Assembly: GCA_023897205.1 (NCBI GenBank)
Contig: JAHWDD010000033.1
Coordinates: 124,001-188,000 of the forward strand
Length of the DNA: 64,000 bases
Direction: 5' to 3'
Origin: Exophiala sp. HKRS030
Lineage: Eukaryota; Ascomycota; Eurotiomycetes; Chaetothyriales; Herpotrichiellaceae
Shown: piece after piece, positions 1-64,000 of the stretch
Layout of the letters: each line of letters starts with the position of its first letter
How positions within the stretch are numbered: the stretch's first letter is position 1
Program-made: the position numbers and the translations under genes
The notes under the pieces: model-generated
Database searches by the model: none
Told to the model about the DNA's origin: nothing
The model's input: the letters and a program-made list of their open reading frames with translations, nothing else

Positions 1-1
1 C

Positions 2-1465
2 GGAGTCAGAATGCGTGGCCTTTTGGGCCAGACTTACGAAGGACGTCATCTCGTTCGTAAGAACTCGGACTTTTCGGTGAAAAGCGGTGAGACGCCGATG
101 CAGACACCTCAGAAAGACAAAAAGGTCGACCCTCAGCTAGCATGGGAAATCATGTTCTACAGGCGACAATTGATCAATGAAAAGATCAGTGATTTCGATG
201 AGAAGATCGCTGCAGCTCAGAAGGAATTGGATCAACTGCTACGGAATGCTCGTCACCTGCAGGTTCTATCACCAATTCAACAGAAAACCCGTGAAGTTCT
301 TGTGCTTGCTGCAGGTCGCATGTCAGCCAAATTGAAGTGGACCAGGGTTGAACTTTGGCGGGCACGAACTCATCGAGACATTTTGATGAGGGATCTGGAA
401 CAAGAAGGTGTCACTGCGTTTCCAGCACCGAGACTCTCAACGACGTCTACGCCACAGAAGACGACGCCGTTGAAGACATCGCAACAGAATTTGGCACGGA
501 CTGTGACAGATACTACTTATCTGACCCTTTCACCAATCAGCGCGACGTCTTCTAGACCTTCAAATATACTCGAGAAATCAAGATCGACCGACACTGAGAG
601 TACTCGCCCATTTCCCGATCCCAGTAGTACCTTGGACTTGCCATCAACTGCCAGTCCATCGCTCGCGGGTGACCGATCATCAAGGCGTGGCAGCACACAG
701 GATTCACATTCTCTCCTTCACCAGGCATCAGTTGTTGGCTCTCAGCATAGTCGAGAGAATAGCCGACCAACTCAGGTGACGGATGAGGCTGAAGAACAAG
801 TTTTACGTGAAGCCGGCTTGATTGGTATCGATGGCGCAGTTCCCAAAGACAAACGCCCAGAGACTAGTGAATCAGACCGTGATAGAATACCAAAGTTCAA
901 TCTACCTGGTGAATTGTCAAAGGGAGGTAGCGTCAGACGTCTCCATCGAAGTTTGAGAGAGGCACATCTTCCTCATTCGGTGCATCATCACTCTCCTAGT
1001 ATTCATCGACATAGGAAAGGAAAAGAATCTGGATCAAGTGTTACTGGTACCGAAGATGGTGGAAAGTCTATCAACAGTGAAGCGGAAGAATTGAAGCGGG
1101 GAACTGGCAGTTTCATTCTACATGGTAAAAAGGCATCTGTCATCACGGTTTCATCGGACTGGCAAACAATGTCCGCAGAAGAGAGAATGCGTCTGAGAGC
1201 AAGTATGACTGGAGAAGCGAAACCTGACACCATACCAGATGATGGAGAGACTGTAGAAGAAACTGCAAGCATTCTTTCTGCACCAAGTCAAGATCTTCAT
1301 GAGAAAACGACAATCTCAAGCAGGAAGCATAGCATCGCCACGACAGTTGGGGAACATTTTGTAGATGCTGAAACGGGTGAAGTTGACGAAGATGATGATG
1401 ACGATGATGGTAGCAGCTACCAGGAGGTGAAATCTGTAAAGGATATGGATGTGGAGAAGAAATGA
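2..1465 (+). CDS. C-terminal part of a large regulatory protein, possibly a Sec7/PH-type Arf GEF (5' partial)
   Basis: The frame is open to the left edge, so the true start lies outside the window; the ATG at 11 is probably internal. About 487 codons are visible. The first 110 residues hold a charged helical segment (WEIMFYRRQLINEKISDFDE, then NARHLQVLSP and RTHRDILMRD) that reminds me of the helical stretch after the PH domain in fungal Sec7-PH exchange factors. The rest is low-complexity Ser/Thr-rich sequence, a His-rich patch and an acidic run of Asp near the C terminus, typical of a disordered regulatory tail. No Sec7 or PH domain is inside the window, so the family assignment is an inference from memory of that segment. 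It could be another membrane-traffic or cytoskeletal regulator. Confidence 0.5.
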   Translation, partial: GVRMRGLLGQTYEGRHLVRKNSDFSVKSGETPMQTPQKDKKVDPQLAWEIMFYRRQLINEKISDFDEKIAAAQKELDQLLRNARHLQVLSPIQQKTREVLVLAAGRMSAKLKWTRVELWRARTHRDILMRDLEQEGVTAFPAPRLSTTSTPQKTTPLKTSQQNLARTVTDTTYLTLSPISATSSRPSNILEKSRSTDTESTRPFPDPSSTLDLPSTASPSLAGDRSSRRGSTQDSHSLLHQASVVGSQHSRENSRPTQVTDEAEEQVLREAGLIGIDGAVPKDKRPETSESDRDRIPKFNLPGELSKGGSVRRLHRSLREAHLPHSVHHHSPSIHRHRKGKESGSSVTGTEDGGKSINSEAEELKRGTGSFILHGKKASVITVSSDWQTMSAEERMRLRASMTGEAKPDTIPDDGETVEETASILSAPSQDLHEKTTISSRKHSIATTVGEHFVDAETGEVDEDDDDDDGSSYQEVKSVKDMDVEKK

Positions 1466-1835
1466 GCTGGGTTTCGGGTATCACCAACTTCTAACGTCGA
1501 ATGTGTCGACGATGAGACAGTTTTATGACCATTCTTTCTAGAGCTCTTTTTGGCGGCATCGCGAGATACACGGTAAGGGATGATGGGTGTGTATTAGGCA
1601 CAACGGCGATCGGTTTGTGGCGTACAATGATAAGGCCAAGGGATTCTCTTAAAGCAATCGGTAGAATTCAAAATGGGAGAAATGATATGGTTTTGGGGAT
1701 GTATTCTGTCCAAATTAGACCTAGGCTTTGATTAACTATCTCTGAGTAGGGAAATTTAGCCTTTAGATGACACCTGGGATGAGATAGATCAAAAGTGTTT
1801 GGCGTCTATATTCCGATCTTTGTGTTTTATGTGTA
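1466..1835. other. Intergenic, no gene seen
   Basis: Short ORFs here (for example 1525-1731) have no recognisable motif and no partner exon. The stretch separates the partial gene from the first recognisable codons of the exchanger relic. Confidence 0.5.
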
Positions 1836-3015
1836 GAGTGTATTTTGCATTGCTAACTACCAGCGCCGCCGAATGGGACGAGGTGAGTAGTTAGCACTCG
1901 GCCGCGGCCGCCTCCGAAGTCTTTGACTCTAATTCTCAAGAAGAGAGCTCGCGATTGACGCCGTCTCTATACCTCGCTATCGCTGCCCACCTGCGGTCGG
2001 AAAATATTGTCGGGTCGTCTGTCTGTCTCTAACATTCCAGGCGCCTTCCCCTCGGCCTTATATTCCGGGACCGCAAGGATGAAAGCTAGATTAGATTATC
2101 TTCGATGGAAGCTCAAAAGATCTACACTATACTGCTGCTTCTCCTAACTATATTAATCGCCGTGTTAAGCGACTTCGGTTACCGTAATATCAATATGTGG
2201 AGAATAGTCGGGGTTATGGCGAAAGGACTTTTCGTTCCCCTGGTCTATTCTAAAGGGATGCATAACTACAATGGAGCTACCCGACAGTGACAGTGACAGT
2301 GACGGCGATAACGAGAGCAATAGCGATGAAAGAGATCGTCATACTTGCCACAATACCAACGGTTCTATCGAGAGGGAAGCGGGAGCAGCGGCCACGTCTG
2401 CAGCAGAGACATCCGTGACGAGACAGACTCCGAAGCGTCAGTAAGCCTGATCCTCCTACCAGGGGTCCAGTCCAATCGACTACCGTCGGTGCAGACAAAG
2501 CCGCCTCCACAGCAGCCTCAAACTTAGAGGAACCGCAGACACTCTCCCCGGCATCCCAACGGGAATTCCAAGCACAGCGTCACCTATCATGTTGACTTTC
2601 TCGTACTCTGCTACCTCGCCATTCTTCTCAGTAGCTACGTCCTCTCTCACGTAGCATCCAACCTCATCGGGTAAGATTAGCATCTCTGACGTCCTCTTCG
2701 GCGTCGTCATACTCTCCATAGCCACGACGTTGCCGAAAAAATTCACCCCCGTTATCAGCGGATACCGAGGCCACGCTGGCGTCTTGGTCGCTAACACGGT
2801 GGGAAGCAACATAGTCCTATGAAGCTTGTGCATGGGCGTCCTATGGGTCAGTACTGGGGGGTCGGTATGAAGCATTCCATGAATGAATGCCTCGGTGCTG
2901 GGGGTCATGTTGGGCTCACGCTAGCGTTGACGTTTGCCGTGTGGTTCGGAACAAGGTGGATGCGGAAACAATCATCATTGTTGGTGTTGGCATAGGGTGT
3001 CCTCTTGAAGCTAGC
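1836..3015 (+). pseudogene. Decayed copy of the Na+/Ca2+ exchanger family gene at 5626-6872
   Basis: Pieces of an exchanger can be read in order in shifting frames. Around 1836-1880 is LLTTSAAEWDE followed by GTGAGT, matching LLTAGGEWEE followed by the intron in the intact gene. Then come NIVGSSV (intact NVVGSAI), PLGLIFRDRKD (intact SLGLLFHNKD), a hydrophobic IYTILLLLLT stretch at 2119, an acidic loop SDSDSDGDNESN near 2290, YVLSHVASNLIG near 2635, then SDVLFGVVILSIATTLP (about 2680-2735) and YRGHAGVLVANTVGSN (about 2765-2812). In-frame stops and at least three frameshifts break it. It lies about 2.6 kb from the intact copy in opposite orientation, so it looks like an old inverted duplicate. 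Family: CaCA cation/Ca2+ exchangers. No product is expected. Confidence 0.85.
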
Positions 3016-3070
3016 GAGATGCTGCTGTGAAGGGAGTATATAGTGAGGACGTCTATCATCTCCAGTCCTA

Positions 3071-3715
3071 CTACAAAATTCCAACGCCGACAGCTAAGCC
3101 AAGAAGGGTCGTACCAAGAATGTAAACGCTGGATAGACTCTTCCGTACGCTCGAGTCAGCCACTGCCGCCGTCTGTGTCGCTCCTTGACCGGTTGATGCA
3201 GATGACGCCGCCCCGGTTCCAGTCGTCACTGGCTTTGTTGCGGTGACCGTGATTTGTGCAACAAGAGCGGTCACAGATGGAGCGTACGAAGTGCTCGAGA
3301 AAGAACAGGCCGACATGATGTTATTCATGTCTAATTGAGAAATTTATGTCAGCAGACCGAATACACCGTCCAGATCTAAACCCAACATACCATCTACAGT
3401 ACCGTTTGCATTCTGTTGGAGGCAGCTGGCACAGAGAGCCGCGATAGACGACACGTTGAAGCTTGTATTGGTGCAAATGCATTGAGATTCGAAGGCTTCA
3501 TCGGGCTCCAGAGCATTATCGTCGCCGTCATTCTCGCCACTGCTGTCCTCAGCGGGACGCGGATCAACGTCGCAGATGTTGGTCAACTGAACGATTGGCT
3601 GGCAAATCGTTGAACAAGCGCTAGGCACGTCGCCGGCATCGAGTTCTTCAGTGGAAGAGATAGAAACAAACAAAGCCGTCTGAAGGAGAAGAGCGGTCAA
3701 AAGTGCGGAATGCAT
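3071..3715 (-). CDS. GPI-anchored Cys-rich cell-surface protein, 2 exons
   Basis: Exon 1 is 3715-3391 and exon 2 is 3330-3071, joined across a 60-bp GTATGT...TTAG intron that contains a CTGAC branch-like site; the product is 194 aa. The start was chosen because the ATG at 3715 begins a clean signal peptide (MHSALLTALLLQTALFV); the longer upstream frame lacks one. The mature part has a spaced Cys pattern (CSTICQPIVQLTNIC, CICTNTS, CASCLQ, SACSFSSTSY) seen in a common family of fungal surface proteins with eight or so Cys and a C-terminal GPI signal. A Ser/Thr/Ala-rich stalk follows, then a hydrophobic tail (SVYILGTTLLGLAVGVGIL) fitting GPI attachment. The likely role is a cell-wall or plasma-membrane protein of unknown specific function. 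An acidic insert (ENDGDDNALEPDE) sits between the Cys clusters. Confidence 0.8.
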
Positions 3716-4299
3716 GAGGTAGGAATTGTGTGCGCGAGGAAGCTGTCGATACTCAAGAGAACCTTGCTCATTATTATTTTTCCGTGGGCAGAAACTGGGT
3801 ATAAATATACAGTCTCCATCCAGGAGCGCGAGGCCAACGGGGACATAACACATTGGACACAACCACACCTCTAAGGTCTACGGAGCGCGCTACACTTCGC
3901 CGGCTAAGGAGTTGAAGCATAAACAAGACATACCAAGAATCAAAGACTGTCAGAAATTGTGTCGTTAAGCTTCTGAAAGGTCTTGGCAACTGCTCCGTCT
4001 ACCACTCTACTGCCACCTCCTCGTGCTTGTTACAAATGCATAAAGTCTCACCAGATGCGTGGCGTTATTTAGCTTGCGCAGCCTTCTTGGCTGGCCAGGT
4101 CAAATGCATTTGTTCCGATGAGTTGCCTTGACTTGAAACTGACGGCGGTCAACTCCTTACACTGTGGTCCTTTCCTGACGCTACGTTGTGTATGAGAATA
4201 TGCGGAGTGCCACCTGACAAGCTCCGCCCCCAGGGTTCAAGCTAGCTGGGCAGCTGGTGATAACGCATTAGATTCGGATACAATGCTACCACGTTCTCT
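3716..4299. other. Upstream region of the GPI-protein gene, no gene seen
   Basis: It should hold the promoter of the minus-strand GPI-protein gene. A TATA-like stretch (TATAAATATA near 3799) lies on the strand opposite to that gene's sense. No convincing ORF was found. Confidence 0.4.
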
Positions 4300-5231
4300 C
4301 AAACGTGTTGCCTACATCTGACTCCAACAAACTATTTGCCCTGGAATTAACTATCCAGATACTGCTCACTTGGATGCGGCTCGGCGTGGACAGGATCTTA
4401 TATACCGGCTGCGCTCATAACGCTCGGGCCGGATGTGAGACAACAGTTGCTCTGGTAGCAACTTGTCAGACAAATGGCGGAGGTGGACATCACAACATTT
4501 CGGATGATTGAAGCGAGGGAAGATGGTGATAGTGGTATTCGCCTGCTAATGTTTCTGCTTCGCTCAGTGTCGTTGTTGCTGAGTTCCACTCACTTGCTTA
4601 GTGCGTCAAAGAATACCTACCCAAGGCGACGAAAATGCTAATGCATTCACTGTCTACCAAGACGGAACAATGATAACTACTGCTTCCCCATCATACAACC
4701 AACTTACAACGTCTATGGTAGGCGGAGCAAGTCCATCGATAACTACGGCGGCTGCCAATGGGCCCCGGCCCCAATCTCGAGGATTTTCACCTCCTACTGG
4801 TTATATCTTAATTGTGCTAGTCTCTGTGGCTAAGTCTTTAAAAGGAGCCAGTCTTCGTGAATTCAAGGAGTCAGACCGCTCTTCAGCCATCGTCTTGATC
4901 ATAATCCTGGGTGGGTTATATCATTCTTCGCCAGAAGCCCAAGAGGCTGGTTGAGGGAAACGAATCTGCTGCCAAATACCACCCTCAAACCCATTCAAAC
5001 TGGTTTAGACATGGCCACTCGCACCCTAAGCCGAGAGTCGGCACCAGCGTCATATGGGGTGGAATGTCTGATAACTCATCATACAACGCACCAAGTGAAG
5101 CGATGCCGCCTATTGGAGCTGAGCTGCCTTTATTGGTTCCGACAACAGCGCCTCGCTTACGCCCGGAGTTCGCTCCTTTGAAGTCACAGGAGGATAAGAT
5201 GGTGGTTGGCCACCAGCTGCACCGGGTATGA
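4300..5231 (+). other. Possible multi-exon or broken gene for a single-pass membrane protein
   Basis: Three successive plus-strand frames look protein-like but do not join cleanly. 4305-4511 has a Cys-containing segment (GCETTVALVATC) and a glycine/histidine run. 4601-4880 has a Thr/Ser-rich stretch (YQDGTMITTASPS). Next is a hydrophobic segment SAIVLIIILGG at about 4885, and one base out of frame the basic tail YIILRQKPKRLVEGNES, followed by a Pro-rich tail to 5231. The order (extracellular Ser/Thr part, one membrane helix, basic stop-transfer, cytosolic tail) is that of fungal Mid2-like or receptor-like proteins. The frame change at 4908-4914 (GGTGGG) means a pseudogene, a base error or an intron I cannot place. 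No family is claimed. Confidence 0.3.
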
Positions 5232-5625
5232 AAAAGCAACGATCTCGAGAAAAGATAGCTGGGCTAATACTGTCTGTCCAAGGACAGTAGAAGGTCAGAA
5301 GTGAAAATATTCATATCAACCTGAGATAGAGGTTCCATGAAGATGTAAAATGCAACGGAATGGAATGGGAATTGCCCAGTTGAATATCCGCGGGAGCATT
5401 GGGCCGAGTTTGCAAAGTAGGATCCAAGATAGAAGAGTGTGGTACAGTAGTGTTTAGCTCTCCTCTAAGCCTTAAGCACCTCGTCTATGCTTAAACTATG
5501 CTATGTGTATTTATTAAATGTCGGACGGATGAGCTTACATCGCGGTCTCCCGTGGAACGAACACCCCGTCCCGCGCATGAGGCAAGTGGCCAGTTTTCCT
5601 TTGGTGCCTCATTAGTAGCATCTAG
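5232..5625. other. Intergenic, no gene seen
   Basis: It lies between the uncertain membrane-protein region and the 3' end of the exchanger gene. Only short unsupported ORFs are present; it probably holds the 3' UTR of the exchanger. Confidence 0.4.
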
Positions 5626-6872
5626 TCATCCCTTCACTACACTATGGATAACTGTAAATTCCAGTACGATAAAAGCAACATAACCAACCAACATCGCGGC
5701 TCCAATCCACCGACAATACCTTCCGCCAGACCAAACCGTCAATGTAAAGGCAAGGGTTGAACCCCATAGTACTCCTAGCTCGGGGACTTTCACGTTGCCT
5801 CCTTCAAAGGAACCCGATGTGTCGAGCATGATAATCCCTAAACAAAGCGAGAGGAGGAAGATATTGCTACCTGCAGTATTGGCGACAAGAATACCGGCAT
5901 GACCTCGATGCCCGCTGAGGATCGCGACAAATTTCTCGGGAAGTGTAGTGGCGATTGCGAGGATTATAACGCCAAAAAGCACATCGGAGATACCGAATTC
6001 GTCCGTAATGGTGGTAGCGGCGTGAGAAAGCACGTACCCAGCTAGGCATATAGCAAGGAAGCCAAGGACGAGGTAGGAAATATGATAACGTAATGTGCGT
6101 CGTTTACGGCGAGTGATCGGAGCTGGGGCCGCCGGAGATGAGCTGCTGATTTGAGCTGCATGTTCATTCGATTCGCGCTCAGCAGATCCGTGTGGTTCGT
6201 CATTGTTTCCATCGGAGTGGTCAGGTGTCGTCTCAGCAATGTTGATGAGGTTGTCTCTATCGCTGCTCTCATCGTCACTGCTCCCCTCGTCACTGCTGTC
6301 ATCGTCGGAGTCCTCTGGGGCAGTTAGACTCCCCCTACTTATTGCCCACCCTATAGACCCAATGTAGACCGCAAAGAAGGCAATCAGAATCGCGCCGCAA
6401 GCCAACCATATAATCTTCCCCGAAAAGTATATAATCGGCGTCACAAATGTTGTCAGGACGAGTAGGAGGAGGGAGTATATTCGAGAGCTCCTGTCGAATT
6501 CAATTGGTGCGTCCTTGTTGTGAAATAGGAGACCAAGCGAATATGCCCCTAGGATATTCGAGATAGCCGAGCCGACGACGTTACCAATGGCTAAGGACGC
6601 CCGACCACGAGCAAGGGATGCAACAACAACTGCAAGCTACGGCAAAAAGTCGAATAAGCCACTGACAAACCACCGTGGGTCAGAAAGGGCGCATAAACTA
6701 CCTCCTCCCATTCTCCTCCAGCAGTAAGCAGCCCGATGATCGTCTCTGGTATTCTGGTGCGCCGAGCGACGATGGCGGTATGATCGATAAATTTGTCGGC
6801 GCCGAATTCTAGGAGGAAGAGGGTTGTAATAAGAACGGCAATGTTGTATGCCACCACATCAGCGTTGGCCAT
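5626..6872 (-). CDS. Cation/Ca2+ exchanger (Na_Ca_ex family) membrane protein, 2 exons
   Basis: Exon 1 is 6872-6702 and exon 2 is 6636-5626, with a phase-0 65-bp intron (GTAGTT...CCGTAG); the product is 393 aa. The start ATG at 6872 (MANADVVAYN) leads straight into the first membrane helix; the frame extends upstream but adds only non-conserved sequence. The two Na_Ca_ex repeats are visible: RIPETIIGLLTAGGEWEE with GNVVGSAISNILG in the first half, and SDVLFGVIILAIATTLPE with GHAGILVANTAGSN in the second. They are separated by a long acidic Ser/Asp-rich cytosolic loop (EDSDDDSSDEGSSDDESSD). CaCA proteins exchange Ca2+ for Na+ or H+ across plasma or organelle membranes; the ion and membrane used here are not shown. 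Its decayed relative lies at 1836-3015 on the other strand. The cupin gene diverges from it across 6873-7272. Confidence 0.9.
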
Positions 6873-7272
6873 CTTTGTTGGCGAAAACTTCGACACGCTC
6901 CTATAGCCAGACGAGCGGGGAGAGAAGAAGCAGGAAACTTTTAATGCCGTCATCGTCAATTCATTGCATGTGGGCTGCCTTCCCCACTCCAATCTGTAGC
7001 GTTGATAAGGTTTTTCCCTAAACGGCTCGGGCGGCGTCCTAATTTTGACGTAGGTGACTTCGGAGTAGGATGATGTATGTATGTATGTCTGTGAGGTAGC
7101 ATGCGCATTTGCTGCCGGGTCTTGGTAGATCATTTCGTGACGAAATATGGATTATCCGACCTTTTACATCAGGTATTTTGCTTTTGGTGATTAGATCATA
7201 CCTAGCCATCATTGTCGTTGTTTTGTCTCTTCGTTTTACCACAAAGCTATCTTCTTCAACAGCAGTGGGAGA
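6873..7272. promoter_or_regulatory. Shared upstream region of exchanger (-) and cupin (+) genes
   Basis: The two genes are divergent with 400 bp between their start codons, so their promoters must lie here. A four-copy ATGT microsatellite is at 7073-7088. No specific operator was recognised. Confidence 0.5.
7073..7088. repeat. ATGT microsatellite, four copies
   Basis: Perfect ATGT repeat in the divergent promoter region of the exchanger and cupin genes. Confidence 0.8.
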
Positions 7273-8184
7273 ATGCATGCTGTTGTTCTTCGTGATATTG
7301 TACAGACTACTCGTAATACTGCGAACGGATCCCCTGCTTTGACTCTGCCGTCGGTTTCAACTGCACTTCGATACAAAATTCGCTCGCCAGTTGTTGCGTG
7401 TCGGCATTCATCACAGACGAGGGCCTTGTCTTCCTTGACCGACGCAGCAAGTCGTCGATCGGTTGCGCCGATCAAAATCACAGCTCCTAGATTCACCGGT
7501 ACCAACGCCGTCGCCTCCACCAGTGCCATCCCTCTTCGAATTCTACGCAGGAACTCGTCAAACACCGTAGCTGCCGCAGCAAACATGGCCAAATTCCCAA
7601 CCCCGTCATTGGACCCGCCGAAGAACGAGATGTATTACTTCCCCAACATGACCACAAGCTTGCCGAGCGAGAGTGGGGATTTCCGGCGTGTCTTGTTCAC
7701 TGGGCTATATTCGCAATTGGTATTGATGACGGTGCCTGTGGATGGCGAGATTGGCGATGAGGTAAGTCGGGAATTTTGCTCGTTTAACCACCCATGGTTG
7801 TGTCCTTTCATTCATTGTCATTGTCCTTTTGCCGAGCCGAAACTGACACCGGAAATTGTTGTAACTTAGAAACACACAGTCGATCAGATTCTGACCTTTA
7901 CCTCCGGTCAAGGCCGCGCGACAATTGCTGGGAAAGATCAAGATGTCAAGGCTGGTGATTTGATCATCGTGCCGGCGGGAACACAACATCAGTTCATAAA
8001 CACAGGCCCAACTCCGCTCATCTTGTACACTGTGTACTCACCGGCTGAACATAAGCCAACTTCTGTCCACAAGGATAAGGAGCAAGGTGATCGTGAGGAA
8101 GAAGAGGGGATCGATGTGCCGCCAGAGTGGAGTCAGAGAAGCAAGGCAGAGAATGAAAAGTTGGGCTTGGTCGAAGGCGAGTGA
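7273..8184 (+). CDS. Cupin-2 domain protein, possible mitochondrial leader, 2 exons
   Basis: Exon 1 is 7273-7761 and exon 2 is 7870-8184, joined in phase 0 across a 108-bp intron (GTAAGT...CTTAG); 267 aa from the first ATG. The cupin barrel is clear: DQILTFTSGQGRATIAGKD, then GDLIIVPAGTQHQFINTG, which fits cupin motif 2 (P-x-G-x-x-H-x3-N). The segment before it (EMYYFPNMTTSLPSESGDFR) resembles small bacterial-type cupins. The first 104 residues are rich in Arg, Ser and Ala with no acidic cluster, as in mitochondrial presequences. An internal ATG at 7585 in good context (AAACATGG) would give a 163-aa protein with the cupin alone. The tail is acidic and charged. Enzyme activity cannot be predicted from the fold; cupins of this size are often metal-binding sugar or small-molecule enzymes. 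Confidence 0.85.
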
Positions 8185-8374
8185 AGTTTCTGGGCATAGG
8201 ACGGTTCTCCTTCGTTCTGAAGACAGGCCTTCCTGATAGCTCGGTAGTCATTGCTCTCGTGAGCACACTCTGTGCCTTTGGTGCGCATGTAGTGCCTCTA
8301 AATATACTTGGCACATGCTTTCAAACCTCTTTCTCTTACGGCGTTCACTGGATGTAGTACCGACGATTTGTTTC

Positions 8375-9027
8375 TCATCTCTTCTTTTTGCTGACGACCT
8401 TTGTGAATCCATCCTCGTCAACTTCTGGCTCAACCTTCTGCTTGGGAATACCTGCGTCAACAAGAGGTGGCGCCTCGTCCATTTCGACATCAGCAGCAGG
8501 CCGATCCGAAAATCCATTCCATTCCTCCTCTTCATCACTGTCGTCCCAATCTGTGTCCTCAGCTTCCTGATCTTGTCCTCTCACGATGCCTGTGACTTGA
8601 TTTCCCCCTTCTTCTGCTTCTCCTGAAACTTGGCATACAATTCATTCAACTCGACCAAATCACCACCTTTTAATTTATTTACTCCGCTCCAAATATTCCT
8701 CGCTGTCTCTTCAGCACTATCATCGTCGACGACAACTTCGAACTCATCCACCATGACTTGTAGGAGGACTTCTTCCAGATCCGAAACATCGGCCAGTTGC
8801 GCAGGAGAAGATGTCAATAGTTCGGACACGGCTCCTGCGAACCAATCTCGCTTGTCGTTGGACACTTGACTCGAACCTCCCCATGAATTCTGGATAGCGA
8901 GGGTCAGGGCTGGCCAAGCCCACAAATGTAAGGACACAAGGAGGTCAATCTGGGAGATTAAATCGGAGGCGGGCGTGGATGGGGTAGGAGAGACCGGCAC
9001 GGGGCCTGAGCGATTTACTTGGGCCAT
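8375..9027 (-). CDS. TSR2: Pre-rRNA-processing protein TSR2 (frame broken by one base)
   Basis: Tsr2 is the escort chaperone of ribosomal protein eS26 and is needed for 20S pre-rRNA processing. The N-terminal part (9027-8610) has the family pattern: LWAWPALTLAIQNSWGGSS with the WGG motif, then WFAGAVSELL, and a helical region ending NELYAKFQEK. The C-terminal part (8600-8375) is the expected acidic tail (DTDWDDSDEEEEW) ending DEDGFTKVVSKKKR, the usual Tsr2 terminus. The two parts are in different frames. One extra C in the C5 run at 8604-8608 would join them into 217 aa; no GT-AG intron fits. A base error is more likely than real loss because the tail is perfectly conserved. The gene is divergent from the SDR gene. 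Confidence 0.85.
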
Positions 9028-9524
9028 TGTGCATTGTTATGAGACTGTGGTGCGTCTCTTGATTGTGGTAAAGATTGCTTCGAGGAATTCAAGAAAAGTT
9101 CCCAAAAATTTCATGTGGGGATCGGGCCATTCTTCGCCGAACAGAGCGCGACGTCTGAATTGGGAAGTCTTGCCGGGAATGATCTTCGTGGGGTTGTCAC
9201 TAGCTGGTCAGACACTCCAAATGTCATGTCATCGACATGTCGCAGTGTATTTGCCACGATTTGCACACAGATCTGGGTTAAAATGAGCTGTCAGACGATG
9301 TATATTTTTAACCCCCAGCATCAAGAAACCACATCGGAGCACAGGCGTCCGCTTTACCGTCCTTTGGTATTTATGGCTACGTCTACTAACAGTTTCCTAC
9401 TATTCTCTTCTCATGATTTCTGACACTGAAGGTTTGTCACGTTCCCTCAGCCTCCTTGCTTCTTCCTCCTAGTCTTGACAATCTGAGGATACCAAAGTAC
9501 TGTCGAAGCAACCTCAGTATCAAA
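9028..9524. promoter_or_regulatory. Shared upstream region of TSR2 (-) and SDR (+) genes
   Basis: 497 bp separate the two divergent start codons. Pyrimidine-rich tracts (CTCTTCTC near 9405, CTTGCTTCTTCCTCC near 9454) precede the SDR start, as in many fungal promoters. No specific site was identified. Confidence 0.5.
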
Positions 9525-10466
9525 ATGGGCGAAAACCCTACTGCTCCCGTGGCTCCTCTGGCTTCTCAAGATGAGAGGGCCGCTCTGACTGCCAGACAGC
9601 TTCCTACGATGAGTCTGTCAACGGCTGAAAACCCTCTCACAGCTCCGTTGACGCCGCTCACGTCGTCATCACCAGCCGAGCGAGCTGCTGCGAGATTCCA
9701 CGTTGACGGCAATGCCGTTCTGACTGGCGGAGCAGGCACTCTGGCTTTGGCCTCTGCCAGAGCCTTGCTTGAACACGGTCTTTCGTCTCTAACGCTCATG
9801 GATTTGCAGTCGACGATCGACAACTCAAAGGCCGCCATTTCTGCTCTACAACAGGAATTTCCGGGTATACCAATCCACGCTGTTCATGTTGATGTCACAT
9901 CAGAAGATGATGTCGATAAAGCATTCCGAAGTGCTCGAGAGTTGATGGGTTCAATTGACATCTTGTGCTGTTTCGCTGGAATTGTTGGTTGTATGCATTC
10001 CATCTCTGCATCAGCGGGCCAATTTCGAAAAGTCGTTGATGTCAACCTGACGGGATCATTTTTATGTGCGCAATCGGCGGCAAAACACATGATCGAATCC
10101 AAATCAGGTGGATCAATCCTATTCACAGCTTCAATCTCAGCACATTCAACAAACTATCCTCAACCGCAGGTCGCGTACAATGTTAGCAAGGCTGGTGTGG
10201 CGCATTTGACACATAACCTTGCTGCCGAGTGGGCTGTTCATGGCATCAGAGTCAATTGTGTTTCACCAGGGTATATGGACACTATTTTGAATGCCGGTGA
10301 TAATTTGAAAGTTGTACGAGATATCTGGGCCAGTCGGTGTCCAATGGGGAGAATGGGTGATGTGGAGGAAATCACAGGTCCTGTGGTACTATTGAGCAGT
10401 CGGAGAGCTGGCAGATATATTACTGGAGCCGATTTGAGAGTTGACGGTGGCGCTTTGTGTTTTTGA
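9525..10466 (+). CDS. Short-chain dehydrogenase/reductase, D-arabinitol/sorbose-reductase-like
   Basis: Single exon, 313 aa. The ATG at 9525 (CAAAATGG) was chosen over the upstream open frame because of its context. An N-terminal extension of about 55 residues, Ala/Pro/Thr-rich, precedes a classical SDR Rossmann fold: glycine motif TGGAGTLA (67-74), acidic residue after beta-2 (LMDLQS, Asp 93), VDVTSEDDV, a CCFAGIVG segment in place of NNAG, catalytic Ser in TASIS (203), and YNVSK with Tyr 218 and Lys 222. The end, ITGADLRVDGG, is typical of classical SDRs. An Asp after beta-2 favours NAD(H) over NADP(H). Fungal relatives reduce or oxidise sugar alcohols; the substrate here is inferred only from overall resemblance. 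The NNAG region and glycine motif are mildly unusual. Confidence 0.88.
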   Translation: MGENPTAPVAPLASQDERAALTARQLPTMSLSTAENPLTAPLTPLTSSSPAERAAARFHVDGNAVLTGGAGTLALASARALLEHGLSSLTLMDLQSTIDNSKAAISALQQEFPGIPIHAVHVDVTSEDDVDKAFRSARELMGSIDILCCFAGIVGCMHSISASAGQFRKVVDVNLTGSFLCAQSAAKHMIESKSGGSILFTASISAHSTNYPQPQVAYNVSKAGVAHLTHNLAAEWAVHGIRVNCVSPGYMDTILNAGDNLKVVRDIWASRCPMGRMGDVEEITGPVVLLSSRRAGRYITGADLRVDGGALCF

Positions 10467-11225
10467 CCTTAAGAATAGAAAGTGGAGAAGCGCCAGGACT
10501 TATTCACGAATCCAAACGAGGAAAGATCTCAGTTGTTTTGATAGACGAGTTTGGGACCATTATTACCATACAAATCGTAAACACTGGATAGTCTTGATAA
10601 TCTGGCCACAGAGCACAACAGCAAATTTTTCAGGTTCATTTGACAGATTAATATTGATCTAAGACTCTTATTAGTCCGCATTTAAATCTAGAATGGGAAG
10701 AATCCACGGGGATGGAAAATTGTCCGCATTGATATTGGTTGGGTCGAGGTCTCATTCAACAGAGCTCACTGTGGGGCATAGTGGGAATGTCACGGACTTG
10801 GCAAATATAGTTAAAGCCCCTGGCCATCGGAGCCTTGCGAGTCTAAGTCATAGACATCCTTATCCACGACATCTGCCGGAGAGAGTTCTCGAATTATTAG
10901 TTTTTTTGCCAATGTTTTGACGGCCTACACAAACGATAAACGGGGTACGAGTTGTACCATGAGTTTGTCCTACGCACCAGTGTCACAAATCGAAATGACC
11001 TTCTGACATAGCAAATTCACAGAGTCATGCTATTCGTGACTTTCAGTATGACCACATACATTGAGCATGACTTGAGGATGTGGCAGTCATATTCTAAGAA
11101 CTGCATCTACAGGCTACAAAAGAAGGCAGACGGAGTTCTTTCTTTGTTGAAGAATGCTCCAAGTCAGGAAATTGAACCACACCGTATTGTCGAGGACATT
11201 CTCAGAGCATTGAGATCTTGATAGA
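10467..11225. other. Intergenic, one short ORF just upstream of the small-protein gene
   Basis: A 57-codon ORF from the ATG at about 11048 (MTTYIEHDLRMWQ...) ends at 11221, four bases before the ATG at 11226. It could be an upstream ORF in the leader of the next gene or a small gene. Nothing else was seen. Confidence 0.35.
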
Positions 11226-11799
11226 ATGTCTAGCTCACCAGATAAACACAACCGCCCTGAGGAGCTCTGTACTCCCCCAATCCACACACAAACCATGCCG
11301 GTCTCGATGGGGAACAGAATATACACGATCACGATGACAAGCGCCGAAAAATCTCATCTGGAAAGCAGAAAATACGTTCCCAGCAATCCAACGATGATCT
11401 CAACAAGGAGTATCGCGAAGAATCTGAAACCCTCCAAAAAGGGAAAAATCCGACGACCCAGCGTGGATCGAGACCATGCACGAACGGTACAGTACCAAGG
11501 CTATCCGAGCAAAGTACGCCAACCAAGGTTTATGGCCGCCGGATAGCGCTACTGATGAAGAACATCTCATTGCACAAATCAGACGCAGGGATATGTACAC
11601 ATCGCAGTCTGAATACGCCTATGAGGAGAGATTGAAAACCACAATCGAGAATCATTCCAGTACGAATGACCTACGCCAACACGGCATTTCTGTCAAGCAT
11701 TTCACTGGGGATGAGGCCGACCCATTCGAGATGGCATCAAAATGGCCATCTCGTCCAGAGGAACTCGATCGTGATGCCGTCAAGAAATGGGCCAAGTGA
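11226..11799 (+). CDS. Small charged protein, member A of a five-gene family, probably 2 exons
   Basis: The proposed model is exon 1 11226-11409, intron 11410-11461 (GTATCG...CCCAG, 52 bp) and exon 2 11462-11799, giving 173 aa. The C-terminal half is secure because it matches member B at 12412: LWPPDSATDEEHL (B: LWPPKDASDEEHL), HGISVKHFTGDEADPFE (B: NGVRVKHFTGDPERPYE) and the end LDRDAVKKWAK (B: LDREKVNEWAK). The N-terminal half is less sure; another frame across 11320-11460 also looks coding. The protein is hydrophilic and rich in charged residues, with no signal peptide or membrane helix. I do not recognise the family. The 59-residue module from LWPP to KHFT also appears at the same spacing in the genes at 14143, 15321 and 35790. 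Confidence 0.65.
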
Positions 11800-12411
11800 G
11801 TAGGCGAATCTTCTACGAGTGTATTCGTGTCCTTTGAAGGAAACTCCTGAGGACGTATGCCCGATAGATAACAATAGTCTCACTGTCATAGATTCGTGTC
11901 ATAGTCCATAGCTTCATAACACAAATATTGTCCAAAATCAGCGAAAATCCCTATACAGGGTTATTCAATGTCTTCTCCTGCCTGCAATTTGTGTAGTCCA
12001 CAACTTCGAGCCATGGACGTCATATGATGTATTACTGAGTAGACATGGGGTCACTATGACCAAACACACATTCAAGCCAATGCAGGAGTATACTATTATG
12101 AGGTCTTCAACTATTCGAACTACATCCGAAGAAGTCACTGTCTTATCACCAGGGCTAGCTACACTGACAGCGCCTCTCACAGTGACGAGAGTTCTCTACG
12201 TCGTACCGACCATTCCTGAATCCTCAAACGAACTAAATGAGTCAAAGAGATACAATGACGGTATCACCAGACCCACATCAGGATATAAAACGCAGAATAC
12301 AGGCGCTGATGCCACAAATTTCGCTTGGTATCAAACTCTTGAAGAAACCGGAATTCATCCCATACCTGGAATCAATCCACGGTTGAAGCGAACCAATTGA
12401 GACACATCGAG
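11800..12411. other. Spacer between tandem genes A and B
   Basis: It contains an ATG-started 114-codon ORF (12056-12400) with no family similarity that I can see. It ends just before member B and could be a 5' exon or chance. Not called as a gene. Confidence 0.4.
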
Positions 12412-12822
12412 ATGTCCCTCTCTCCATCAAACCCAGGCGCTAGTGCCTCTGACGGAGATGAGCAAAGCCCGTATAATGAAGAAGAAATGAACGCCAGACT
12501 CGAAGTCTACAGCACCAAGAGTCTGCGAGGGGCAGAAGGCGGCGACAAGCTATGGCCGCCTAAAGACGCAAGTGATGAAGAACACCTCAAAGCCCAGAAA
12601 AGCCGCAAGCATATGTACGACGAGGCGCCGTCTCGAGCTATACAGAATGAAAAGGCCCAAGTGACCTTTGAAAATGCTTCTGCCATGCGTGTTGCGGCAG
12701 CGAATGGTGTCAGGGTCAAGCATTTCACCGGAGATCCGGAGCGGCCTTATGAGACTAAGTACACGGATCCTAGGACGCCTCAGACTTTGGATCGAGAGAA
12801 GGTGAATGAGTGGGCAAAGTGA
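12412..12822 (+). CDS. Small charged protein, member B of a five-gene family
   Basis: Single exon, 136 aa, starting at the ATG at 12412 (MSLSPSNPG); the frame extends five codons upstream only through a non-ATG codon. It is the clear tandem paralogue of member A, 0.6 kb upstream, with the shared stretches LWPP..DEEHL.AQ, MY, FEN/IEN, VKHFTGD and a WAK ending. Predicted soluble, strongly hydrophilic, probably largely helical or disordered. No signal peptide, membrane segment, Cys pairs or known domain. The function is unknown; the tandem position and divergence suggest recent local amplification. The module from LWPP to KHFT is 60 residues. Confidence 0.8.
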   Translation: MSLSPSNPGASASDGDEQSPYNEEEMNARLEVYSTKSLRGAEGGDKLWPPKDASDEEHLKAQKSRKHMYDEAPSRAIQNEKAQVTFENASAMRVAAANGVRVKHFTGDPERPYETKYTDPRTPQTLDREKVNEWAK

Positions 12823-14142
12823 TGTGATGGAATGTGGTGATTTGTCAAATTGCTTGCTTGGGATTTGACTTGCGCTATCTTGTTGCATTTGTAGAGTTCC
12901 TCGGAGGCTTGACACTGATGCTACTAAGTGGCAGATACCTAGACAAGGCGTGGTATAGTCTTTAACTAGAGATAGTTGGAAAACACTAACATACTCTATC
13001 CCTAGGATAAATCAAGCCCATTAATACTTATATCAAATTACTAATTGTTAAATCGAGGCTGGTCTTCGGATTGCAGTGGCCAGGATGGTGCTGAACGAGG
13101 TATTGCCGTTCGGTCGCTGGCGACGGAATTCTGTGGAGACTAATCTGCTTTTCTCAAATTCCGCATTTTGGAAATTGGTCAAATCCAAGCTTAGGACTGG
13201 CTCAACGATGATTCACTGTCTGTGCTACATCTACGTGTTACACTTGAGTGGCACAAGTACTGATTAAGGCTTGTTCTCCGCGTTACAGTGACAGTCGGCA
13301 AGAGGCGTGTCCTCCTCTAGATAATTGAATGACATCCGTTGATGTCGGACGTGAAGTGGACGCCTACTGGATTCACTCAAAATTAATTTACTGTGTTGCA
13401 GAATAGTCACACCAACCAAGAGTGTAAGGAAGGGCTGTGTCTGAGCAAGGACAACCTTAGGTGCATTTCGCGAGTACTAAATATCCTCATGGCACCGAGA
13501 GACTTTGTTAATCTCAACGTCGAGTGGAACAGGGGCCTTCTCGACTCGAAATTTTTGATCACTGCGATATGTCAAGGTATTATCACATACATAGCCTGAT
13601 GAGGGGCATTTCTGAAAATTGCAGGATATTCCTTCGAGCTCGTCTCAAGAGGCACACATTCGATACGCTGAACTCGAGTCAAGCCTGAAAATGACTCAGT
13701 ATATGGCGACAGAATCATTCTAATCCCATGAAACCCATGAACGTGATACATCCTCACTAGTCATCTGCACGATGGACACTTCTGTGAGGAAATGCAAAGC
13801 CTCAGTCACATATTTCGACCATCATATGCGATATTCCAGTCATTCAACAATCACAATCATGTTGCAACTAAGGAGATTTTGTCGCATAGTAACTGTACCA
13901 GAGCCTATAAATCATCCGGTATTCTGATGGCATCCTGGATCTGATGCATATCACAGAATCATGAATTACAAGGCTTACTACCAGCAGGCAACGGCCTACA
14001 AGAGACACACCACAGAGGAATCATCTCCTCCCCAGAATCCAAGAGGCATCGAAAGCAAGAAATCGTCTCGGAAACAAACAGGGAAAAAGCTTGAAAAGCA
14101 CCCAGAACGACCCTCGAACATGGTGATTCGCTGGCATCTAGG
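12823..14142. other. 1.3-kb region without a recognised gene
   Basis: ORFs are short and unsupported. A 61-codon ORF at 13961-14146 (MNYKAYYQQATAYKR..., Lys-rich C-terminal half) overlaps the start of member C in another frame and might be a 5' exon or upstream ORF of that gene. Confidence 0.4.
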
Positions 14143-14634
14143 ATGAACACTATGAACGTCGATGATGGGTCCACTAGTCCAAGGAAGCATGTTGTGCGTT
14201 TTGCTGACGAAGGATCCGGTCCAAGTGGACAAGTGACACTTGACAATGAGGCAGCACCCGAAGAACCTCATCTCAGCGACTCGGAAACCGAAGACGCCGC
14301 AACAAAAGCAAAGCGTGAGCGAGAATGGCAACGACAAGAAGAATCGAATGAAACTCTACACTTGACAGCCACCACTGAGGCAATGAAGAAGAAGTTTGCC
14401 AAGTACTATCCATCTTCAGACGACGATGAAGCGACGATAAGAGCAATGGAACAAGCACGCATGGAGCTTGCCACAAAGTCCAAGGCTGAAAGTGTCAGGC
14501 GGAAGCGGATAGAGAGCACTAAGGGAAACAATTGGGCCGCTCAGGATCGTAAGGAGAATGGAATCGAGGAGACTGATTTTGCGTATCCTTCTGGTAGTGG
14601 CCTTCGTAAAGACTCCAGACGATCCAAAAGTTAA
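14143..14634 (+). CDS. Small charged protein, member C of the family
   Basis: Single exon, 163 aa from the ATG at 14143 (another Met is three codons later). The N-terminal part (VVRFADEGSGPSGQ) and an acidic Ser/Glu stretch (HLSDSETEDAATK) precede the module. It runs YYPSSDDDEA, then ARMELATKSKAES, then GNNWAAQDRK, and ends ENGIEETDFA: 60 residues from YYP to DFA, the same length as in members B and E. The N-terminal ADEGSGPSG resembles the segment before the module in member E (EDGGSEGPGPSE). Predicted soluble, highly charged and largely helical or disordered. No known domain is recognised and the function is unknown. Whether it has a 5' exon near 13961 is unresolved. Confidence 0.7.
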   Translation: MNTMNVDDGSTSPRKHVVRFADEGSGPSGQVTLDNEAAPEEPHLSDSETEDAATKAKREREWQRQEESNETLHLTATTEAMKKKFAKYYPSSDDDEATIRAMEQARMELATKSKAESVRRKRIESTKGNNWAAQDRKENGIEETDFAYPSGSGLRKDSRRSKS

Positions 14635-15320
14635 CCTTTTTCAGTAATGACGCCATTCAGCCTCATCGAGATATAAATAGTCCTTGGCTGCTGCTGTTAG
14701 AACTAGCGAGCAAACTAAAAGGCGTAATGTGAAGGAGAACTGAACTCATGGGTTGCGCCCTCGTCAGGTTCAGGTAGAATGGTTATTGGACATCTATTCC
14801 CTTAATCCTTTCAAGAAACTAGTTAGAGCTTTCAAGACGACACCGTCCAGATTCCGGATTCACGAGGAGTAGTCATGATAGCGTTTCAATTAATACCTTC
14901 AACCGAGAATAGTAACTCTCGTTTCTTGCGGTGCTATCAATCAAGTCCTCATCACAAGATGTAAGATTGTGCAAGTTATCAGAATTCCTCCTGCGGCTTC
15001 GAAGGCACGAATTTTCCGTATATCCCCCCCATTATCGATCGGAGTCGACATCAAATGAAAGATTAGTCACCACCAAAAGCAAAGATGCGTTTGAGGGAAT
15101 GAGTCTCGAACCCAGACGACAGACAATCATCTTGGGACCGTGTGTGTAGTCATGCAAACATTTCGACACCATATGTATGACAATCATCCAATGCGTATAA
15201 ATATCCTATCTTTTCCTGATGCTGTTTGACTTTTGTTTCTGTGATACCACCTCGACGCAGATTCGACACCTTATATACTCTATCAGAAGAAGATATATAT
15301 AAGACCATAGCTATAGCGGC
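14635..15320. other. Intergenic between members C and D
   Basis: Only unsupported ORFs are present. A TATAAATA element near 15198 and a TATATATAAG stretch near 15294, the latter close to the ATG at 15321, could be core-promoter elements for member D. Confidence 0.4.
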
Positions 15321-16100
15321 ATGCATTCATTCTTGAGTAAGCTCAAATCAAAAAAGCATAGGAAAAGCAGCGAAAACGGATCGATTAGCGAAGCCTCTGA
15401 AACATCATCGGTAGGTACAGAGGATGTCAGTCATGTACCTTCTGCCAGGTATGAATGCCACGGCGCAGATTATGAAACTGTGAAACCATCGGAAAATACT
15501 GTTGGTGCCACAGAAGCACATACCAATAAACCATCGTCAACGACGCCTCTGAAAGATGTTGCCTCCATCGACAAAGGTAAGGGGAAGGAAATTGTCGATC
15601 ACGGTCTCAGGCCTATACTGTCCAACCCGAGTTCTCCAAGGAAAGACAGACACAATCTACATGTGCACTTTTCGGGATTGAGCCTTTCAGGACCCTCTCG
15701 CGAAGAACAAGACCTTGGTGATCGTCCAGAATCCTCGACAACACAGCCTTCAGGCCACAATCAACCTTTGGTACCAAGTTCTCCCAGAATATCCAAGCGA
15801 CTGCTGATAAGTGATGAAGAGTACGAAGAGCATCGTGAGCGCCGCGCAGAGGAAAACACCACAGAAAGCTGGCAGAAGAGACGTCCAGAATGGTTCCCCC
15901 AGCCAGGCGATTCCCCAGAGGCGATTGAGGATAAAGAAAGGCTAAGATCCGGAATGGACGCCACGGACCTCCGTGTGGTCAAGGCTAGGCAAACAGTTAC
16001 AGCTGGTAATGCATATGCAATGTTTCATCGGGCTGCGAACCAAGTCAAAACCCTGGATTTCGCGGTAGATCCCGCAATTAAGAAACGAGCCAAAGATTGA
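15321..16100 (+). CDS. Charged 259-aa protein, member D of the family
   Basis: Single exon from the ATG at 15321. The N terminus is basic (KLKSKKHRKSSENG), followed by Ser/Thr-rich low complexity and a DKGKGKE motif also found as KGKGKDQQD in member E. The C-terminal part holds the module: WFPQPGDSPEAIEDKERLR, then VTAGNAYAMFHRAAN, ending VKTLDFA, 58 residues from WFP to DFA. The preceding DEEYEEHRERRAEENT is acidic and helical. No signal peptide or membrane helix. It is the largest of the tandem members; the module is the only part shared with A, B and C. Function unknown. Confidence 0.75.
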   Translation: MHSFLSKLKSKKHRKSSENGSISEASETSSVGTEDVSHVPSARYECHGADYETVKPSENTVGATEAHTNKPSSTTPLKDVASIDKGKGKEIVDHGLRPILSNPSSPRKDRHNLHVHFSGLSLSGPSREEQDLGDRPESSTTQPSGHNQPLVPSSPRISKRLLISDEEYEEHRERRAEENTTESWQKRRPEWFPQPGDSPEAIEDKERLRSGMDATDLRVVKARQTVTAGNAYAMFHRAANQVKTLDFAVDPAIKKRAKD

Positions 16101-16749
16101 GGATAGGCATGGGATGCCAGAGATTATGATAAATCTCCACTCAGCTATACTCGTTAAATTTCTCGGTCGCTTCCCTTAACGTATGAGATCTCAAGCAACC
16201 CTTTTACCAAAGCTTTACACAGTCCGTGATCTGTCATCCGGTCGTAAAGTCAGCACGGATTGTTGCATGAATCGGTCCTCGGAGCTTACTGCAATCGGGT
16301 GCTCTCCAGATGAATGTGAATCTTGGAGAAAGGAGATACACAAATAAACGTCTCAGCTGCGTGAGGCCTGGATTATATCAATTATACGCCAATCTCATCC
16401 CAACAGACGAGATAATGCCGGGTTGCTTAGAAAAAGTGTTAGGCAGATGACCGTGTGATTTTAGACTCAAGAGCCTCACTTGCCTATAGAATATCCCACT
16501 TGCGATTCCGCACTTTGATAGACTCACCAGCGGAGTCATCGGCTTTGATGGGCTTATGAAGAAGACTTCGAACTACTCAATTGAACACTTCTGACCCGAA
16601 CATCTAAGGTCTGCAATTGTTAGGCATTCAGTTTCAGGAATCAAACTTCATGTTTCATTGTCCCTATATTCTCCTTAGGCTCGACAGTAACCTCTAGAAT
16701 CCATCATCTACGAGTGGATAGGCTTTTTGGACGGCGACCTTACCAAAGG
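16101..16749. other. Intergenic, no gene seen
   Basis: No ORF above about 60 codons with protein-like content was found between member D and the minus-strand relic. Confidence 0.4.
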
Positions 16750-19140
16750 CTTCCGATAGCTTGGCCTAGAGCTCTTCCTTTGCACTGTTCGGCTGTGAAC
16801 CCAGCTTCGTCGCAACATCATCATCACCTAGCGCAGTTCGCAGCGCATCAAGCAATTGACCAAGGGCCTTGTTGGGTTGCGGGGCCTGAGTAGGCCTGAC
16901 TGGTGCTCCTAGCTTAGAGTCACCAGCTCGATCGCTGGTTTGAGAAGGTGTAGATATGTCATCATCATAGCGGCGAACAGTGGCTTGCCGAGCTTTCAAT
17001 AGTCTTTGGCGGGGCAATAGCATGAGCAGGTTGCCCAGTATTCGTGCCAGTCGTGACGTCCGCGTCTTCTAGGAATAGGTATTCCGCACTCACAGGCTGG
17101 AACGGTTGCGACTGGTCCCTACCGGTAAGCTGCATGATGTAACCCAGGATTTGTGGTCCAGGAATGCGCACTACAATACCACCTGCAGTTTCCGTGCTGG
17201 AGGATCAACTGCTGTCGGTAGACGACCTCGATGCACTGCTGCTCGAGAAGCACAAGAATCCACCTGAACCTGAACTTTCCGACCGTTGATCAAAATGGGC
17301 CTTGAAGGACTTGTTGTCCGTACTGCTGGATCTGATCTTGATGACACAGCCCTTCACCAGAATGTACTCGACAGAGAAGGCAGCCAGGTATCCCTTAGGC
17401 TTGTCGGCTGAACTGTTCTCCCGAATGGCCTTGACGGCCTCGTCCGTGGTGTGGCCATTTTCCAGGCAGGCCAGGTAGCCGAATCTGGATCATTCGTGGT
17501 ACGTATGAAAGAACTGCTCACGTCCAACAAAGAAGGATCGTACCACCCTGACCGATCGACTGTCACATATGTAACGGCGCATGGCCACATCAACACCAAG
17601 GCGCTGAGACAGGGATCTGGTCGGTTCATCGCTGAAGAGGAGGTGGAGCTGCTTGAGTGAGAGCCAATCCAGAAGTTGCAGCTAAAGGAGTCGACGGAGG
17701 AGGTGCTCGTGCTTTCGATGCTCGTATAGTCTTTGTTGACGGTTGGGCTGATGTGAATTTCGGACCAGCGATATAGCTCTCTTGCAATTCGACAAGCTCG
17801 GCTTTTGCTTTTCTTAGCTGTCTCTGTAGGCCATCCACCATCATTTTTGTGTCGCCCGCAACAACTTGAGCATATTCACTCATGTGCTTAGTCAGTACTT
17901 GTGAGGCAGAACTCGCCGCAGAGTTTGCGATTGCAAACGCATCCATTTTGGCCTCGATATCTTCTAACGCCTTCGAGTCTTGGCCAAATAGATCCATAAC
18001 GCCTTTCGTCTTTTCGTCATTGGTACCCAGTGCTTTGATCTACTCTATACCCCGTGAGGCAACAGAGAGAACGGGCCCAGCAGGTGTCAACGCAGCGACT
18101 GCTTGGAGAGCGATTTTGACCGCAGAGATTGTGGATGCAGAGTAATTTCGTGAGAGATCAGTGATAAACAGGATCTCAGACGGCTGCGGCATCGGTCGTG
18201 ACCTGCTTCGCAGCATCCGGGTCGCCATTGTTAAGCCTCGCAGGTTAGCAATTTGATACTCGAGGCCATGAACGGGCTGACTCTTAGTCATTACAGTGGC
18301 TGTGAATAAGATTAAGGTCCTGCATCAGTTCCTCACACGTGAAGCCTGTGTCCAGTGCTTCAAAACAGTTGGTTGGCGGTATAGATACTGGATAGACCGA
18401 AGAAGCTGAATAGAGCGAAGATAGCGCAGACTCTCTAAACGAGTCCTTCGCGTCTTGAAGTGATTCTGCGAGACTCTTGATGTCTAAGTGGCCTATGAAT
18501 CTGCGAACTGTATGGCTATAGCCACAAACAACAGCATCAGCATACTTGGAAGACAAGAAAAGCATCCGTCAAGCTTGTAAGCATAGGTTCCCTTGTCGAA
18601 AAACCTTATCGGAAATTGTAATGCAAAGTATTGTCCTACTCCAGAACCTAAAATCTTGTTGTCAGTACAACCAGAGATCCAAGGGTATGGACATCACTCA
18701 CACTACAAAGTGGATAACTTGTTATACAGCTCGTAGATAAAGGAGCCCTTGCCTTTATCAACAGGGGCATTGAGCGGTACAGTGGGATCAGGAGCTCTTA
18801 GAGGGCCGATTGGTGGTCTCCCAGGGACCGTTGGAATGGCAAGGTCATGTGAAGCACCAATTTAAGAGATATTGCTCCTCAGAGCAACATCAAAAACGCT
18901 TGATGCCAGTCCCTGTAACCACTAGGTGATCCGCGAAGAATTTATAGAAGTCGAGCAGGCTGGATGCCTCGGCTCATTGTGCTTGGCGACAAGATCGGTA
19001 TAAGCATTTCGGGCAGCTTGCCACTTGCCCCCTTTCAGGGACGTGGTGATAGCCTCGAGACCAGTATCAGAATATAACTGCATGCTCCTCAGATAGCTCT
19101 CGACTATGCGTTGTCGCGGGTTATCCTTGGAAGCTCTCAA
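16750..19140 (-). pseudogene. Decayed minus-strand gene of unknown family
   Basis: A series of minus-strand fragments in changing frames looks like one long former protein. 19140-18922 contains YLRSMQLYSDTGLEAITTSL. 18565-18284 contains SSKYADAVVCGYSHTVRRFI. 18291-18040 contains PSEILFITDLSRNYS. After an in-frame TAG (18042-18040) the same frame continues IKALGTNDEKTKGVMDLFG and a coiled-coil-like stretch GDTKMMVDGLQRQLRKAKAE up to 17626. Further fragments are at 17629-17354 and 17171-16766, the last ending GQLLDALRTALGDDD. Several frame changes are needed and at least one plain stop is present, so it cannot encode one protein as it stands. I do not recognise the family; the composition (Ala/Ser-rich, coiled coil, acidic) gives no safe hint. 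Confidence 0.6.
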
Positions 19141-20043
19141 GGTGATGATTATCGAAACAGTCCTCTCCTACGAAATTCCCACCTGGGTTCAGCAGTGCAA
19201 TATTGGCCGATTCATACGGCAAGAGGCTGATCGAGGTATCGACATGGCTGAGAATCCCGAACCCGGTCTTGTCTTGAGCTGCAGTTACCGAAGATGGCTG
19301 CAACACCCTTGACCTTGAGAATCTCCAGAGCTAGGTCCTGTAAGTGAAGAACGACCGAGTCCATGATAGAGCCGGCATCCTAACGAGTGGCCCAATACTT
19401 ATTTGTCTTGATCACATTAAACTTCTTTTCGTCGGCCTTTCATATGAAATAGCTATCAGTGGGTTCGCTTGACGAGGACTGAACCCTCTTTGACCTGTGT
19501 TTAGTTAGTAGCACCAGAAGTCTTAGGAAAAATGTTGTTAAAATTGATATCAGCCTCCAGGTCATCTCATGCAGTCCTGCGGTTATCGTCACTCTTTCGC
19601 GCATCTTTGATCTTCCCAGAAGCCACAGAGCATTTGCTATGTAGGGAACTCTCAGGCTTTGAGTTGTGTGGAGCGAGCACCACACTTCAAGATGTCTTGG
19701 AAGGTGTCATGCTTCAAGGGAGGCGGATCTCCACGCCGTCTGATCGCCAAGGATCTTATTCTAGGCACTCTAGGACAGGGGGCAACTGATTGTTATGATG
19801 TTGTTTCCCTCCACCAAGCGATCGGATTGTGGATGTTTCGTTGACTGTTTGCTACTGTCAGGTGAGGTCAGGGTGACAACTGGTAGAGATCAAGTTCAAA
19901 TGTTAGTCAAATGTTAGTATGCCAGTTATTCTGATTCAGTTAACCCTAATTCTCTAACCGAGGTATCTTGGCGCTGTGACCACTCACGCGAGTCACGATC
20001 ACATGACTATGGTACATACGGACACCTTGTACCTATAGGAAGC
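19141..20043. other. Intergenic, no gene seen
   Basis: ORFs at 19440-19844 on both strands lack recognisable motifs. This stretch may include the 5' remains of the relic at 16750-19140. Confidence 0.35.
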
Positions 20044-20979
20044 CTACACAATCTCGCTAAGACCGACAGCGACCTCAAGACCTCGGATCGGCTTTTTCGT
20101 AGACAAAACGCAACCACGTGGGCGGTCGATATACGGCTGCCACCACGCCTTGCTTTTGATCTCGAAATCAACCTCGTTTGGCAACATCTGATAAGAATTA
20201 GTTTAGTAAGGCAGGCGCATTGTCGAAGGAATTTCATATCGAATATCACATACTAGATTCACTAGTTAGATGTGCGAGGGATGTTTTAAAGGGGTAATAC
20301 ATACCCACTTGCCAAGAAAGTTCAGGAAATCCCGCTGCAGCCGCAGCCTTGCTGTATTCGGATTCGTACAGCACATACGAGTCGAATTCGACGCTCGGAG
20401 ATGCATTCGCAACCATGTGAACCTTGAAACCGTAGTCATAAACATCGGTAACCTGCCACTTGTCGCCGATTTGACCTTCTTCTGGGGTCATGTGCGGCCC
20501 ACACTGTTTGAGCAAAAAGGGATTCGGGCCAACCCGACCAATCGACCGCCAGGTTTTAGCGCATCAAATATGTTTTCGAACATTCTCGAGAGACGTTGCC
20601 AATCAGCAGCATAATTGAACAGCCATGCAGCGAATACCAGATCAAATGTCCCTCGCATGTGATTCAAGCCAAGATTTTGAAGGAGGTGTGGCTGTTCGAA
20701 ATCACCGACAAAAAATCTGATAGGACCATCACTGCAGCAATCTGGAAGTTCCGCCTTTGCACTGTCAATCATGCCAGAAGAGATGTCGATGCCAATGACT
20801 TCTACGGCTCCTTTCTGAGCCATCATCTGAGAGTAAAATCCTGTGCCGCATGCTCCATCCAAAACTCTCATTCCTTCGAGATCGTTCATCGCTTCATTGG
20901 CGTACCTATTCTGCATGATTGGGATTGGTCTGTTCTTCAGCTGCGTGTACAGCGTTCCGTAACTGTCGTACTGCGCCAT
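20044..20979 (-). CDS. Class I SAM-dependent methyltransferase (frame broken by one base), 2 exons
   Basis: Exon 1 is 20979-20309 and exon 2 is 20187-20044, with a 121-bp intron (GTGGGT...TATCAG). The start ATG at 20979 (MAQYDSYG) is the usual beginning of small fungal methyltransferases. The Rossmann-type SAM fold is clear: motif I VLDGACGTGFYS, GIDISSGMI after beta-2, FVGDFEQP, then FDLVFAAWLFNYAAD and LKPGGRLVG. Just after LKPGGRLVG the frame slips: the expected continuation GPNPFLLKQCGPHMTPEE is one base off at the CCC run 20533-20535, and one extra C there gives 271 aa. Exon 2 supplies the normal end (DFEIKSKAWWQPYIDRP). The substrate is unknown. The AsaB-like enzyme upstream on the same strand makes a small metabolic role possible. 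Confidence 0.8.
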
Positions 20980-21875
20980 TACTAATTGTATTGGTGAGCT
21001 TTCGTGAATGCTGCGGAGAGCAAGAACACAGAGACGGCCTTCTATATTTACGCCAAGCAGTAAATTCGACGGCATTGCATGACTTCCTCCCGCGCGGCCA
21101 AATTGATCAGCTCGCAGTAGACTGCATTAGTGGCGTCGAGCATGGGTGGTTGCAGGATGATAAAATGTGACATTCACCACTGTGAGGTTAGATGACGCGC
21201 GATCCTTGTTTTATCATTGTAGTAGTCCTGGCTGGAGCGATGGATTGAGGCTGAAAACGTTGCATACCTTGGACATGGCTCATAGCTTTTCAGCTTCTGC
21301 CTCGTCGGCTCACGAACTTATCACTACAAGAGGTGACTATTTATACTTAGATCTCGTAGATAGGATCATTTCTCCTTTCTCAACAATGTTCAAGTCTTCC
21401 TGATGCTGATGGCCGGACAGCTTTCTGTAAATGTCTACCAAAAGGAAGTCAAATTCACACTTAAATGCTGTAAACCTAGCAGAACTTCACGTACTGCTCT
21501 ACGGTTGTTGAAACGTACCGATAATTGAAATGCAGATGACCAAGGCAATGTCGGCAACCCGTGGCCTTCGTTACAAACCAGTCAAAACCCGGCTCTTACT
21601 TGTTTCGAGGACGTAGGGGGATTCGAGCCAGGGTTAGAAAATGAGGGAAATCGACAACCAGGACCGTAGTAGAAACCCCGTCCAACAATACCTGTTTTGA
21701 CTCGTATCGCGTGGTCCCACGACATTATTACCCCCACCGTCTCTCGTACCACACGACAAAGCATATACGTGCCCCCCCTCCATCACTGATACTCCAGCTT
21801 CTTTTATTTCGTGTAGCACGTCGATATCTCACACAACATCCTTTCCATTATTTTTGATTCAAAAACCCGAACATC
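20980..21875. other. Intergenic, no gene seen
   Basis: It holds the promoter of the methyltransferase. Short ORFs on both strands lack support. Confidence 0.4.
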
Positions 21876-22040
21876 ATGGACGACCGAGAAGTTGTCATTC
21901 ACAATTATAAACAGGGACAGGTCATCTTTGGGACCAACGATGGTCGCATTCAGCCATGGCGCGAGCATTGGCAGCCTGGCCCAAAGGCGACTACGCGGAC
22001 AAGCTCAAAGGTTTTCACAGAGGCCAAAAGATTTCTCTAG
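21876..22040 (+). CDS. Candidate 54-aa small ORF
   Basis: The ATG at 21876 (ATCATGG) opens a 54-codon frame that begins MDDREVVIHNYKQGQVIFG and ends at TAG 22040, with aromatic and basic residues (IQPWREHWQPGP). The composition looks like coding sequence, and a pyrimidine-rich leader precedes it. There is no recognised domain and no signal peptide. It may be a real small protein, a 5' exon whose partner I could not find, or chance. Confidence 0.3.
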   Translation: MDDREVVIHNYKQGQVIFGTNDGRIQPWREHWQPGPKATTRTSSKVFTEAKRFL

Positions 22041-22445
22041 GCGGCACAAGTGGTAACGACGGCGAAAATGAACGCATTTTGTATGACACCAAATCAGCAG
22101 TAAGAAAGCATTCAGTCCTTGAACTCGTATCGAAGATCTCTAACTTCGAGCCCCAGAACTGACTTGCATTGGTTATCTGATTTAATCTGCGGAATGCTTA
22201 CCAAATGAGCCCCAACAATGTGGAGGTCACATTCAATCGGGTTCAGAGACCCAGATGGTCTAAAAGGAAATTGATGAAAGGGATACAATGTTATGACAGC
22301 TGATCACCGGCTTTGAATCAATTAGGCTAGGACGCATAGCACGAATCATTCTTTAGTTGTGCTTAATGCCAAAGATTGTATCATGAATTTCTGTTATAAA
22401 TAACTGTCGTCGATACGATCTTCTGTAGCCTATCGACAAGTCGCT
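22041..22445. other. Intergenic, no gene seen
   Basis: A 405-bp spacer between the small ORF and the 3' end of the AsaB-like gene; nothing recognised. Confidence 0.4.
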
Positions 22446-23481
22446 TCAATAGAAGGCGAAACCTCGACATTCGATACTCTCTCGGAGAGGATCTGACTGC
22501 ATTCTTTCTGGGTAGTCAAAAGACGTATGAGGAACCCCTTTGGTGTTCAGCACGAACAACATCGGATCAATCGGTTTCCTTACCTGGTGGTGGGTTTTCG
22601 CCTGAAGTTGCCTGGATGAAGAGCCAGGCTTCACTGGGCATCTGGTCTTTGGCGTAATACCAGCGGTGTCTTTCGTTGCTGTAGATCTGGTAAGTTTCGT
22701 GTACCACGTCACTCTTCACTGTATCTTGATGAGCAAGGTCCAAATCGCGATCGATAGTGCTGATATCGAGAAGTGCCAAAGGATAATCTCGCACTGGACC
22801 ATTCAACGGAATCCATATGCTGAAACGAGGGTTAGTTGCGTTGTTCCAAGACTGGGTTCGTAATATTACTTGAACCATTGGTACTTGCGCTTGCTGAGCT
22901 CTTCAGCTTCTCCTGGATTTAACTTGAACATGATTCCTTCAGCATCAACCTCTGTCGTGTCTATTCCATATCAGATGTATAATCCGAAGATAGGCATAGA
23001 ATCATACCAATATGCGCTATAGACGTGGGCTGTAGGTGAGAATAGCTTCCTCCTGCGTGGATAGGAAACTCTGGATGTCGTCGTCTGACCTTTGTGGAAG
23101 ATCTGAGTTCAGAATAGCGAATGGCATTCAGGTACATACTGTAGTATCAAAGAATTGGATCCTTTGTGCACCCAAGGCTTCCTTAACGGCTCGAGCTGCT
23201 TGTGGAAGGAACAATTGGGCGACTTTCTCATTGTCATCGAACTCTTCTGATTTCAGATGTCCAGGATCAATCTTGATCATGGCGAATCCATTCGAATCGA
23301 TTGTTGGGGGGCAATCAAGATCACGAAAATTGTGGACCTTGATGCCGTCCACTTGTTGCAGATTCAAGTTACTCTTCGCCAGCCCTACAGGAGGGTCAAA
23401 CAAAACGTGATAAGGCTTTTCTTCGTCCCATTTCTTGTCATGCTGAAGAAACAAAAATGAAGTTGTAATGGCCGCTGTCAT
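22446..23481 (-). CDS. AsaB/CmcJ-like (GA4 desaturase family) enzyme, 5 exons
   Basis: Exons are 23481-23140, 23089-23008, 22960-22870, 22819-22584 and 22537-22446; phases agree throughout and give 280 aa. Introns are 46-53 bp with GT-AG ends. The protein follows the fungal AsaB/CmcJ-like family: EEKPYHVLFDPP near the N terminus, FDTTVRRRHPEFPIH, then AHIDTTEVDAEGI with the His-x-Asp pair expected of this oxygenase-like family, YQWFNIWIPLNGPVRDYPLA, ETYQIYSNERHRWYY, and the Arg-containing end VPHTSFDYPERMQ...RESIECRGFAFY. Members act in secondary metabolism as putative 2-oxoglutarate/Fe(II)-type oxygenases or hydroxylases; the substrate is unknown. The methyltransferase lies 1.5 kb downstream on the same strand, and an amidase gene is 2 kb away. 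Confidence 0.85.
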
Positions 23482-24274
23482 ATTTGCAGATTGGGCGCTC
23501 CGCTGTGCTCGACAGCTTAAAAAACTCCTTGTCCAAGAAATAGTTTTGCCCCGAAAGCTGTGTAGATATTCCTTGTGTCTCTCGATTGCTCCAAAATGAA
23601 TTATTTACGTGTCAATCATCCGTCTCTCAAGGGAGCATGTGTAACCCCCACGCATCGGTGATAAATGCAGCTTGATCATGCGATCCAGAGATGAGTTGGC
23701 TCCCTCACGAGTAGTACTCTGCCGAGAAGTCGATCGCAGAAATACTGTATGGGACCAGTCACAAGTGCCTGAGAATGCCTGCGGAGCTATTCCCTATGTG
23801 ACACTAGCCCGGGCCTGCCAGACGCCCCCAGGAATTGGTAGCGCCTAGCTTCTGTGGTGCGGAATGGTGAACTTCTCTCGTGTGTCTGTATGTATGCTTG
23901 TAGCTCGCAACCTAGAAACAGCATTTGAGACGTGCTAGCTATCTCGGTCATGTGTCGACGCGTGATTTGTCCAAATGATGCCATGTAACCTCTTGGCCCG
24001 GCAACGGAAAGGGTTTGCTAAATGATGAGGCTCTGCGGCGATAAGGCCAACAAATCTGAACGGCTAAGATCTCATGAAAAGGGGAACTAATCCTATTTCG
24101 TAGTGGGGCAAGTCAATTCTCTGCAAGACCTACTCCTCCTCCTTTGAAATTTTACTCTCTGTCGTTTTTCAAGGGTAGGCAAGACCAGGGTTGTGAATAG
24201 CCAGCTGAACTGGCAAGTGATTTACAGGAGAGTATTATATTACTAGCCCTTACCGCGTTATCCTTGACGGTCTC
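23482..24274. other. Upstream region of the AsaB-like gene, no gene seen
   Basis: It should contain the promoter of the minus-strand AsaB-like gene. ORFs are short and unsupported. Confidence 0.4.
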
Positions 24275-24598
24275 TCAATCGCCAACGAGAGTGGCAAGGT
24301 ATCCACCAAAATCGACAGGGTGTAAAATTTCAAGGGAGGACCATTGTATATATCCGGAGTAGGGTACTTTGGGGCGCAGCTCCGCATACATTTCCTTGTA
24401 CAACCGTGCCAACAACATGCATCGCTCGAAGTCCTGACCACTCACACCGTTGACATCAAGCGCATGCGGCTTGTAGCATTTGCCCGGCATATTATTGCTT
24501 TGGAAGCGCCTATGGTGTACTGGCTGTGGTAAAAGTTCCGGGTCATGAATTAGCCCCACGCTCCGGGCCGAAAAAAGTGGTGCTGGTGGTTCGGACAA
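24275..24598 (-). CDS. Hypothetical 107-aa ORF, possibly a gene fragment
   Basis: The frame reads like protein in its second half (DVNGVSGQDFERCMLLARLY, then KEMYAELRPKVPYSG and ILHPVDFGGYLATLVGD). The first half is less convincing, and the first codon is an ATG. No family is recognised and no partner exon was found. It may be a relic or the last exon of a lost gene. Confidence 0.25.
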   Translation of the reverse strand: MSEPPAPLFSARSVGLIHDPELLPQPVHHRRFQSNNMPGKCYKPHALDVNGVSGQDFERCMLLARLYKEMYAELRPKVPYSGYIQWSSLEILHPVDFGGYLATLVGD

Positions 24599-25479
24599 GG
24601 CGTTTTACAGAAGCCCCTCGTTACGGATGACATCGGTCGCTATTTGATGCAATGTGCAGACATTAATGCGGGACCTATGATTTCTCTGTGACCAGGTGAT
24701 CATGGCCCCAGCGACGCACCAACAAACCCATCTATCCGTGAGTGCAAAGTCCAATACCAGCTTCATTTTTAAGGCCAAGTTGACGTGTAATAATTTCTGG
24801 CATATGAATGTAAGTGATGAGCATAACTTCGGACTTAGGACAGAATCAATGACACTACTCGTACGCCAGGCATGCGTGAAAGAAGAGTCGAGGATTGACA
24901 AGTCAACAGTAGGAGATTCGTAGAACAGCTATGCCTCACATCTATCAGGAACATCTGGTGATTATCAGCACCTAGAGGAAGACATGAGTGTCGTGATATT
25001 ATGTATTAGACTGATTTTCCTCTCCGATCCGAGACTAGTAAGTTAGTAACTTTGATAAACTGGTTCGAGAGCATGGTTGGTGGAGTCTGAGAGCGTCAAT
25101 TAACTTTCTGGTCTACCTAAGTGGGCTGGATGCGCTAGTCGCTGAACACTAAACGGATGTGCTTCTGTACTCCGCAGACTGTACGGAGTATCCGAGCCCT
25201 GAAGCAAGGGCTGTTGATGTGATGGTGCATCGTAACTTCTCATCAAGAGCGTGTTGATTGGGTCTCCACCAGCCAAACAGGAGGGGTGGTCCTGTACAAA
25301 GGGATGATTGAAGGTCGGGGCTCAGCCTAATGATTCCGGAGCAGGTAAATTACTTACAGTACGTTGGTGGGGGGTAGATTGGATCTGTTCGCATCTTCCC
25401 TCACATGCATCCTGATTTCTTTGCCGTCAGCTACTGCCAAGACTTCACACTGCTGCCGTCCACCGCCGCTGAGCCACCC
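24599..25479. other. Intergenic upstream of the amidase, with a TACTCCG/CGGAGTA inverted repeat
   Basis: No gene seen. An imperfect palindrome at 25168-25190 (TACTCCG arm, 9-bp spacer, CGGAGTA arm) lies about 290 bp before the amidase ATG and resembles the perfect one at 62360-62376. Confidence 0.5.
25168..25190. repeat. Inverted repeat TACTCCG...CGGAGTA
   Basis: Seven-base arms with a 9-base spacer, about 290 bp upstream of the amidase start; related to the palindrome at 62360. Confidence 0.7.
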
Positions 25480-27569
25480 ATGCCTACCTCGCTGGCATTT
25501 ACCTTGCTGTCGCTCGTTGTGTCTCTACTCATTTTCCTTTCAATCCAGTCCTGCAACATGCCTGCAAAGCTATCCGTCATTGACCTTTTGAGTCTTGATT
25601 CCGTAGAGTTGCAGCGGCGGCTCGAGGCTGGCCTCTTGACCAGTGTCGAACTGGTTCAGGCTTGTCTTGCACAGATCGACAGACACGATCAGCGAGGCGC
25701 GAGGCTAAATGCAATTATCTCGCTGGTACCCACGCCTCTTCTGCTAGAGCGTTCAGCGCAGCTCGACCGCGAGAGAAAGGCTGGTCGAGTTAGAAGCCCA
25801 TTTCATGGAATTCCAATTTTGATCAAGGTCCGTCGAATTACCCCACTTGGCGGTGCCTTCACTGATCTTCCATAGGATGCTATAGCCACGGGTCCTTCTC
25901 TTGAGATTGCCACGACCTTGGGCAGTCTCGCTTTGAAAACTTCGATTGCCCCGAGAAGTGCCAGTATTGTAACTCGAGTAAGTCGCAGAGCTGCCAGGCG
26001 TGTTCCGTTCTGATCACGAGAGCTAGCTAGAGGAGATGGGCGCCATTGTTCTGGGGAAGACCAATCTAAATGTCGGTGAGATCTTTACTTTCGTACATTC
26101 TATCTCGCTGACATATGGGATCCTAGGAGTTCGCCAACTTCAAGTATGCTTCCGATATTAATCCATTGTTTTTCGCAACTGACCCCATATAGGGGTGATG
26201 CAAACTCTAATGGATGGTCCGCCGTCGGAGGGCAGACACAATCTGCCTATATTGCTCGCAAACCGGATGAGACAGGTCTTGGACAAACAGTAAGCTTACA
26301 GCGTTGGTTGATCGTCTGTGCTAACTTTGTTCACCAGGATCCATGTGGATCTTCCACTGGTTCTGCAGTCGGCGTATCGGCTGGTTATGCTCCAATCGCT
26401 CTTGGAACAGAGTCGATTGGCTCAATAGTCATGCCTAGTTCGAGGGCTGGACTATATGCTTTCAAGCCTGCCCTCAATGCTGTGACCATGGACGGGGTAT
26501 TTAAGAGTTCTGTTGAACTGGACGTTGTTGGCGGTCATGCTAGATCGACTGCAGACTTGGCGCTTCTGAGCCAAGTTGCGTTGACAGAAGAGAAGCGGGC
26601 CCTCCTCCCACCGGAGGGCTACAAGAAGTTCTTGACAAAGGCTTTCGACTCACTCCGGATAGGCTTCGTCGATCCTACAAAATGGTCGCTACACCCGAAC
26701 ATCGTGCAACTGGACGAGCAGATATTGGCGCAGATGGTACAATTGCCCATGACTTGACGTGAACTTGAAGAGCTAATCTCCATTAAGAACAATCTATATT
26801 TTGATGCTATCGAACGGATCAAAAAGCATGCCACAGGTGTGACCTATCCGGTGGACATACCTCCTGCCACAGACATGTGGTATGAGGGGCAGAATCCAAT
26901 AACTGTCGTCATGGGTACGTCGAGTCTCGTGAGTTTCATACATGGAAAGTTGACTTTTTGAAGCCTACGAGGGCAAAGACGCTCTTGAAGCATGGCTAGA
27001 CGACGTCGAAGTTCCAGGTTTGAAGACCATTGAGGATCTTATTAAGTTCAATGAGGACAACCGAGAGAAAGAATTACCCGAGGGTATGCCTGATAGTCCA
27101 CATTGCTTGCGCTATACTTACAGGCGCCTGAAAGACCATCCAGATCAAAACCAACTACTCAATGCTTCACGAAGCCCTCCGTCGAAGGAGACCTACGATG
27201 CAGTCAAGAAGCTGATGAAGACGGTGGCGAAAGAAAATGGAATAGACAAGCTTTTTGATGAGCAGGACTTGAATATTCTTGCCTTCCCAATGGACAGCCT
27301 GATGGTATTCATCTCAGCAGCATCTGGTAAGTTGAAGCATTTTCTTGGTGTGAAAATTCAGAAATAAACTGATGCATACAGGCTACCCGATCGCGACAGT
27401 GCCTCTTGGTGTCACTGAAGCGGATGGTAGGCCATATGGTCTTGGCATCATGGCTCGGGCGGGCAGGGAAGACTTGATTTTCCAGTTCATGAGCGCCTTC
27501 GAAGCTCACTTTCCACCACGGGTTCTCCCATCTCGTGTGCGCGATGATAGTCTCACTTATCAGCTTTAA
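25480..27569 (+). CDS. Amidase-signature family hydrolase, 10 exons
   Basis: Exons: 25480-25827, 25876-25977, 26027-26071, 26127-26143, 26193-26289, 26338-26736, 26788-26914, 26964-27083, 27135-27326 and 27382-27569; phases close to give 544 aa. The N terminus (SLAFTLLSLVVSLLIFLS) is a signal-anchor-like helix; a second Met at 25558 would give a soluble form. Amidase hallmarks are present in order: catalytic Lys in FHGIPILIK, GAIVLGKTNLN, NSNGWSAVGGQTQ, PCGSSTGSAVGVSAG with the cis-Ser, and GTESIGSIVMPSSRAG with the nucleophile Ser region, then LYAFKP. The usual GTETDGS is GTESIGS here. The C-terminal part has NILAFPMDS and GYPIATVPLG. Amidases of this type hydrolyse amide bonds with a Ser-cisSer-Lys triad; the substrate is unknown. 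Exon 4 is only 17 bp. An apparent stop at 26755 lies inside the 51-bp intron 26737-26787. Confidence 0.88.
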
Positions 27570-28501
27570 GAACGTTCAGTAGGCCAGTGCCAATCCTAGC
27601 TAGTATGGTTAGACAATAGTTTAGAGGTCAGAACTTCGGCCAGTCCTTTTTCTGGTGGGGCAACAGGACTTGACGAATTCGGTACATTTGTCCGATGACC
27701 TTGTCCTGTGGCTATCGTTTAGCATAGGCTAAAAGACGCCCGATTATTGAGGTTGTCGGTTGTGATAGTCATCCGCCAAGGTGTGATCACTAGTTAGTTG
27801 GAGCCTGTACAACCCAACTGCACAGGAGGTCCATTCGTCACGAGTCCTAGCGACATGGTTGGACTATCTTCGCTCCTGAGGCATCCAGTTTACATCCCCT
27901 TCATCGAAATGATTTCGCTTGAGCCTAGTAGGACAGACGCCTAAATCCATGATCCTGGCATCGGTGGCCTGCCACCTCATCGACCTACTGAACACAACAC
28001 TAGGTATCAAAAGTTCTTTCTAGGCTTTCACACAGTACCGTACGGGACAATACAGTAGCCTTCTCCTACATTTTTTCGCCCTGCCGATTTTAATGAACAC
28101 CTTGGTGCTCCTATTGATGTTTTAGAGGCCATCGAGGCCGCTGAAATAAGGCCAAGTAACATTACAGCCTCCAGAAAAATATGCCTGGTGGTGCGTTCAA
28201 TCGAAAGGTGACATTGCGCCTTCCCTGTGCTCTTTGTTGACAAGCAAAACATTCAAGATCGTCGTTGGTGTGTGTCATTCGCGTACCGCTTTGGGGATCT
28301 GAGATAAACCGGGCAATCCGAAAGGATTGCAAGCTCAGCTCGATCTACCTGTGTCAATACCACTTTACTTTCGTCAGGGCCACTTATCTTTGCGAGCACT
28401 GCAGATGCTGAGCCAAAATGCTTTCAAATTCATTACTTATTGCATGTTCTGGCTGATTGTAACTACCTACAATTTGCCTACGAATTTCCCCTGACTGAAC
28501 G
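27570..28501. other. Intergenic between amidase and NLR genes, no gene seen
   Basis: 932 bp with only short unsupported ORFs. Confidence 0.4.
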
Positions 28502-31500
28502 ATGGCTTTGAACCTCCTCTACCATCCTCCATCTTCTAGTACTGGAGTCGCGTTCAAGTGAGTCTTTTCCGCCTTGTCCTCGCTCTTTATCTCATGCCCT
28601 ATTATCAGCCTTGTGGTCGTACCTGGCATAGGTCTCCCTCAGCCTACGGACTGGGCAAATTCCTCAGGAGAATGGCTCAAGGAACTGCAAAGTTTACACA
28701 ACGGATCGGCCCAAATTTGGCTCTACGAATATGAAGCTGTGAGAGGACAGTCAATTTTGCAGTCACTACTGCAACAGAGCTATATTCTGCCTAAACAACT
28801 TCATCAACTGAACCCCCGAGGTGTAAAAATCCCCCAGTGTGGATCAGAAATCGTTACTAAGGCAGACAGGCACCTTGTCGTCCTATCCTGATCGTTTGTC
28901 AAAGTCTTGGTGGGTGTATATGGAAACAGGTATTGTTACAGGAAACCTCCATGCCGAAAGAACTAATTCCAATGATTCCAAGGCCTACGCGAACATGGCG
29001 GAGAAGCGACACGAGAACAATATTGTTCTGGATCATATCTTTGGGGTTGTATTTCTGGGTACTCCCCATATCGAAGACGTCAGTGGACTCAACTGCAAAG
29101 TCGTCGAGTCTATTGTTAGAGCCAGCGCTGCGCCATACTCGTTCCTTTCATTCACACCAGATGACAATCGTTCACTATGCCAGATCTCGCGAGGATTCTC
29201 GGGATTCGATGGCGAAGTAATAGTGACCTTTGAAACTGTTCCAAGCAGATATCGCGAGAAATGGAAAGGCCCCTTTCAAAGAACTCGCCTGGTAAGTTCA
29301 TTGCCCCTTATTGGTGTCCATACCTAATTTGCCGCGAGATTATCCCTAGGGATCTGGCCTACCTCCCTCCGAATATCCGTTCAAAGGCATTTGGAATTTC
29401 AAGCAATCACCAAGATCTGTGCAAGGTGCAGGTCGGCGGAGAGTTGTACCGAGCTATTGTTCAAATGATCGACTCGGCCTTAGTTAGATACAAAGAATCA
29501 TCAGCACCACAGACTTTACCAGGTAATAGACTGTCTACTTGCTCATATGATTGCATTTGACCGTTTAACAGACCATGCCGACCATCGTAGCGATGGCAGC
29601 GTACTGGACGGCTGGGATCAGCAAAGTCTACGGAGCCACAGAAGCAAAATGGCGCGACCCATTGCGGAGGTTCTGAGCAAACGCCCCTCTGAAGTGGAGA
29701 CGCCTCAAGAGACAGAGCAGACTTCTGCTTTGTCGCAGCTTAGTTTGGACATAAAACAAGGCTCAAAGTCACCGTCAGCGACTGCTGGGCAGTCATCGCA
29801 ATTCTCTTATGAGCATGTACCTTCAAGCAAGCAGATAGAGCTCGAAAAGCCGAAGCCCCGTATTCCTTGTTTCTCTGTCGGTTCACAAATTCGCAAGGCT
29901 CGATTTTTCGGACGTGGCGACCTACTTCGAACGATAGACGAACGTCTACTCCCAGAGAACACATCTTCGCCGGTTGATATGGACGACGTCCCTGCTGCTA
30001 CCAACCTAAAGACGTTCGCTCTATGCGGCGCCGGAGGAATCGGAAAAACAGAATTGGCATCAGAGTACATCTTTTCGAGGAGAGCTCGCTACTCAGCCGT
30101 CTTCTGGGTCACTGCCGACAGCCGCAACGTCCTGCTCGAAGATTTTGCGCGAATAGCGATAGACTTAGGTCTCGTGGAAAAAGAGGAAGCACAAGATCTT
30201 GCGGAAGCATGCGAACTAGTCAAAGGCTGGCTCTGTAATCCGGTCAAGGACCTCGAAAAACCTCTTGGGGACCCCGAAAACGAAGTTTCTTGGCTCTTGG
30301 TGCTCGACAATGTTGATGACTGGGCAACCATCGAAGACTTCTGGCCTACAACCGGCATCGGCTCTATTCTGATTACAAGCCGGGATCCACTATCTCGGTC
30401 ACATGTTTACACTGCTAAACATGGCATCGATCTTGAACCATTCTCCCCGTCAGAGTCCCTTGAATTCCTCAATTCTGTGTCGCCAAAGCACTTTAATCGT
30501 ACCTCAGCATCTGCAAAAGCTGTTGCCGAGTGGGCCGGGGGACTGCCTCTGATCATCACAGCGATAGCGAGTGCGATGTCAACTCGCAATCTCACTTATA
30601 ACGCGATGTTCGATTTACTGAAAAGGTATGGGTTCGACGCTGTTTCGGCCGACCGCAACGCTCAAGTGGAGCCAAAACAAAGTGCCTCAATCTCATCGCT
30701 GATCGGTCTCGCATGTTTGGATGAGCACACAAAAAGTCTGATCTATACTATATCATTCTTCAATCCTGAGGGTATTCCTCTGAAACTTCTCATTGATAGC
30801 TCAGGCAAAGCACAGCTGTCCGCATTCCCGAAAACTCATGCCGAGTTGAACACTGCCCAAAGTAAGCTGGAACAGGCTTCACTCATCTCAGTTAACGAGC
30901 TCAATCAGACCATTCGCATGCATCGAATCTATCAAGACATAGTGCGAGAGTCTCTGAATCCTGAAATGCGAGTGAAAGCGCTTTCAACTGCACTAGAGAT
31001 TATTTCAGAGAGTTGGGTATACCAACCGCTTGAGCACCGCTTCGATACTGCTCGATATGAAGCATGTTCTTTGATCTTTCCGCATGTGGATCGGATTTTC
31101 CAACACTATGAGAAAACTTTTAGGTCTCGAAATATTGGTGCATCGGAGCAAGCGGCCGCGCTCTTCAATGATGCTGGCTGGTAATTAGTTCAAGAAATGA
31201 CTTTTTGAAAGTAGCTAATCCAGCAATAGGTACTGGTTTGAAAGAGGTCTCCCACAGGAATCGAAGCCATTCTTCAGACTTGCTCAGAATATGTGTGAGA
31301 CACTACAGCAGACGAAACCTAGTCAGAAGGTGGCGGGAATACTTCGCGAAAGCCACAACAACCAAGGCTCGGCCGCCAATGAAACCAATGACCCGCAAGA
31401 AAGCCTCCAACACAATCTTATGTGGCTCAGCTTGATGCGTGAAAGGCCATCGCCAGATGGCAAGATGCTGATCGACTACGAGCTCGGATGCGCATACAAC

Positions 31501-32274
31501 GAAGTGGGTGTATCATATGCCCTCAACTCGATGAATCTCCTGGCCCTAGAGCATTTTGAGCTCAGCATTTCGACATATCAGTCACTCCCCAATTATGACG
31601 AGAAGTGGCTTGGATGGCCACTGCCAAATATCGGGATGGTTCACTGGGTCCAGGGCAATCACGAGGCTGCCCTGAAAGCATTGCACCGAATGCGAATGAT
31701 TTACGAGACTGCATATGGTTTTGATGACAGGCAGTCTTTCAAGTGCGTTTACACAGTCCCTCTTTCATGATAAAGCTGATCTTCATTTAGAACAGGGAAG
31801 GTACTTTACGGTCTTGGCAATGTCTATCTGACTCGTGGAGACTTGGATGCTGCACTCGACTACCACTCGCGATGTCACAGTCAGTGGTCTGAGACTTTGG
31901 GAACGGGTCATCATCGAATTGGAGATGTATGTCACAAGTTAGCACAAGTATTCATGGGCTTAAGGCAATTTGATAAAGCACAGTAAGTTCACGCGTAAAT
32001 ACTTTCAGGTAGCCATTGACAGCATGATTATAGGGAATATCTTACCCGCGCACTTGGGATCTTCGCCCGCCGGCCCTATCATAGTCATGAGCGTGCTCGA
32101 ACCCTCTACAGACAGGGTCAGCTTCATCTCGCGAGGGGCAATGCCGACCTAGCCGACCAGTCCTTCAAAGCAGCTCATAAACAACGTCAAAACTTGGTAC
32201 CATATGACAATAGATCGTGGGATGAGCTTTTGGAGAAAGATTATGATGAGCTGATTGTCTACATGTCTAGATGA
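28502..32274 (+). CDS. NLR-type receptor: alpha/beta-hydrolase (SesB-like) head, NB-ARC, TPR repeats; 9 exons
   Basis: Exons: 28502-28557, 28609-28820, 28862-28929, 28983-29291, 29339-29522, 29572-31180, 31230-31742, 31791-31982 and 32034-32274; all phases agree, 1127 aa. Residues 1 to about 275 form a SesB/lipase-like fold: LVVVPGIGLPQP, nucleophile region ILIVCQSLGG (Ser 104; the first Gly of GxSxG is Cys), VGVVFLGTPH-like GVVFLGTPHIED, and NHQDLCKV near its end. NB-ARC follows: P-loop GAGGIGKT (429-436), Walker B LLVLDNVDDW (518-527), ILITSRD and GGLPL (599-603). A winged-helix-like part with MHRIYQDIV and then about 350 residues of TPR-like helices (GDLDAALDYHSRC, GNHEAALKAL) finish it. 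In fungi such NLRs sense non-self or cell damage and act in incompatibility and cell death. This copy appears intact. What it detects is not shown. Confidence 0.9.
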
Positions 32275-32934
32275 TTTGAAGACTTTGAATCACTCGGGGT
32301 TCTTGCTGACTCAAGGAATGAGAGTCTATCTACCTTGCACGTAACGTGACAACACAACTACAGAGCCGCGGTGAAAATCACGGTAGTATCTGGCAGAATA
32401 TGCAGACAATATGTAAGCCCTCTCTGGGATAGAATACTTAGAAATGGTGTCCTGCGACGGAGGTGCGGATGAGCTGGCACGCATCAGGCATCCAACGATA
32501 GAGGAGCTCAGAGTCTGGACTACAGAAAGCGACTGTAACTCGTACTTATGAGACTTGAGAGTACCAGTCAAGTATGCGAGGCGCTCAGGCAAAGCAAAAA
32601 CGGCCGCGTGACCGCGATACTTAATACCCAGGGCCCAGACTAAGCCTCTTAACCTGCCCAGGCCGAATTGGCTGCTTTTACCTGTGCCCAACAAGTCTGT
32701 ATGACATATAAATCACTTGAATTCCTGGCACTGGCCAGAGTCTAGCACAAATATATTTGTTCTCACAGCCCTGAATCAAATGGCCACGTCATCCACGCGC
32801 TTTAAGGCCCAACAGAGCCCCAAAATTGTTCCCACAACCGCCATCAAGCTGTCGTCAATGACAAACAAACCTGTTGGAGAGTCGCATATAGGTCAGCTAG
32901 AAATGTTTACCGTTTTGGCTTGTGGTATTCTCAC
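32275..32934. other. Spacer between NLR and CorA-like genes
   Basis: It contains an 81-codon ORF (32717-32962) with no recognised motif, which might be 5' leader sequence of the next gene. Confidence 0.4.
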
Positions 32935-34674
32935 ATGGTATTTGTCGCAGCCGCCGCGGTGAAATATGCAAAGGTGGTCAGCAGCTTTGCTAATTTACCG
33001 GATGGTCGAGGTGCAAATCACGCTCTGCTGGCAAATTATTTTTCAAAGCTCCTATCACATCAATCAATATCGATAGAGCTGCCAGAGCAAGAAGAAAGAT
33101 TCGCTCTCTCCTACATATTCGGCAAGTACTCTACTACCGATAAAGGATAGATTGTGCTGACCACGCAAGTATCAGACAAAGAAGATGACCGAAAGCCTAA
33201 CCAGAGCGAGGCGAAGTCAGATGCTATTTCGGCTGAAGAGTACATCTCGTGCAAGGATTTCGTGACCAAGATAAGCTCCGAGAAGTCAAAGCCCCTAGGC
33301 AGACTCCTTTTTCTGCGTGGGTTTCCTTCTGTCGAGTGGCTGGGTCTCATTGGTGCTAAGTACAGAGTTGACCCGGAATTCTTCATGCGCTTCTTACATT
33401 TCATCCCTCACCAGGAAGCCGCGATCAACTATTCTCTTCCACCTGTTCCCGCCGCAACTTGGAATATTCTCGAGCTTCCCATCATAACAATTGGAGAAAG
33501 GAAAGTTCTGCCGGGAATGGTCGACCAAATAGAAATCAACAATATGCGAAAAGAAGCTCGACAGAAGTTGCAGAGGCATCATGATCTTCTCCGTGCACAT
33601 GAAAATATAAGTGTGGCTTCATCCGTGGTTCGGAATGTCTCGATTATTGACCACAGTTGTTTCGCTCTTGAGCAATGTATCTGGGTTTGTCTTCAGTCTC
33701 ATTGGACGAAAGACGCTGAAAATGTTCGATGGACTCGTGAGTTGAGCGTTATTGGCTTTTTGCCTTGGCTAACGTGAATCGCAGTGATTGTGTGGACAGA
33801 TGCGGGTCGTACACCAAGTGTACAGTCCATCCTGGATCTCGACATTCTTCCAAAAGCATTCCAAACTGAGGCAACATCCCTCGCGCCTGTGATCGACTAC
33901 AAGCCTGGAACTGGTCTCGCGCCGCAGAGATACACATCACATGGCCAGATATACCCAGTAAGAGGCGCAGAGGCAGGGTCACAGCTGTGTGTTGGATATG
34001 GACGAACCTTGTATGAGGACGTTATGGCAACAGATCCACTTTACGCACTTACAGAGGTGTTTAACATCACCACAGCTTCCGTGAACCAGTATTTCAATCT
34101 CATTGAGCACAAGTTGGCTGGTTTCACTGATGATGAACACTATGACGACTTGGACATGCTCTCCAACCTTCGATACAGCAAGGAATTATTGTACCGTCAG
34201 CAGCGCCAGCTTGAACAGGTCAACGCTTGGCTGAAACTCCACAAGCTGCGCAGTGGAAGCGGCTGGCGTATGACGACCGAAGAAGACACCAAAGCAGCCC
34301 AGGCAACAGACTGCATTGTTCAGCGATATGATTATTTGCAAACTCGTGTCAAAACCTTGCAAGCACAATGCCAAGATGCAATTTCAAATCTCATGAACGG
34401 CAACAACCTGAAAGAGATCAGGAACTCGTACGACCAGTCTAAGCGAATCACTAAGCTCACCTTCTTGGCCTTCGTCTTTGCGCCGTTGTCATTCACCACG
34501 TCGTTCTTTGCCATGAACATAGGCCTGCGAAATCTCTCGCTCACAACTTGGTTCGCTGTAACGGTCGTACTGGTCGGCGTCACGTTCTTTCTCATGATCT
34601 TCGACGTCATAGGCTGGATCAAAAGTCTGAAGAATAGACTGCACGTGATAAAGAACAAAGCCCGCTATCTATGA
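32935..34674 (+). CDS. Fungal CorA-like Mg2+ transporter-family protein with an in-frame TAG
   Basis: Exon 33154-33736 joins exon 33785-34674 across a 48-bp intron (GTGAGT...CGCAG). Upstream, frame 32935-33147 (MVFVAAAAVKYAKVV...ISIELPEQEERFALSYIF) is in the same phase and looks like the N-terminal domain, but TAG at 33148-33150 interrupts it and no intron removes the stop. The conserved core is clear: RLLFLRGFPSVEWL, GAKYRVDPEFF and LIVWTDAGRTPS. Then come a long helical region (YLQTRVKTLQAQCQDAISNL), YDQSKRITKLTFLAFVFAPL and two C-terminal membrane helices. The pore motif after the first helix is FFAMN where CorA proteins have GMN. Family members are mostly uncharacterised plasma-membrane proteins. 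Either the stop is a base error or the gene is a recent pseudogene. Confidence 0.75.
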
Positions 34675-35789
34675 CAGTGTGAGATTCTTCATAGGCCATA
34701 GTGTTTCTTCTGATTGTACAACAGCTCTGAGAGCCATAGCAATCCGAAAAATATAGTTGGTTCGAAAAGACTCGAAAAAAACTAATGAGCTGGGCTTAAA
34801 GGGCTGCTGATAGTAGCTCCAGAAGTCGATTGATCAGGTGTGCTCGGACGACGAGACAGCGATCTGCTGTCTCATACCAGGACGAAAAACCGATACTGTT
34901 ATTCAATTTGGGATCAGTAGCAGGAGTTGCTCGATATTGAAGACCGTTTTTCTTCCTTGGCTTCGACTATCTAGTGTTATGGTTTGGGTGAAGAACTTGG
35001 TCATGGGGACCAACAGGGCAGAGCACTGAGAAAAGGCGCGAATTTGGTTTAGATCAGGGAGCTGGATGTACTGTTTCGATGTATGCACAGTCCATATTAT
35101 GTTCCACACTCTTTTTCGGACCTCTTGACGGACGAGGCCGCATTGGTAGGCACCAGTCCACTTTGAAATATGGCTGAGGGAGCTCGGGTTTTGTGACAGT
35201 CGAGACCGAGTCGAAAACAGAGATCGTAAAACCGTGGGGAGGACAGGCTTTTTATAGTAGGCATAGATAATTCGTTAGTCAATTATAGCTACTACGCTTT
35301 GCTGTTCAATCGTAGTAAAGGTAGCCTTACAACAATAGAACTTCAATGCATAAAGTTGTTCGATTTATCCTGAATGATGACGGGGTAAGCACAGATACCA
35401 ATGACGCTACACAAGTGAATGTGGTCAGTAGACTCATGAGAGGTAGTCAAACGGTCCTTGTGTCGGCCTCAATCATGACTTTACTTTAACTCGAATCATC
35501 AGATTCTTGAGCACCAGGAAATGCATAAAAAGCCAAAGACAGTAGTAAGTCTCCTTGCTTCTCTCTGATACAAAGCATCAATTCCCAACACCCTGGGGAA
35601 ACTTTCGAAAAAGTTGGGGTATATGAAACCGGGCTAACCAGTTGTCATATACTCGCTCAAAATGAGTTCTCATACTAAACCTCTCCCAATACCCAAAAAT
35701 AAGGTCAGTGGTGGTGGTGAACAACCTCATATCCACTCATAATCTACATGGAGCGACATATATTGATTCCGTACAGCGATCGGCGTCAG
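34675..35789. other. 1.1-kb intergenic region, no gene seen
   Basis: Only short ORFs are present. An unused ATG frame from 35708 runs into member E in another frame. Confidence 0.4.
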
Positions 35790-36629
35790 ATGAAAGAGAC
35801 TCCGAAAAGAAAATCAGTCCAGTCTCGCAGAACGAGGTAAGTTCGCCGGATTCAGCTTCCTCGGACGAGTCAGGCCTGTGGCAGATTTCACCAGCCGCGA
35901 GGGCGTCTCGAAGGGCAAAGGTAAAGACCAGCAAGATGTTGCAGAAGATGGTGGGAGTGAGGGTAAGAAAGGCGGCAAAACGGCCAAAAGGTTGCCCCAT
36001 CCATGTCAGACATGAGAGCACAATGGAGCGCAACAGGGCCTGGACCATCTGAACGCCCATCTCTCAAATTGGATACCCAAGCCAACAGAGAGACCGCCGA
36101 GGCAAAGAACGAGCGACTTGTCGAACGATTTGGGACAACGAACCAAGCCCTTCGACATCCTCAATACTATCCCAACTCTGAAGACTCTCCGGCGCAAGAA
36201 GCACGCTACGAAGCCATGCGAGCAGCCGGACCAAGCCGCGCCATCACCCCAGGGTGGCGAAGTGCAGCCGAGAAAGTTAGCAGAGAAAATAGTCTAGCGG
36301 TGCGAGAGGCTCAGGCGGCGGGATCATCGGTCAGAGACTTCGCCTACGAGGGCTCTTCCGCACAGCATAAGGATCCCGGAGCTAGGGAACCGAGGCCTAA
36401 TGAAACCATTCCTCAGCTGCCTCGCAGCTTTCTTGCGGTAAATTCTGTGCAGTCCAAAGTCGATCAAGGGCTGATTCCTCCCGGTCTGATATTTCTGACA
36501 CATGAACAGCTTAAAGACATAGAGGCCAGCAGGAAGGCCGCACAGACGAAATTCGGGATCCTGATGATGTCGGGAATAGTATGGGTGGCAGGATTGATCG
36601 TGGCGAAGGTTCGAGCTTTCGATAATTGA
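35790..36629 (+). CDS. Member E of the small-protein family, with a C-terminal membrane helix; 3 exons
   Basis: Exon 1 35790-35836, exon 2 35895-35962, exon 3 36037-36629; introns of 58 bp (GTAAGT...ACCAG) and 74 bp (GTAAGA...CAACAG); 235 aa with consistent phases. The N terminus is basic (MKETPKRKSVQSRR), then KGKGKDQQD and EDGGSEGPGPSERP. The module runs YYPNSEDSPAQEARYEAMRA to SSVRDFA, 60 residues, as in member C. The C terminus has a single hydrophobic helix (FGILMMSGIVWVAGLIVAKV), so this member is probably tail-anchored, unlike A-D. A continuous 114-codon ORF at 35708-36052 exists in another frame; the spliced model is preferred because it restores the family N-terminal sequence. Function unknown. 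It lies 20 kb from the other members. Confidence 0.7.
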
Positions 36630-36860
36630 TCTCACAGTTGAGTGTTTACATAGCCATGTATGGCAAAACGAAGCTTGACCGCCTCCCTGGAGTCAGGGAT
36701 GACTTTTGTGATATGGATAAAGGGGCAAAGTTTGTTACATAAGCACAGGCTAACTAACTAGTGTTTTTCGAGTACACTCCATCGTAAGGTGAACTGGAGC
36801 AATCCACGATACAGATTTACTGCAACTTAGTTGATGAGAAAATTTGTCTCTAGCCAATTT

Positions 36861-38110
36861 CTATAATTCGTCTCGTGGTGATACAACATGAAGTGGTCTC
36901 CCACTGTCTTTCTGTAGATCGACGCCAGTCTTTTTGCGCCATTTCTCCCAAAGTGCCCAGAACTCTTTTTCCATGCCACTTTCCATTTGATCTGGTAGTA
37001 CAACGACATATTCGACGTATAATTTCCCGAACTCCTCCCCATCATGATCGTGTTCGTGAACGTGACCGTTGTGGAAGATGGGCATGCCCTCACCCTTGAT
37101 TGCGTCGACTTGACCTGGTTGAACTACCTCACCACGCTTGCGTGAGAGTTGGACGGTGTGGCCGTCAAGATGTGTAAGATTGCGGGTCCAGCCTCCCATC
37201 CAGGCCTCCCGTAATGACAGAACTTCCTTCCAGTACAAGTCGTCATCTTTTCGTCGGAAGAATGCCCCGTCCGTTCTATGCGCTTCGTCTTCGTGAATCT
37301 TGGGTTCTGTCTCCATGATATATGCAAAGAGGTTGCCAGCAACATGGTCCGGATGTTCATCCGCTTCACTTTCGAAGACAATCCGATGACCTTTTGGTAC
37401 GCCCTTCTCGATAGTGGCAGATAGGGTGGTTGGACCTCGTACGACCTTGTTTCCTCCACAGACTTTGCATTTATGTTTGATGGTCTTTCCCTGTCCTCCA
37501 CACTGGTCGCAAGGTCTCTGCACTTGTTGAAATATTCCAGGGGCGAGCATGTGTTTCTGTATGACGATTCCATGACCACCACATTTATTGCACGTCTCGA
37601 CCTGTCCGTCCGCAGAGCCGGAACCCTCACATTGCTCGCAAATCAGTTGCTTCTCGATCGTAAATTCGGTCTCCTTCCCCGTGTAAAAATCTCTTAATGG
37701 TACAAATAGCCTAACTTCAAGATCAGGGCCTCGTCTAACGCCTCCCCGCCACCAAAATGTCCTCCGCCTCCGAAAAATCGCGAGAAGACGTCGAACGGAT
37801 CATGTTGTTGCGATCCTCCTCCTCGTTTATGGTTTGCCAACCCATCATGACCGTACTGATCGTAGATCTTGCGGGTAGTTGGATCCGACAAGGCTTCGTA
37901 GGCTTCAGTGACTTCAACAAACTTGGCCTCATCCCCAGAGGCTTTGTCCGGATGGTATTTCTTAGAGAGAGTTCTGTATGCCTTTTTTAGATCGCGATCC
38001 GTAGCAGATTTGTCAAGCCCAAGGATTTTGTAAAGATCTTGTGCCGCGAGAGAGCATGCGATCAAGGCGAGAAACGGTAGGAGATGGGATATGAGCTGAA
38101 GAACCAGCAT
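36861..38110 (-). CDS. SCJ1: ER-luminal Hsp40 co-chaperone Scj1 (frame broken by one base)
   Basis: Scj1 stimulates BiP/Kar2 in the ER lumen and helps folding and ERAD. The start ATG at 38110 opens a signal peptide ([20 protein letters not shown]). The J domain follows ([23 protein letters not shown] in KKYHPDK), then a Gly/Phe region. The continuation in the next frame is [18 protein letters not shown] and four CxxCxGxG-type zinc repeats ([31 protein letters not shown]). The C-terminal substrate-binding domain ends in RDEL, an ER-retrieval signal. The frames meet at the CCCC run 37744-37747; one extra C gives a full 416-aa protein with no intron. As everything else is conserved, a base error is the likely cause. 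Compared with the usual HDEL, RDEL is a variant. Confidence 0.9.
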
Positions 38111-39507
38111 CTTGAGGAATAGCACACTCTCAGAGTGGCAGAAAGGACGGGGTCAAGAACACAATAAACAGTTGTTCAAGTTGGCGCTATCATCTTAAGT
38201 ACAGTGTCACTGTCGATCGAGTGAACGATGCGAAGTATTCATCTGCATGCAGTAGATTAGAATTGCCAGTTTTATTGAGGATCAGGGAGGATTCTACTAC
38301 TTGCGACATGATTTCAGAACAATGAATGCGGCCACATGTCAAGTTCATCAGGATCAAAGATTCGCCGACCCGCTTTCGCTTTTGGCCGCATTCACCACCG
38401 TACATCTAAACAACGCAACTTTTGTTCTAGCCCCAATATAATTCTCACCATCATTTCGAGCGCGAACGCGTTAGTCTTCGACGTATTCCTCAGATTGAGG
38501 ATGTCTGACAATTCTGGAAGGAGAGAGACCAACATTACTGATCGCTGCTTTCATCATCTACAGCCAATTTGTGATCTCCGCTAACTCTAGACTTTGTTTG
38601 CAATGGCTTTGTTTGTCCGCCTCTGGAACAGGAAACGGCGAGATGTCTGAGGCAGCTGATCCTCCTTGCAAACTTTCTCTCAATTCTATGAGTCCTTTTA
38701 CTGGGGTCCTCATTACAGATAGCAAACTTGGGCATTCAATCAAAAGTTTCCTGGTATATGTGTGGACCGGAAATCTCCCGGTTACCTGTTTGCTATCAAG
38801 GTACGTGACCTGTCAAGATGTAAGGATACCGACATATCTTCCATGATGACCTCATGGCTTGGTATTCCTGTTGGTTCGGCCTCATCAAACGCCAACAGCA
38901 TCATCATTTATGTGTGGGTGCATTCTCGTGACCAAGCGTATCAAGGTAGGCACGCGTTCGAATGATGTGTCATTCCAGCGTGCTTGAAGGACTTCCCTGC
39001 ATGAGCACGGATTCGATATCAAATTACAACGCAGCAGGGTAATGTATGGCTGGAAGGGGAGGCAGTCTACCTGTCACTGTCGGAAAGGGTGTGTGAGGAT
39101 AGGGTATCGACGCTCAGATCCATGTGGAAACTTGCTTGCCATCATCTCGCATTCGCTTAGAGAAAAGCCTTCCGCTTGCCGTTGCCTTGTTCTCGACTTC
39201 CTCGATGTCCAACCCAGCACACGGAAACTGATGGCCCTAATTGTTCATGATCACTAGCCAATCGAGTTGGAATCTCCTGACCGCCACCTCGTTGATTGGG
39301 GTAGTACAACGGCGTCGGTTCCTTGAACTGACAGCGGCGTTCGAAACTAACGACCCTCTTCCAAATCTCCTGGCTTGCGCTACATACCTAGGAGACTGTG
39401 AGAGCCGTGGTATCGATTAAAAGGATCCCTGCTCATCTGTCAAAAATTCGAGATCCTCATCAATTTCTGCTTAGGTACTTACCCACCGTTCCTGATCACT
39501 GTCAAAC
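38111..39507. other. 1.4-kb region without a recognised gene
   Basis: It holds the promoter of SCJ1. ORFs of 60-90 codons on both strands around 38336-38965 have no motif and overlap one another. Confidence 0.4.
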
Positions 39508-40017
39508 ATGTCACGGATCTGCCAAATGATCATCGTAGTGTCGTTGGTATTCCTCGGGTCAACTGTGCTTGCATTCCCACGTCCAGATGCGGACCCTGCA
39601 AGCCCCGCTGGTAACGCCTTTGACACAGACACCGCTTGCGATATTGACAGTGAGATAGATCTTGAGAAGCCCACTGATGGCGACGGCGGACCCATCATAA
39701 ACATCAGTCCTGGATTTCCTGACGAAATCTATCATGTCCAACATCACCACCACGATCTCGAGACTACCAAGCCACTTCCAACAGCGACCATAACGCCTCG
39801 AATGGCGGTCCCAGATAAAGTGCAGGTTGCCAGATGGGATACCAGCCGATTCCCAGAGCAGACCAACATTCCTGAGAAACCAACTCCCTCGACCGACACT
39901 ATGGAAGACCTTCCGACTTTGGTCAGGTGCCATCCTGGCAAGGCCCTCTGCGACAAGCGCTACGTTCCGACCATTGTCGCTGCGAAGTGCTTTTGCGTGT
40001 TGGATGAAGGTGATTAG
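39508..40017 (+). CDS. Small secreted protein of unknown function
   Basis: Single exon, 169 aa. A signal peptide is clear (MIIVVSLVFLGSTVLAFPRP, cleavage probably after LAF or ALA-like position near residue 22). The mature protein is acidic at first (DTDTACDIDSEIDLEKP), has a His run (HVQHHHHDLE), a Pro/Thr-rich middle and a C-terminal Cys cluster (VRCHPGKALCDKRY, AKCFCVL), giving five Cys in all. No membrane helix or GPI signal. Small Cys-containing secreted proteins of this kind include effectors and wall proteins, but no family was recognised. No neighbour is functionally linked. Confidence 0.7.
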   Translation: MSRICQMIIVVSLVFLGSTVLAFPRPDADPASPAGNAFDTDTACDIDSEIDLEKPTDGDGGPIINISPGFPDEIYHVQHHHHDLETTKPLPTATITPRMAVPDKVQVARWDTSRFPEQTNIPEKPTPSTDTMEDLPTLVRCHPGKALCDKRYVPTIVAAKCFCVLDEGD

Positions 40018-40930
40018 ATTCGATTCGATCGAGTAAAATCCTTATCTTCGTGAGTTATTCCCACAGCTATCTCCTTCTGTGCGAATCCAAATTCTTACGG
40101 CGTAACTGACCTGCGATAGCATTCTACGACATGGAAGCTTGAAAAATAAACAACATAAGATGCTTGCTATGATCGCAGATTGATAGATTTTCATCAGCTG
40201 CAAAGCAGGTCAGCGCCGGAGTTGAACACAATCCCCGCATGCTGTCAGGAGTTCATGCAGTGTTACGGCCTTGAGGCAGCCAGCGGGTGTCAGATGTCTG
40301 GTGTTCTTCGGTGTGTACCGTACGTCGTTCGTTAAGATGCCTATAAAGCTTTAGGCATTCCTTCTTTCTGGCACAAATGTCTATGGTTGACCGAGACTTG
40401 GAGCTTAGGAACAATCAGTGAAGCGGCGAGAGAGAGCAGCAATATCCACATTCTTTAGTAGTGCAAGGCAATCAAGATTACAATACATTTTGGTAACAAT
40501 ATCATGTCATCTCACACGTATCCTAGAACTCCCAGAAACGGAGACTAGCCCATATTTTTGGCCTCTAATTTGTGGGAGAATTGAGTAGTCGTTTTATGCT
40601 AAAATTCATCCTCGCTCGTAAGAATCACACAACTCAAACCATCGTTGGGGGTGCCAACAACACTCATCCTGTCCCACCTTGTTGGAGTGTAGTCCACAAG
40701 GAGCATATAAAGTTACACAGGTACTGCGCAATAAATAGGAGCATCGGAAACCCGTAAAGTGAAAGGTGGTATTCTGTGGTTTTCGTAAGTGCCAGGACAA
40801 GGTGCTAGATCAGAGACAACCAATCGCAAAGCATATTCTGGGTCGGGAGGAAGATGTTGTCTTCCTGAATAATCCCAGTCCGTATATTCTTTGTCGTTGG
40901 ACATGAAAATGTTGTACAGGTAGTGACATT
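40018..40930. other. Intergenic, no gene seen
   Basis: 913 bp with short unsupported ORFs; probably 3' regions of the flanking convergent genes. Confidence 0.4.
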
Positions 40931-42056
40931 TTAGTCGTGCTGAGCCCTGGCCCACAACCCCTTTGGCCCGTCTGAGTTTTGGACGATAGTCTGAAGATCA
41001 AGATCCGCAAGAGTATTGATCCCTTTGCGGGTGAATGCTACGACCTTGGCGACTTTTTCCCAGTCAACGTTTTCGTCCCCTCGGAACAGATTCCTCCAGA
41101 TCGCACTCCCCAAAACGGCGTCGCCTTTGATCAAGCCCTCGTCATATGCAGCTAGGATGCCTCGCCATTGCCAGAAAAGGTCTTTTAGGTAGCGATTCCG
41201 AATACCTCTGGCAGACATGTTATGGAGAACGATCATCTTGTCTTCTGCCGTATTGGAGAAATGCTCAATCAGATATCGCTGGTAGTCCCGGAATGCGGCA
41301 GGTGTCTCGAGGTTACGTAGCCGTACTGTGATTATATACATGTGGAGATATGTTACTTGAGACCAAGTTGAAAAGGTGGGCGGCAGGTCGATGGTTTGGT
41401 ACCACCACGAATCACTCAGGGCCAGACCGAGATCAATTTCGTCGCCGGTCTTTGGCGGTCCCTTCCCAGTCAAGATATTCAGACGTTGTTCTTCCGGGAT
41501 TGTATAGTCTGCTTGAGCCGCGCACGAGTTGAATAAGGCTTCGGTCAGGCCGTAGGTAATGTAAGATTCGGTGGTGCTTTTGGCAGTTTTCCGCAGACCT
41601 TTGGCAAGTCGAGTTGCTAGATCGTCACGCTGGGAGAGGCTTGACATGATTTGTTTTTGCATGTTCGAGACACTAGGATGGGAACCGGTGCTTGGTTGTG
41701 AGTCAGGTTGTGACTGAACATCGGCCGGCGTATTGTCGACGGGTGTGCCTGCCGTCGGATTTTCTGCTGTGATGTTTGTCGTCACAGTTGAGGCCATTGT
41801 AGGTGGAATTGCAGGCCGTGTAGACTGAGGAGGTGGTGGCCTCGATGCAATAGTACTTTTCGCAGGTTTAGAGGCAACTTTTGAGAGAGCACGTTGATTG
41901 ATGCGGCTCTTGGTAACGTTGAATACCTATTACAAGACGCTTGCTCAGTAAGGGAGATTACGATAAAGAAGGACGGCTCTCGAGCTCATCAAGTACCTCA
42001 GATCCAACATTCTGTCGAAGAGCTCGCAGACAGTGCGAGCAGACGTTGAAGCTCAT
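40931..42056 (-). CDS. CBP3: Cbp3-type ubiquinol-cytochrome c assembly chaperone, 2 exons
   Basis: Exon 1 is 42056-41997 and exon 2 is 41926-40931, with a 70-bp intron; 351 aa. Cbp3 works with Cbp6 at the mitochondrial ribosome exit and guides new cytochrome b into complex III. The N terminus is Arg-rich without acids (CSHCLRALRQN, SRINQRALSK), a plausible presequence; a Pro/Ser-rich linker follows. The conserved Ubiq_cyt_C_chap domain is clear: YITYGLTEALFNSC, QADYTIPEEQR, LGLALSDSWWYQT, DLPPTFSTWSQVTYLHMYI, MIVLHNMSARGIRNRYLKDL and WRGILAAYDEGLIKGD. The length fits fungal orthologues. The start was chosen because exon 1 supplies the presequence. Confidence 0.92.
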
Positions 42057-43062
42057 AATGTCTTTCCAAGAGCTTTTGTCAGAGGCTATTGAAAATACGA
42101 ACAAGCCTTGTATTCGAGATATATGGTGTGTCTTTGAACGGGACAGATCGAAGTTCGGTAGTAGAATTGAGCATTGGACAAGCAGATGGCATTGAAATCA
42201 TGTTGTCGATTCTCTCAAAATCGAATCTAGCGCGTCATTGACTACAAATTTTACGGCGGAGCTCTAGGACGGCGTGCGCTGACCAAGCTCGGTCAAAACT
42301 CCGCCATACTGAGTCGTGCAAAACATCACGTGATGAAGTCGTTCCTACCCACGTACTGAGAGACTATGAGATGTTGTGCTCGTGGAGAGTGACGTTGACA
42401 TGGTCAACACAAGAGAGAAATCCTGACCGTTCTAAGGCATCTAATCTTTTTGGCATGAATGATCCCAGTCTTAAAGAAAGAGAGGCTTCATCCCTCCTCA
42501 GGTGGAGAGCAATTGGTTCACTTTTCCTGGGGAGACGTCGTGTCTTCGCCCACTTGGGTAATCATAGCCTTATTCACCACCTCTGCATGCATATGTCGAC
42601 ATTCATCTGGCCCGCTTATGATGTTGCAGATCTAGACACTGAAGCATGATCAATGCCACACGTGTGAGGGACCTGCAGCACCAGGGTCGTCCGGGATTCA
42701 GGCTCTTTGGTGCCTTTAGCGAATACGACCCTTGAAGCGCCAAGCTCCGCTTCATTACCCTGAACCCTCAGCTTCCTCTGGATCATGCATTTCGAATCTC
42801 TCTCACATCGAGCCCCGGCACTCCATCTCTGCATTCGACATACTGTACGGTCATACGCATATGATATCTCCAATCGCTTGACGTTTTTATGAAGAATTGT
42901 GCCGTCTGTCGCATCGCGCAGAGGTTTCTTGACATCCTGGGATAGTTGCTCAGAGTCTGAGGAATTTGGCGGGGTATCCTGGGCTCAACGTTGCAATGTC
43001 TGTACACAACTCAACGCATTCGCACCACGTGATAGGCTTTCAGGAGAATCTACGATTGAGTC
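42057..43062. promoter_or_regulatory. Shared upstream region of CBP3 (-) and TF-like gene (+)
   Basis: About 1 kb between divergent start codons. A CACGTGAT sequence at 42327 and another CACGTGAT at 43027 contain CACGTG E-box-like cores that bHLH factors recognise in fungi. Their use here is an inference. Confidence 0.45.
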
Positions 43063-44472
43063 ATGCCTGAACTCATTTTTATCAATGTTCAAGATCAGCC
43101 AGGACTGAACAAGCGTCAGGTCAAACGGCATATTGCATCAAGCATTCACCGGAAGAAGCGCATGGTGGCAGTTTCGCAATACCAAAGACGACGTAAACCT
43201 GAAAGAGAGCATATCCGGGACCGAGGGACCCCAGAAAACGAAGCTACAATACTCGATCCGAAATCAACGGATGAGACAGATCCCGCTGTGATCGTTAACA
43301 ATGAGCAATCTTCACCCACTCCTAAAGTCACCAATCATGGCACACAATCGCAATTGAAAAACATGAAGCGAGCCATGTACCGCTGGAGACTCGGAGGTCC
43401 AACTGCCGTTTCACCTCCAGGAGACGACCTTCAGGTCCACAATGTCCTGGATCAGGCTTTCCATTGGTTCCTCCATCAATATAACCAGGACTGGTCCATC
43501 CAGATGCGACAAAACTCCATGGCCCATGATCTTGATACTTCTATTGAAATTGTCCGGGAAGCATTTTATGTCGTCTCTGACTTACTTGCAATGGACAAAG
43601 TCGGTCCGGCCTTTCATATCCTGCACCACACCCTTGATTCCATTCCCAAACTACTCAGGCGTCCTCATCCCGAACTACTATTCACCTTAGTCGAGTTGGC
43701 TTCTGGAATCAACATGCCGACCGCGGTGGCTTTGAATCTGATGGTAAGAGCACACGTCGCCGACTTGACAAGGCTAATACTCGGAGTCAACCATCCCTCG
43801 ACCGTGCTCTTGAAAGCCCAATTTGATCCAGCTCGACGGACTCATGTGACCGAGATGCTCATAGATTGCATCGTCAATGCAGTGTCTTTGACATTTGGCC
43901 AAAATGCATACCAGACCCTGGTCCATCAAATGGGTCAGTCTCAGTTTTATCTTCGTGCAGGGCGAGAGACAGATGCACAAGCAATTATCTCCCATGTTTT
44001 TGAGCAATGGCAAGAACAGTATGGGAATGAATCACCATTGGCCAGGCTAGCTACCCTAGAATTGAGCTTGATGCGGTTGCACACTTCGCGAAATACATCT
44101 CCTGTGGTTGGAGCTGAAGTCAACAATGCCATGCTACGCATCGAAGCCATGACGGGCATCTGTGGAGCTCAGCCGACGAACGTACTTTTCCCACAAGATA
44201 GTCGATCTAACCGACCTCAGAAGTCATTGGCTTTAGCACAGTGGTTCCTACTCAAGAAGCATTATACTCTTGCTCTACATGTCTATAACCTACCGAAAGC
44301 TGATCCTTGGCTAGAGATTCCAGCCTTCAGTCCGACCAAGTCAAGAACACTAAACGACATCATAGTCAATGCCGTCTACGATGCGCTTGGTGGTACCCAA
44401 GCCATACATGAGAATGTTGTGGCGCTTGCAGCATCTAATTCCTATAAACCTGATTTCCTTCCTCCTGGTTGA
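43063..44472 (+). CDS. Fungal transcription-factor-like protein without a zinc finger
   Basis: Single exon, 469 aa from the ATG at 43063. The N terminus MPELIFINVQDQPG followed by a basic region (KRHIASSIHRKKRMVAV) is the short motif found at the start of many fungal proteins that carry a regulatory domain like that of Zn2Cys6 factors but lack the zinc cluster. The rest is largely helical: FYVVSDLLAMDKVGPAFHIL, LFTLVELASGINMP, and repeated Leu-rich segments up to a FSPTKSRTL tail. No Cys6 cluster, signal peptide or membrane helix. Such proteins are usually nuclear regulators of unknown targets. The assignment rests on the N-terminal motif and overall helical layout, not on a known domain match. 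Confidence 0.75.
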   Translation: MPELIFINVQDQPGLNKRQVKRHIASSIHRKKRMVAVSQYQRRRKPEREHIRDRGTPENEATILDPKSTDETDPAVIVNNEQSSPTPKVTNHGTQSQLKNMKRAMYRWRLGGPTAVSPPGDDLQVHNVLDQAFHWFLHQYNQDWSIQMRQNSMAHDLDTSIEIVREAFYVVSDLLAMDKVGPAFHILHHTLDSIPKLLRRPHPELLFTLVELASGINMPTAVALNLMVRAHVADLTRLILGVNHPSTVLLKAQFDPARRTHVTEMLIDCIVNAVSLTFGQNAYQTLVHQMGQSQFYLRAGRETDAQAIISHVFEQWQEQYGNESPLARLATLELSLMRLHTSRNTSPVVGAEVNNAMLRIEAMTGICGAQPTNVLFPQDSRSNRPQKSLALAQWFLLKKHYTLALHVYNLPKADPWLEIPAFSPTKSRTLNDIIVNAVYDALGGTQAIHENVVALAASNSYKPDFLPPG

Positions 44473-45682
44473 GCAAAAGTCCTGGGCAACATTCTTCAAA
44501 GCATGATTTTAGTTCTCAAAAGTCCACTGGTTCCTGAGTATCAACGCTATTGCTTTAACGCCTGGCCTCCAGCCCAGAACAGTGCAGAGCAAAGACTTGA
44601 GGCGAGCTGATCAGCCAACAGCTTCAACGTCCCTTGATGAAATAGGCACAACATGTCTGATGTACAAGCTCATTACAAATCATTTCGATAGTGACCTTGT
44701 TGCAGATGCAAACAACAGAACTCTTGATGAATGAAAGGATTTCTGCGAGTCAGCCCTGGGGCATGTGGGAAAACACTGAGCGTTGGACGCCCTGCAGAAA
44801 TATCCTACGAGCAGCTCAACATTGCACGATGGCTAGGCTCAGATGGCGAGCGAGAGATTTGATGTCAACAGACGTAATCTGAGACGCGCCTCTCCCGAAG
44901 CAATCTCATTTGGAACTGCTCTACAGGATACCGCAAGGATAAAATTGCAGGAACTCGACGTTGTAGCAACGGAGACAAACCATTGAGTCGAAGATGACCT
45001 GTCTCAGACGTGCCGGCTTTGGAAATCTTTGTTTGTGCAACCTTGACCTTGGTTGCGAAGGACACGGCCCGAGGCCGATGCCAGGACCCGATGCAACGTC
45101 TTCTGGTCTGATCTTTGTGCTCCTCCAAGACTCTTCATGGTGTTCTTACATTCTGTTTAGGCGCATGATTCTGGCAGAGATCGACTTTCGAGTGCCAATG
45201 CGACGTCACTATCAACACTGTATATCTTTCACATATGGTATCGCCAAACATCGTCTCCAAACTTCAGCGAAATACAAACGCGATGGTCCGCGATTTGAGG
45301 GAGCCCGCAGGCAGTTGCATCTGGTGCTTCCATATCCACGTTGCGTATCATGGGAGGCTATCGAACTTGTCCTGGAACAAGACATCGATCGTCTGGTGTC
45401 GATGTTTTGAAATTCATCCGCTTTACCGGCGGGCCATGACTTCCACGCAATACAAAAGTGGTCAATCGGAAGACGTGGATTTCAATTCAATGCCGACGGT
45501 CGAAATAAGTATGGGCAGATGCGTACCAACTTGGTCCGACTTGGTGATGGTGGGGACTAGAAGATGCTACAGCAGCGCTCATATATATTTGGTAAGAGCA
45601 GAGGAGTCAGGGCTAGGATTCCTTCGACAAGTCACAACCCTCACGCTCGTTTCCCCAATCAGTCTTCGTAGCTAGTGTCGAG
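44473..45682. other. 1.2-kb region without a recognised gene
   Basis: Overlapping ORFs up to 146 codons (44994-45675) are present on both strands, but none has a motif or good start context. It holds the promoter of the Ser/Thr-rich gene. Confidence 0.4.
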
Positions 45683-47371
45683 ATGCTCAGCAAGAATTTG
45701 TTTTCGTTGGCAGTACTCATCAGCCTGGTGCTGAGTCATGCAGTTCATCCAAAAGGTACGTTTAGTGATAAAACGGCAATTTGACGAGCAACATTTAATA
45801 TGTGCCTCAGTTCTCCGTGACGGTCTCCTTCATCGATGTGACAATCACACTCATCTAGATCCAGACTTTGGCAATGGGACAAGTGTTTATCCAACAGGAC
45901 GTGTTCCACAACCTCCATGTGGAAGTTATCAAGGATTGAACACGTCCTGTTTCTCAACCGGTCAAGCAGATCCCACTTCTGTGCAGCCTAGCATTGCAAA
46001 TGCTACAGATTCATCCGTACCGAGCTCGACTTCTATCGGCAATTCTACGTCTGTCACTGATGCCGGTCGCATATCAACCGCTGATGGACTCAGCAGTACA
46101 TCAGATGGCACAGGAAGTCCTGCAAGCACTTCGGAACTATGGTCAAATAGCACCACGCAGCAAGGGCCTCCCATCACAGCAGCAACGAGCATCAGTGGTT
46201 CGAACTTGACCAGCAGCCCTCCATTCATCAACAGTACAAGCAGCTTGACTTCTGGCGCCTTGATATCTGGAAGCCCAGAGACGACTGTGGTTAATGGCGT
46301 TACCCTGACACTAGATATCACTACTCTGCCCTTCCATTCCACGATTACATTTGACGGTGTACCACGACGGTCGTCGAATAACACAGTCACCGCCACTTCC
46401 GTCCCAACAGCGCAGGATGCAAACGGGACGACTGCGGCGAGCGCTTCATCTACGGGTCCGAAAGTAGTGCAACACTCGAACCCTTTTCAAGTTCATTTAC
46501 GTCGGAGAGTTTGAATTCATCGTCGACTGGAGCCGCAATTACAAGTACTGCATCTGATGTTGGTAACAGTAGCACTACTCTTGACGGTCTAAATGCAACC
46601 AGCACCACCCCTGCTCCTGTTGCCACGTCTTCAACGGTACTCTGGTCTAACTCCACTTCAAGCAGAATATGGAATACATCCTGCACAGATCATACGGGCT
46701 TCAATTGGACTCGCACATCATTTAGTGTGACTTCGATCCCGAGCTCTACATCGTCTACCGAGTCCTCGAGCCTCTCCCGTAGCAATGGGACCACATCTTC
46801 GAGAGTGGAAACAGTCACAATCTCGATATCAGTTACTGTAACCGTAGCTGCGACAACCATTCCAGCCCCTTTCAGCGTACCGCCAAACGGCACAGCCACA
46901 ATCGTCTGCATCGATGGTACTTGTAGCACTCTTGTTCAGGCGCAGAATACGACCGCGGTCGACTCTGCGGTTTCTAGTAGTGCTGCATTGACCTCATCAG
47001 CACCGTCGACTAGCGCAGTGTTGACGACGACCAGCGAAGGAAACTTGAATGCATCTACAATTTGTAACAATACCAACCGGCAGGTCAGCTGTACCGGGAG
47101 TGATGTTGCGTGGTCATCGATGAGTGCGGCATTGTCGACCTTGGAAACGTCGTTTAGGTGGGCTGCAGATGAGAGTAGCACCACTGCTCCGACTGACACC
47201 GACGCCTCGTTCAGATGGCATGCAGACGAGAGTAGTACCACTACTGCCCCTACCACCAGCATTGCAAACCCGAGCTTGGTTGTGGTGAGGAATCTGATTG
47301 TTGGTCAGGGACGGGCGCGATCTGAGAAGAACAGAGAAGGTCGGCTGAAACCTGACCTCCTTGTGGCTTGA
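45683..47371 (+). CDS. Secreted Ser/Thr-rich, mucin-like wall protein (frame broken by one base), 2 exons
   Basis: Exon 1 is 45683-45755 and exon 2 is 45811-47371, with a 55-bp intron. The signal peptide is clear (NLFSLAVLISLVLSHAVHP). The protein is dominated by Ser/Thr with many N-x-S/T sites and a few Cys (CDNHTHLDPDF, PPCGSYQGLNTSC, CIDGTC). The frame slips at the GGG run 46454-46456: before it the frame ends soon after in a basic stop; after it the Ser/Thr-rich composition resumes one base over. One extra G gives 544 aa. Near the C terminus are two 19-residue direct repeats (SFRWAADESSTTAPT and SFRWHADESSTTTAP). No GPI signal was seen. The likely role is cell wall or extracellular matrix. 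Confidence 0.75.
47150..47263 (+). repeat. Two 57-bp coding direct repeats
   Basis: Units at 47150-47206 and 47207-47263 encode 19-residue repeats starting SFRW.ADESSTT in the Ser/Thr-rich protein. DNA similarity is high but not perfect. Confidence 0.8.
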
Positions 47372-47861
47372 GGCATTGTGTTTACCTATTCAACCAAAGG
47401 CTAGTATGAGCTGTGTTTGGAGAGCCGATCTTCAGAACGATGACCGGCGCGGTGTGGGTAACCCAGCAGCAGATCAATTCAAACCGAACAAGGCATGGCG
47501 GCTAATTTAGTAATGGCTTGATTGTATGGTTTGGTATAGCATCTAAGCATTAATATTGAAATCATGGTTTGTATCAAAATTAGGCTCGTGCCCAAGCAGG
47601 ATACAGAATTCGTGTTCATGGATTTGCAGTCTTTCCATCTCAGGATCAAGGAACCAGGATTCGTCCACGTAGAAGTCGCTCTTCACTGCACTGACATTGC
47701 TGTGAATTGTGTGAGGCTGGTAGACGACGGGTCATAGTCGTCTTTAGCCAGTAACTCGACCCATCAAGAGGCTGGGGAGAGTTTCAGTGAAGGGGGTAAT
47801 CAGAAGCTTGTTTGCAACTTCAATCACCCCGTTTGAATAGTGACCCGGTATAACTCAAGTT
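47372..47861. other. Intergenic with a short protein-like minus-strand frame
   Basis: On the minus strand an open frame of about 66 codons ending at TAG near 47553 reads YVDESWFLDPEMERLQIHEH and so on, but it has no ATG start and no partner exon was found. Confidence 0.35.
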
Positions 47862-48662
47862 CTACTCAGACTCAATCGGGGTGAGAGGAGCACTGCTAAT
47901 GCCGGAAGATAGGGGACTGGTGCCCTCTTCGTTATGTGATTGTGATTGAAAGTGAGGGTCGGATTGAGACGAGGCTTTGAGGCGCGAAAGAGATTGACTT
48001 CTCCATTCAGCCATTGATGAAGCTGGACCACCAACAATAGTCACTTGTTGTAGATCAGAATCTTTGCCTAGCAGCGTGCCTTGAAAACGGGATTCTTCGC
48101 CTGTTTTACTGTGCTTCTTTTTGATTGCTGCCTCAGATTGTCAGTCACTCGCACTTTTCGTACCGAAGAAAAACATCCAAAGCAGGCAAGGGAAAAACAC
48201 AACCACACACTCACCTGTCAAGTAATCCTCTTGTTCATCCAATCCAGCAATCTCCTCGACGTTGGCATCGTCTCCAAATCCTGCAATTCTTCGAATCTCC
48301 TTATTCACCGGACCTTGAGCCCAGTTCACAAAATTCTGCACCCCACGCAAATCCTCAAACGGTACCATCACTCCGTCAATCTCTACCTCACCACGAAGGT
48401 TTTCCTCAGCCGAACTCATCTGCGGCACCAGTGCACCGGCCTGTGTCAAAGCCAGTCGAACATCCTGAATCGTGGGCACATTCGAATTGTGCGTATTGAA
48501 GGCGTGCTGAGCAGTGGAAGAAGCCAGGAGATTGAGATAGCGTGCGGCAAGATCAGTCACTGTGTCGACAACGGCTGGTCGCGCATAACCGAAACCCGCA
48601 GCTCGAAGAATCTGCAGCACCGCTGGCCGCAGAAGCGCTGTGTGTAAATCGCCTGAAGTCAT
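47862..48662 (-). CDS. TAF3: TAF3-like TFIID subunit (histone-fold, bromodomain-associated), 2 exons
   Basis: Exon 1 is 48662-48215 and exon 2 is 48127-47862, with an 87-bp intron; 237 aa. The ATG at 48662 (MTSGDLHTALLRP) starts the fold. The Bromo_TP histone fold is clear: RPAVLQILRAAGFGYARPAV, VDTVTDLAARYLNLLASST, then VPTIQDVRLALTQAGAL. The following segment (PFEDLRGVQNFVNWAQGP) and the DYLTAIKKKHSK stretch across the intron are typical of fungal TAF3-type proteins. The protein would pair with TAF10 inside TFIID. The metazoan PHD finger is absent, as in fungi. The gene is divergent from TAF7, with 228 bp between the start of TAF3 and the first plus-strand ATG. Confidence 0.85.
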
Positions 48663-48890
48663 CTTGCTCGTGTGGCGTTTGTTGAACTGGACAATTTTCA
48701 AGGTCAGGGTGGCCCAGTCGAGTCGGTTTTGAACCGAGTGAATTTGACACGCGCTCTGCAGCCTACAGCCTTCACTTCAATTGAGGCCTGCCATCACGCA
48801 ATTATTGCTTTCAAGCCGAAGAAGTCATCTACCACCGTAATCGTTTTGTCTCGTGGCCCACAACCCCAAAGCGCTAGCTAGGAAGTTACG
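48663..48890. promoter_or_regulatory. Bidirectional promoter of TAF3-like and TAF7 genes
   Basis: Only 228 bp separate the minus-strand ATG at 48662 from the plus-strand ATG at 48891. No TATA box is evident, as expected for a housekeeping gene. Confidence 0.6.
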
Positions 48891-51190
48891 ATGGCGACAA
48901 GGAAGAACAAGAGAAGGACCCGAAACCTCAGACAAGAAGTTGAAGACAGACCAGACAGCGAATGTACGTCCTTCGTGACCTTGCGAGTGCCAATAGCACG
49001 ATTGCAGCAGAGTTCTCGATTCTTGTCGGCGTTTACAAATGATCAAAATTCGATGAAGCCGAGAAGGAAACGGAGTAAGAGTCTGACCCATTCACAAACA
49101 AGTCGGATTCACAATCGACACACAGATGCAGACTGTCCTGCCAATGAAGATGGAGCTGATGAGTCCACCAGCGGCGCCAATTCTCCCGACATGACACTGC
49201 CTAGCCCTCCGTCTCATTAGCCGCTGTGGGTGCTGCAAACGCCCAAACACACCTTGTTAGCCCGGAGCACAAAATGTGGAGGCGAAACCAACCGACACAG
49301 GCCACCATTCCACGTTAAGGCTCAAGATTACTGCGCGTCACCTTCAGAGGCAAGCGACACAGAAACTTAGACGTCGTCCTGCGCGGTCAACCTCTTCTAC
49401 CTCACGATCACAAAATCCCCAGAAGAGAGTCTCCTTCGCACTGTCTAATCAGGAGAATGAAACGCCTGAATCTTCTGACAACAGTTTCCAAGGTGCAGTA
49501 GAGGAGCATTCCGACCCAGTCGACAACGGTGACCTCAACATGTCTGGTTCTCCGCCTCCCTCCAAACCCGAACGTCCAACATTGAAACTCAGCTTCAGCA
49601 AACCAGCAATTCCGCAGACAAGCAATGCCCCAGCAGTACAGACCCCGTTCCTCAGAGCGCCGTGCGCACCCCTTCGATCAAGTTGAAGTTTGGAGGCAGC
49701 ACTCCATTAGGTCCTTCCACACCTGCATCTGCGAGTTCAGTAAAGCGCAAGAAGAATCCAAAAGATGGAGATAAATCTGAATCGGTCAAGAAGAAGCAGA
49801 AGCGTCAATCAATAGTGAATGAGTCCGAGGATGAAATCTCCAGACCATCGCCTGGTCCTGCCAGACCCAAGATTGTCTTTAAGAACTCCCAAGTCCAGAC
49901 TTCATCCAAAGTCGCTCAAACCCCTGCGCCAATCATCAAACTAAAGCAAAAGGGGAAAATTCCAAAAAGACTCCCGGGCGTAGGATACGATTCGGAACTC
50001 GAAGGAAGAGAAGATGATCCGGTCATACTTGAAGGTTTCATCTTACGTATGCAACCTGGTCCAGACTGTGATTATCTACAAAAGGCCGTTGAGGATGGTA
50101 CTTTGGGAATGCTAAGGACGGAGAAAGGCCCAGCCATCAGCATGAAGATGCTTGATCATCTCGGTCGGAGAGGCATTTTAAAAATCAAAGACAATACGTA
50201 TGCAACAAGCCTTGTTGACCTTCCATGTATCATCGAGGGTATGAAGTCATGGGACAAGAAAGGTTGGATCAAAAGCATCGATATTTCACAAATGCTTTTG
50301 GTCCTTGGAAGATGCAGCAATGAAGAAGAAGCAAAGAATTATACTCTACCTCCCGACGTGGATGAAAAGACTTTTCAATACGCTCATGGGATTACAGCTC
50401 CATGCAATGGGTTCGCAAAAGGCGTTTCAATAAGACAAAACGTGCCAGAGTCGATGATATCGAAGCTGTTGAGAGAAGAGTAGCGCAACTACTCGAACAA
50501 GACAAGGCATCAGTATCAGTCCACTATCAGATCCTTGATCATGATCCACGTGGTGCTGTTGACGAGAATGAGTCTGGAGAATCCGATTATGATGAAGACG
50601 CAGAAGGCGAAGATGACGATGTTTCGGGCTATTTCGACAATCGGAATGGTCATCATACATCCTATGCCGACACTCCAAGGGATCTTGATGCTCCTGCAGA
50701 AGCTGACGAGGAAGAAATCGGTGATGATGAGTTGGCAGATCTCGAAGGCATGTTTGACGAACCTGTTGCAGCCGAGAACAGTACCAAGATCTCATCTATT
50801 GCTCACAACACACACCTTGCTCCAGAAGGAGGAGATTCTTCATTTGCCGTCACCAGTACTTCTGCTTCGCCGAACGTTACGGCTGCTCAGACGCCAGCAT
50901 CAGCACTTGATCACTCTTCCGATGAGGACGATGATGAAGACGATGACGATCATGATGGCAATGATGAAGACATCGATGATGCGCAGAAGGAAGAAGACGA
51001 AGAAGTCCGCAATGCTCGAGAACGAGTTGCTGATTTCGCTGCCAAAATCAAAGAACAGGAAAAGAATCTGACCAATTATGATACCGTTGTTCTACGAAAG
51101 AAGATTCAACGTACGATCGAAGGCCTGAAGGCGGATATGGTCATGTGGAAACGCAGAGCAGGTATTCCTCTCGACGATGACGAAGAATGA
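48891..51190 (+). CDS. TAF7: TAF7 (TAFII55) TFIID subunit, frame broken at two places
   Basis: The conserved TAFII55 domain is at 50030-50420: ILEGFILRMQPGPDCDYLQK, GRRGILKIKDNTYATSLVDL, PCIIEGMKSWDKKGWIKSID and ISQML. It continues HGITAP, then in the next frame MQWVRKRRFNK, and an acidic C-terminal region with a coiled-coil-like end (VVLRKKIQRTIEGLKADM) to 51190. Upstream are Ser/Thr/Pro-rich segments with LRLKIT and LKLSFSK. Two frame changes occur, at the CCCC run 49643-49646 and at the CC at 50400-50401; one extra C at each makes 49276-51190 one continuous frame. The first exon is uncertain: the ATG at 48891 opens a basic N terminus (MATRKNKRRTRN) but its junction to 49276 is unresolved. 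TAF7 is essential in yeast, so the breaks are probably base errors. Confidence 0.85.
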
Positions 51191-51287
51191 ATAGCCATGG
51201 GCAAAGGGAATAAGTTGTTTCTTCACCTGAGCATGGTAATCATTTTCACCTTTTTGAAGATGGTGTCAATATTAGTTAGATCTATCT

Positions 51288-54265
51288 CTAGACTACTTTA
51301 TGAATATCATTATCCATCAGAATCCACTTTCTTGTTTCTATTTCTCCTATATCTCTTGACACAGAAGCCCCTTCTCTATTCCCCTTACAGCCCACATTAC
51401 GACCGGTCGAATTCACCCTAACCGCATCCGCGACCCAACCCATCTCGACCGCACTCACACCGCGCGCATAAGCCTTTGTGCCCGTATACACAAACTCATT
51501 ATACATGATGGCCTCGAATTTCTTGACGCCCCCGCCAGCACCAGCACCATTTCTGCGCCTCCCATTCCCATTGCCAGCATCACCACCACCGCCCTGGTCA
51601 TCATCATCGCCATGCCCTGGCGCACCGCTGTTAGGAACCGCGAATAACACACTGCTCGGATGGATGGCGACGACCTGGTTCGTCAACAGTGTGCGGTAGC
51701 TGCCGTCGTGCGAGAGGCGTGCCACGTTCGTGTGGAAGCCCGTTAGCAGGCATTGCAGGATGCGGCGGGGGAGGGTTGTTGGGTCATGCGGAGCGGTCGC
51801 GGCGGTTGTGGTTGTGGTTGTGGTGGTTGTGTTAGTTGTTCTGGTGGTGTCGGTCTTCATCGCGCCTTGATCACCATCTCCAGCCTCACCAGTGGCATCA
51901 TGGTCTGCGTTCCTGATTCCCTTACCCTTGCGCCGTCGTTGCGACGAGGTGTATCTCGCCATGATACCCAGCAACTGTTTCCTCACATCCATGGCCCCGC
52001 TCATGGCGCGATGGCTGATGAAGCGCGCCGCGCACCAGCGTTTGCGGTCGGAGTTTTCATTCGCGTAGGCTTGCATTGCTGCTAGCAGGGTTAGGTGGTC
52101 GCCTTCGCGTCGGTAGAGCTGGCGTCGGAGGGTTTGCGCGGTGGATTCGTGGTTCAAAGATGATGGGTCGGTGGGGTCATGGTCTTGAGCGTTGTCTACT
52201 CGAGTCGTGGCGGCTGCATTGTCAGTGGTGGTGGAATGTGAGTGTTGTTGGATGTTGAGAAAGACATTCTCGACGCTCAGCGCGGATACGATGTCGACGA
52301 TCTCGTCGACGCATCCGTATTCGGGTGACGTGCTGGCGAGCAGGACTCGGGCCAGATTCGCGGGGAGGGGAGGGCGCTCATTTCCCGGCCTAAGGGGGTG
52401 ATTGAGCCGGTTGACGGATCGAGAGCGGAGAGTTGTAGCAAGTGCACGAGGGCACGCTCTAGTGCTCGTGCAGGCGGTTCTGTCAGAAAGGGGAAGGTAT
52501 GCACGTGGTCGATACCGTGTGCTTTGAGCGTCAGTGCCAACTGGGACAGGTCGCAGCGCAGGATCTCCGGTTGCGTGTCTTGCGCGAGTGTCCAGAAGGC
52601 GGCTTCTGTGTACAAGCGCCATGCTGTTCCGGGAGCGTCTCGACCTGCGCGGCCGGAGCGTTGGTTGGCGGAAGAGCGCGAGATGGGGACTGTCAGCAGT
52701 GTGTCGAGGTTTAGTGATGGGCGGAACAGTCGTTGTTTAGCTTTGCCTGTGTCGATGACGTGCCGGATTCCAGGGACTGTGATACTGGTTTCGGCAATGT
52801 TGGTTGATAGAATGATTTTGCGTGTGAATTTGGGAGTTGGGCTGAAGACGCGTTGTTGTAGGGTGGATGGAAGTGCGGCGTAGAGAGGGAGCAGGAGGAG
52901 TTTAGGGAGCGTTCGAGAAAGGGACAAGTCTTTGGCGATGGTGTGAGAGTAGGATGTGAGGAGGTGGAGGAGTGATTCGACGGTTTCTTGCCCTGTGAGG
53001 AATACGAGGACGTCGCCCGGCAGAGGAGATGAAGTATGGATGTGAATGATTCGTTGATAGGCGGCGTCGAGGATGTCTGGGACGGGAGTTGGTGTGTAGT
53101 TGATCTTGACTGGATGTTGTCGACCTTTGATATAGAGGGATGTCGCTTTGGATGTGGAGGTTTTGATCGACGATATGTTGAATGGCTTCGTCTTAGTTGT
53201 GTCCTTGTTATCATCCGGCTTGTCATCGAAACCGCCCCATTCTTCGTCGTCTTCCTCGATTTTGGAATTCGATCCATTGACAGGTTTCTGTGAAGCGCCA
53301 TCTCCATCCCCACTCTCGTCCGTTTTCGAAGAGAAGAAATCCTGAATCTTTTCCATATCCGCCGTAGCACTCATAACAACAACCTTTAAGGGCACACCAC
53401 CGCGCCCATCACCTCCACCTCCAACTCCATCTGTACCTTTACCCTGCTGCAATCTCTGCAAAAACCCCAAGACCAAATCAACATTAACACCCCTCTCATG
53501 CACTTCATCCACCACAACAGCCGAATACTCCTTCAACCACGGATCGCGCAACATTTCCTGCAACAACATTCCCTCGGTAAGAAACTTGATTCTCGTGCTC
53601 GGACTCGTACTATGCTCAAACCTGACCGAATACCCTACTAGCGAAGCAGGACTCGCATTCCCCAGAGGTGTGCCCATTTCTTCGGCGACACGGCGTGCGA
53701 GGGAGATGGCGGCCACTCGTCGAGGTTGCGTGATGGCGATGCATCCGCCCACAGCGAAGGGTTCAGATTTGCCATCGGTCTTGGGTATCGGTTTCGCCGT
53801 CGCCGTCGATGTCTTAGTCTTGACTGACTGGACCTTCTTTCTCTGACACCAAGACTCGGTGACCAAGAACTGAGGAATCTGCGTCGATTTACCCGACCCG
53901 GTCTCACCTACGAGGAGCAAAACATCGTGATCTCGTAGTTTCTGGCGAATGGCATTGGCGTGTGCGTAGATGGGCAGTTTTTGCCGCACGCTGAGTAGCT
54001 CTTGTGCACGTTGTTTCAATGATCCAGACTTATTCTGCCTTCTCGCATCCGAGGGGGCTTTCTCGAAAGTACTTTTCGAATTATTGTCGTGATCGTCGCC
54101 ATCGTGGTTGTCTTGTCCATCGTGAAAATCCACGGTCTTGGCTCCCGTGGATTGGGTAGTATTACCGCCATTTGACGCTTTTGAATTACTGGATCGGTGT
54201 TTGCTCAAGAACGACGACTGTTTCTCGCCAAAGGCGGTCTCGGCAGAGCGTTTATTGCTTTTCAT
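51288..54265 (-). CDS. DHR2: DEAH-box RNA helicase, Dhr2-like (frame broken by one base)
   Basis: The ATG at 54265 opens a basic N terminus, then LSVRQKLPIYAHANAIRQKL just before the helicase core. Motifs in order: Walker A GETGSGKS, ITQPRRVAA, DEVH (motif II), MSAT (III), LPGDVLVFLTGQE, TNIAETSITVPG (V) and QRSGRAGR (VI). The winged-helix/HA2 and OB-fold parts lie in the next frame (RVLLASTSPEYGCVDEIVDI; EAIMYNEFVYTG). The frames meet at the GGGG run 52367-52370 (CCCC on the coding strand); one extra base gives 992 aa without introns. Dhr2 acts in 18S rRNA maturation in the nucleolus; the name is inferred from overall architecture and the LP-x-Y entry motif. Long acidic and Gly-rich insertions and a poly-Thr run (near 51830) are species-specific. 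Confidence 0.85.
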
Positions 54266-54904
54266 GGTTGGATATTAGGTCCTTGTCGGCGACATGTTGT
54301 GGGAATGCAGCAGGTCAATTCATGATTTTCTGGAGGGAAAAAAGTTCACGAATCGGAGGCAATTATCACAGCCTCGTCGGCGAAAATTAATGCCGGTCTT
54401 GGCATCAGCATCGACGTACCGCCTACGAAGGAATCAAGTTCCCGTTGGGACACTTGACTCTTTTCCTCCTGGACTACCTTGTATCGGCGTTGGATTCTGG
54501 ACAATTGTTGTATCATAGCCATCAGATAGTGACTTCCCAGTGCGCTGGTGAAAAATTCTATCTTTGTCAGGAAATTAGATTTGTATCGATCCCTTGTCAG
54601 TCTGAGCCTGGAGTGGCTTTCGGACAATGGCAGATTCAAAGCCTGTCGCGGGGTCTACTGCCTCAAATGCTTTCGACCTTTACAATCAGGTTCCAGATGA
54701 CTAACTGACAAGTCTGTATTGAGCACAAAGGCTATATGCTTCCGGAAAGGCTGCCACCGACAGCACTGGACCTCATATGCCGAGCTTTGTTAGACGCCAC
54801 ATCCTTGTCTGGGTATTCTTATGCATTGATATCATGAGACGTCGTCTTTCCAGATATCATCCACCATCTCTGACAGTGGGCTCCACCTCGCCTATTCGAT
54901 GTAA
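54266..54904. other. Intergenic between DHR2 and kinase-ankyrin genes
   Basis: It includes a 25-codon ATG ORF at 54627 (CAATGGC context; MADSKPVAGSTASNAFDLYN) ahead of ACTAACTGAC, which resembles a branch site, and an antisense 97-codon frame without an ATG start. Neither is secure. Confidence 0.35.
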
Positions 54905-57900
54905 TCAGGTTGGGGATTGCGAGTCTTCCGCAATAGCTAATGATTCTATGTTCGGTACCATCTCCCCCTGGCTGACGTTCTCGCCCTCTGTAGGTGACGT
55001 CTCGTTCCTGACATGGCCATCCTCCGGGCCATTATCGTCAAGCTCTCCAACCGCAGCGGTGCTGTGACGCTGTAGCCGAAGTGGCCATGCTCCTTGATGA
55101 GAGCTTACCTCAGCTCTGAATCCTTGTCCGAGAACGGGGATCAGCAAAGAGCCGAGAACGTCGTCTCCAGGATAAACAACATTAATCCCTGCAGCTTCCA
55201 TCATTTCTCCGTCATTACTTTCACTGCCCAAAACTGCGCCGGCATCCTGCAGGACCTCAATGATTGCCTCAGTGCGTAAACCCCAGTCGCGCAATTCACG
55301 CTGTCCGCCTAGTTTGATGATGTCTGGGATTCGTCGACGGCGGGTCAATGCAAGATTCAATGCGGTTCTGCCCGGGATTGAGCTGGTTATTTCAATTCTG
55401 GGATCCGATGGCGTTGGTTTGGCTTGTACAGTTTCGATGTTGATATCGACCTGACCTTGTGATGTTGGATGGTTCAACATTGTAGTGATTGCGGCCAGAT
55501 TTCCACGCATGACCATCCGGTGCAGAGGTGTGAGGCCATATGCGTCATGTTCGTTCAAAGCTCCCGGTGGCGCTCGAGAAATTATGTATTCGAGTAAAGC
55601 ACGATCGAAGGCTGCATAGTCTGGTCGGATGGCAGGGTATTGGTTGGCAATCACCTCCAAGATTGTGGTGCCATGACGTACATTGTTGACAAATGTGAAA
55701 GCACCAACACTTTCCAGAAATCTGATAGAAGTGAAGTTGACTATGTGACGATAATTCGTTACAGCAGCGGTCAGTACCGAGGCGAACAGTGTATAACCAT
55801 CGGGTTCACATGACTCGACCGTGGTTGCGAAGAGTCGCTCTGGGCTGCACGCGTCAGGCTGCAGAAGTCGTGATGCTGATTTGAAAGCTTTGAAAAATAT
55901 AGCCGATTGAAATGGAGTTCGACCGTCGTGTGATCGGGCGTAGGGATCGCATCCAAGACGTAGAAGTACCTCGACGAATCTCGGATCATCTCCAATGACT
56001 GCGGCATGAAGTGCAGTCATTCCCCTGTCCGACGTGTATTTCAGATCAACATATGGACTTGAAGACAAATACTCGAATACACGCCAGCTGGTGCAGTACA
56101 TAGCGCGCTGAAAGGCATTTCTCCCGCCGAATCGTTCTGTATCCTGGAATATTGCTCGAATATCGATTCCCTGCTCCAGGCCAAAGGAGATTACCCGAAG
56201 GAGCACGTCTAGGTCATCACCGATAACAATGTCCTCCAGTATATTCTTGCGTTTGTTGAGCTGCGCTGTGCTCAGCCGAAATGGATCTGCACCAGCCTTT
56301 AGAAGTACTTCGAGAGTATTCATCTTCGCTAGGTCGTAATTTGCTCTATGTATCAGCACATGTTGTATGCCGAAGTCATCCGTTAGGCAAGAGGCAAGGA
56401 GCTGGTCCAGCTGACTTGGACCAAGCGGGATCTCATTCGGGCTCAGCTGTGGAACCAATGGAATCAGAGCTTCGAGCATATGAGACTGATGCGTAGAGGC
56501 CAAGCTTTCCAGCACTTCCTCAAGATCGACGACCTTTGCAGAGAACTTGAGATGGATGTCCAAAAGTTTCAAGAACAATCTTTCGTTCGGCTTTCTCGCA
56601 GCCCAGTGTAATGGAGTACCACTCAATCTCTGAAAGGGGTTCTCCAGGCAAACACTCCGGCGGTTAGCAATTGAACTTAGCTGAGCAGGATCTCGGACGA
56701 TGGTATCTGCTATACTGTCCAAGAAATCATCCTCGACAAAAGATAGAAAATGTAAAGTGGTGAATTTGAAAGCACTGCTTTCAACGCAAGGGTTGGCTCC
56801 ACGTTGCAAGAGCAAATCGACCATTTCACCATCGCCGCAGCTGGCGGCAAGTTGTATAGGGGTAGACCCAGTCCAATCAACTGTATTGATATCTGCACCT
56901 TCATCAAGAATACTTTTCGTACCATCTTGGTGGCCGAATGCGACGGCAAATTGAAGTATTGTATAGCCAATGGGAGGGAATTTATAATCGATGTGAAGAT
57001 CTTCATTGTCAAGACGGTCTGCGATTCGTTCGAGCATTGCCTCTGGATTCTTTGAGCTTCTCAGAATGCCTCCTCTTTGCCTTCGAATGCGTCGTGCCGC
57101 GTGATAGAAATTCTGATTGCGATCTTTAAGAATTCTGGATGTTTCCACACATCCACCCGAAGCCGTAATGAGAAGCCATAGTTCTCTCAGGACGTCTTTT
57201 GGTTGGTCGAATTTTGAGTGTCCAAGGGCATCATCGACGACTGAGAAATATATTGCATGATCCAATCTTCCGGATCGTGCTGCTATTGCTAGCCACTTCC
57301 TTGCCGTGTAGAAGTCATAGTTCGTACCGAAGCCTATGGAGTAACTCTCTGCAACCTGTGTAGCCGCTTCTAGGGCTCTTGATATAGTCTTCTTATGGAC
57401 TTCAATTGGCATTATGGGCTGGGAGCTTTGAGAGATTGCAGTTAGGATGTTGGCATAGTCTAGGTCCGTTGAGGTACGAATATTGTCATCGATTTCTGCA
57501 AATTTCAAATCAAGGGCCGGGGCGGCAATCTTTTCCAAGGCTCGAAGCATACGTGTCTTGAAGAAGGGATGCATATCTCGCAATCTCTCGTCTCCGACCT
57601 TTCAACTGTCAGATTGACATATCACATAATGTCGTTTGCGCTTCACGGAAAACTTACACGGGCCATTCTGGATTCGGACACCTTTTGCTTTCTATCAGTC
57701 ATATTGTCCGAATGATTATCACGATTGTTCTTTGATGCGACATAGTCATCCTTCCTGTGTCAGCAACGTAGATCCCGTCAGTAAATGTCCCCTGAAGAGT
57801 GAGGCTCGACGCAAAGGGAGTAGAAGCTCGACAAGATTTATGCCGGGATCATGTATTCAAGCTGAGCGACGAGCGCAAAAGACATACCTTTGCTTTTCAC

Positions 57901-59131
57901 CAGCGGATGCCAACATTTCTAGTTGCCCTGAAACTAAAGCATGCATAGAGTGTCGCTTCTCAGGTTCCCTCCATAGACATGCAGCAACCACGAACAATGC
58001 GGTTATATTTGCCAAGTCGTCCTCCTTGGTAAACGCTTTTGCCCATTCTAAGCCCGAGACCAGGACGAAATTATTCGAGTCTTGCTTCCAGGATAGGACT
58101 TGGGACTGAATTTCATTCTGTGGCTTTCCATCCAGCTCATAAATGCGTTGAAGGAAGCAATCTCCAAGTCCTGTTTTGTTGGCGTTCTTGTACCAGATTC
58201 CTTGAGCCAGGATAGCTAAAGCACAGAGACCGAAAGAGTAGACATCTGTTTTCTTCTGGTCGTATTTGGCAGTTTCGTAGCATTCCGGGGCCCTCCATGT
58301 GTGAGTGCCGCCGATAGGGGCCCAAGAATGCTCATTGTCAGCAAGATAGATGGAATCGGAAAAGTCGGACAATTTGGCGACAATCCGGCGTTGTGGGTGT
58401 GCGAAGACCAGTATATTCCCCGTCTTGACATCCCCATGAACTATTCCGACATCATGAAGAGCTTCCAAACCCAAAGCAATATCTAGTACTAGGTGTGCTG
58501 CAAGTGAACCGTGATCTTGCAGATTGGCATCGAAGAGTACGTCTTTGAGTGTACCATATTCTGCAAGTTCCAGGCCAAGCGCAACAGCTGGGGCGTATGA
58601 CTCCCATCCAACGAACAACAATTTAGAGACGTTTTCATGATCTCGGAGCGTTTTGTGACAGAAGACGCGAAGTTCTCGCTTGATGAACTCATACTGTTGA
58701 GGGGTCAAACCAGCATCATCGTCATCGAGGCGCTCAACGAAGCATCGCTTCAATGCCACACGATCGCCTTTTCGAAGAACGCGATTCTGCAATTGAACAT
58801 CTTCTCTCATGGAATGGAGTTCAAGAAAACTGGATGCACCTTCTCCGAGATTGAACGAAATATACATATTCTTTTGTTGCCATTCCTGAGGTTCAATGCC
58901 TGTACTTGCTTCCAGTTCCAGTTGATGAACATCATGTTCCAACACCAGGGAGATCATTGCTATGAAGTCGACTGGCTCTTGCCATGGTGTTGAATTCGAG
59001 GATTGAGAAGCTTGCTCAACCGTCGTTGGTTGAGGGTCCGAGATACCTTCTTTTTGATGCTCTTCATCTGATGAAGCTCTTGTTGGAGGAGCAGGCACCT
59101 CCAAGCTCATAGATGGCAACGATATGTCCAT
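54905..59131 (-). CDS. Protein kinase fused to ankyrin repeats, 3 exons
   Basis: Exons 59131-57888, 57754-57658 and 57598-54905; 1344 aa with consistent phases, so kinase and ankyrins are one protein. Kinase domain, residues about 90-400: glycine loop LGEGAS (95-100), VALK with Lys 128, HGDVKTGN with Asp 234 and Asn 239, then SDFS in place of DFG (Asp 256), and WRAPE (280-283) with DVYSFG after it. The key Lys, both Asp and the Asn are present, so it is probably active, though the DFG glycine is Ser. A linker follows, then a helical middle region and many ankyrin-like repeats (DGTKSILDEGADINTVDWTG, GMTALHAAVIGDD, YGLTPLHRMVMRGN). Architecture resembles RIPK4/ANKK1. Its divergent neighbour is a HeLo-pseudokinase; 519 bp separate their start codons. 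Confidence 0.9.
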
Positions 59132-59650
59132 GTTTGATTCTCATCGAAAGAAACAGGGCAGTGCTCAAAGTGCTTTTCCCTGCAGGGCTGCGTGTGATAA
59201 CATTCGATGGACCAGGATGTCTTTTCAAACACGTGTCATGGACTCACGGCTCACAGTAATGGACTCGGCACTTGACATCGATCCAAAGATTGTCCTGCTG
59301 ACATTGGAAAACAAAAGGGCCTTGCGAACTCTCGACCTGCATACCACTCCTTTTCAAATCACACGCAGATGAACATTGAAGCAAGTTTCGTATCGTGTGC
59401 TGAGGAAGACGTCTTTGTCGAAGCCCAAAGTGGAAGGGCGAGCTGGCCGAAGATGGCGGTCGTGGCTGAATCGTGTGGCCAATAACGCCGGCCAAACTCA
59501 CAACCAAGAGTTCTAGACTTCAGCCTTTTGAGACATGTTCCTTCCAACATCGGATCTGCTCAACATGCATAATCACACTTGAGTGATTTTGATTCGAAAT
59601 ATTTTTCACGACTCCCTGTTCTGCAAGAGCTTCCACAACTTGGCATCTTG
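59132..59650. promoter_or_regulatory. Shared upstream region of kinase-ankyrin (-) and HeLo-pseudokinase (+) genes
   Basis: 519 bp separate the two start codons. No specific operator was recognised; co-regulation is an inference from the arrangement. Confidence 0.5.
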
Positions 59651-61354
59651 ATGGAAGCCGCGGGACTCGCCATTGGGGCCATTTCGCTCCTGGCGGGATT
59701 CAAAGGAGCTGTGGACGGTTACAATCTGATTGCGGATATCACTTCTGCGTTCGAGGGTGCCAGCTTTTTGATAGTCAAGCTCAAGGTTGAGAATGAGCGA
59801 CTGCGGATATGGGGCGATTACTATGGATTCAATGACCAGGAAAAATGTGCCAGACTGAAGTCAGTCTCAACGAGCACGCAGAGTCTGATGTTGTACGTCT
59901 TGATGGAGATGCAGATGACGACGACGGATGTTGATAAGTTGGTCAAGAAATACGGAGTGCAAATGGTCGAAGTTGAGAAGAACTTGCAGACTGATCCAGA
60001 TCTCTATCAGTCAGCGTGGTCTGGAAGTTCTTATGTCAAAGATATTGCAAGGGCACAGGCCAACATGGACAAAAAGGGTCTGGGATTCCGGAAATCCGTC
60101 CGATGGAACATCACCGATGGCTCCAAGTTTGAGAAGCTGGTTGATCGATTGGAATATCTCAACGATAGTCTTGAGAGGATGGTTCCACGCTCTGATATGG
60201 AGATGCTGGCTTTGGGCTTGTCGTCCTACATCCTGCCAGGCCAGAACAGTAGGAACTCGCTCGTCACGTTACAACATTCCAACCTACAGCTTCTTGCTTC
60301 TTGCGCCACTATGAAACAAATCAAACTGGCATCTCGGAATATATCTGCAGCCATTACTACTATTAGCGACGACGAGGTGGATCAGGGCACTCCTCTTCCG
60401 GATCCCCTTGCTGTACGTGTTCCAGGCACGTGGACTCGACCTTCGGATTCAAATCTGATCGATGTTCTCATCGAATGGCAGGAGATCAATCGCTCACTCC
60501 CACAGAAAGACCGGGATTTGGTATACTCACGGATCAAAAGTCTAGCCAGTCTTTTGGAAATGTCGAAACCGTCCATGTTCTGTCTTTTACCATGTGTCGG
60601 AATCATTGAAGATACCAAATATGCCAATCAGTACACCGGCCACAAGCGGGTGGGATATGTCTTTGCATACCCAGAAGACACCTCACCTCATACACAACCT
60701 GTCTCTCTCCATGACATGATCCAGTCAGCCAGCATGACCAAAGACAAGGCAAGAAAGTTCGCTCCATTAGGCGAGCGCTTCCGCCTAGCCCAGTCCCTAG
60801 CATCGTCGCTTCTCCTTCTACATTCCTCGAAATGGCTGCACCGGAATCTTCGAAGCAGCAACATTCTCTTCTTCACATCCAAATCTTCCCAACCCTCATC
60901 AACACCATCAATCCACTCACCTTACCTCACAGGGTTTGAGTTCTCCCGACCAGACCAAACCGGAGAACCATCAATAACAAGACCACATCAGTCGTCGTCG
61001 TCATCCTCCTCATCCACACCAGCGATGGCAGACCCCTATCTCCATCCATCCGTGGCATCGCCCACACCTGCAAAATCCAGCCGGTTAACGGACATCTACG
61101 CTCTCGGCGTGCTGTTGTTTGAGATTGGCATTTGGCGGTTAGTATCTACATATGCACAACCGACAGCGGAGGCGACACGAGATATGTTGCTGCACAATGT
61201 GCCGTTACTTCTTCCAGGCAGCATGGGTCAAGTATACGCGAACATTGTGCTGCGGTGTCTCAAGGGTGATTTTGGACCAGGAGCAGAAGGCGACGAGCTG
61301 GACAAGGCGTTCTGGAAGGATGTAGTCAGGGAGCTAGACGGTTGTAGAGCATGA
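59651..61354 (+). CDS. HeLo domain fused to a kinase-like (pseudokinase) domain
   Basis: Single exon, 567 aa from the ATG at 59651; the frame is open upstream to 59579 but without an ATG. Residues 1 to about 215 form a HeLo domain: a hydrophobic first helix (LAIGAISLLAGFKGAVDGYN), then LIVKLKVENERLRIWGDYYG, and the family pattern RWNITDGSKFEKLVDRLEYL. HeLo is the N-terminal membrane-acting bundle of HET-S and is structurally related to the MLKL killer bundle. Residues about 265-565 resemble a kinase but lack its catalytic residues: HRNLRSSN (397-404) has Asn where the catalytic Asp should be, GFE replaces DFG (428-430), and no glycine loop is seen. The C-terminal lobe (DIYALGVLLFEIGIW) is kept. 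A regulated cell-death effector is likely; the trigger is unknown. Confidence 0.88.
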   Translation: MEAAGLAIGAISLLAGFKGAVDGYNLIADITSAFEGASFLIVKLKVENERLRIWGDYYGFNDQEKCARLKSVSTSTQSLMLYVLMEMQMTTTDVDKLVKKYGVQMVEVEKNLQTDPDLYQSAWSGSSYVKDIARAQANMDKKGLGFRKSVRWNITDGSKFEKLVDRLEYLNDSLERMVPRSDMEMLALGLSSYILPGQNSRNSLVTLQHSNLQLLASCATMKQIKLASRNISAAITTISDDEVDQGTPLPDPLAVRVPGTWTRPSDSNLIDVLIEWQEINRSLPQKDRDLVYSRIKSLASLLEMSKPSMFCLLPCVGIIEDTKYANQYTGHKRVGYVFAYPEDTSPHTQPVSLHDMIQSASMTKDKARKFAPLGERFRLAQSLASSLLLLHSSKWLHRNLRSSNILFFTSKSSQPSSTPSIHSPYLTGFEFSRPDQTGEPSITRPHQSSSSSSSSTPAMADPYLHPSVASPTPAKSSRLTDIYALGVLLFEIGIWRLVSTYAQPTAEATRDMLLHNVPLLLPGSMGQVYANIVLRCLKGDFGPGAEGDELDKAFWKDVVRELDGCRA

Positions 61355-61664
61355 GCCCTTGGGTTCACCCACGAAAGCGAGGGGATAGCATCCTTGCTCA
61401 ATAGATTGAGGTAAGACATGATGCCTGGGTTCATACCACCGGCACCTTGGTGACCGGGTTACTTCCAACGTTTGAATGCCCACTGTCAAGACGAAAATGT
61501 TCGCCGTCCAAATCGTAGAATCGACATGGCCGTGTGGTGTCAAGTGTACACACACCCTCAAGGCCCTATATGGTCAGTAGGGCCTTTGGATCTTTAAGAC
61601 TTCCAAGTCAACAATGACGCAGCTGACATGCGTCCATGCAGGCAAACCCACCCCTCAGCTACGA

Positions 61665-61690
61665 GTCCACTTGTCCACTTGTCCACTTGT
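61665..61690. repeat. Tandem 8-bp TTGTCCAC repeat, about three copies
   Basis: Direct repeat of GTCCACTT units, followed by diverged copies (TTGTCACC, TTGTCCAT). Confidence 0.7.
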
Positions 61691-61772
61691 CACCTGCTTG
61701 TCCATCCTTCGGTACGCTGAAACGAGATCGATCGACATTGTGGCACCTAGGCGTTGCCAGCAGCCCAAGGGT

Positions 61773-61809
61773 CCAGGACCCAGGACCCAGGCTAAGGCTT
61801 AGGCTTAGG
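61773..61809. repeat. Short tandem repeats CCAGGAC and GCTTAGG
   Basis: CCAGGACCCAGGACCCAGG is followed by CTAAGGCTTAGGCTTAGG. The units are not the telomeric TTAGGG. Confidence 0.7.
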
Positions 61810-62359
61810 TCCCAAGGATGCCCAGGAGCCGAGAGAAGCCAGGGTCGGTAGGATGAGTGTGTGGGATCGATCGGTCCAGGTATGTAATTCTTTCCTTAAT
61901 TCTCGATCTCGGCAATCTCCACCGATTCGCGGCACATGCGACGACAGAAGTCTTGGGCACACTCTCTGGATTCGATAGATAGGTATGGAAGTCATAACTA
62001 CGGAGTGTGTAGTTCGTTGGAGGTGACAATCGGATTCAGAGAAACAGAAAGTTACTCCACGACCATGCCATGCCATGCAATGCATTACCTAGATACATAG
62101 ATAAGTAGTTGAATAGTTCTGTGATTAGTCGGTCTTGTACTTAAAGTATTGTCACTCCTGCGGAATATAGCTGATTTTTCTGTTACACTGCTACCTAGTG
62201 TAGGTATTCTCGGTTTTTTACTCCATTAGATGAGGACTCACCTCTCGTTACAACCTACAGCTTGTGCCGCACAATGACCTGCCGACCCGCAGACAGATAA
62301 TAGCCACCTAGGTAAGTCATAAGTTATAACGAAACTGTCAGTGTCAGCCTACCATGTTT

Positions 62360-62376
62360 ACTCCGTAGTACGGAGT
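62360..62376. repeat. Perfect palindrome ACTCCGTA-G-TACGGAGT
   Basis: Eight-base arms around one base. A related inverted repeat with 7-base arms is at 25168-25190. Palindromes of this core occur widely in Pezizomycotina intergenic DNA as I recall; the role is unknown. Confidence 0.8.
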
Positions 62377-63018
62377 TAGGTATCTCTAGTATGTATACAG
62401 TATCTACGACGTCATCATTTTTTATTTATTTTACATCTTACCACGTAGTGCCACGTTTAGTCTCGATGGCCACTGGCACACGGCACAGGGCACACGGCCC
62501 TTGCTCAAGCCTCAGTAACACTATTCCTCAGCACCTCATCGCAATGTACTCCGTCTCTTATTATGGGTCCATCTCTGTGGGTCAACCGTCAGACGTGATC
62601 GTGCCGTGCGTGGTGCACGTCCACACGCCTTAGGTATGCATTGGCAGCGACGGCGCCCGCTGAGGCGGCGATCTTTGATGGACTTTTTCTACCAACTGCT
62701 CTAATTTCGCTCTTCATGTGGTTCTGTCAGGTAGGCAGGCGCTTTTGGTGATGAACCTACCTTATCTACCTATGTAGGCTCACCTAGCAGGTGCCTAGGT
62801 AGGCGGTTTTGTCGTCTTTCTAACAGTTGGGATTCGGTCGTTCTACTCCTAATACCGACTTAACAGGTAGATTGTCCACGGTAGTGTCCTGTCTACTCTC
62901 TACTATTTCTGTACTCGTTTCGTGACTGAGGCACGAAAAGCGTTGTACGCTGCGAAAGAATCCCCTTCTGTTCTGCGGCGACATACAGTCCTTTTTCTGG
63001 TCCACGACCTCATCAGGT

Positions 63019-64000
63019 ATGGGCGAGCAGTCATCTCAACATCAGGGCCTCGCGCCTCAAACCCAGCACAAGGCAACATATACCGAGACTCGCCTACAGC
63101 AGCAACCTACTCAATCCCAATCCGAATCACAACCTGAACCGCAAGCCTTTCCCTCCCCATCAACAATCGAAATCACACGTCGCAACGACCTCTCCCCACT
63201 ATACCACATCCTCCGAACGATAATCAAACCGTTACGGCCCAAACTCGCGAGCGCCGGTCAAACGCAGCCCGGCGGCTCGATCCGACTGAACCCACCGAAA
63301 AAAGGCGACCTCGAATTCATCGAGGCACAGGTCGAGTCCGTGTGGCAGTATACATATCGCACGAAAGCCTCTGTGGCGTCTGCGTCGGCATGCAGAACAA
63401 ATGGGACCCTTTCGTCGGCCAAGAAGAGGGTCGTCCATCGCATCTTCTACTTCCATGGGGGCGGGTTCCAGATGCGTCCGTCGAACCAACATCGTGTGTT
63501 TCTGAGACAGTTGTGTCGGCATCTGTATACGCGGACGCATGTGGATGGTAGCGGGAAGGACAGTACCAATGTTGACAAGAAAGGACCCAAGCAAGACCAA
63601 GACCAAGACCGTGTAGAGCCACTGATCACACTCGTATCGTACCCATTGGCGCCGCACTCGCCAGCGTACGAAAGCCTCCCGATTCTGCAGAAGTGGCTGG
63701 CAGCGACTCTGGATGACGCGGCGCGCTGTGGCGACAAAGTCTCGTTAATGGGTGATTCTTCTGGGGGCAACCTTGCGTTGAGTCTGGGCTTTTGGGCGTC
63801 GATGAATTATCATTGTCGTTATTCGCCGTCGTCTCGGCTGCAACTGGCAGGGGACCAAGGTATGGCGAACGACGGTGCCGCAGAAGAGGAGGAAGATGAG
63901 AAGAAGAGCTCATCGCCACAAAAATGTCCATTAGTTTCCATCATCGTCATCTCCCCTGCGGTGGATCTGCGCAACGTCAACCCGGACATTCAGCGCGTCG
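63019..64000 (+). CDS. HSL-type alpha/beta hydrolase (3' partial)
   Basis: The ATG at 63019 starts a frame open to the right edge, 327 codons seen. The N terminus is Gln/Ser/Pro-rich and disordered. The alpha/beta-hydrolase_3 core follows: RIFYFHGGGFQMRPS with the HGGGF oxyanion motif (146-150), LITLVSYPLAPHSPAYESLP, and GDSSGGNLALSL with nucleophile Ser 247. PLVSIIVISPAVDLR comes near the edge; the Asp and His of the triad would lie beyond the window. An acidic insert (AAEEEEDEKK) separates two strands. Relatives hydrolyse short-chain or lipid esters; the substrate is unknown. A hydrophilic insert of about 30 residues rich in Lys/Gln/Asp sits between HGGGF and the SYPL strand. Confidence 0.88.
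   Translation, partial: MGEQSSQHQGLAPQTQHKATYTETRLQQQPTQSQSESQPEPQAFPSPSTIEITRRNDLSPLYHILRTIIKPLRPKLASAGQTQPGGSIRLNPPKKGDLEFIEAQVESVWQYTYRTKASVASASACRTNGTLSSAKKRVVHRIFYFHGGGFQMRPSNQHRVFLRQLCRHLYTRTHVDGSGKDSTNVDKKGPKQDQDQDRVEPLITLVSYPLAPHSPAYESLPILQKWLAATLDDAARCGDKVSLMGDSSGGNLALSLGFWASMNYHCRYSPSSRLQLAGDQGMANDGAAEEEEDEKKSSSPQKCPLVSIIVISPAVDLRNVNPDIQRV

Follow-up and report, generated by a model that had tools for sequence, protein, structure and literature searches.

A recurrent head-to-head pairing of kinase–ankyrin and HeLo–pseudokinase genes in Exophiala sp. HKRS030 and its possible role in a necroptosis-like fungal death module

Do fungi possess a cell-death switch organized like the RIPK–MLKL necroptosis of animals? 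The question is raised by two divergent genes (54905..61354) in a stretch of 64,000 nucleotides from contig JAHWDD010000033.1 of Exophiala sp. HKRS030 (hereinafter the window), which a first-pass annotation made from the sequence alone had proposed as a possible fungal counterpart of that pathway. HeLo/HELL–pseudokinase fusions have already been mentioned in print, and the HELL–MLKL link is reportedly to be credited to Daskalov 2016 (PNAS). Among the matches listed from the open-access literature, we found no description of a recurrent kinase-repeat partner of the HeLo–pseudokinases.

The first gene (54905..59131, minus strand; exons 59131-57888, 57754-57658 and 57598-54905) encodes a kinase–ankyrin protein of 1344 aa, supported by the homologues P0041-P0044; its three-exon structure is backed by co-linear, near-full-length homologues with 66, 63 and 47% identity. 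The protein kinase domain (residues 121-401; 57929..58771, minus strand; Pfam Pkinase E 6.8e-22 and motifs) retains each of the catalytic residues claimed at first pass, namely the VALK Lys128, Asp234 of the HGD motif (232-234), Asn239 and the metal-binding Asp256, which sits in DFS rather than DFG. The ankyrin repeats, likewise recovered, have their best stretches by Pfam (Ank, Ank_2, Ank_4 and Ank_5) between residues 653 and 1011 (55907..56983, minus strand). A kinase joined to ankyrin repeats is also the layout of RIPK4 and ANKK1. The solved kinases nearest in sequence include LRRK2, MAP3K12, B-Raf and Roco4, while no RIPK appears in the best 60 of 912 PDB matches, and a pattern scan for the RHIM-like core [IVL]Q[IVL]G found it in neither window protein nor in 6 homologues. 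A RIPK origin of the window kinase is thus not supported.

A shared upstream region of 519 bp (59132..59650) separates the start codon of this gene from that of its divergent neighbor, just as originally described. The neighbor (59651..61354, plus strand; ATG at 59651, stop ending at 61354) is a single ORF of 567 aa, supported by homologues. It begins with a HeLo domain (residues 5-182; 59663..60196, plus strand) identified by Pfam HeLo (PF14479, E 9.7e-28), by a profile match to HET-s (2wvn, E 6.1e-22), and by models and fold comparison; it is predicted to be mostly helical with an N-terminal helix at 2-28. HET-s is the top match of this part both by sequence and by fold. The MLKL four-helix bundle is absent from the 50 fold-match rows listed for the HeLo model, which leaves room for kinship between the two.

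The remainder of the protein (approximately residues 240-567; 60368..61351, plus strand) adopts a kinase fold according to both profile and fold comparison. It contains a match to DUF7580 (PF24476; residues 344-539, E 1.4e-11, 45.1 bits against a cut-off of 27), whereas the Pfam Pkinase match lies under the cut-off (E 6e-4). By motif alignment, the catalytic HRD is replaced by HRN (residues 397-399; 60839..60847, plus strand) and DFG by GFE (residues 428-430; 60932..60940, plus strand), so the reading of this gene as a HeLo domain fused to a kinase fold lacking the catalytic Asp and DFG holds. GFE is also given as the MLKL motif at this site in PMC5104457 and PMC6013482. The closest similarity of the window pseudokinase is to fungal DUF7580 proteins, a domain on which the open-access literature yielded no paper among the matches listed. 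In PDB profile comparisons MLKL (4btf, E 8e-8) is accompanied by IRAK4 (6.8e-8) and LIMK1 (1.1e-7), and Foldseek places MerTK first and MLKL (7jxu) at rank 9; MLKL as the single closest relative is hence not supported, with IRAK4, LIMK1 and MerTK scoring alike or better. The pseudo-activation loop offers by alignment a candidate phosphosite, Ser441 (60971..60973, plus strand). Among 25 aligned rows, 22 carry Ser at this position, two Asp and one Gly, a conservation that is only suggestive as a sign of phosphorylation; Ser/Thr is found there in 24 of 38 cases in the wider family, and 10 of the 12 sequences from pairs have one or the other of these residues.

The arrangement recurs across the same genome. 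A kinase-repeat gene adjoins 10 of the 15 pseudokinase-family genes found, nine of them (the window pair included) lying head to head with a kinase–ankyrin gene, whereas the tenth meets a kinase–TPR gene in tail-to-tail orientation; the nine head-to-head pairs occupy dispersed places. Kinase matches with E <= 1e-12 number seven among the 32 listed, including the window's own, and all seven belong to head-to-head pairs. The division between an active and a dead kinase, which the first-pass annotation had put forward for the window, extends to 10/10 pairs: both catalytic Asp residues are kept in all ten kinases, and the pseudokinases have lost the DFG Asp in all ten and the HRD Asp in nine. Pfam HeLo exceeds its cut-off in 7/9 head-to-head pairs. 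The N-termini of L029, L034 and two L031 genes gave no Pfam HeLo match (for L034 the scan covered only the ORF nearest the pseudokinase, such that an upstream exon could escape), and when L029, L034 and one of the L031 genes were compared by profile, alignment was confined to the later part of the profile. Additionally, three proteins (the L030 frame, P0035 and P0038) combine an intact-looking kinase and a pseudokinase in a single chain, with the DUF7580 score under the Pfam cut-off in L030 and P0038. A binomial estimate puts kinase-repeat adjacency by chance at ~1e-9, using 346 genome-wide kinase candidates of which 120 were scored; this is a guide only because duplicated blocks are not independent events. 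The pairing of kinase-repeat and HeLo–pseudokinase genes is not accidental.

Linkage is also kept in at least two named fungi beyond Exophiala sp. HKRS030, in which the orthologous pair bears adjacent locus tags and the two members have contigs of identical length: Trichoglossum hirsutum (GP486_004596/004597) and Chaenotheca gracillima (M4579_002076/002077). Two further sets of kinase and pseudokinase homologues, P0004/P0081 and P0006/P0083, lie on contigs of equal size (711592 bp and 4783 bp, respectively), which indirectly suggests a shared contig. Since the homologue searches scored only the candidates with most words in common (one listing comprised 120 of 324 matches), the lists are partial and a partner missing from them does not equate to a real absence. 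Searching prokaryote and viral collections for the fungal loci returned three bacterial loci, none useful, and otherwise none.

Taken together, the layout, the kept linkage, the recurrence, the active/dead split, the HET-s homology and the kinase fold are the observed basis from which we infer joint action, the direction of the signal, phosphorylation and its site, membrane damage and death. That the kinase and the HeLo–pseudokinase are functionally paired is very probable. We favor, as the probable best explanation of the whole, a two-gene module for regulated cell death, and lean nearly as far toward phosphorylation as the mechanism connecting the two proteins. Under this proposal, the kinase–ankyrin protein would serve as both sensor and switch, with its ankyrin repeats binding a cue and its kinase becoming active. 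The active kinase would act on the HeLo–pseudokinase, in all likelihood through phosphorylation of the activation loop in the pseudokinase part, and this would free the HeLo bundle, whose N-terminal helix might then attack the fungus's own plasma membrane.

The same tight head-to-head linkage and recurrence suit the co-inheritance of a killer and its keeper equally well as that of a sensor and its effector. The kinase–ankyrin protein could accordingly be an antidote or guard that holds the HeLo–pseudokinase inactive by binding or phosphorylation, and death would follow once the kinase is lost or mismatched upon cell fusion or attack, in the manner of gene-complex incompatibility systems. In Podospora anserina, the incompatibility locus het-B likewise consists of two adjacent unlike genes (PMC10890737). 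We regard this as unlikely: the catalytic Asp kept in 10/10 kinases suggests that catalysis matters, though inhibition might be catalytic too, and nothing here fixes whether the interaction is activating or inhibiting.

Somewhat less likely still is that the linkage reflects only shared regulation or ancient block duplication, the kinase having other substrates and the HeLo–pseudokinase being triggered by an NLR, a ligand or the membrane state. A common promoter between divergent genes does not require that their products interact, the paralogous pairs (identities of 18-40% among kinases and 22-36% among pseudokinases) could stem from one pair by block duplication, and the mirror-tree signal of co-evolution is weak and set-dependent. 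However, linkage persists despite these low identities at nine dispersed places and in the two other named fungi, kinase–pseudokinase fusions occur, and a by-eye check of incomplete kinase lists found no kinase within 10 kb of four HeLo matches devoid of a pseudokinase or of four DUF7580 matches outside the pseudokinase family. Descent from the animal RIPK–MLKL pathway itself is highly improbable, for the MLKL-like domain order, the GFE and the presence of MLKL among the matched structures are offset by the equal or better scores of IRAK4, LIMK1 and MerTK, by the best matches of the kinase and by the missing RHIM-like core.

Two conditions that would have spoken against the original proposal, missing linkage in other species and a C-terminal part with no match to the kinase fold, did not materialize. 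The proposal is partly supported, with a RIPK relationship being the part that is not; lacking RIPK kinship and a RHIM-like core, the death module we favor resembles necroptosis in logic and not by demonstrated descent. Like MLKL and its plant homologues, the HeLo–pseudokinase has an N-terminal helical bundle as its putative killer domain, then helices and a C-terminal pseudokinase whose pseudo-activation loop bears a hydroxyl residue, and shares with MLKL the absence of the catalytic Asp and the DFG Asp. However, MLKL has a 4HB in place of the HeLo subfamily and HGK in place of HRN, and the killing and phosphorylation are here putative. As with RIPK3/RIPK1 and RIPK4/ANKK1, an active kinase is expected upstream, but the kinase and executioner genes are here adjacent and head to head. 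HET-S/NWD2 and HELLP/PNT1 also encode a HeLo or HeLo-like executioner beside its controller; they differ in that the neighbor is an NLR rather than a repeat-bearing kinase, and in that the C-terminal control domain here is a pseudokinase extending to the C-terminus (amyloid motifs being compared by the RHIM-like core only).

A precedent for such a module comes from fungal gasdermin genes, which cluster with protease genes, many of the proteases being fused to WD40, ANK or TPR repeats (PMC12881547). Here too an executioner gene adjoins a repeat-bearing enzyme gene and is linked across species, with a kinase and a HeLo–pseudokinase in place of protease and gasdermin. The same source describes some fungal HeLo executioners as controlled by NLRs via amyloid templating and others as built into the NLR itself; the recurrent pair would add a kinase arm to this control.

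Given nine pairs in one genome and the pair kept in other fungi, a death switch triggered by a kinase and organized along the lines of mammalian necroptosis may operate in fungi. We give even chances to the broader picture in which filamentous ascomycetes would carry multi-copy head-to-head pairs as compact modules with exchangeable ANK/TPR sensor repeats, wherein the repeat kinase phosphorylates the HeLo–pseudokinase to elicit membrane-lytic death in a RIPK3-to-MLKL-like manner with no amyloid relay. The pair narrows the question to one candidate kinase, one candidate substrate and one candidate site, and offers a rule for genome mining, namely to seek sensors beside HeLo–pseudokinases. MLKL homologues exist in plants too. 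If true, kinase-switched helical-bundle death would be present in fungi as well as animals, and whether it is ancestral or convergent would become a question that can be asked.

The HeLo-pseudokinase gene of the window runs on the forward strand from an ATG at 59651 to a stop at 61354 and encodes a protein of 567 aa, in which Pfam recovers a HeLo domain (residues 5-182) and DUF7580 (residues 344-539), with protein-kinase models scoring under their Pfam cut-offs. On the reverse strand, the kinase-ankyrin gene has two introns (exons 59131-57888, 57754-57658 and 57598-54905) and a product of 1344 aa combining a kinase domain with ankyrin repeats (Pfam). This splice model is supported by homologues from Zopfia rhizophila (66% identity), Trichoglossum hirsutum (63%) and Chaenotheca gracillima (47%), which align along almost the entire length. 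The common upstream region described in the first-pass annotation is borne out by the 519 bp between the two start codons, and its account of the domains is likewise accurate: a kinase with catalytic residues present (the metal-binding motif being DFS) is fused to ankyrin repeats, and HeLo to a kinase-like part without catalytic Asp or DFG. The kinase gene is adjoined by an open frame (52277-54274, reverse strand) with GETGSGKS and DEVHERG stretches, by its motifs presumably a DEAH-type RNA helicase. A forward-strand frame at 63000-64000, continuing past the window end, has HGGG and GDSSGGN stretches, from which we take it to resemble an alpha/beta hydrolase.

This two-gene module is real, recurrent and conserved. 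Searches of the source genome (59.8 Mb, 50 contigs) with the HeLo-pseudokinase returned 16 matches, counted as 15 genes; the kinase exon returned 32, and the seven of these that reach E <= 1e-12, counting that of the window itself, all adjoin a pseudokinase-family gene and point away from it. We scanned 10 kb around each of the 14 other pseudokinase genes, i.e., 13 stretches, one holding two genes. Nine of the 15 family genes stand head-to-head with a kinase-ankyrin gene, namely those in the window (contig C30) and in stretches L023 (C1), L024 (C2), L025 (C7), L026 (C3), L027 (C8), L028 (C5), L029 (C10) and L034 (C5). The distance separating the facing open frames ranges from 100 to 1512 bp (between start codons for the window), and HeLo scores above the Pfam cut-off in seven of the nine pairs, L029 and L034 having no HeLo match. 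In L030 (C10), a kinase-TPR gene faces a family gene tail-to-tail. The five other genes (two in L031, one each in L032, L033 and L035) have no kinase-repeat neighbour within the fetched stretch. The tandem pseudokinase genes of L031 (2976-7373, reverse strand), without HeLo match, lie about 0.76 kb from a different kinase gene (411-2214, forward strand), tail to tail. Some 6 kb past the L033 gene, on the same strand, the kinase matches listed include one with an ordinary score; the gene's 1176-aa open frame (3794-7321, reverse strand) joins a DUF7580 pseudokinase to a C-terminal part without Pfam match, whose GDSG stretch we take, by motif, as reminiscent of trypsin-like proteases, making it possibly a pseudokinase-protease fusion.

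A kinase lies within 5 kb of 10 of the 15 genes, for which the binomial chance is near 1e-9 given 346 kinase candidates genome-wide; this figure assumes independent events, which these would not be if the pairs multiplied as blocks. That the block has been kept at identities among pairs of 18-40% (kinase) and 22-36% (pseudokinase) nonetheless argues for selection holding the two genes together. A mirror-tree test of the pairs was weakly positive. By eye, neither the four HeLo matches away from pseudokinase matches nor the four DUF7580 matches outside the family have a kinase within 10 kb among the matches listed.

Beyond this genome, the nearest named relatives of these genes come from filamentous ascomycetes, among them Trichoglossum, Zopfia and Chaenotheca. 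T. hirsutum encodes a HeLo-pseudokinase (GP486_004597, 75%) and a kinase-ankyrin protein (GP486_004596, 63%) under adjacent tags, both on a contig size of 11480 bp, as does C. gracillima (M4579_002076, 55%; M4579_002077, 47%) on one of 107629 bp. The kinases P0081 and P0083, from a profile search of kinase relatives, have contig sizes (711592 and 4783 bp) equal to those of the HeLo-pseudokinases P0004 and P0006, suggesting that these too are linked. Counting such cases, four of the first six HeLo-pseudokinases listed (P0001-P0006) have a partner; P0005 is on a 1268-bp contig, and P0002 has none among the kinase matches listed, where the other 34 HeLo-pseudokinase matches likewise find no equal-size contig. 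Zopfia has the kinase, with no match of that name among the HeLo-pseudokinases listed. Divergent order is seen in the nine head-to-head pairs here; for the other fungi, the evidence bears on linkage, not orientation.

Both catalytic aspartates are present on the kinase side in 10/10 pairs, the catalytic loop being spread over two open frames in L028 and L034. The beta-3 lysine is seen in six of the ten and falls outside the local alignment in three; the L025 kinase has none in the aligned column. Among their pseudokinase partners, all ten have lost the DFG aspartate and nine the HRD aspartate. The L023 protein (2006-3817, reverse strand) is the sole paired pseudokinase to keep the latter, having lost the former. 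At position 441, in the pseudo-activation loop, 22 of 25 aligned rows carry Ser (two have Asp, one Gly), and the residue is Ser or Thr in 10/12 paired sequences and in 24/38 of a wider set, making Ser441 a candidate site and no more. Three HeLo-pseudokinases (P0011, P0013 and P0018) have Asp in place of the activation-loop Ser of most relatives. Kinase and pseudokinase also occur in one chain: in L030 (3247-5718, forward strand, and 5890-9228, reverse strand), a single frame without HeLo match, facing the kinase-TPR gene, begins with a kinase that looks intact and goes on with a DUF7580-like pseudokinase. Two proteins from the database, P0035 and P0038 (Fusarium albosuccineum), likewise combine an intact-looking kinase with a pseudokinase. 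The DUF7580 match is under the Pfam cut-off in both L030 and P0038.

The executioner architecture is not new, as a figure legend in PMC12881547 mentions that some HELL domains share a protein with a kinase or pseudokinase domain, an arrangement it likens to MLKL. For the recurrent kinase-repeat partner, we found no description among the papers listed in searches of one open-access library. The main rival reading makes the kinase an antidote to the HeLo-pseudokinase. The most economical reading is that the kinase with its repeats would be a sensor that switches the HeLo executioner via the latter's pseudokinase, the direction, chemistry and outcome of this step being what we infer. As to the earlier proposal of a RIPK-MLKL counterpart, necroptosis logic is a good hypothesis for the pair; the analysis does not establish membership in the RIPK-MLKL pathway. 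Passages of PMC12881547 describe fungal death pathways as often being clusters of two or three genes, including gasdermin clusters in which the pore-former gene adjoins protease genes, many fused to WD40, ANK or TPR, with activation by such a protease demonstrated in one two-gene cluster. On the sensor reading, the present module would be the kinase counterpart of these gasdermin clusters.
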